In this document: one piece after another, positions 1 to 23,669 of the stretch
Layout of the letters: the number at the start of each line of letters is the position of its first letter
Position numbering within the stretch: the first letter of the stretch is position 1
Origin: a virus
Length of the DNA stretch: 23,669 nucleotides
Direction: 5' to 3' (one strand)
IMG/VR virus record: IMGVR_UViG_3300031977_000966
Coordinates: 1 to 23,669 of that record
The notes under the pieces: model-generated
What the model saw: the letters and a program-made list of their open reading frames with translations, nothing else
Database searches by the model: none
Told to the model about the DNA's origin: nothing
Position numbers and translations under genes: made by a program

Positions 1-909
1 GAGTCCTTCAACCGCTTCCACATAAGCAGCGCGGATCTCTTTACCTTTCCGTTTTGCTGCTGTGGATGAGAGTTGTGCATCGAATGAATGTCCTATCTTT
101 TCGTCACCAGCACCGTATAGAAACGCATACGTTACTGTCTTGACTTGTTTACGTGTAATGCCTATTTTATCGGCATTGGTTTGGTGGATGTCTCCATTGA
201 GGAGGATTTCTGCATACCTTCCGCCGTCGTACCTAGCAAGATAGTGAGCGAGCATACGCAACTCAATACCAGACAGGTCAGCGCCGACCATACATAGACC
301 CGGGCTTGGTATAAAGAGTCTTCTAAATCGTTCATCACTGTTCACCTGTGCCAGGTTAGGATTACGGTGAGCACAGCGATGAGTGTTAGTTGCGACACTA
401 CAATGGTGATGAATTCGCTCATGTTTCGTACACAGCTTCAGCCAAGCGTTCGTGCCTTCCGAGATCTGACCAAGCATTTTCGTTACCGTCAAACATTTCA
501 GGAACTCCATAGCAATCGGAGATCCAATCTCGGTCAGTATAACTTCGTCTATAACTGGTTTCCCAGTAGTTGTCTTCTGCTTTGGATTCCAGCCATAGTA
601 CTGTTGCAATATCCATGCGATATGATCTCTTGATGTGGGGTTTAGTTCTTTTAGTCGAGTAAAGGATGCACCCTTCGCATATCCTTGCGTGCGGTTATCT
701 CGTTTCGGAGTGAATTCTGCTCCTGCAATGTAAGGGTGTCTCCTGCGTAATGATTCTTCAGTCTCTTGAAGCTCTTGTCTGAGAGTAGATGCAAGTTTCC
801 ATGCAGCAACTGAGTCAAATCTCCATCCATGAATTTCTTGTTGAGTAAGGATTTTCTGTACTTGATGTTCCAGCTTTACCCATTCAGGTATTTTTGGAAG
901 TGATCCCAT
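1..909 (-). CDS. DNA polymerase, family A (T7 gp5-like), polymerase domain, partial
   Basis: Polymerase part of a T7 gp5-type replicative DNA polymerase. The frame is open from an ATG at 909 to the window edge (303 codons) and its end lies outside. Visible: motif A, ADLSGIELR, with the metal-binding Asp at about residue 211; the stretch NGDIHQTNADK; and the O-helix R253-x3-K257-x3-Y261 followed by LYGAGDEKIG, all matching T7 gp5 (D475, R518, K522, Y526). The HDE motif C must lie beyond base 1. The upstream exonuclease ORF ends in another frame and overlaps this one by 34 nt. A single -1 shift in the A5 run (minus strand, 891-895) would join them as one natural gp5. No Shine-Dalgarno site precedes the ATG at 909, so a programmed frameshift or a one-base sequence error is as likely as a separate gene. 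Confidence 0.88.
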   Translation of the reverse strand, partial: MGSLPKIPEWVKLEHQVQKILTQQEIHGWRFDSVAAWKLASTLRQELQETEESLRRRHPYIAGAEFTPKRDNRTQGYAKGASFTRLKELNPTSRDHIAWILQQYYGWNPKQKTTTGKPVIDEVILTEIGSPIAMEFLKCLTVTKMLGQISEGTNAWLKLCTKHERIHHHCSVATNTHRCAHRNPNLAQVNSDERFRRLFIPSPGLCMVGADLSGIELRMLAHYLARYDGGRYAEILLNGDIHQTNADKIGITRKQVKTVTYAFLYGAGDEKIGHSFDAQLSSTAAKRKGKEIRAAYVEAVEGL

Positions 910-1400
910 AGTTTGGTGGTAACGTGAACGTCTTGTATGCAATAATCTTCCATCTCTTGTGACCAATCTTGCCAATCCGTATCTTTGCTGAATGAACCTT
1001 TAAATTCACCTAGACGATAACCATAGGACTCAAGGGAATGTCTGCCATATAGTTTCAATGGCATATGTTTCCAGTTATTCTTTTTATCTACTGAAATCAT
1101 GTTCGGATGATACAGTCTGGATAATAGTAATGTGTCTACTACAAGAGTAGGTTCACTAAACCAAGGATAAAGTTTCTGAATAACAGGACAATCATAACCA
1201 ATGATGTTATGACCAATGATGCAATCAGCATCTTGTAGTCGTTGTATCCCACGTACAACAGGTTCTGTAGAACCCGTGTCGTTATACGAGATAGTTTCCT
1301 TTGTGTTGAGATCGTAAATAGCAAGGCAGTGGATGGTAGAAACATCTTTCAATAACCCATTAGTCTCAATATCAAAGATAAGACTCACTTCTTGTTCCAT
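876..1400 (-). CDS. DNA polymerase 3'-5' exonuclease domain (T7 gp5 N-terminus), ends early
   Basis: Proofreading exonuclease half of a T7 gp5-like polymerase, 174 aa. Exo I is DIETNGLL (D10, E12), Exo II is IGHNIIGYDCP (D70) and Exo III is DYCIQDVHVT (Y153, D157); together they form the DEDDy metal site. The segment SLESYGYRLGEFKG is also typical of gp5. After KLWDHFQK the frame runs into TAA at 878-876, just where the T7 protein continues into its thumb and palm. The continuing sequence is present in the -1 frame. The start overlaps the preceding 84-aa gene by 16 nt. It could work as a separate subunit, as a frameshifted fusion, or be an artefact of a lost base in the A run at 891-895. Confidence 0.88.
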   Translation of the reverse strand: MEQEVSLIFDIETNGLLKDVSTIHCLAIYDLNTKETISYNDTGSTEPVVRGIQRLQDADCIIGHNIIGYDCPVIQKLYPWFSEPTLVVDTLLLSRLYHPNMISVDKKNNWKHMPLKLYGRHSLESYGYRLGEFKGSFSKDTDWQDWSQEMEDYCIQDVHVTTKLWDHFQKYLNG

Positions 1401-1639
1401 ACATAAGTTTTATCAACGAACTGTGCTCGCTTGATCATCTCGGGCGTAGGAGGTTTAGGGACTTTCAAGTTGTACGGATAAATCTGCGATCTCTGCCAAT
1501 CGTCGTAAAGCTCTTGCGCTTCAGTCCAATCACTGGTAGTCGATTCAAAATATGCGTACATCTCTTCATCAAAAATCTGTGGTTGGGTCAAACTCTTTTT
1601 CTGGTTCTGTTTCATCGAATCGACAGGTTTCAAGGTCAT
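1385..1639 (-). CDS. conserved hypothetical protein between helicase and polymerase
   Basis: Not recognised; up to 84 aa, hydrophilic, with a Trp/Tyr-rich middle (DWTEAQELYDDWQ) and a proline cluster (PKPPTPEMIKRA). There is no signal peptide, membrane segment or metal motif. The longest start (1639) overlaps the helicase gene by 71 nt, far more than the 1-4 nt overlaps usual here. An internal ATG at 1561, shortly after the helicase stop, would give a 58-aa protein beginning MYAYFES and is a plausible true start. Its place between gp4-like and gp5-like genes suggests a small replication accessory factor, but that is inference from position alone. Confidence 0.6.
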   Translation of the reverse strand: MTLKPVDSMKQNQKKSLTQPQIFDEEMYAYFESTTSDWTEAQELYDDWQRSQIYPYNLKVPKPPTPEMIKRAQFVDKTYVWNKK

Positions 1640-3155
1640 AAGTCAGTGTACAGGCTACTCCAGTTTCGCCAGAATAACGATTTTTAAGCACTCTAACAGT
1701 CGTAGAGCCTCCAGTTTTGTCGGATTGTTGATCTCTCTCCAATCCAATGACTGAGTCGCTGAGTTGAGCGATTGCAGCAGATCCGCGCAACTGCCCGAGT
1801 GTAACTCGTGCTCCTTCTTCATGGTTTTTGTCTCCAGTTGTACGGCGTAGATGTGATACAAGAAACAGGGCGATACCTGTTCTTTCGACAAGTGATCTCA
1901 GTCTAGTCATTGTTGTATCAATCATTCGTCTTTCATCACCATCCAAACCACTAAGAAGAATGGAAAGATGATCCAAGAAAATGATCTTACAATCGAGACC
2001 AGAAGCGAGATATTCAATGCGATTATAAATAACATCAGGATCATAAGACCCAAAGCCATCAAATAGAAACAAATCCCAAGCAGCCATTGTAGCATCAAAT
2101 GCCTCCGTAAGTTCCGCATGGCTATGTTCTCCAAGATGAAGTGGTTTGCCTACGGCAGAGGACATCAATCCTAAAGCAGTACGGCGGTTTGATTCTTCAA
2201 GTGCCAAGTAACCGACCCGTTCTCCTGTTTGTAAAAGAGAAGCTGCAAGTTCCCTACAGAAGCTGGACTTGCCGATACCAGATCCTGCAGTGATCGTGAC
2301 AAGCTCTCCATACCGTATCCCGTGCAAGATGTCTTGCAGTCCTTGAAATGGGTAGTCATGATCATTAGGTGGGTTGGGTGTTGTGATCTCTGTAAGCAGA
2401 GACTTACCATCAATGATACCATCAGGTCTATATTCTGACCTCTTGAAAAATGCATCATCAACAGCTTGCCTATCATTAGCTTGTAAAGCGTCTGAGAGGT
2501 CCTTGTAAGCCGCTAGACGGGCTATCGAAACCTTGCCAGGTGGTAATACCCCGGCAGCCGCTTTAGCAGCCTCCTGGCCCGGCTCATCATTATCGAACCA
2601 AAGGACGATCTCTTCGTATCCTTGTAAGAATTGGTAATTTTTTTGGACTGCTTTCTTTGCTCCAGCTGCTCCTGTGGGTAATGATACAACATCCCACGTC
2701 GGATTGAATTCAGCGTAGCTTGCTGCATCAAGCTCTCCTTCAGTAATGATAATTCGCTTACCACTACCTTTCCATAAGTGTTGACCAAAGAAAGTTCCTT
2801 CTGTGTCGCCTTCGTAGCTGAAGATTTTGTTAGCTGTGCGAATCTTCGCGCCGATAACCTTGCCATCAATATTATGGTAATGAAAACGTAATAAATCTCC
2901 ATCTCTGTAGATCTTGAATCTTTCACAAGTCTTCTCAGAGATATTGCGTTTTGATAGTCGCTGTGCTTGACCTTTATAGGTGGTGGTCATTGTGTGATTG
3001 TGAACAACAGCATTGGTGCCAGGTGACCACTCATGACACACAAAGCAATAGGTGTGTCCGTCTGTATAAATTGCTAATCCATCAGACGAACCACAAGTGG
3101 AACATGGCTCATGTCTAAGAAACTCAGACGAGCCATTCGACTGGAATGTTTGCAA
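1569..3155 (-). CDS. DNA primase-helicase (T7 gp4-like)
   Basis: Bifunctional replisome protein that unwinds DNA at the fork and primes the lagging strand. With a TTG start at 3155 it has 528 aa. Its zinc-binding cysteines are then C18, C21, C37 and C40, one residue off the T7 gp4A positions (17, 20, 36, 39), which is why I prefer this start to the longer ATG at 3305 that would run deep into the endonuclease gene. A GGACGAG stretch lies just before the TTG. Next come the TOPRIM core (ITEGELD, LWFDNDEPGQ), the RecA-like Walker A (GSGIGKSS), Walker B (IIFLDH), and SHLRR and LRGSAA motifs. The acidic tail ends DPTTDF, like the T7 DTDF tail that contacts the polymerase. It overlaps endonuclease I by 32 nt. 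Confidence 0.9.
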   Translation of the reverse strand: MQTFQSNGSSEFLRHEPCSTCGSSDGLAIYTDGHTYCFVCHEWSPGTNAVVHNHTMTTTYKGQAQRLSKRNISEKTCERFKIYRDGDLLRFHYHNIDGKVIGAKIRTANKIFSYEGDTEGTFFGQHLWKGSGKRIIITEGELDAASYAEFNPTWDVVSLPTGAAGAKKAVQKNYQFLQGYEEIVLWFDNDEPGQEAAKAAAGVLPPGKVSIARLAAYKDLSDALQANDRQAVDDAFFKRSEYRPDGIIDGKSLLTEITTPNPPNDHDYPFQGLQDILHGIRYGELVTITAGSGIGKSSFCRELAASLLQTGERVGYLALEESNRRTALGLMSSAVGKPLHLGEHSHAELTEAFDATMAAWDLFLFDGFGSYDPDVIYNRIEYLASGLDCKIIFLDHLSILLSGLDGDERRMIDTTMTRLRSLVERTGIALFLVSHLRRTTGDKNHEEGARVTLGQLRGSAAIAQLSDSVIGLERDQQSDKTGGSTTVRVLKNRYSGETGVACTLTYDLETCRFDETEPEKEFDPTTDF

Positions 3156-3477
3156 AACTCGTCCAAGGTATATTGTGTTTGTCGCACCATTGTGCGTATG
3201 TAGTTTTTGATTTCTTACTGATCTTATTGAAAGGTGATTGGAAGACCATACGAATATCAAGGTCAGGGTTTTGTTCTTTAACCGCCTTGATCTTACGACG
3301 ATCATCAGGTTCCCAATATCCTTTACACTCTAAATACACCCCATTTGGTAGAAGAAAGTCAGGAGTATAATTATGTTGAATCACATAAGGAACCTTAGTA
3401 GATTCATACTCATACTTTACTCCTAACTCTACCATCAGATCAGCGACTTTCTCTTCAAGTCCTGATCGGAAAGCCAT
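3124..3477 (-). CDS. endonuclease I, Holliday-junction resolvase (T7 gp3-like)
   Basis: 117-aa homologue of T7 gp3, which cleaves branched DNA and degrades host DNA during infection. The T7 catalytic residues E20, D55, E65 and K67 correspond to E8 (FRSGLEEK), D40 (YTPDFLLPNG), E50 and K52 (LECKG). The region DLDIRMVFQS also matches. It lacks the dozen N-terminal and about twenty C-terminal residues of T7 gp3. Its ATG overlaps the hli stop in a TAATG, so translation is probably coupled, and its 3' end overlaps the primase-helicase gene. The product presumably supplies nucleotides and resolves concatemer branches. Confidence 0.92.
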   Translation of the reverse strand: MAFRSGLEEKVADLMVELGVKYEYESTKVPYVIQHNYTPDFLLPNGVYLECKGYWEPDDRRKIKAVKEQNPDLDIRMVFQSPFNKISKKSKTTYAQWCDKHNIPWTSFANIPVEWLV

Positions 3478-3668
3478 TACCAGATACCGGGAATGATCTG
3501 ACCAGTCAGAGCATAAGCGCCCAAAGCCGCCATGACACCAAGCATAGCAAGACGACCATTAAGCTTCTCAGCCTTTTCATTGTGGGTTTCGTACACGTCC
3601 ATAATCTCCATAGGTGGTTCTTTTGCAAAGAGGTTCTGACGACCTCCATCTTCAGTAGTGACAGTCAT
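3477..3668 (-). CDS. hli: high-light-inducible protein (Hli), cyanophage photoprotection gene
   Basis: 63-aa single-helix chlorophyll-binding protein of the Hli/Scp family. Residues 33-44 read AEKLNGRLAMLG, the chlorophyll-binding motif with E34, N37 and R39. One transmembrane helix follows (about 40-56) and then the family ending TGQIIPGIW. Host Hli proteins sit in the thylakoid membrane and quench or store chlorophyll under light stress. In cyanophages they are thought to keep photosynthesis running during infection. It is joined by 1-nt overlaps to ssb upstream (TGATG) and endonuclease I downstream (TAATG), so it should be made together with the replication proteins. This is an auxiliary metabolic gene of cyanobacterial origin. 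Confidence 0.95.
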   Translation of the reverse strand: MTVTTEDGGRQNLFAKEPPMEIMDVYETHNEKAEKLNGRLAMLGVMAALGAYALTGQIIPGIW

Positions 3669-4234
3669 CAGAAGTCTACCTCATCTTCAATGGATTCAGT
3701 AACAACATTTGGATCACTAGCTTTATAGCCTTGGGTATTGCCAAACAATGCAGCAACATCCTCAGCGTTCATGTCTCCTGTGTCAACTCCTGCTTCACTG
3801 TTGAGAGACACAATTTGCACACCAACAAGTTTAAGCGTAGTACCATAAGTAACACCATCCTTAAGAATATATGGCTTCTGATAGAACGCGATCTTGACCT
3901 TTGATCCAGAATATACAGGTGTTGATTCATCTGTAACTGGAGTTCCTTCAGTGTCAACAACAGGTGGCTTGTTGGTTTCATTCCAGGAGAACTTGATCTT
4001 GTATTGACCATCAGCTACCTCCTCCCATGGTTCAGGTTTCAATACACTACGCTTAGGGTTCTTGAGTTTAGACTCAGCCCACTTCAGTGTTTCAGTTCGA
4101 TCATCTTCTAGTTTGTCAACTAGCTGCTGACCAACAGTCGTAGCAAGAGAATAACCAAACTTGCTAGGTTTCATCACAGCTTGATAACCTTCAAGGACAA
4201 CAGGCTGTTCAGTTTTAATAATGTTGCGTGGCAT
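3668..4234 (-). CDS. single-stranded DNA-binding protein (T7 gp2.5-like)
   Basis: 188 aa, in the position of T7 gene 2.5 between RNA polymerase and endonuclease I. The centre (SGSKVKIAFYQKPYILKDG, then TTLKLVGVQIVSL) fits the OB-fold core of gp2.5. The C-terminus is acidic and ends IEDEVDF; T7 gp2.5 also ends in an acidic tail with a terminal Phe that binds polymerase and helicase. It coats single-stranded DNA at the fork and coordinates the replisome. The ATG overlaps the RNA polymerase stop by one base (TAATG), and the stop overlaps the hli start. Overall similarity to T7 is weak, so the call rests on tail, core pattern and context. Confidence 0.85.
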   Translation of the reverse strand: MPRNIIKTEQPVVLEGYQAVMKPSKFGYSLATTVGQQLVDKLEDDRTETLKWAESKLKNPKRSVLKPEPWEEVADGQYKIKFSWNETNKPPVVDTEGTPVTDESTPVYSGSKVKIAFYQKPYILKDGVTYGTTLKLVGVQIVSLNSEAGVDTGDMNAEDVAALFGNTQGYKASDPNVVTESIEDEVDF

Positions 4235-6567
4235 TAGCAGAAAAAATAGGTGGATTCAATCACGGATTCTGGGCAGAGATCTCCAATGATCGGCGGTTCA
4301 GTCTCAGCACCTATTTGATCTGCCCATGACTCCAGATAAGAGTTCTCAGCAAATAGATGCATGTAAGTTTGACGGACGATAGTTGATAGCTCAGACATAT
4401 CAGTAGCACGACACAAAACCGAATCATGTATTAGTGAGATCGGTGCATCGAATCGTAATGCTGAAAGATGCAATAAGCTAGCATCTAGACTATGAATAAG
4501 ATTAGGAGCAGTTGCGTTCTTGTGATGAGCAAGATCTACCTTATCACTATCTTCAGTAGCAATCCTGATCTCAACACGACCCAATAATTGCAACTTAATA
4601 GTTTCAGTAAGCTTCTTGTTAAGCTTCTGAGTGACCACAAAACCTGATGGTGTAACCCACTGAAGTTCTGTTGCTCCTCGCTTGATAGCTTTAGCTACCT
4701 CAGCTTCAATCCATTTCATAGCAGCCATAGGACCTGGAACAACCACGTCCATGGCATCACGTACTGCCTTAACAGTAGCAGTTAGATCATCCTTATCAAC
4801 TTCAATACCTTTCTCAAGTAATGCTTCACGAATGTATCCGCGATTACTATGAGGCTTGGCATTGTATGGGACAGTCATAACAACACGTTTGACTGTCTTC
4901 CTGTCCATGTAGTTCCTTACAGACTCAGGGACGTTTGGTTTAGCGTGCTCGGCGACGACGGCGTAAGCGTCTTGGGGTCGCTCTGCTGGCAGGACATTGA
5001 CAAGACCTGCAGTTCTTGCGTCTCTGCATAATCCGGCGAGTATCTGTAGACCACTGCAGGTGGCATCAGTTGCAACTGGCAGAGAAGTGTAATTTCGATC
5101 ACAGTTAATGACACAATGATAGTACTCATCACATGCTGCTAAGAACTGCCAGGGTTCATCAGCTGCCTCCCAAATAGGAAGATTACCAATAGGATCTTGA
5201 GCGACAGCAGAAATCACCTCATCATTCTCAGCTACCCATTGCATACGTTCATGCATAGGAGCTTTATCAAGACCATAAGTAGTAGCTACTTGAAATGCTA
5301 ACCATTCCTCAGCATATGAGTTCATGAAAGCTTCCTGACTAAACTTTAGTAATGACTTACCAAAGTCCGTGTCCTGTGGTGTAAGAAATGCAGGGATAGG
5401 ATAAGCTCTTCCTCTATAATCAAAAGACCAAGGAATAAAGAACTCATCTTTATCTTTGAACATTCTTACAGCTTCCATTGTCATGCGTGTTCTACATGAC
5501 TTCTTGAAAGATGCTGCATTGAGATTCATAGTCTCAGCAGCCCTTCTCCTGTAGTCTTTACGATTCTCTTTATTGGTCGCAATATCTACAGGTTTAGGTG
5601 GAAGAGGTACCTCCACAATAGGAACAAACTTACCAACTTGATAACCTCGTTCTAGTAAAGTCTCAGCGACTCCTACTATAAACGGATTAAGTCGATAACC
5701 AACCTTCTGAATCTTATTCAGGAATTGGTATGGTGTTTCTCCCTGTATTAATCCGACACCGCGACGAACCATGTCGTGGCCTCGCATTACCTCATTCAAA
5801 AGATAACCACCAGATCGATTTTCAGACCAATCATTAGGCTCAATCAACATCGGATAAGCAATTGGACTGAATAACTCTGCAGTAGCCATTACCTCGTCCT
5901 TGATTGACATGAACTCAGGCGTAGGTACTACATAGTTAGATTTCTTACGTCCATCAGATGTCGTGATGATTGTGAACCAACCACAAGATTCCATAATGCA
6001 ATCTAATAGCCAGCCACCTAATCGAATCTTATTTGTTATGTGCCATGGTGTCCATTGTGGTACATCATAACGTTGAATCAGTGTTCGTACAATGACAAAC
6101 TTCTGATGTGTTCCTGTTGTGTTGTGCCAATAATTTTTCTTAATCGTTTCAAGTAACCCAGGACAATTCTTCTCATAGAACTGCATCTGTGCTTCTTGCT
6201 CAATAGCAACACCAATAGCTTTGGTGATGTCCTGTAGTTTATTGGCATCCTTAACAGCAAATACTTTGTCAAAGATAATCTTTAACGCAATTGCTGCTGC
6301 TGCACTTGAATCGATTGGCTCCAAGAATTCATGGATCTCCTTGAAAGCTCTTCCTGTTTTACCTTCTCGAATTCGCTTGTTGGTTCCTTCAATCCGTCTG
6401 GTAACCAAAGGCAAAAGAGTAGAAATGCTACTGCAGCCATATACAGTTGCAGATGCATAGGTTTTCTCCTCCAAGTCCTTTGTGTTCTTACGTAATCGCT
6501 CAAGTCCATGACGAATAGCTTCTCGCTCAAACTTTACTTGTGCCTCAATTTGTGCAGGTGTTGCCAA
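4234..6567 (-). CDS. T7-type single-subunit DNA-directed RNA polymerase (gp1-like)
   Basis: 777 aa (T7: 883). This phage polymerase transcribes middle and late genes after takeover. Visible: PWSFDYRGRAYP (379-390), catalytic Asp501 in PVATDATCSGLQ, the O-helix R556-x3-K560 with Y568 (VVMTVPYNA), PNLIHSLDASLL with H692, and catalytic Asp715 in LIHDSV, aligning with T7 D537, R627, K631, Y639, H784 and D812. The start is TTG: the codon just before it is TGA, and a GAGGAG ribosome site lies 6 nt upstream, so no in-frame upstream start exists. It begins directly after the stop of a 41-aa gene. Residues 270-277 are encoded by a 21-bp stretch found again downstream of terL. Confidence 0.96.
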   Translation of the reverse strand: MATPAQIEAQVKFEREAIRHGLERLRKNTKDLEEKTYASATVYGCSSISTLLPLVTRRIEGTNKRIREGKTGRAFKEIHEFLEPIDSSAAAAIALKIIFDKVFAVKDANKLQDITKAIGVAIEQEAQMQFYEKNCPGLLETIKKNYWHNTTGTHQKFVIVRTLIQRYDVPQWTPWHITNKIRLGGWLLDCIMESCGWFTIITTSDGRKKSNYVVPTPEFMSIKDEVMATAELFSPIAYPMLIEPNDWSENRSGGYLLNEVMRGHDMVRRGVGLIQGETPYQFLNKIQKVGYRLNPFIVGVAETLLERGYQVGKFVPIVEVPLPPKPVDIATNKENRKDYRRRAAETMNLNAASFKKSCRTRMTMEAVRMFKDKDEFFIPWSFDYRGRAYPIPAFLTPQDTDFGKSLLKFSQEAFMNSYAEEWLAFQVATTYGLDKAPMHERMQWVAENDEVISAVAQDPIGNLPIWEAADEPWQFLAACDEYYHCVINCDRNYTSLPVATDATCSGLQILAGLCRDARTAGLVNVLPAERPQDAYAVVAEHAKPNVPESVRNYMDRKTVKRVVMTVPYNAKPHSNRGYIREALLEKGIEVDKDDLTATVKAVRDAMDVVVPGPMAAMKWIEAEVAKAIKRGATELQWVTPSGFVVTQKLNKKLTETIKLQLLGRVEIRIATEDSDKVDLAHHKNATAPNLIHSLDASLLHLSALRFDAPISLIHDSVLCRATDMSELSTIVRQTYMHLFAENSYLESWADQIGAETEPPIIGDLCPESVIESTYFFC
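5738..5758 (-). repeat. 21-bp segment inside RNA polymerase gene shared with terL-thyX gap
   Basis: Coding copy of the duplicated segment (residues G270 to E277, reading GVGLIQGE). The exact partner is at 10659-10679. Confidence 0.8.
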
Positions 6568-6579
6568 TCAATGCTCCTC
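6565..6579 (-). promoter_or_regulatory. ribosome binding site and TTG start of RNA polymerase
   Basis: On the minus strand GAGGAG (6579-6574), a 6-nt spacer and TTG (6567-6565). The spacer contains the TGA of the upstream 41-aa gene, so termination and initiation touch. The in-frame stop fixes this TTG as the earliest possible start. Confidence 0.75.
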
Positions 6580-6693
6580 GATAGTGTTCTCAAACCAATA
6601 GTCAAGTGCCTCTCGGCTGAAGTCATAGCATTGCTCCATCTCTGGATGCTCATCAATGAACTCCTTGTACTCTTCAATCGTGATCAGACTCAT
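6568..6693 (-). CDS. 41-aa acidic early protein upstream of RNA polymerase
   Basis: A short ORF beginning MSLITIEEYKEF and ending FENTIEEH, rich in Glu and aromatic residues and predicted soluble. Function unknown. It overlaps the end of the 105-aa gene by 20 nt, and its TGA is immediately followed by the TTG start of RNA polymerase, whose GAGGAG ribosome site lies inside this ORF. This placement suggests that its translation is coupled to polymerase synthesis, so it may act as a translational leader as well as a protein. Only position, reading frame and spacing support it. Confidence 0.6.
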   Translation of the reverse strand: MSLITIEEYKEFIDEHPEMEQCYDFSREALDYWFENTIEEH

Positions 6694-6991
6694 CGTAAAT
6701 GCCTCGTTTTAATAGGTGGATAGAATCAGCATTGCAGATAGTGACCTCATAGTCACCATCCTGTATGTACCGTAGCAGCCTGTTCTGTGCTGCTTTGGGT
6801 TGCTGGTAAACATGCTCCTTCACTTTACCAGTCTTCGTGTTCTCAGCCCGTAGAATACATGACACAGAAGCAGGAATCTCCCATGCACATACTCTCCAAT
6901 CATGGAACTCCTCCCAAGTACATGAATCAAACATCTCATCAGGTGCATCCTGAATAGCTTCCCAGTTGTTTGGGTAGTACTTACCACTCAT
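6674..6991 (-). CDS. conserved cyanophage early protein, 105 aa, unknown function
   Basis: Begins MSGKYYPNNWEAIQDAPDEMF. It has an aromatic, acidic N-terminal half (WEEFHDWRVCAWEIP), then SCILRAENTKTGKVKEHVYQ and a basic patch (PKAAQNRLLRYI). This resembles small early proteins I recall from other cyanophages, but I know no tested function. ATG at 6991 is chosen; a GTG sits one codon upstream. It overlaps the preceding 60-aa gene by 11 nt. No membrane segment or metal site is visible. The T7 parallel for this zone is small proteins that bind and redirect host enzymes, so a host-takeover role is possible but unproven. Confidence 0.8.
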   Translation of the reverse strand: MSGKYYPNNWEAIQDAPDEMFDSCTWEEFHDWRVCAWEIPASVSCILRAENTKTGKVKEHVYQQPKAAQNRLLRYIQDGDYEVTICNADSIHLLKRGIYDESDHD

Positions 6992-7163
6992 CACACATCC
7001 TCACGTCCTTAAGTGTACAATTGCGCTGTGTGGATAGCTCCATAGCAGACCATGCAGCCTGCTCACTGTTGGGAGCTACGACGTACGTGATATGTAGGTC
7101 GCCAGCTTGGTCCTCAAGAAGGACCTCATAGTCATCATAACGTGTTTTTCCTAGGAGTGGCAT
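6981..7163 (-). CDS. 60-aa early protein, unknown function
   Basis: Begins MPLLGKTRYDDYEVLLED. The strand-like stretch LHITYVVAPNS is followed by a helix-like EQAAWSAMELSTQRN and the end KDVRMCDEW, suggesting a small alpha/beta protein. The ATG at 7163 is chosen because AAAAGGAAA lies a few bases upstream, one of the few clear ribosome sites in this cluster; a further ATG at 7193 would add ten residues. It overlaps the 46-aa basic gene by 29 nt and the 105-aa gene by 11 nt. Function not recognised. Confidence 0.75.
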   Translation of the reverse strand: MPLLGKTRYDDYEVLLEDQAGDLHITYVVAPNSEQAAWSAMELSTQRNCTLKDVRMCDEW

Positions 7164-7275
7164 GGAGTTTCCTTTTGAGTGATTGAAGTGCATCCCTGCG
7201 TGAACGCATAGCCTGTGGTTTTAACTTACGCTTTACATCTTTCTTACTGTGATGTTGCCAGTTTGGTGTTGTCAT
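7135..7275 (-). CDS. 46-aa strongly basic early protein
   Basis: Starts MTTPNWQHHSKKDVKRK and ends LHATPRKNTL. It is very rich in Lys, Arg and His and nearly free of acidic residues, so it should be cationic and may bind nucleic acid or an acidic host protein. It overlaps the upstream 39-aa gene in an ATGA arrangement (start 7275, upstream stop 7274-7272) and runs 29 nt into the following gene. Support is the continuous frame, the tight coupling and the biased composition. Confidence 0.6.
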   Translation of the reverse strand: MTTPNWQHHSKKDVKRKLKPQAMRSRRDALQSLKRKLHATPRKNTL

Positions 7276-7391
7276 CTCTTCCCATAATAACGTGCACTGA
7301 TTGACCGCGTCCGTGTGATGATTGTGAACGTTGACAGTAATCCTACCATGCCAATGATAGCAAGGATGATGTTAGTTTCAGACCAGATCAT
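7272..7391 (-). CDS. 39-aa small membrane protein
   Basis: Starts MIWSETNIILAIIG and ends ARYYGKR. Residues about 7-26 form one hydrophobic segment (NIILAIIGMVGLLSTFTII), followed by a basic tail, so it is probably a single-pass inner-membrane protein with its C-terminus inside. Its ATG overlaps the upstream stop (TAATG), and its TGA overlaps the next ATG (ATGA), so it sits in a chain of coupled frames. A holin-like or exclusion role cannot be told from sequence; its early location argues against a lysis gene. Confidence 0.6.
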   Translation of the reverse strand: MIWSETNIILAIIGMVGLLSTFTIITRTRSISARYYGKR

Positions 7392-7570
7392 TAGTTGATA
7401 CGTGTGAATGTGTTGTCAGTGTTGGCATTATAAATAATACCATTCACGTCCTTGAAGATACATTGCCAATGTCCAATAGGTAACTTACATTGAGCAGCAA
7501 GTTGTGTATCTCCAGACATAGTAATCATACGATGGTATGAATCTATGTCCTTGAAGATGTAGTCAGTCAT
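7391..7570 (-). CDS. 59-aa early protein, unknown function
   Basis: Starts MTDYIFKDIDSYHRM; a second copy of the local pattern appears as CIFKDVNGIIYNAN. The short internal repeat (IFKD[IV][DN]) suggests a small beta-rich protein. The start overlaps the stop of the 57-aa gene in ATGA and its own stop overlaps the next ATG in TAATG. Not recognised as a named family. Confidence 0.65.
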   Translation of the reverse strand: MTDYIFKDIDSYHRMITMSGDTQLAAQCKLPIGHWQCIFKDVNGIIYNANTDNTFTRIN

Positions 7571-7740
7571 TCGTGATCGTCACTGAACTCTTCAATACAA
7601 GACAGGTATGCGTACATGTATTGATGAAACCTTGGATAAACAACACTCTTGTTGTTGTCATCCCATGCATGTTCATGCGCGTCATTCAATGAATCATACC
7701 AGTTGTCCACGTTCTCGTGGAGTTGTGTGTAGTCAGACAT
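7567..7740 (-). CDS. 57-aa acidic early protein, unknown function
   Basis: Starts MSDYTQLHENVDNWYDS and ends IEEFSDDHE. It is rich in Asp, Glu, His and aromatic residues, without hydrophobic runs, and probably soluble and helical. The ATG overlaps the upstream TGA by one base (TGATG) and the stop overlaps the next start (ATGA). Recognised only as part of the coupled chain of early genes. Confidence 0.65.
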   Translation of the reverse strand: MSDYTQLHENVDNWYDSLNDAHEHAWDDNNKSVVYPRFHQYMYAYLSCIEEFSDDHE

Positions 7741-7889
7741 CAGTTAACCTCCTTGATTTGTTCGATAGTGTGACTTGGAAACTCAGCATGGATATGATCA
7801 ATAAGATCATCCATGTCCTTGCAATCTTCAACTGTTGCAAACGTTAATTTGTTTGTCCAGTTGTCTTCAAGAATTACATTGAATGTCAT
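7740..7889 (-). CDS. 49-aa early protein with structured leader
   Basis: Starts MTFNVILEDNWTNKLTF and ends HTIEQIKEVN; acidic, with a beta-hairpin-like front and a helical back (DCKDMDDLIDHIHAEF). The frame is open further upstream to a TTG, but ATG 7889 is preferred because the intervening bases form two hairpins and an ACTTTC stretch like the leaders of neighbouring genes. No Shine-Dalgarno site is present. The next gene starts in its stop codon. Function unknown. Confidence 0.65.
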   Translation of the reverse strand: MTFNVILEDNWTNKLTFATVEDCKDMDDLIDHIHAEFPSHTIEQIKEVN

Positions 7890-7902
7890 TGTGAGAAAGT
7901 AA

Positions 7903-7949
7903 ACCTCTCTCATTGAGAGGTAATAGGTAAGCCAGGCATTGCACCTGGC
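7903..7949 (-). promoter_or_regulatory. double-hairpin leader of the 49-aa gene
   Basis: Two perfect stem-loops 9 nt apart: GCCAGG/CCTGGC (7931-7936 with 7944-7949, loop CATTGCA on the plus strand) and ACCTCTC/GAGAGGT (7903-7909 with 7915-7921, 5-nt loop). The second ends 13 nt before ATG 7889, and the spacer carries GTTTACTTTC. The first hairpin shares its loop and five of six stem pairs with 8340-8358. Confidence 0.6.
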
Positions 7950-7981
7950 ATGGAGGCTTGAACCTATACCTGAATGTACAA

Positions 7982-8290
7982 TCAAGCGCAGGTATCAACT
8001 GCAAGCTGTGCATAGTTCTCGATGAACCACCAAGTACACCAGTTCTGGATGGATTGAATTGTGTCCATGCCAGCATCTAGTGCGGCCTTGATAATGTTCT
8101 CACCGAAGATGAGCTTGAAATCATCATGAATTCGTTCCCAATACTGGTCATAGAATTCAATCGTGTCTTTGTAGTAGATGTGAGCATGAGCACAACCAGA
8201 TTCACAGCCGTATTCGGCTATGTCCTTGAGTGCGTCCATGTCATACGTGTCGCACAGGTAATCATGTGCGTCAGCGTTGTAGATGGTCAT
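7982..8290 (-). CDS. conserved phage protein with GCxSGxAxxxIYYxDT motif, 102 aa
   Basis: Starts MTIYNADAHDYLCDTYDMD. The signature GCESGCAHAHIYYKDTIEFYDQY resembles a widespread family of small phage proteins with a conserved IYY-x-DT-x2-FYD core followed by two helices; the end (IQNWCTWWFIENYAQLA) fits that family's last helix. Function unknown. ATG 8290 is chosen over the upstream GTG at 8353 because the longer form would translate through two perfect hairpins. There is no Shine-Dalgarno site; the leader carries AATTGTTCACTTT, also found before the 90-aa gene. Confidence 0.78.
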   Translation of the reverse strand: MTIYNADAHDYLCDTYDMDALKDIAEYGCESGCAHAHIYYKDTIEFYDQYWERIHDDFKLIFGENIIKAALDAGMDTIQSIQNWCTWWFIENYAQLAVDTCA

Positions 8291-8300
8291 GTGTAATACG

Positions 8301-8358
8301 AAAGTGAACAATTTGACACTAAAGTGTGTCAAGACACAGGCTAGGCATTGCACCTAGC
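8301..8358 (-). promoter_or_regulatory. double-hairpin leader of the 102-aa gene
   Basis: Stem-loop GCTAGG/CCTAGC (8340-8345 with 8353-8358, plus-strand loop CATTGCA) and stem-loop TTGACAC/GTGTCAA (8313-8319 with 8326-8332), 7 nt apart. They are followed on the minus strand by AATTGTTCACTTT (8313-8301) and ATG at 8290. The upstream stem differs from the copy at 7931-7949 by one compensated base pair. Confidence 0.6.
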
Positions 8359-8389
8359 TGCAAGCTTTTACTTAGCTGTGTTGTATTTA

Positions 8390-8539
8390 TTAATCCACGT
8401 CCTTGTAGACGTAGTCACAGTATGCATTGGGCATACGATCACTCAATGCATCCACTGCATTGCAAGCATCATCCTCATCATGATGACGTGAGGTGAGCAT
8501 GTACTCACCATCATTGGTGAGATAGTAAACGTGAAACAT
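8390..8539 (-). CDS. 49-aa early protein, unknown function
   Basis: Starts MFHVYYLTNDGEYMLTSR, then an acidic helix (HHDEDDACNAVDALSDRM) and the end YCDYVYKDVD. This looks like a small beta-beta-alpha-beta protein. The ending resembles the KDV segments of the neighbouring small genes, hinting at a shared fold or duplication. The leader on the minus strand contains ATTGTCCTTT, related to the AATTGTTCACTTT of two other genes, and lacks a ribosome site. Confidence 0.65.
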   Translation of the reverse strand: MFHVYYLTNDGEYMLTSRHHDEDDACNAVDALSDRMPNAYCDYVYKDVD

Positions 8540-8588
8540 AGTTAGTTAGTATAGAGAATAAAGGACAATTGATCAGTTGTTAATCAGC

Positions 8589-8861
8589 TCAGTAAGCAAG
8601 ATTAACTTGATTAGCAGTGCCAAACTTGGCGCACTTGCTATCAACAAACAACAGGCAATCATTGATCCAACGACCAAGGCTGATGTTGTCGTTCATCACA
8701 AGGTTGAGCAATGCACGACGAGACACGTTGGTGTACAGGTAACCACGTCCATTCTGATAGCGGACAAAGGCAGTACCTTCCTTGACGTTAGCAATGATGT
8801 AATCAGCACAGTCACTGTGACCGTGACGAACCATGATGTTGTCGAACAGTTTGTCGAACAT
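8589..8861 (-). CDS. KTSC-like small protein, first gene of the early cluster, 90 aa
   Basis: Starts MFDKLFDNIMVRHGHSD. The segment AFVRYQNGRGYLYTNVSRR, then ALLNLVMNDNISLGRWIND, follows the pattern of KTSC-type domains (a strand with NG, a Y-x-Y strand, then a helix and S-x-G). KTSC domains occur in phages and near nucleic acid enzymes, but their role is unknown. ATG 8861 is preferred over an upstream TTG at 8885, which lies inside the shared leader motif. This is the first gene after the long noncoding region, so probably one of the first expressed. Confidence 0.7.
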   Translation of the reverse strand: MFDKLFDNIMVRHGHSDCADYIIANVKEGTAFVRYQNGRGYLYTNVSRRALLNLVMNDNISLGRWINDCLLFVDSKCAKFGTANQVNLAY

Positions 8862-8874
8862 AATGAATGAAAGT

Positions 8875-8933
8875 AAAGTGAACAATTGACGACCGTGATG
8901 TCGTCAGACCACGCTCACCCAGTCGAAGGTGAG
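8875..8933 (-). promoter_or_regulatory. double-hairpin leader of the 90-aa gene
   Basis: Stem-loop CTCACC/GGTGAG (8914-8919 with 8928-8933), 7 nt, then stem-loop TGACGAC/GTCGTCA (8887-8893 with 8900-8906). These are followed on the minus strand by AATTGTTCACTTT (8887-8875) and ATG at 8861. The architecture and the 13-nt motif match the leader at 8301-8358. Confidence 0.6.
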
Positions 8934-9236
8934 TCCACAGCTGGCTGTGTCGTGGTGTGCATGAGCAATCTAGCCTGTGCATCGGCATCCAGCATAGCTG
9001 GTACTGCGGTTGTCGTGAGTGTATCCAACCAAGCTGTGCTTGGAAGCCCAATCGCCGGGCAAGGTAACGTCAGTGACGCAGTCAGTTCAGTTGTCAAGGT
9101 TCGATAACCATCATTGCCTGGATGGTGGCAGGTTGTCAAGGAGGTTGTGCAGCTTTGCTGGTTGGCACAGTGCCGAAGCGGCAGCTCAGCTTATTCGGTT
9201 GTCGGTTGGTCTCATCTCTTCTGGTTGAAGTTTCGA

Positions 9237-9275
9237 GACTCTCCTCACCCTTTCAGGGAGAGTCGAGATACTCTC
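9237..9275. other. strong stem-loop with alternative pairing arm
   Basis: GACTCTCC (9237-9244) pairs perfectly with GGAGAGTC (9257-9264). GAGAGT (9258-9263) can instead pair with ACTCTC (9270-9275). The two folds exclude each other, as in attenuator-like switches. No T run follows on either strand. Confidence 0.5.
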
Positions 9276-9300
9276 AACATCAAAGAAGAGTATGGTCTGA

Positions 9301-9376
9301 TGGTAGCAGCGGTTGGATCGGGCTGAGTGTATCAAGCTGTACCATCATTGGTCAAAGCCTAGTGGTAGCAACGGTT
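9301..9376. repeat. 14-bp direct repeat pair TGGTAGCARCGGTT
   Basis: Copies at 9301-9314 and 9363-9376 with one mismatch, start to start 62 bp. They lie in the presumed chromosome-end region, where T7 relatives also carry short repeats. Confidence 0.5.
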
Positions 9377-9567
9377 ATTAGCCTTGCTTATGTAGTGATC
9401 AGCTCTGCTTATCAATGACCAAAAGCCAGTCATACCAATGGATCTCGGCTATCTGTAACATAGTCGGCAGACAGATCACACAATATGCACACCACACAGC
9501 CAGTGCTTAAGTGTTACATACAGTGCGACGTGTTAGATGTACCGGGGCAGGTGCAATCGTGTGTGTT

Positions 9568-9615
9568 ACGGATACCCCACACGGGGTGCAGGGCGTCCGT
9601 CTATTACGTTAATAG
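9568..9615. other. compound hairpins in the end region
   Basis: ACCCC/GGGGT (9574-9578 with 9583-9587) lies inside ACGGA/TCCGT (9568-9572 with 9596-9600). It is directly followed by CTATTA/TAATAG with a 3-nt loop (9601-9615). An AT-rich tract follows on the plus strand to about 9642. Could be structural DNA or RNA; role unknown. Confidence 0.4.
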
Positions 9616-9739
9616 GCTTCTCAAATTTTTGTCATTTTTTATAGCTTACGCCACGATAGCGCAGGCATTCAGTCTTGTACTGCTTAGCTTTGGACTGTTG
9701 CTTAAGAATAAAACGAGTAACGATGTTAGACATGATAGA

Positions 9740-9775
9740 GATAATAAAGACCTAACTCCCGTTCCATAGTTAGGT
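9740..9775 (-). terminator. probable intrinsic terminator downstream of thyX
   Basis: A perfect 8-bp stem ACCTAACT/AGTTAGGT (9750-9757 with 9768-9775) with a 10-nt loop, followed on the minus strand by CTTTATTAT. It starts about 35 nt after the thyX stop and would end the late transcript before the chromosome-end region. The T run is interrupted, so efficiency is uncertain. Confidence 0.5.
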
Positions 9776-9809
9776 ATCATGCGTCCCGAAGGATGAACGT
9801 ACGTTATTA

Positions 9810-10493
9810 TCAATCCCAGACAGCAGAAGCTACTGCAGGGAAGTATTGTTTAACAAGTTGTTGACATTGTTGAGCAATAACCATGTGTTCTTTTTGAGTA
9901 CCATTAGAGATACGCAAATCAATATAATGAATCCAAGATCTAAGATTACCGTGCATATAGAGAGTAGTAGGAGTAGATAGAGGTAATACTTCTCTTGCAC
10001 ATTCTTTAGCTACACCAGCTTGAAGCATCTGTTGATACAGGTGCATAGCTTGGTCATAGTGTTGTTGTAATTGAATTTGGAAGTGTTGTTTTTCTATTGG
10101 ATCAAAGTCATCAATACTATTTTGTCTATTAGATGTATCTTGACTACGAAGATCAGGAATAGAAGGTGTATCAATTACTTGAGCATAACGTTGAGAGAAC
10201 TCTTGAAAGGAGAATGATCTATGTCTAAGAATTTGGGATGCAATAGAGCGTGTGGTATTAATCTTAATACACATGCTTACCATTTCAAAAGGGGACCAAT
10301 GCTTATGATTAATAAGGTATTTAATAAGCTTAGGTGCTGTAGAAGTATTATTTTGATTCTTAGGATTAGATACTCTAGCCATATAAGCTACGAGGTTATC
10401 ACCATCAGGAGTAGAATGAATATACTCAATACTATGCATATTAATAGGGGTGGTAGTAATAAGATTCACAGAGTTGACATTCATCGTCAACAT
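9810..10493 (-). CDS. thyX: FAD-dependent thymidylate synthase ThyX
   Basis: 227 aa. It makes dTMP from dUMP using FAD, methylene-tetrahydrofolate and NADPH. The ThyX signature is RHRSFSFQEFSQRY (90-103), fitting RHRxxSxxExSxRY. HWSPFEMV (65-72) and the C-terminal SWIHYIDLRISNGTQKEH, with the dUMP-binding Arg and the Q-x-E end, also fit the family. The length is usual for phage ThyX. Two or three in-frame ATGs (10493, 10484) are possible starts and neither has a clear ribosome site. It follows terL after a 192-bp hairpin-rich gap. It presumably raises dTTP supply for phage DNA made on an AT-rich template. Confidence 0.95.
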   Translation of the reverse strand: MLTMNVNSVNLITTTPINMHSIEYIHSTPDGDNLVAYMARVSNPKNQNNTSTAPKLIKYLINHKHWSPFEMVSMCIKINTTRSIASQILRHRSFSFQEFSQRYAQVIDTPSIPDLRSQDTSNRQNSIDDFDPIEKQHFQIQLQQHYDQAMHLYQQMLQAGVAKECAREVLPLSTPTTLYMHGNLRSWIHYIDLRISNGTQKEHMVIAQQCQQLVKQYFPAVASAVWD

Positions 10494-10685
10494 TGTGTAT
10501 TTAGATTCAGTAAATTTTGTGTCTTTTAGCCCGGTAGGGCTTTAGGTGGTTCTTACAGAATGTCCGTCTCACTTCGTTCGACCTGGACATTAATAAAGGG
10601 AGTAGGAAGACATCTTTGATGGCTTGTCTACTCCCTACAGGGGAGGTCCACCCTATCCTCTCCCTGTATTAATCCGACATCGGTT
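10494..10685. other. hairpin-tiled intergenic region between terL and thyX
   Basis: Four stem-loops occupy most of the 192 bp: AGCCC/GGGCT (10528-10541); AATGTCC/GGACATT with inner GTC/GAC (10559-10591); a long one with AGGGAGTAG/CTACTCCCT outer stem and AAG/CTT and CATC/GATG inner stems (10597-10636); and ACAGGG-GAGG/CCTC-CCCTGT with one bulge (10637-10667). Two inverted near-copies of ATTAATAnAGGGAG point toward each other (plus strand from about 10589, minus strand from 10673). The right copy belongs to a 21-bp duplication of RNA polymerase sequence. In T7 the corresponding place after gene 19 holds the phiOR promoter. Confidence 0.6.
10659..10679 (-). repeat. 21-bp exact copy of an RNA polymerase gene segment
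   Basis: Identical to 5738-5758, which encodes residues 270-277 of the RNA polymerase, in the same strand orientation; three more bases match with one difference. It lies a few bases past the terL stop. Core on the minus strand: ATTAATACAGGGAGA. Confidence 0.8.
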
Positions 10686-12443
10686 CTAAACCCAGGTAGG
10701 TACTGACTTTTTGTTGTCTAGTTGTCTAGCACGTTGTCTTTGCTCTAAATTCATACCAAATGCCATATGAGATGCTGCAGATTGAGGATCATCAAGCCAA
10801 GCATCCATAAGATCTTTCCAGTCATCACGTTTCCGTTGTTTAACTGTTTCATGAGCAGAAATTGCCATAGCATCTGTAAAGTATTTAACACCTTGTGCTA
10901 AGCAATCTAATCTGTCATCATGTTTTACTGCACCTTTTTCACGGCACATTCTACTCATTTGGTAGAATAACATGTAGAGGAGTCGTTTTTCAGGTGGATC
11001 TTCAGGGTTGGACTTGAAATCCCAGTCAATAACAGAACGATCAACGACAAGGCGATGCTGATTAAGAACAGGTTCAAGTGAATCGATAATTCTGTCTTCT
11101 TTTCTGACATTAGCGCGTACCTCTTCTACGTCAATTGCTTGTTTTGTTTGCTGTAGGTGTTTTTTAAAGAGTTCTGCTACGATACCATCACCAAAGTTAG
11201 TTTCAATTACAAGTTTAGTAACGTTATATTTTTTACAACCTTTTAAAATATCGAGTAATGTTTTGTCGGAGTACCCGTCTCGATAAGCCGACACTTTGTG
11301 CAAGTACAGGAAACCGTTGCGTTGGGAGATATAAGCTGCCGCCGTTTCATCCGTGCCTCTTCCCGACGGATCAACTGAGCAGATTGTTTCGGTGTAAGGT
11401 AACCATTCTCCTTGGAGTTGCATTGGAGAATAGAAATAATCTCCAGGGAGACCAACAGTTGGGAGTTCTTTGATGACATTTTTCGGGTCTGAGCACCAGA
11501 CGACAGAATCAGGGGCAGTAGTAGGATTAACGGAAGTAACCACAAGGTCTGCCATTTTAAGTGGGAATTTTTCTGCATCACTAAGGGAAGTATCTAACAT
11601 GAATTGAAGCATGAAGTTACTACGACCCATAGATGCTTCACGTTCTAGTAGATCATCATTATCAAAACGATCAGGGTCAGTAACATCCCAAATATCAGCA
11701 CCACTATCAATATCAGCTACCAGTTGAGGCGCTAGAAGCCCTTCATATTGACTTACCTTCTTAGGATACCTAGCAGGCCAAACAAAGGGCTTGTAGGACC
11801 TCTCAGCTAGCTTACGATAAACAGTAAAGGTAGTCTGAGGAGTACCCAGATACATAATTCTACTATCATCATTAGGAGTAAGAATAGATTCTGCTTCTGT
11901 GCATAGTTGCAGTAGTTTTTCTCGCATGAGTTCTGTCATGGAGTTACCGGGTACTTCGATATCATCAAGAATCATTAGGTCAGCACGGCTACCAGTAAGT
12001 TGACCAGTGATTCCCACTGATTTAACAGACGGAGCTTGGTGTGGACTGCAATTAACATCGAAAGAAATACGGGACCAACGGGCGTCATCAGATTTAGGAC
12101 GCAGATGAGAAAGCCAAGGTGTTTCAATGATTAGTTTTTGTAGGAAGATTGACATGTTATCTGCACGTTCTTTAGATGCAGATATAATCATTATTTTTTT
12201 CTCAGGATTGTTGAATAGGGTCCAGAGGACAAAAGCACCGGTAATCCAAGATTTACCAACACCTCGAAAAGCTTGAATCTGTAGACGTTTTGGTCCGTTT
12301 TGGAGGTAGTCTGCGATTGCATATTGAGCACGAGTAGGAGATGGTAGGTCTAGTTGATACCATAAAGCCTGAAGAAATATTTTGAAGTCAGTCTTTAAAA
12401 GATCTAAGGTATTCCCTTGCTTTGTCGAGTAATCTTGAGTCAT
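10686..12443 (-). CDS. terL: large terminase subunit (T7 gp19-like)
   Basis: 585 aa, almost exactly the T7 gp19 length (586). It pumps DNA into the prohead and cuts concatemers. ATPase: Walker A AFRGVGKS (58-65), SASKERAD (88-95), Walker B LMILDDIE with D160, D161 and E163, and coupling motif YLGTPQT (198-204). Nuclease: SVDPSGRG with D358, ETNFGDG (414-420) and KHDDRLDCLA with D509, D510 and D513. SVKSVGITGQLTGSRAD is nearly identical to T7. The start ATG lies inside the upstream endonuclease VII-like gene (56-nt overlap) with only a weak AAAG before it, so initiation may depend on coupling. A terminator upstream of the 277-aa gene implies expression by read-through. Confidence 0.97.
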   Translation of the reverse strand: MTQDYSTKQGNTLDLLKTDFKIFLQALWYQLDLPSPTRAQYAIADYLQNGPKRLQIQAFRGVGKSWITGAFVLWTLFNNPEKKIMIISASKERADNMSIFLQKLIIETPWLSHLRPKSDDARWSRISFDVNCSPHQAPSVKSVGITGQLTGSRADLMILDDIEVPGNSMTELMREKLLQLCTEAESILTPNDDSRIMYLGTPQTTFTVYRKLAERSYKPFVWPARYPKKVSQYEGLLAPQLVADIDSGADIWDVTDPDRFDNDDLLEREASMGRSNFMLQFMLDTSLSDAEKFPLKMADLVVTSVNPTTAPDSVVWCSDPKNVIKELPTVGLPGDYFYSPMQLQGEWLPYTETICSVDPSGRGTDETAAAYISQRNGFLYLHKVSAYRDGYSDKTLLDILKGCKKYNVTKLVIETNFGDGIVAELFKKHLQQTKQAIDVEEVRANVRKEDRIIDSLEPVLNQHRLVVDRSVIDWDFKSNPEDPPEKRLLYMLFYQMSRMCREKGAVKHDDRLDCLAQGVKYFTDAMAISAHETVKQRKRDDWKDLMDAWLDDPQSAASHMAFGMNLEQRQRARQLDNKKSVPTWV

Positions 12444-12717
12444 CTTTAAATAAGCCTATAGCACGATTGCACGGGTCACAGAGTAACCCACGGACCTCTC
12501 CGGTTTCGTGGTCGTGATCAACGCACAGGTGGTTAAATCGTTTGTTTGTTTGAGGTAGAGAACATATTTTACATACTCCTCCTTGGTCCTCAAACATATC
12601 ATCATAGTCCTGAATAGTGATACCATATTTGGTATTATACGAGTATTCACGCATACAAGAAGCACAGCGTCCTCTCTGAGGCACTTCTGCGCCACAGGAA
12701 GGGCACTGCTTAGTCAT
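12388..12717 (-). CDS. endonuclease VII-like HNH nuclease
   Basis: 109 aa. An N-terminal zinc ribbon (C5, C8, C18, C21) is followed by an endonuclease VII-type core: YGITIQDYDDMFEDQGG, C49-x2-C52, VDHDHETGEVRGLLC (D67-H70), and C80-x2-C83-N84. The C-terminal helix (DDSRLLDKAREYL) is typical of the family. T4 endonuclease VII resolves branched DNA before packaging, and in several tailed phages an HNH protein beside the terminase is needed for DNA cleavage during packaging. Its overlap with terL suggests such a partnership here. A mobile free-standing HNH gene is the alternative, but the compact fit within the operon argues against recent insertion. Confidence 0.9.
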   Translation of the reverse strand: MTKQCPSCGAEVPQRGRCASCMREYSYNTKYGITIQDYDDMFEDQGGVCKICSLPQTNKRFNHLCVDHDHETGEVRGLLCDPCNRAIGLFKDDSRLLDKAREYLRSFKD

Positions 12718-12774
12718 TTATGGGGAATGTATAGGACGGGTGGTTTAGGGGCGTTGTAGAGGCTTGTAGGGTGG

Positions 12775-13608
12775 TTAACGAAGGAATAGAAGATCTCTTA
12801 CAGAAGTACCTATTGATTTAACCGTATTTACAGCCCATTCTCTTTCAGCTTCCAGTTGTTGTTGGCGTTGTGCTACACGTTGTGGTTCATTTGAAGTACC
12901 TGGCGCAGTATTGTCAGCTGTGATATCTCCAATAACGGGCATAGCATCAACAAATGCTCCAGCAGCTTCTGCAGGACTACCACCTGTAGCTAGCACAACA
13001 GCAGGACCAAGTAATATACCTGCATAACCTAAAGTTTTAGATCTTACTGCTTTTCTTAGAGAGTTAAAAGTATCCTCAGTAAAATTATTAATCCGAACAT
13101 CTACTCCAGGCAGAAGATTAGGATCAGCAATCGGATCAAAGAATTTTTTAGGAATAACTTTAACAGACTCTTGAGCAGGGTTAAGAGTAACACCATACTT
13201 ATCGCCTACAATTTGTTTAACTTTATCTTTAAATCTAGCTTCTGATTGCCTAACTATTTTTAAGTTATCAGGATCTCCACCAGAACCACTTGTTAGATTT
13301 TTAATATCAGATTGGTCAGCTAAATGTTCAATTTGTGCTGGTTCAAGCCCAAACATTTCAGCTTTAGTATTTATATCTGCTCTTTGTTGTTTTATTTGCT
13401 TTGATTCATAACCAGCAAGTTCTGTTGAAGGTTGATCAAATGCAGACCTTCGTCTACTTTGACCACGAGTATTTCCTGTTCTTGGCTTTGCCTTATTTTT
13501 ATAGCTAGTCCATTCTCCTTCAAAACCAGCTTGATGAGCTGCTTGTGTCCAAGTAAGGTTTGGATTTTCTGCTTTTATTTTGTTAATAGCGTCGTATTTA
13601 CTAGCCAT
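12775..13608 (-). CDS. 277-aa protein of unknown function, possible degenerate HNH-like core and membrane segment
   Basis: Not recognised. N-terminal part: helix ANPNLTWTQ-type repeat-free region and a basic stretch (KPRTGNTRGQSRRRS, about 42-56). Middle: IEHLADQ, then SGSGGDPDNLKIV and ARFKDKV, whose His, GG-D-x2-NL and Lys spacing recalls an HNH core without its cysteines. Next, a hydrophobic glycine/alanine stretch (LGYAGILLGPAVVLATGG, then PAEAAGAFVDAMPVIGDI), and a charged helical end (QRQQQLEAEREW). The membrane-compatible segment resembles virion core proteins, so a structural role is also possible. The ATG stands 3 nt after the T run of a strong terminator; the only AAGGG upstream lies within that hairpin. 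Confidence 0.75.
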   Translation of the reverse strand: MASKYDAINKIKAENPNLTWTQAAHQAGFEGEWTSYKNKAKPRTGNTRGQSRRRSAFDQPSTELAGYESKQIKQQRADINTKAEMFGLEPAQIEHLADQSDIKNLTSGSGGDPDNLKIVRQSEARFKDKVKQIVGDKYGVTLNPAQESVKVIPKKFFDPIADPNLLPGVDVRINNFTEDTFNSLRKAVRSKTLGYAGILLGPAVVLATGGSPAEAAGAFVDAMPVIGDITADNTAPGTSNEPQRVAQRQQQLEAEREWAVNTVKSIGTSVRDLLFLR

Positions 13609-13611
13609 AAT

Positions 13612-13635
13612 AAAAAAGCCGCCCTTGCGGACGGC
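13612..13635 (-). terminator. intrinsic terminator after the virion gene block
   Basis: Minus strand GCCGTCC-GCAA-GGGCGGC followed by TTTTTT: a 7-bp GC stem with one G-T pair, a tetraloop and an uninterrupted T run. It lies 9 nt after the stop of the 88-aa gene and ends 3 nt before the ATG of the 277-aa gene. It should separate the structural operon from the 277-aa gene, HNH gene, terL and thyX, which then depend on read-through. Confidence 0.9.
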
Positions 13636-13644
13636 ATGATATTA

Positions 13645-13911
13645 TCAGTAGGTCATTTTTTTAGATCGTTGTGCACCATTATATTTTTGACTAGCATCAT
13701 CAAAAATCTGTGTCATTGGTACACCAGTACGATCCATTTTAGGTCCTGTTTTTGAAGCCATAGGACCACCGGCTACAGGGTCGAAACCAGGAGCCTTGGG
13801 ACCGGGTTGAATAGCACCTGTAGGTGATTGCTTAGGTAGACGGGTTTTAGCACGCATACTACCCATGCTGCTAACAGGAGGAGCCTGTTTATTTACGGGA
13901 CGAGAATACAT
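13645..13911 (-). CDS. 88-aa Gly/Pro-rich hypothetical protein
   Basis: Starts MYSRPVNKQAPPVSSMGSM. It is low in complexity, rich in Pro, Gly, Lys and Met (PTGAIQPGPKAPGFDPVAGGP), with no hydrophobic core, so it is probably disordered. It is separated by 5 nt from the Lys-rich gene and followed by a strong terminator. Small disordered proteins of this kind occur among virion or packaging genes, but no function can be assigned. Confidence 0.7.
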   Translation of the reverse strand: MYSRPVNKQAPPVSSMGSMRAKTRLPKQSPTGAIQPGPKAPGFDPVAGGPMASKTGPKMDRTGVPMTQIFDDASQKYNGAQRSKKMTY

Positions 13912-13916
13912 AGCTA

Positions 13917-14315
13917 TTACTTATAAAGGTTTCGGAATGATCCTTTACCAAGATTACGTGGTTTTTTCTTTTTCTCTTCTTTTTTATCAGGTTCACCAGG
14001 AAACTTACCAGCATATGGCATTGAAGCACGACCTTTTACGTCTTTGCCTACCATTTTACCAGGTTTATACATACTTTTAAAAACCTTTGATTTGCTTTTA
14101 GTAGGCTTTTTAGGTGCTGGTTTTTTAGCTTGTTGTGTAGAAGATGTAGCCTTGGTAGTTTTTTTAGCTGCAGGTTTTTTGGCTGTTTTTGCTGCTCTAA
14201 CAAATGCTCCTGCAAATTGACCGCGTTCTTTAGCAGTCATTTTGCTGTATGCATCTTTCATTTGGGACATGGTCATCCCTTCAAAAATAGATTTTTTTTC
14301 TACAAAGTTGCTCAT
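13917..14315 (-). CDS. Lys/Ala-rich histone-like basic protein
   Basis: 132 aa. A short folded N-terminal part (MTMSQMKDAYSKMTAKERGQFAGAF, about 14-38) precedes a long low-complexity tail full of KKPA/KKTTK repeats (45-80), similar in composition to histone H1 tails and bacterial HU extensions. A basic end follows (EEKKKKPRNLGKGSFRNLYK). Very high positive charge suggests DNA or RNA binding, perhaps compaction of the genome or contact with packaged DNA. It lies 2 nt after an HNH gene and 5 nt before the next one, within the late packaging block. Function is inferred only from composition. Confidence 0.75.
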   Translation of the reverse strand: MSNFVEKKSIFEGMTMSQMKDAYSKMTAKERGQFAGAFVRAAKTAKKPAAKKTTKATSSTQQAKKPAPKKPTKSKSKVFKSMYKPGKMVGKDVKGRASMPYAGKFPGEPDKKEEKKKKPRNLGKGSFRNLYK

Positions 14316-14317
14316 GG

Positions 14318-14641
14318 TTATGCTTTAATGTAATTTTCAAGTAGTTGTGTTCTCAACGGATTGTTGAAGCGTTGGATAAAATCCTTCCAGTCTTGACTTC
14401 CTTTGTCTTGATTGCATTGTAAACAGGCGCATACTGTGTTGTTCGTATCTCCACCGCCACGGCAGCGAGGATGGACATGATCAATAGTAAGGTCGTTGAT
14501 GTCATAAGTTTCTCCGCAATAAATGCATGTACAATCAAAATGTTCTTTAATGCCGCGCCTCCAAAGGCGCTTGGCTTCAGAGGATGTCATGGCTATTAGG
14601 TTGTAAAGGTAGTGGTCAGGTGTTGGAAGGAGAGGAGTCAT
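14318..14641 (-). CDS. HNH endonuclease (McrA-like)
   Basis: 107 aa. The HNH core is C39-x2-C42, [18 protein letters not shown] with H55 and N68, then C73-x2-C76-N77 and K80; the cysteines bind a structural zinc and His/Asn form the nicking site. The ATG overlaps the stop of the basic 81-aa gene by one base, so translation starts by coupling; an internal ATG (about residue 18) is also possible. It differs clearly from the endonuclease VII-like protein near terL. Roles could be packaging, host DNA breakdown or homing; its coupled position favours an integrated phage function. Confidence 0.9.
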
Positions 14642-14886
14642 TAGGAATGGATACCCTTACGGGCACGATTAGCTTTTTTTGATGCAAGACGACCGCCTTT
14701 GCTTGTATGTGATGCGTCTAACCCATCACCGTTACCGTAAGTTCCTAACTTTCTATTTAGTTTATTTGCTCTAATTTTAAGGGATGTACCCTTAGCAGTT
14801 TTTTGATAAGCACTTTGTTGCTTTAAACGTCGTTTGTTTGCAGCAGGCTTTTTATCATAGTACTTCTGAGTTCTGCCTTTTTCCAT
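14641..14886 (-). CDS. small basic conserved phage protein, 81 aa
   Basis: Starts [20 protein letters not shown]. It is strongly basic, with the block [13 protein letters not shown] that I recall from small proteins of other marine T7-like phages, where the gene also lies near the terminase and HNH genes. No catalytic motif is visible; it may bind DNA or be a minor virion protein. A clear GGAGG ribosome site (14895-14891) lies 4 nt before the ATG. It overlaps the small-terminase candidate by 32 nt, and its stop overlaps the HNH start (TAATG). Confidence 0.75.
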
Positions 14887-15115
14887 AGAGCCTCCGTTGG
14901 ACCATTTCTGGATCTACCTGTGGCATGATGTTTGCCAGTTTATCTAGAGGATTACCATCAAATGCAACCCCTGAGATGTCATTAGTTTTAAGCCAATCAC
15001 AAGCTGCTTTAAGATCTTGGGTAGAAGCCTCTCCCGACTTAATGCGAGAGAGGAATTCCTTAGTAACAAGATTATGTAGCTCATTAAATTGGTCTTCAGT
15101 AGCTTTCTTTTTCAT
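14855..15115 (-). CDS. terS: probable small terminase subunit (T7 gp18-like)
   Basis: 86 aa. An N-terminal helical part (EDQFNELHNLVTKEFLSRIK) is followed by SGEASTQDLKAACDWLKTNDISG. The pattern IxxGEAxxxDLxxAxxxLKxNxI is common in small terminases and DNA maturase A proteins of T7-like phages. These recognise the concatemer and load the large subunit. Position after the internal core proteins and before terL matches T7 gene 18, although here nuclease genes intervene. Its ATG overlaps the stop of the preceding gene (ATGA). The sequence is short and the family divergent, so certainty is moderate. Confidence 0.7.
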   Translation of the reverse strand: MKKKATEDQFNELHNLVTKEFLSRIKSGEASTQDLKAACDWLKTNDISGVAFDGNPLDKLANIMPQVDPEMVQRRLYGKRQNSEVL

Positions 15116-15324
15116 GCTGCTGTTACTGTAAGAACGCCTGCATTGGACACAGTTACATCGTAAATTGTGCCATCTGCAGAACGCAGTTTAAATTTAGTAG
15201 CCACTGTTTGACCACTATCAATAATAATGTTATTAGTAAACCGGGTATCAATATCACTAAAGTTACCGTTAAGATCAGAAGCACGAATAGCTACACCGGT
15301 TTGAAAGGTATTAGGTACGGTCAT
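15112..15324 (-). CDS. 70-aa tail fibre-like or tail-associated protein
   Basis: Starts MTVPNTFQTGVAIRASDLN, a start type common at the N-termini of phage tail and fibre proteins (a T-P-N-x-F region followed by A-S-x-L-x-x-NF). The second half is beta-rich (KFKLRSADGTIYDVTVSNAG, then VLTVTAA), recalling short fibre repeats. It sits after the gp16-like gene, where T7 has the large fibre gene 17, but is only 70 aa, so it may be a fibre remnant or a small adaptor. It overlaps the gp16-like stop by 4 nt (ATGA) and the small terminase start likewise. Confidence 0.65.
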   Translation of the reverse strand: MTVPNTFQTGVAIRASDLNGNFSDIDTRFTNNIIIDSGQTVATKFKLRSADGTIYDVTVSNAGVLTVTAA

Positions 15325-18300
15325 TTCATTTGTGATAAAGGATGATCCATTAGTTCTTTAGCTTGATCAGCCAAAGATTGGGCTTGTTTATATTGACCAG
15401 CACTCAAACGTTGCTCAGCAATTTTTTGAATGTGTTCACCATTAGCACGTTCAATATTTGCGGCACGATAAGCATCCCATGCTAATTTATATGCATCATT
15501 ATGAAGCTTAGTCAGATCACGATGCAACAAAGTTTTTTTAATTGGAAACTCTCGTTGTGACTTAAATCCACGTGCTTTTGCATAACGTTTGATCTCAGTC
15601 TCGCCCATCTTGTCGTACTTATTAAGTAAAGCTTCTGTCCGTTCACCAAGTTTATAGTTCTGTGCAATCCAATTGTTAATAAAGAAAATTTCTTCAGGTT
15701 TTACAAGTTGACCAGTTGTTGGATCAGTACGTGGTCGTTGTAGACCATCCCATCCAGATGCAAGAAGTTTTTGACGCCATTCTTCCATACCACCATTTGT
15801 TTTAAAGAATGGAAGTAAAGAATTAATAGCAGCAGTTTGTGGTTCAAAATATTTGATCTGTTCACCAGTGTAAACATCAAGCATATTTTGTAGGTTATTA
15901 TTAACAGGAGGTAGCCACTTATTACGGTTAGCAAGGTAGCTCCACCAGTTATTTTCTACTTCTTTAAGACCGGGTGCTAAAGCTTTGTTTGCAATAGAAC
16001 GAACACCAGTTAACGGAACAGTAGAGTCTGCCATCATAGCAAACCAACGATTCATAGCACCAACATCACCAGACAACAAACCAGACAACGGCTCAAAGCC
16101 GCTTAAAAAACTTTTATTTGTAATGTTGTGGCTAATGGAAGCAGCTAATGCACGGAACCAATCTTCAGTAACGGATTGATCAGGTCGATTAAAATGATAC
16201 ATCATATCACCAGCAAGACCAAGGAATGTATCAAATGGTTCAAACCCTTGGTAGCTGCGCCATTCACCACTAATAGGATCTTTGATAGACAAAGGTTGCC
16301 ATCCCATTGCAATCATACGACGTTTTTCTGCATCATCTTGCGGACCATTACCTGTCAAATTACCATTAAATGCCATCATAAGGGCACCCATAGTAACAGC
16401 AGAACCCATGGCTTGACGGCCAATGTACTCACCTTTCAAGGCATTAAATGCAGACATACCTTGACCAGCTAAACCATGATCAGCAAGGACTTCATCAATT
16501 TCAGCTTTACTTGCAGCATTAAGTACCTTACGTGCTTTACCAACAGCAAGTCCGAGAGGACCAAGTGGGTTAAATGTAGAGGCAAGATTTAGAGCATTAA
16601 CACCAGTCCTAGGAAACATAAAGACTGACTTCAGGATTGGGAACTGACGCATTACACCTTCAAGACCAGATACAAGTTTATTGTCAAGGTTAAGGTTGAT
16701 TTCACCAGATGCAAACTTAGCAGCTTCATCAGTTAGAACACCACTCTTGTCAAATGCTTCGTCGTACAGTTTTTGCTGTAGGTTTTTAAAAGCATTTTCA
16801 TCAATAGCTCCATTAGCAGCATCAAACAGTTCATCATATGCACGAGCACGAGCAGACATTGATGCAGACATTGACTTAACAAAACCATCAATGGCATACA
16901 TAGAGTTGATACCAAGCCTAGGAATAAAACTATTGTTAAAAGCGTAGAGATTTTTAGTTATATTCCACATTGCAGCTTTACCATTCTGCCCACTATTACG
17001 CCAGATCTCAGCCATTTCCTCCATGGTTTCCCAATCTTGCATCGATTTAATGTCAAGATCTTCACGACCACGAGCCATTGATGCACGAGGATTCTCTACA
17101 GCAAATCGCCATTCCTCTTGCATAACCTTAAGACCACGTTGAATGTTTTCTTGCACACCACCAAAGGTAAACATAGCACGTTTAAATGCGTCAGAATCGC
17201 CTGCTATACGGCTTCCAACTAGTGTGGTAAGGGGTTTACCTATAAGACCAATTGCAGCGCCTCCTAAAGCCCTTACAGGGGCCAATCCGGTAAGAATATT
17301 GTTGTACCGTACACCCTGTAGTTCCTGAACAAGCATACTTGGTACTTCAGGATTGCCATCAACAAATGCTTTTTTAATAAAACCAATACGGTTTTCAGCG
17401 AGACGCATTAGCTTATCGATGTCATCTACTTTACCATTAGTCTTGACAAACTCACGATACAAAGGCTTGAAAAACTCAGGTTTTTCTTTGCTAATATCTA
17501 CAAGAGTATTGATAAACTCAAGCGACTTAGCCTTCTCTTCCTTCAGTTTAATGTCAAACACTTCGTTCTGTTCATTCATCCATTTAGCGTAGACTTCAGC
17601 ACCTTCTTTACTATTTGCTTTTTTAGCTAGTTTATCAGCTTGCAACCGCCAACCATCGATGTATTGACTTGCTCGAATCTCAGGTAGCAATACCTTAAGG
17701 TTGTTAAATATCAACTCCTGTTGACGAGTAGTGTCCAGTGTACCTCCCATCAGTTCAATACCACGGGAAATATCAGCTACATCACCGCCAATCTGACCAG
17801 TCATTACACCAGATGCACGCAACTTTTCAGGGTCAAGTGTATCAAATGCCTTTTGAAATGCCTTTACAGCAGTGTTAAAGCCATCCCGTGACAAGAAATT
17901 GACTTGATTACCAGCAATCGTATCGGATTGAGTCTTCAAAGATGTAACCATCTTCTTAAACTCTGGCAAATCCAAGCTCATAGCAGCACCTGCAAACTCA
18001 TCTACAGACCTTTCTACTTCTGCAGCAGTAATTTTACGGTTACCAACAACAACATCAAACGATGGTTCAAGACCTTTTGCAACTTCTCCTAACATTTCAG
18101 CACGAGCTGTGCCATCAGGAGCATTCATAAAGTCTTCTTTAAAATGATCAGTAACAGCAGGACGTGTACGACCATTTACAGTGCCAACATTATTAACTGT
18201 ACGGGCAGCATCAGCCTTAAAATCGATAGGATCAGCACCTTCATTCATTACAACACGTGCTTGTGGCTCATGTGGTTCATTAATAAATGCATCGTAGCCT

Positions 18301-19232
18301 TTGACACCATCAGGATCAGCCTCAAGACGTTTAATAGCCTCTCTTGTTTGACCAGCAGTCCTTACAACATTATCAGCTTCCACTTTAGCGGTAACAACAT
18401 CACCGCCAGCAGCTTTAATAGCCTTAATTTCAGTAGCTTCTTTAGCTTCAATAGCTTTTTTAGCAGCCTCATTCTTAGCAATAAGCTTGTTACCACCACG
18501 AATAGACAATGCAGCTTCTACAACACCACCAAAACCTGCTAGTGCTACACTTTCCAACATATTTTTTTGGAAAATTTTATCAGGTGTATCACCATCACGT
18601 GTAGCCCACGGCACTTGAACACCAAAAGCTTCCTCTAGTACACTACCAACGTTACCAGGTTCAATGGTTTGCTCAGATGCAGCCTCAATACCAGCACCAA
18701 CACCAATCTCTGCAGCAATTTTACCAAGGGTACGGGTACGATTAGCAATAGCCATACCCTTTGTAGCACCTTGTAGACCCTTTGCAATGGCTCCACCACC
18801 AGTCAAAGACGGAATAACAATGCCTGAGATGTCACGCATAGTACGTGTCCACGGATTATCATCACGTTTACGACCAAAACGCTCATCATACCAGTCATCA
18901 GCAGGCTTAAGCCAAGGTACAAGTCCACTAATATCCATTACAGTGTCTACTACACCAGCACCCATCGCTGCAGGAATAGCAGTAATGGGGTTCTGTGTAG
19001 CAGATTCGGCTAGTTTTTGAGCCTGTGCAATGGTAGGATTCTCATCATAGAAGGGTTCAGCAGCTTCTTTTTTAGCTTGAACCTTCTCTTCCTCTTCTTT
19101 TTGCTTACGTTCTAGCTCATCCTGTTCTAATTTTTGTTGCTCAAATTCACGGGCTTCAGCATTTACCCTATCAATCTCTTGATAATCCGAATCAACAGGA
19201 TCATATTTAAATTCATTGTTGTAATTAGACAT
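15321..19232 (-). CDS. internal core / ejection protein (T7 gp16-like)
   Basis: 1303 aa (T7 gp16: 1318). T7 gp14, gp15 and gp16 leave the virion and build a channel through the cell envelope for DNA entry. The N-terminus has a charged coiled coil (Glu/Lys-rich, about 20-60) and then hydrophobic Gly/Ala segments (AIPAAMGAGVVDTVMD, GIVIPSLTGGGAIAKG, IAAEIGVGAGIEAA) suited to membrane insertion. Another hydrophobic zone lies in the middle (GLAPVRALGGAAIGLIGKP) and further on (AMGSAVTMGALMMAFNG). No N-terminal transglycosylase domain as in T7 gp16 is visible; a lysozyme-like domain is instead at the end of the preceding protein. It starts 2 nt after the gp15-like stop. Confidence 0.88.
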   Translation of the reverse strand: MSNYNNEFKYDPVDSDYQEIDRVNAEAREFEQQKLEQDELERKQKEEEEKVQAKKEAAEPFYDENPTIAQAQKLAESATQNPITAIPAAMGAGVVDTVMDISGLVPWLKPADDWYDERFGRKRDDNPWTRTMRDISGIVIPSLTGGGAIAKGLQGATKGMAIANRTRTLGKIAAEIGVGAGIEAASEQTIEPGNVGSVLEEAFGVQVPWATRDGDTPDKIFQKNMLESVALAGFGGVVEAALSIRGGNKLIAKNEAAKKAIEAKEATEIKAIKAAGGDVVTAKVEADNVVRTAGQTREAIKRLEADPDGVKGYDAFINEPHEPQARVVMNEGADPIDFKADAARTVNNVGTVNGRTRPAVTDHFKEDFMNAPDGTARAEMLGEVAKGLEPSFDVVVGNRKITAAEVERSVDEFAGAAMSLDLPEFKKMVTSLKTQSDTIAGNQVNFLSRDGFNTAVKAFQKAFDTLDPEKLRASGVMTGQIGGDVADISRGIELMGGTLDTTRQQELIFNNLKVLLPEIRASQYIDGWRLQADKLAKKANSKEGAEVYAKWMNEQNEVFDIKLKEEKAKSLEFINTLVDISKEKPEFFKPLYREFVKTNGKVDDIDKLMRLAENRIGFIKKAFVDGNPEVPSMLVQELQGVRYNNILTGLAPVRALGGAAIGLIGKPLTTLVGSRIAGDSDAFKRAMFTFGGVQENIQRGLKVMQEEWRFAVENPRASMARGREDLDIKSMQDWETMEEMAEIWRNSGQNGKAAMWNITKNLYAFNNSFIPRLGINSMYAIDGFVKSMSASMSARARAYDELFDAANGAIDENAFKNLQQKLYDEAFDKSGVLTDEAAKFASGEINLNLDNKLVSGLEGVMRQFPILKSVFMFPRTGVNALNLASTFNPLGPLGLAVGKARKVLNAASKAEIDEVLADHGLAGQGMSAFNALKGEYIGRQAMGSAVTMGALMMAFNGNLTGNGPQDDAEKRRMIAMGWQPLSIKDPISGEWRSYQGFEPFDTFLGLAGDMMYHFNRPDQSVTEDWFRALAASISHNITNKSFLSGFEPLSGLLSGDVGAMNRWFAMMADSTVPLTGVRSIANKALAPGLKEVENNWWSYLANRNKWLPPVNNNLQNMLDVYTGEQIKYFEPQTAAINSLLPFFKTNGGMEEWRQKLLASGWDGLQRPRTDPTTGQLVKPEEIFFINNWIAQNYKLGERTEALLNKYDKMGETEIKRYAKARGFKSQREFPIKKTLLHRDLTKLHNDAYKLAWDAYRAANIERANGEHIQKIAEQRLSAGQYKQAQSLADQAKELMDHPLSQMK

Positions 19233-19234
19233 AA

Positions 19235-22024
19235 TTATTGATTCAGATTAGGGTTCATATTAGCAGGAGATCTCCATGGATTTCCTTGTACAGGTTGAGA
19301 TGCAGCAGAATCAAGAATAGCAGCTTCTTTAGGGTTAGCCTTATCAGTAGGGCCAATCCAAATACCGCGCCAACCAACTTGACGTAAGTATTTTAAAGCC
19401 ATATAATCTTGAACTTCAGGTGTAAACTTAGCATCAAGAGGAATATTTTGCTGTTTGACCTGTTCCATAAATGTAGGGCCAATAAATTGGTAACGACCAG
19501 CAGCATGGAGAGTACCAGCAGCATGGTGACCCATGATTTCACTAATAGTCATGCTAGTAAGAGGTTTACCAAGCAACTTAGTACCAGTACCAGAGTTAAT
19601 AGCTGTTCGTCCTCCGTCTGTACCGCCTTGATTCATACCATCATAACCTAGATCACCTACTTCATACTTAGCCAGGATGTTAAGTGCACTCTTTTGCACA
19701 GGTGAGGCTTGTTGATAAACAGCTTCCTGACCGGCATTCATGACCATAATATCAGTACGGGTAGGGTTAGGCTTATAATTAGCCAAACGACGCGAGAACG
19801 GGTCATACAGAGCGTTTACAGAGGACTCTAGAGCAGTAACTTGATTAGCAATTTCTTCAGGAATAGGTTCTAAATTATGTGCAGCAAGTTGTAGTTGCAA
19901 TGCACGGAAGGATGATAATGTACCACCACTTTGATCAGCAATAAATTGTACAGAAGGTGGCAGTTTAAACTGACCTGTCTGCCTATACTGCTTAACAACA
20001 GCTTCTAGCTGCTCTTTAGGTACTAATTGTTCACGATAAGCAGCTGCTCCTTTGGTCTGCAATGTTTTTGCAATACTAGTAAGAGGAGATGTAATAGGAT
20101 TAACGGGTTCTACAGTTAAATCATACCGACCCATTTGATCTACATCGGTATATGTAATCTTTCCGGTTTTAGGATCCCGTTCAATTCCTAAAACCCTGTA
20201 GCTTCCTTTGGTTTCATCTGTCCCAAAACGCTGCTCAAACCTACCATTAGCATAATCAGCAGCCCTTTGCTGATCATTGAACTGTTGCATACCAACTTTA
20301 AAATCTGCCTGCCATTCACGGACTGCTTTTTTCTTTGCGAGACCAATGGTTGGTGACTTAGCCTTCTGCATTGACGGGAAATACCCAACACGCTCATTAA
20401 TTTTGTCAGACGCATACGATTCAAATTCTTTAACAAGGGAACTAGGTGCTATACTACGGTTAGATTCTTTAGCTTTAGCCAACCACTCTTGTTTAAACTC
20501 AACAGAAACACCTGAAGTCTTCATGATTGTTGTAGCATCAAGTGCTCCATACAGAGTTTGCTCATTCCATAGCTGTTCATATGCTTCTTCTCTCAATGAA
20601 TCCGCTGTATATGAAATAGTAGATTCAATTTCTTCAGCAAGTTTATCCATATTTTGAGCTCTTGCTTGAAGAGCAAGGGATTTCAAATCTTCTCCGGATT
20701 TGTCAACCTTACCATCAATCATATCTTTAGCTCTGCTTTCAACAAAACTGTCGATAAGTTTTAATTCTTGGATTTGTTTTGACTGTCGAAGAGCTTTATA
20801 CTGGTTATCAATAGCATTCTGACGCTCTGCATCAATTGCTTCAAACTCTGCAGCATAACGTGCACCAAGTGTTTTACCTTCTTGATCCTTAAATGAGGTA
20901 TCTTTAATAGCATCAAGTTGCTCTTCAGAAATAGCAAAAGGATCCTTTAGAATTTTAAATGCTTCAGCCCTAGTTGCAGCATGATCACCCTTGTTATGAA
21001 AAAACAAAGTTTGATAGTATCGATGCCAACTATCAGGATCTTTCATCGTCAAGAATCCTTGCTTAGCACTATCAATACGATTGACATTGTTAGCAATGAT
21101 TTCTTCTTGACGTTTTTGACCAATAAAATTATCAAAACCAGCTTTTGCTTTAGTTAAAGACTCTTGTAAAAACTCAACACTAGCATCACCATAACCATTC
21201 TTACGGTAATAATCTGGTAAAAACTTAGCCCAAGCTGAGTTAAGTTGTTGTCTATCAGTTTGATCAATCTGATTTAAAGGGATCTCAGCAAGATTCCCTT
21301 CTTTATCAGGTATTTCAATTAGCAGATCACTGTTTTCAGTAAGTGCTTCTTGAAATGCAGTAGTTGCATCGTTACCAAGCTGCACACTCATGTACCATTT
21401 GGTAGCTTTGAGTGCATGGTCATCCATACTACGCAGATATTCTACCTGCGATTCATCCATACCAGCAGCTTCAGCCGCTGCAGCAAAAGCTTGCTGGTTG
21501 GAACTCATGATGTCTGCATGACGCCAGGAGCGCTTCCAAGCAACAGTGTTTGGATTCATACCAAACAACTGTGCCTTAAGGAGAGCTTGATTCCAACTAG
21601 CTTCTTTTCTTTTTTCTCTTACATCTGCAATAGTTTCTGCAGCTGTTTTACTGACACCAGCTACAAATTCTACCCAGTCATCAACTGTAGGGTCATCACC
21701 TGTAACTGATCCTTTACGTCCAGTGATAGATTCAATAGCACGCTGTTGCCTCTGCAGCTGAGCAACGTATTGATCAGAGATAGCAGAAGCTTGTCTAATG
21801 CGTGATTCTTTAACACTTGTGGACCACTGGTTTTCTTTAGTAAGTTTTTGATCATACTCACTAATGTATTGAGCCATGTATTGGGACTCAAGGTCGCGTA
21901 CTTCCTGTAGTCCTTTGATGTATTGATCTGCTTGTTGCAGAATTCTTTGTGAATCATCGGACATGATAATGGGACGACCAGTATCACCTCCGATGTTTCT
22001 TGCTTGAAAATTTCGTCTTACCAT
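19235..22024 (-). CDS. internal virion protein (T7 gp15-like) with C-terminal lysozyme-like domain
   Basis: 929 aa (T7 gp15: 747). Most of the protein is a long charged helical region (about 20-780), as expected for a core/ejection protein. From about 783 a compact domain follows: ILAKYEVGDLGYDG with E788 as candidate catalytic Glu, GGTDGG, PLTSMTISEIM, GRYQFIGPTF (843-852) and FTPEVQDYMALKYL. This matches the order of lysozyme-like or lytic transglycosylase domains carried on phage virions (Glu, then G-x-YQF). It would cut peptidoglycan locally for genome entry. The gene follows the gp14-like gene by 14 nt and precedes the gp16-like gene by 2 nt. Confidence 0.85.
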   Translation of the reverse strand: MVRRNFQARNIGGDTGRPIIMSDDSQRILQQADQYIKGLQEVRDLESQYMAQYISEYDQKLTKENQWSTSVKESRIRQASAISDQYVAQLQRQQRAIESITGRKGSVTGDDPTVDDWVEFVAGVSKTAAETIADVREKRKEASWNQALLKAQLFGMNPNTVAWKRSWRHADIMSSNQQAFAAAAEAAGMDESQVEYLRSMDDHALKATKWYMSVQLGNDATTAFQEALTENSDLLIEIPDKEGNLAEIPLNQIDQTDRQQLNSAWAKFLPDYYRKNGYGDASVEFLQESLTKAKAGFDNFIGQKRQEEIIANNVNRIDSAKQGFLTMKDPDSWHRYYQTLFFHNKGDHAATRAEAFKILKDPFAISEEQLDAIKDTSFKDQEGKTLGARYAAEFEAIDAERQNAIDNQYKALRQSKQIQELKLIDSFVESRAKDMIDGKVDKSGEDLKSLALQARAQNMDKLAEEIESTISYTADSLREEAYEQLWNEQTLYGALDATTIMKTSGVSVEFKQEWLAKAKESNRSIAPSSLVKEFESYASDKINERVGYFPSMQKAKSPTIGLAKKKAVREWQADFKVGMQQFNDQQRAADYANGRFEQRFGTDETKGSYRVLGIERDPKTGKITYTDVDQMGRYDLTVEPVNPITSPLTSIAKTLQTKGAAAYREQLVPKEQLEAVVKQYRQTGQFKLPPSVQFIADQSGGTLSSFRALQLQLAAHNLEPIPEEIANQVTALESSVNALYDPFSRRLANYKPNPTRTDIMVMNAGQEAVYQQASPVQKSALNILAKYEVGDLGYDGMNQGGTDGGRTAINSGTGTKLLGKPLTSMTISEIMGHHAAGTLHAAGRYQFIGPTFMEQVKQQNIPLDAKFTPEVQDYMALKYLRQVGWRGIWIGPTDKANPKEAAILDSAASQPVQGNPWRSPANMNPNLNQ

Positions 22025-22038
22025 CGTAATGATTAAGA

Positions 22039-23364
22039 TTATTTAAATAATTCGGCACCAAATTTTAATAAAGGAGCAAACGGAGCAGTAGCTCCACCAG
22101 TAAATGGAGCAGCTATAGCAGCAACACCACTAGCAATATTAAGAGCAGTACTTAATCCACTAGGTTGCTGGGGAGAATTATATCCACCACCAATACCAGC
22201 TTTAACGCTTGATTTAGTCTGATAAATAGGTGGTTGAGGTTTGACATACTTAGTCTTAGGAGTTGCATGTGGTTTAGGTAGTGCAGGACCAAATACAGGT
22301 TTTAACATACGCTGTGCATATGCCTGACTTTCTGCTTCAAACTTTTTAGCTTCAATTTCTTCAAGTTTAATTTGAGCAGATTTGCCAGCACTCATCAAAG
22401 ATTCTGCTAGTTTATCTTTGCTAAGTTCAAATTCCTCAGCATCAATACCTAAATTGTCAGCTATATTTTCTTTCCTTGATCTTGCAGCAGCTTTTGTTTG
22501 TCTTTCACCTGCTCCAATTTTAGCTTCTTGCACTCCAAGAGCACCAAGATAAGATGCAGAACCTTCTTTAGCAGTTTTATCACCCAGGATAGATAGTTTT
22601 TCCTTTTTAGTTAATGTCTTCTGTATCTCAAGAGACTGTTCAGCACGGTACAAACTATCATTAAATTTTTGAGTATTTAATCCACTCATAGCAGCAATAG
22701 AGTTCATGACCCTATTAGCACCCCTACCTTTAGTACCACGTGCTTGTGCAGCACCTTTTTGTACAATACTCTCTAGTTGATTGTTGAGTTGATTGTATCT
22801 ATTTTCAGATTGAAGTTTTTTCGCTTCAATGTCAAACTCACCTGCTATCTTTTGTCCTTCTTCATTAATATAACCAAGTTTAGCATCAAACTCTGCCTGC
22901 CGTTGACCCTTTTGAATCTTTAATTCTTTTCTAGATAGATCTGCATTTTCAGTTGCATTATCAATAATCTGTTGCTGTTCTGTATCACCAAACGCAGCAG
23001 CAACCGCTTTCCTTGAGAAGTCTCTATCTAAATCTTCTAGCTGAAATGATAAACTAGCAATTTCTTCGTCAAGGCCAAGCTGTACACGATCTCTTGCAGT
23101 ATCAGCATAAAAACTAATAGACTTTAAATTATCCTGATAAACTTCATTACTACGAATATAAGCATTGGTTTGAGCTTCTTCTTGAGCTGCTTTAGTACCA
23201 GATCTAAATTTGTAATCGTCTAAAGCTGCTTTATCCTTTGTAGTTCGCAGTATTTCTTCTTGAGCTACATTATTTTCCCAATTTTGGAAATCAAGATCAT
23301 ACTGCTGATCTAGTATAGCGTTAGCTCTTCCTGCAGCTTTTTTTAATTTATTTTTTTGGCCCAT
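22039..23364 (-). CDS. internal virion protein (T7 gp14-like)
   Basis: 441 aa, longer than T7 gp14 (196). It is mostly charged coiled coil (about 1-340: LDFQNWENNVAQEE, SLSFQLEDLDRDFSR), then a proline-rich linker (KPHATPKTKYVKPQPP) and a C-terminal hydrophobic Gly/Ala segment (ALNIASGVAAIAAPFTGG), which could enter the outer membrane. T7 gp14 forms the outer-membrane pore during ejection. A strong AGGAGG site (23375-23370) sits 5 nt from the ATG, which overlaps the upstream stop (TAATG). T7 gene 13 has no counterpart between it and the nozzle gene. Confidence 0.82.
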   Translation of the reverse strand: MGQKNKLKKAAGRANAILDQQYDLDFQNWENNVAQEEILRTTKDKAALDDYKFRSGTKAAQEEAQTNAYIRSNEVYQDNLKSISFYADTARDRVQLGLDEEIASLSFQLEDLDRDFSRKAVAAAFGDTEQQQIIDNATENADLSRKELKIQKGQRQAEFDAKLGYINEEGQKIAGEFDIEAKKLQSENRYNQLNNQLESIVQKGAAQARGTKGRGANRVMNSIAAMSGLNTQKFNDSLYRAEQSLEIQKTLTKKEKLSILGDKTAKEGSASYLGALGVQEAKIGAGERQTKAAARSRKENIADNLGIDAEEFELSKDKLAESLMSAGKSAQIKLEEIEAKKFEAESQAYAQRMLKPVFGPALPKPHATPKTKYVKPQPPIYQTKSSVKAGIGGGYNSPQQPSGLSTALNIASGVAAIAAPFTGGATAPFAPLLKFGAELFK

Positions 23365-23669
23365 TACAACCTCCTATAACTACGTGGCATGTATTGACCT
23401 TCCCACATCAAAGAGTTCAAAGTAATAGGAAAGGCAGTGTTGCTTGTAATACTTAGAATAAAAGCATCATTTCTAAGGTGAACTGGTAGTTCAAACAGAC
23501 GTTCTTTTACAACAGGAATAATATCAGCTTGATAAAACCCTGCATCAGTAACTTCTAATGTACGTTGTCCTTCTGGCCTGCCTTGTTGATTAATAGTAAA
23601 CGAAATAGCACCAGACAATCTAGCAGTAATCTTAAGTCTACTAATAATTGTATAAGCAGAATAATCTAC
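23364..23669 (-). CDS. tail tubular protein B / nozzle (T7 gp12-like), C-terminal 101 aa
   Basis: The frame is open from the window edge, so only the end of a larger gene is present. The visible part starts VDYSAYTIISRLKITARLSG and ends SLMWEGQYMPRSYRRL. A beta-rich end with a W-E-G pattern and basic last residues is usual for phage nozzle proteins (T7 gp12, which forms the tail tip). It lies directly before the gp14-like gene, as gp12 does in cyanopodoviruses. The internal TTG at 23618 is not the start. Its final codons contain the AGGAGG ribosome site of the next gene. Confidence 0.68.
   Translation of the reverse strand, partial: VDYSAYTIISRLKITARLSGAISFTINQQGRPEGQRTLEVTDAGFYQADIIPVVKERLFELPVHLRNDAFILSITSNTAFPITLNSLMWEGQYMPRSYRRL

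Follow-up and report, generated by a model that had tools for sequence, protein, structure and literature searches.

The early region of this phage raises the question of what a repeated pair of hairpins is doing in front of genes that lack a Shine-Dalgarno (SD) sequence. The stretch of DNA analyzed (the window) is a 23,669-base part of a T7-like cyanopodovirus (Autographiviridae), a virus of ocean cyanobacteria, with PHROGs matches to RNA polymerase, primase/helicase, terminase, and thymidylate synthase and an RNA polymerase gene (4234–6567, minus strand) with ~70% identity to those of S-RIP2, S-SBP1, S-RIP1, and other polymerases. The early region sits between thyX (9810–10493) and the RNA polymerase gene, and the genes that carry the leaders are on the minus strand. 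The terminase gene and thyX lead straight into the early region (12443–8861), so the contig probably spans a genome-end junction, as a concatemer or a circularised assembly. A Glutamine-II riboswitch (Rfam RF01704, 47.9 bits) is also present at 9750–9802 (minus strand), upstream of a 33-aa ORF.

The initial annotation described the leaders of the genes starting at 8861, 8290, and 7889 as two perfect stem-loops separated by 7–9 nt and followed by an ATG without a ribosome site. The two-hairpin layout is present before all three genes (gaps of 7, 7, and 9 nt), none of the three spacers holds an SD-like purine run, and the 13-nt AATTGTTCACTTT said to be shared by two of the leaders occurs exactly twice in the record (8887–8875 and 8313–8301). 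The stems are not all perfect, as a G at the loop end of hairpin A of gene 8861 is slipped or bulged. The gap has the length described but is not single-stranded, pairing in each leader with sequence upstream of hairpin A. A fourth gene (8539), which had been grouped with the others, does possess a related motif form, ATTGTCCTTT (8569–8560), but neither a double hairpin nor a tRNA-like structure. Each leader unit is a reduced tRNA-like structure (TLS) followed by hairpin B, an AU-rich spacer without SD, and the AUG, with the parts positioned as follows:

8908–8956, minus strand: TLS 1, gene 8861 (MFE fold; ortholog L106 is alike)
8956–8951 with 8913–8908, minus strand: acceptor-like stem of TLS 1, ACCACG with CGTGGT
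8949–8936, minus strand: mini-arm of TLS 1, CACAG-CCAG-CTGTG
8933–8914, minus strand: hairpin A (T-arm) of TLS 1, CTCACC-TTCGACT-GGGTGAG
8913–8907, minus strand: 7-nt gap between the hairpins, gene 8861
8906–8887, minus strand: hairpin B 1, TGACGAC-ATCACG-GTCGTCA (sequence, fold, and ortholog L106)
8862–8886, minus strand: AU/pyrimidine-rich spacer of gene 8861 with the TTGTTCAC motif, without SD; ATG at 8861
8334–8381, minus strand: TLS 2, gene 8290 (match to covariance model R2; MFE fold)
8381–8376 with 8339–8334, minus strand: acceptor-like stem of TLS 2, ACACAG with CTGTGT
8373–8362, minus strand: mini-arm of TLS 2, AAGT-AAAA-GCTT
8358–8340, minus strand: hairpin A (T-arm) of TLS 2, GCTAGG-TGCAATG-CCTAGC
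8339–8333, minus strand: 7-nt gap between the hairpins, gene 8290
8332–8313, minus strand: hairpin B 2, TTGACAC-ACTTTA-GTGTCAA, adjoining base 8333 (discriminator position; fold and model R2)
8291–8312, minus strand: spacer of gene 8290, ATTGTTCACTTTCGTATTACAC, without SD; ATG at 8290
7925–7971, minus strand: TLS 3, gene 7889 (matches to models R1 and R2; MFE fold)
7971–7967 with 7929–7925, minus strand: acceptor-like stem of TLS 3, AGGTA with TACCT
7965–7954, minus strand: mini-arm of TLS 3, AGGT-TCAA-GCCT
7949–7931, minus strand: hairpin A (T-arm) of TLS 3, GCCAGG-TGCAATG-CCTGGC
7930–7922, minus strand: 9-nt gap between the hairpins, gene 7889
7921–7903, minus strand: hairpin B 3, ACCTCTC-AATGA-GAGAGGT, with the type II loop C-A[A/C]TGA-G
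7890–7902, minus strand: 13-nt spacer of gene 7889, without SD; ATG at 7889

Folded separately by minimum free energy (MFE), the three leaders adopted one shape (z = -2.9, -2.7, and -3.3), with an outer stem around a small arm and hairpin A, and hairpin B beyond it. The gap forms the 3' half of an acceptor-like stem, with the 5' half on the upstream side of the small, D-arm-like hairpin. This rules out two independent hairpins; the repeated module stands, but as a reduced TLS plus a single hairpin. Hairpin A corresponds to the T-arm, with a stem of 5–7 bp and a 7-nt loop (for example, TGCAATG, TTCGACT, TTCAACT, and TGCGATT) conforming to the tRNA T-loop pattern U[U/G]CRANN. TLS 1 deviates from the others in possessing a bulge and a 13-nt 3' strand.

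In many phages, a scan of related loci revealed this two-hairpin layout upstream of small early genes, built from different stem sequences. A protein query with gene 8290 returned only the contig copy of the window itself, one with gene 8861 returned only five loci, and one with the Syn5 RNA polymerase gained two further loci. Using a descriptor that combined the acceptor-like stem, T-arm, and hairpin B, 98 sense and 4 antisense matches were found in 2.6 Mb of relatives (distinct matches, 70 versus 3), compared to a mean of 1.6 in 20 dinucleotide shuffles. Without the requirement for hairpin B, there were 94 non-redundant sense matches versus 6 antisense and 6–11 in shuffles, and hairpin B followed 71% of the sense elements versus 17% of the shuffled ones.

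Two covariance models, R1 (10 sequences) and R2 (type I elements, as defined below; 9 sequences), were built with none of the sequences originating from the window. MAFFT alone shifted the type I acceptor strand by one base, and R2 was therefore built from a consistently registered subset plus L020. With seeds that were descriptor hits selected for pairing, hits fitted to the model, and related sequences that are not independent, 97% of cells were paired in the R1 alignment (both sides changed in 17 of 19 pairs), 93% in the R2 alignment, and 93% across 64 R1 hits (60 distinct), the last with 321 two-sided cells versus 91 in shuffles and with pairing that fell to 35–46% when slid by one to three columns. 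The seed-selection problem does not affect the shuffle and antisense controls. R1 matched the window at 7903–7965 (gene 7889 leader, E = 2e-7) and R2 at 8314–8382 (gene 8290, E = 1e-8) and 7906–7972 (gene 7889, E = 5e-6). All R1 hits in two surveys of related loci were on the sense strand, including that of P-GSP1, a minus-strand hit in a record with its genes on that strand. The leader of gene 8861 is too divergent to match R1 or R2, but covaries with its ortholog in L106, which has the same shape built from an acceptor of ACCTATG/CATAGGT, a T-arm stem of TGTAC/GTACA, and a hairpin B of TTGCGTC-AACAAG-GACGCAA. T7 and the pelagiphage HTVC019P had no match to either model. The proposal of a cis-acting RNA module is thus upheld by conservation and covariation in other cyanopodoviruses. 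In a search of Rfam 15 (window and relatives, E up to 1) the leaders matched no described family, including any PhotoRC-type psbA motif, and the sole signal on the leaders consisted of weak tmRNA T-arm fragments in the relatives.

The elements fall into two subtypes. Type I has a UGC loop, a mini-arm, and hairpin B directly after position 73, with the AUG mostly 22–26 nt after hairpin B and the spacer carrying UUGUYCAC. Type II has mostly a UUC loop, often a 10-nt linker with GG, and, after two additional U's, a hairpin B that has a C-A[A/C]UGA-G loop and ends a median of 11 nt upstream of the AUG; an ORF follows 58 of 60, and an SD-like 4-mer occurs in only one. The leader of gene 7889 is mixed, combining a UGC loop with a type II hairpin B. 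In the spacers of related leaders, the motif UUGUYCAC/UUAUCCAC recurs ~15–30 nt before AUGs and is possibly a non-SD signal for translation or protein binding.

The module had been assigned to early genes, which it does precede, but in related phages it also occurs before the capsid gene and psbA. Based on whole-record searches, a TLS was located before the major capsid gene in S-TIP37, P-SSP7, S-SBP1, P-SSP3, Syn5, AP013538, and five IMG/VR genomes, and before psbA in AP013538 and two IMG/VR genomes, with placements checked against annotation and sequence and the IMG/VR capsid and psbA genes recognised by eye from N-terminal sequences. A descriptor hit preceding the P-GSP1 capsid gene is in agreement. 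In the capsid-gene leaders, the AUG lies about 90–135 nt after the matched element. At seven loci (L272, L273, L274, L275, L278, L280, and L281) a longer conserved stem (UUGGC...GGAUACC...GCCGUC...GACGGUGGGA) replaces hairpin B after the capsid-gene TLS, and several related phages have a Glutamine-II riboswitch between psbA and the capsid-gene TLS. A third class of leader was observed in S-CBP4, S-CBP3, S-RIP1, S-RIP2, and GU943054 (L086 923, 1250, and 1629; L092 4416; L088 4534; L084 4305 and 4695; L087 1513), consisting of a hairpin, sometimes with a UNCG-type loop, that in several cases is flanked by TACA...TGTA; there, TGTAGC can pair either upstream or with a downstream GCTACA, the two folds being mutually exclusive. 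This class is not tRNA-like and is a possible RNA switch candidate.

The resemblance to tRNA extends beyond the T-loop. The combined span of T-stem, offset, and acceptor is exactly 12 nt in 37 of 72 elements and 11–13 nt in 64 of 72, as in tRNA, while the split between T-stem and acceptor varies (5/7, 6/6, or 7/5). Together with the folds and covariation, these dimensions identify the elements as mimics of the acceptor/T-arm part of tRNA, with a U[U/G]NRA T-loop arm stacked on the acceptor-like stem in a helix of ~12 bp. In the arm or linker, loops with U55 (UUC) are matched by GG (28:1) and loops with G55 (UGC) by AG (13:0; p = 5e-10 in a test of position 55 against arm-loop position 18 that ignores phylogeny and sets aside 15 ambiguous cases), a covariation compatible with the 18–55/19–56 contact at the D-loop/T-loop elbow. 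Both loop classes occur within single genomes (for example, L098, L117, L248, and L256), so clade structure is not the only source of this covariation. The mini-arms are unusual; in many type II elements their place is taken by a 10-nt single-stranded linker. There is no CCA: position 74 or 75 is U in all 72 elements and C is found at neither, nor at these positions in any of the 98 raw descriptor hits. U without C after the discriminator is the sequence signature of RNase Z preference (PMC7479834).

ARAGORN detected no canonical tRNA in the window, but in some relatives real tRNAs (Asp, Gly, and Pro) occupy the place of the TLS. All 13 terminal tRNAs in the relatives, several on near-duplicate contigs, are followed within 0–5 nt by a hairpin and then an AUG; in four of the 13, read by eye, the hairpin is GGGC-UUCG-GCCC. 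Tandem tRNA genes occur in L124 (784–1021, Ser-Gly-Pro) and L123 (1419–1564, Gly-Asp), where the last one is followed by the hairpin/AUG leader, which suggests that some cyanophage tRNAs double as processing signals.

Of the functions first proposed for the module, RNA processing or stability is the likeliest, though the architecture of TLS and hairpin points to RNase Z and RNase P rather than to RNase III or RNase E. On structural and sequence grounds, the leaders likely mark the sites at which a polycistronic phage transcript is cut by host tRNA-maturation enzymes, leaving mRNAs that start with hairpin B. The early region would be transcribed as one RNA in which every TLS adopts an elbow like that of D-loop and T-loop, with acceptor and T-arm stacked over about 12 bp. 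Host RNase Z would then cleave directly after the discriminator position, with a probable RNase P cut at the 5' side of the TLS. A cut at 73/74 would cause the downstream mRNA to begin at hairpin B or 2 nt before it, so that hairpin B could shield the new 5'-monophosphate end from 5'-end-dependent RNase E, with a short, unstructured leader lacking SD to carry the AUG. In the absence of an RNase P cut, a tRNA-like, exonuclease-resistant 3' end would remain on the upstream mRNA.

Properties of the enzymes are consistent with such cutting. RNase Z cleaves immediately downstream of the discriminator, where cytidines suppress it, and one of two archaeal RNase Z enzymes (with Mg2+) tolerates removal of the D or anticodon arm but not of the T arm or acceptor (PMC7479834), requirements that come from archaeal and B. 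subtilis enzymes rather than a cyanobacterial one. All cyanobacteria have RNase P and RNase Z (PMC10989914), and acceptor/T-stem hairpins are also substrates for bacterial RNase P (PMC4919922). P-SSP7, which carries the TLS element, raises host RNase E upon infection, making a 5'-terminal hairpin a plausible shield; protection of P-SSP7 transcripts from RNase E has been credited to antisense RNA, however, and hairpin-mediated protection is thus not needed to explain transcript survival (PMC9692554). Given its fixed distance from the AUG, hairpin B probably has a role beyond end protection.

The tightness of this distance (~11 nt in one subclass) is the reason that a role for hairpin B in translation is kept as a possibility, and the initial annotation had likewise proposed a translation element. 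If the TLS and/or hairpin B recruited or positioned the ribosome in place of the SD helix and set the distance from the AUG, the type II spacing, the near absence of SD-like sequence, and the type I spacing with its UUGUYCAC motif would follow; the acceptor/T-arm mimicry, the replacement by real tRNAs, and the U74/no-C74 signature would be left unexplained, and an AUG about 90–135 nt from the element before capsid genes fits poorly, making this account on its own unlikely. A promoter with an attached hairpin, also proposed originally, gains no support from the sigma-70-like matches, which are little above the shuffled level (nine -35/-10 pairs in the region versus 5.3 in shuffles) with none on the modules. 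Cleavage by RNase III or RNase E has a precedent in T7, a distant relative whose early mRNA is cut by RNase III, and both enzymes are present in cyanobacteria (PMC10989914). Helices of this length fall short of a typical RNase III site; the T-loop, the discriminator signature, and the acceptor/T-arm geometry point specifically to tRNA enzymes; and T7 itself lacks a match to either model, all of which render these nucleases a very improbable explanation.

It is similarly hard to credit hairpin B as an intrinsic terminator, or attenuator, regulated by the TLS. A few hairpins are followed by T-rich DNA (for example, CTTTTATTT), and a pattern scan gave weak terminator-like calls for hairpin A 2 and hairpin B 3, but there is no consistent U-run (four or more consecutive T follow hairpin B in about 6 of 60 among the type II elements listed), the distance from hairpin to AUG goes down to about 10 nt, and the same architecture precedes capsid and psbA genes that are presumably expressed by the phage polymerase. 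The scarcity of T-runs and the immediacy of the AUG also argue against the hairpin being an old tRNA terminator, as would be expected if the elements were relics of tRNA genes acquired together with early genes. Intact tRNAs and variants of tRNA size do occur at the same place, but compensatory change keeps the stems in dozens of copies and the short forms recur at many genes and genomes, capsid and psbA included, such that decay has very little to recommend it. Repeats of an integrase attachment site would also be a poor fit, judging by stem sequences that differ from copy to copy.

Cutting by tRNA enzymes, the reading favored here, has parallels elsewhere. In mitochondrial tRNA punctuation, tRNAs are cut out by RNase P and RNase Z, releasing the flanking mRNAs; like t-elements and mascRNA, such punctuation is known from organelles and eukaryotes. 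The phage leaders resemble mitochondrial punctuation in placing tRNA-shaped units between the genes of a polycistronic RNA, with cutting at both ends predicted for the phage, but differ in that the units are mostly non-decoding mini-structures, each with a 3' hairpin as the would-be mRNA 5' end. Plant mitochondrial t-elements and mammalian mascRNA/menRNA are tRNA-like as well and are cleaved by RNase P, RNase Z, or both (PMC4919922). As in the phage, these are non-decoding structures that act as RNA processing signals, but they define the 3' ends of single transcripts, whereas the phage copies are repeated before early, psbA, and capsid start codons. The RNase III sites and 5' hairpin leaders of T7 are likewise repeated processing signals in an autographivirus, at early genes and before the capsid gene, though the phage leaders differ in structure and predicted enzyme, and neither T7 nor HTVC019P matches the models. 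The tRNA-like domain of tmRNA is also a reduced tRNA with T-arm and acceptor, and two related-phage elements weakly match its T-arm, but the phage elements have no encoded CCA, tag reading frame, or tmRNA pseudoknots. The open-licence papers searched contain no description of a tRNA-like leader repeated in phage mRNAs.

A bolder and rather doubtful extension is that T7-like cyanophages swapped the RNase III logic of T7 for tRNA mimicry at early, photosynthesis, and capsid genes, and that hairpin B, as an RNase Z-trimmed 5' end at a fixed distance from the AUG, also replaces the SD helix, coupling processing, stability, and translation. These cyanophages rank among the commonest viruses infecting the most abundant photosynthetic organisms, and the leaders bear on how cyanophage genes are expressed while host RNase E is induced. 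The predicted cut sites are sharp and occur in phages with cultured hosts (P-SSP7, Syn5, and S-TIP37). If true, cutting at these leaders, which recur ahead of early genes, psbA, and the capsid gene, would be a way for phages to exploit host tRNA enzymes that has not been described before. Some phage “tRNA genes” may likewise owe their retention to punctuation instead of decoding.

Follow-up and report, generated by a model that had tools for sequence, protein, structure and literature searches.

A matched pair of predicted RNA polymerase promoters, one inside the polymerase gene and one after terL, in a T7-like cyanopodovirus and its relatives

The window (the whole stretch of DNA that was analysed, 23,669 nucleotides) comes from a T7-like cyanopodovirus; among named phages it is closest to T7-like cyanophages of Synechococcus and Prochlorococcus. 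It carries a short element twice on the minus strand, once within the RNA polymerase (RNAP) gene and once directly after terL, and we are highly confident from the sequence comparisons below that these are two promoters of the phage's own single-subunit RNAP. The pair shows up as a 21-nt repeat, TCTCCCTGTATTAATCCGACA, which lies in the same orientation at 5738-5758 and 10659-10679. In the three bases that follow, the copies differ by one change (CCG vs TCG), so that the exact repeat and the near-match beyond it in the original prediction are both borne out by the coordinates and the sequence. Both copies are on the coding (minus) strand, the first in RNAP codons 269-277 (the 21 nt themselves cover residues 270-277) and the second in the gap between terL (end 10686) and thyX (start 10493), and the 23,669-base fragment holds two exact copies of the element. 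The features that we refer to are as follows.

5747..5761, minus strand: predicted RNAP promoter 1, -15 to -1, CGGTGTCGGATTAAT; inside the RNAP gene, codon 269 (last base only) through codon 274; from the Syn5 position, the matched pairs and covariation with RNAP contact residues
5738..5746, minus strand: predicted start and initial transcribed bases, ACAGGGAGA; +1 placed at 5746 by Syn5 alignment; ACAGGG near-invariant among relatives
10668..10682, minus strand: predicted RNAP promoter 2, -15 to -1, CGATGTCGGATTAAT; directly after terL; Syn5 equivalent at 44797-44811
10659..10667, minus strand: predicted start and initial transcribed bases, ACAGGGAGA; +1 placed at 10667; also the 5' side of a hairpin
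10637..10667, minus strand: stem-loop that opens the predicted post-terL transcript, with the loop motif AGGGTGGA kept in relatives; from folding
10589..10636, minus strand: terminator-like hairpin, then a T-rich stretch; from folding and comparison with relatives
4234..6567, minus strand: single-subunit RNA polymerase gene, containing promoter 1; phrog_414, E 6e-218, and relatives
10686..12443, minus strand: terL (terminase large subunit), with promoter 2 downstream of it; phrog_38, E 2.2e-119, and relatives
9810..10493, minus strand: thymidylate synthase gene (thyX-like), first gene downstream of promoter 2; phrog_85, E 4.3e-83

The sole difference between the two predicted promoters is at -13. 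Each would consist of a recognition block that is specific to the lineage, from -15 to about -4, and a conserved start region ending in ACAGGG.

Some other features of the window deserve a mention. A Glutamine-II riboswitch aptamer (RF01704, 47.9 bits, E 1.1e-9) lies at 9750-9802 on the minus strand, just downstream of the thyX-like gene, and two minus-strand ORFs that look like HNH endonucleases when their translations are judged by eye are at 12388-12717 and 14318-14641, one of them overlapping the start of terL. The region 8000-9800 has few convincing ORFs on either strand and probably holds early genes, a terminal repeat or regulatory sequence. From 6567 to 12443, the order of terL, thyX, small ORFs and RNAP runs across the ends that a linear T7-like genome map would have; Syn5 has terL close to the right end of its map, RNAP close to the left end and terminal repeats of 237 bp. 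Because the gene order crosses the ends of the linear map, the contig would come from a concatemer or a circular assembly. Such a map puts just 4.9 kb between the two promoters, so a single exchange could swap both.

Syn5 is the anchor for our reading. Its RNAP promoter, ATTGGGCACCCGTAA, is 15 bp long, was identified experimentally and has its start at the next base, and there are two promoters in the genome, one of them within the RNAP gene (published Syn5 paper). When we searched NC_009531 for ATTGGGCACCCGTAA with up to 2 mismatches, it was present only at 4929-4943, which is RNAP codon 270, and at 44797-44811, just after terL. Syn5 and the window are therefore alike in having one promoter near RNAP codon 270 and the other just after terL on the same strand, and in both the promoter covers about 15 bp upstream of the start. 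They differ in the recognition block (ATTGGGCACCCGTAA vs CGGTGTCGGATTAAT), in the loop of the downstream hairpin (AGTGGTG in Syn5, TAGGGTGGA in the window) and in the polymerases, which are about 36% identical; the promoters of the window are predicted, whereas those of Syn5 were measured. The two-promoter arrangement as such is already known from Syn5. The idea in the original prediction of a minus-strand phage promoter with one copy in the RNAP gene and the other at a place like that of T7 phiOR is strongly supported by this anchor, and also by the family-wide pairs and the contact-residue covariation that we describe below.

From promoter 1, RNAP would read out of its own gene in the direction of terL, across the replication and structural genes. 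Since this promoter is inside the gene, the phage RNAP would presumably make no full message for itself from there. The first bases of the promoter 2 transcript are predicted to fold into a hairpin, and the polymerase would soon meet the terminator-like hairpin, where it may stop or read through. According to the Syn5 paper, Syn5 RNAP ignores the T7 terminator in vitro.

The RNA that would start at promoter 2 is predicted to be structured. Its first 80 nt fold with -33.6 kcal/mol (z -4.05). Of 121 loci, 104 have AGGGTGGA at most 260 nt from the stop of terL. In 8 of the 24 named genomes, including Syn5, AGTGGTG is at the equivalent place. In 88 distinct sequences, the three pairs flanking the loop are formed in 95% of cells vs 80% with the 3' sides shuffled (max 84%). 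RNAalifold, given 65 hairpins, picked an inner GGG/CCC pairing, and the alternative pairings both fit (inner pairs in 81-88 and flanking pairs in 83-84 of the 88 sequences). A terminator-like hairpin comes next in 97/110 relatives vs 9/110 with shuffled bases. The Rfam search of the gap gave no family above the gathering score, its only match being a chance-level snoRNA on the other strand (18.1 bits vs a cut-off of 60), and TCCACCC, the complement of the loop, does not occur on the coding strand within the window. This leaves 10589-10667 (minus strand) as a candidate conserved two-hairpin RNA that has no Rfam family and whose loop motif is invariant in most relatives. It may be a small RNA of the phage with its own promoter.

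In T7, phiOR lies after the terminase gene and near the genome end, and promoter 2 may likewise also serve the genome-end region. A stronger version of this idea is that the post-terL copy exists mainly for packaging or replication at the genome end, with RNAP only binding there and productive transcription being secondary. We consider this unlikely, though it is the alternative that we take most seriously. The position after terL fits it, as does the Syn5 copy, which the 237-bp terminal repeat follows after about 1.2 kb, and the terminator-like hairpin close behind (97/110) speaks for it too. However, it leaves the copy in the RNAP gene unexplained and it still requires a promoter, so it concerns the purpose of promoter 2 and is not a full rival to the reading as two RNAP promoters.

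Evidence for two promoters also comes from relatives. We scanned IMG/VR twice and obtained 80 loci with terL and 80 with RNAP. After terL, most loci have a variable block and then TATACAGG or a variant of it, and in the RNAP gene 3-4 hypervariable codons are framed by RRG and IQGE, both conserved (the IQGE codons are ATACAGGGAGA). The variable block in the RNAP gene of each genome resembles the block after its own terL, and the longest exact match between the two sites ranges from 26 down to 7 nt among the 56 genomes or contigs holding both. Removing near-duplicates left 51 genomes, for which we compared RNAP residues ~250-300 with the first 150 nt after terL. Own pairs share 17.14 of 18 bases vs 13.11 for permuted pairs (sd 0.17, max 13.80), and 0 of 20,000 permutations reach the observed value; a genome's own element was the best or tied in 44/51 and strictly the best in 34/51. 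This search after terL in related phages against their own RNAP codons had been proposed with the original prediction, and it returned matched pairs. In two held-out genomes, previously unused and with terL and RNAP in separate loci, the element at codon 270 matches over 24 and 21 nt.

We also found the pair at both places in 24/24 named public genomes (23 isolates and one fosmid phage), which contradicts the suggestion that the RNAP-gene copy is fortuitous. Examples are AACCCCTACGTAT-ACAGGGG in P-SSP7 and CATCTGGCCCATGTAA-GCAGGGAGA in S-CBP42. The weakest pairs in named genomes are those of S-B28 (14/18) and DSL-LC07 (15/18), and two of the other genomes or contigs, L062 and L051, have weak pairs as well. 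There is no further site within 4 mismatches in 18/24 named genomes, and extra sites at 3-4 mismatches are present in S-B28, S-CBP42, P-SSP2, P-SSP3 and P60. We rejected the possibility of many T7-type promoters per genome, as whole-genome scans show two strong copies. S-CBP2 (KC310806) has three, the third promoter-like copy being at 16389 with 1 mismatch; the other scanned genomes have two.

Agreement between the copies has sharp edges. Across 50 genomes, the two copies agree in 46 at -15, 50 at -4, 49 at +1 and 47 at +5, and agreement falls to 13/50 at -16 and 25/50 at +7, which puts the extent of the element at about -15 to the start, as in Syn5. The alignment of the copies was chosen on -14 to +3, and the values outside that range are free of the choice and show the same edges. 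We did not find the RNAP-gene/post-terL pair in T7, KP34, HTVC019P or Vibrio phage 526E57-1, the four genomes in this non-relative comparison, where the longest matches are 10-12 nt; one further genome, G014, whose terL is truncated where the contig stops, gave no result. In the open-access literature we found no description of a family-wide pair that is hypervariable yet matched and follows the contact residues, although the JBC 2013 Syn5 paper may discuss other cyanophages.

These results bear on the suggestion that the repeat is a recombination scar or the product of gene conversion, with a piece of RNAP copied behind terL or the reverse and having no function of its own. The copies hardly differ, and it may well be a copying process that keeps them matched, with gene conversion as a possible means. 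However, the pair is at the same two places in all 24 named genomes with sharp, promoter-sized edges, and a scar leaves unexplained why the blocks differ between genomes and match within each. A passive scar would also not covary with the DNA-contact residues of RNAP, so we think a scar without function is very improbable.

That covariation is the third line of evidence for RNAP promoters. We measured it as mutual information with average-product correction between RNAP columns and promoter bases, using an RNAP set with the aligned glutamine in 115/118 sequences, of which 85 were non-redundant, and 483-484 variable columns. The contact set combines the specificity loop, the AT-rich loop and the intercalating hairpin (40 of 483 columns); we take the latter two to be T7 residues 93-101 and 232-242. 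For the specificity loop, residues 739-770, T7 contacts are given as N748 with -10 and -11, R756 with -9 and Q758 with -8 (PMC5937735). The top five RNAP columns are those of T7 240 (with -5), 206 (-4), 756 (-8), 96 (-15) and 748 (-11). Four of the five are in known promoter-contact elements, and T7 206, which ranks second, is outside the predefined contact set. The contact set takes 6/10 top columns (hypergeometric p 3.7e-5). When we slid 136 windows of 15 nt along the RNAP gene, a count of 6 occurred only at codons 270-274, and the other 135 gave 0 (64), 1 (52), 2 (14) or 3 (5). With the post-terL copy as input (46 genomes), the same five columns were at the top and 7/10 top columns were in the contact set.

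The associations read almost like a code, with counts that are inflated by shared ancestry. At residue 209 of the window RNAP (T7 240), T/S goes with C at -5 in 54/54 and R/K with T in 28/28; at residue 177 (T7 206), R goes with G at -4 in 54/54; at residue 666 (T7 756), E/D goes with G at -8 in 20/20; at residue 658 (T7 748), E/D goes with C at -11 in 33/34 and K/R with G in 17/20; and at residue 68 (T7 96), E goes with C at -15 in 29/29. The signal is weaker in 269 close pairs. T7 206, 754, 96, 233, 758 and 240 are still high there, but only 4/10 top columns are in the contact set and T7 453, outside the set, ranks first.

We also looked at where promoter 1 falls in the protein. In an AlphaFold2 model of the window RNAP (32 sequences, mean pLDDT 77.4), the longest stretch with pLDDT <50 is 258-272, and the hypervariable residues 271-273 that the promoter encodes are at its edge. 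The same model builds the two recognition hairpins from strands 198-205/208-215 and 650-658/666-677. The model suggests that the promoter inside the gene encodes the edge of a loop that is predicted to be disordered and would tolerate very different residues.

Pairing at the RNA level was another idea, in which a transcript of the gap acts as an antisense on the RNAP mRNA or as a guide-like RNA targeting the gene. The conserved structured element in the gap speaks for it. A minus-strand transcript, however, is sense to the RNAP mRNA; an antisense would have to come from the plus strand, and we see no sign of such a transcript; both copies are sense to phage genes. In addition, most of the bases in common precede the predicted start, the shared stretch stops near +5, and the covarying residues sit in the DNA-contact elements of RNAP itself. 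We give this idea very little weight.

A chance repeat or an assembly artefact is practically negligible as an explanation, as the 21-nt pair is the longest direct repeat of the window (300 order-2 Markov simulations of equal length gave 12-17 nt and once 20 nt), matched pairs run throughout the relatives, and a second, independent IMG/VR contig, L002 (99.94% identical over 12,058 nt), holds both copies with the spacing unchanged. L001 and L003 have the RNAP copy only; their matches to the window end short of the post-terL site.

The likeness to T7 is partial. T7 and the window have homologous single-subunit RNAPs with a specificity loop that covaries with the promoter, and in each one promoter copy lies after the terminase gene. 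We take the T7 promoter consensus to be TAATACGACTCACTATAGGGAGA, and by direct reading it is absent at the repeat: TAATAC is followed immediately by AGGGAGA and the intervening block is absent. The AGGGAGA initiation end typical of T7/T3 promoters had been part of the original prediction, and what stands is the conserved ACAGGG at the predicted start, whereas the T7 upstream consensus is missing and the recognition half is lineage-specific. T7 also lacks the RNAP-gene/post-terL pair (longest match 10 nt), and it needs about 15 promoters (Syn5 paper). The promoter of Klebsiella phage KP34, TAATGTTACAGGAGTA, resembles that of the window in having few genome sites and a TTACAGG core. Allowing 2 mismatches, its sites are at 475, 22197 and 33721. 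Unlike in the window, none of them is inside the RNAP match at 19759-22188; the middle one is just past it.

A 2024 study, in which 8/26 enzyme-promoter pairs worked and all 16 enzymes with <30% DNA-binding-domain identity to T7 failed, names promoter prediction as what critically limits the use of new phage polymerases (PMC11475235). The RNAPs of P-SSP7 and S-CBP42 were screened there with software-predicted promoters. Those predictions match their own genomes with, at best, 3 (P-SSP7) and 1 (S-CBP42) mismatches, and they are not the pairs that we found. In our own alignment the two enzymes are 23% and 19% identical to T7 residues 1-325, so they were probably among the failures of that screen. 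We propose a simple rule, that the promoter is the short sequence found both around codon 270 of the RNAP gene and in the post-terL stretch. It yields a testable promoter for each named cyanopodovirus genome that we examined (24/24), together with a residue-base specificity code.

The matched pairs raise an evolutionary question, namely what drives the fast divergence of these promoters and what keeps a protein and two distant copies in step. On balance we favor the view that in marine picocyanobacterial podoviruses the RNAP gene holds its own promoter beside a disordered loop, and that promoter and RNAP change jointly and fast by a simple residue-to-base code, which would give each lineage a private transcription address; the second copy would be the dedicated promoter of a short conserved two-hairpin RNA near terL.
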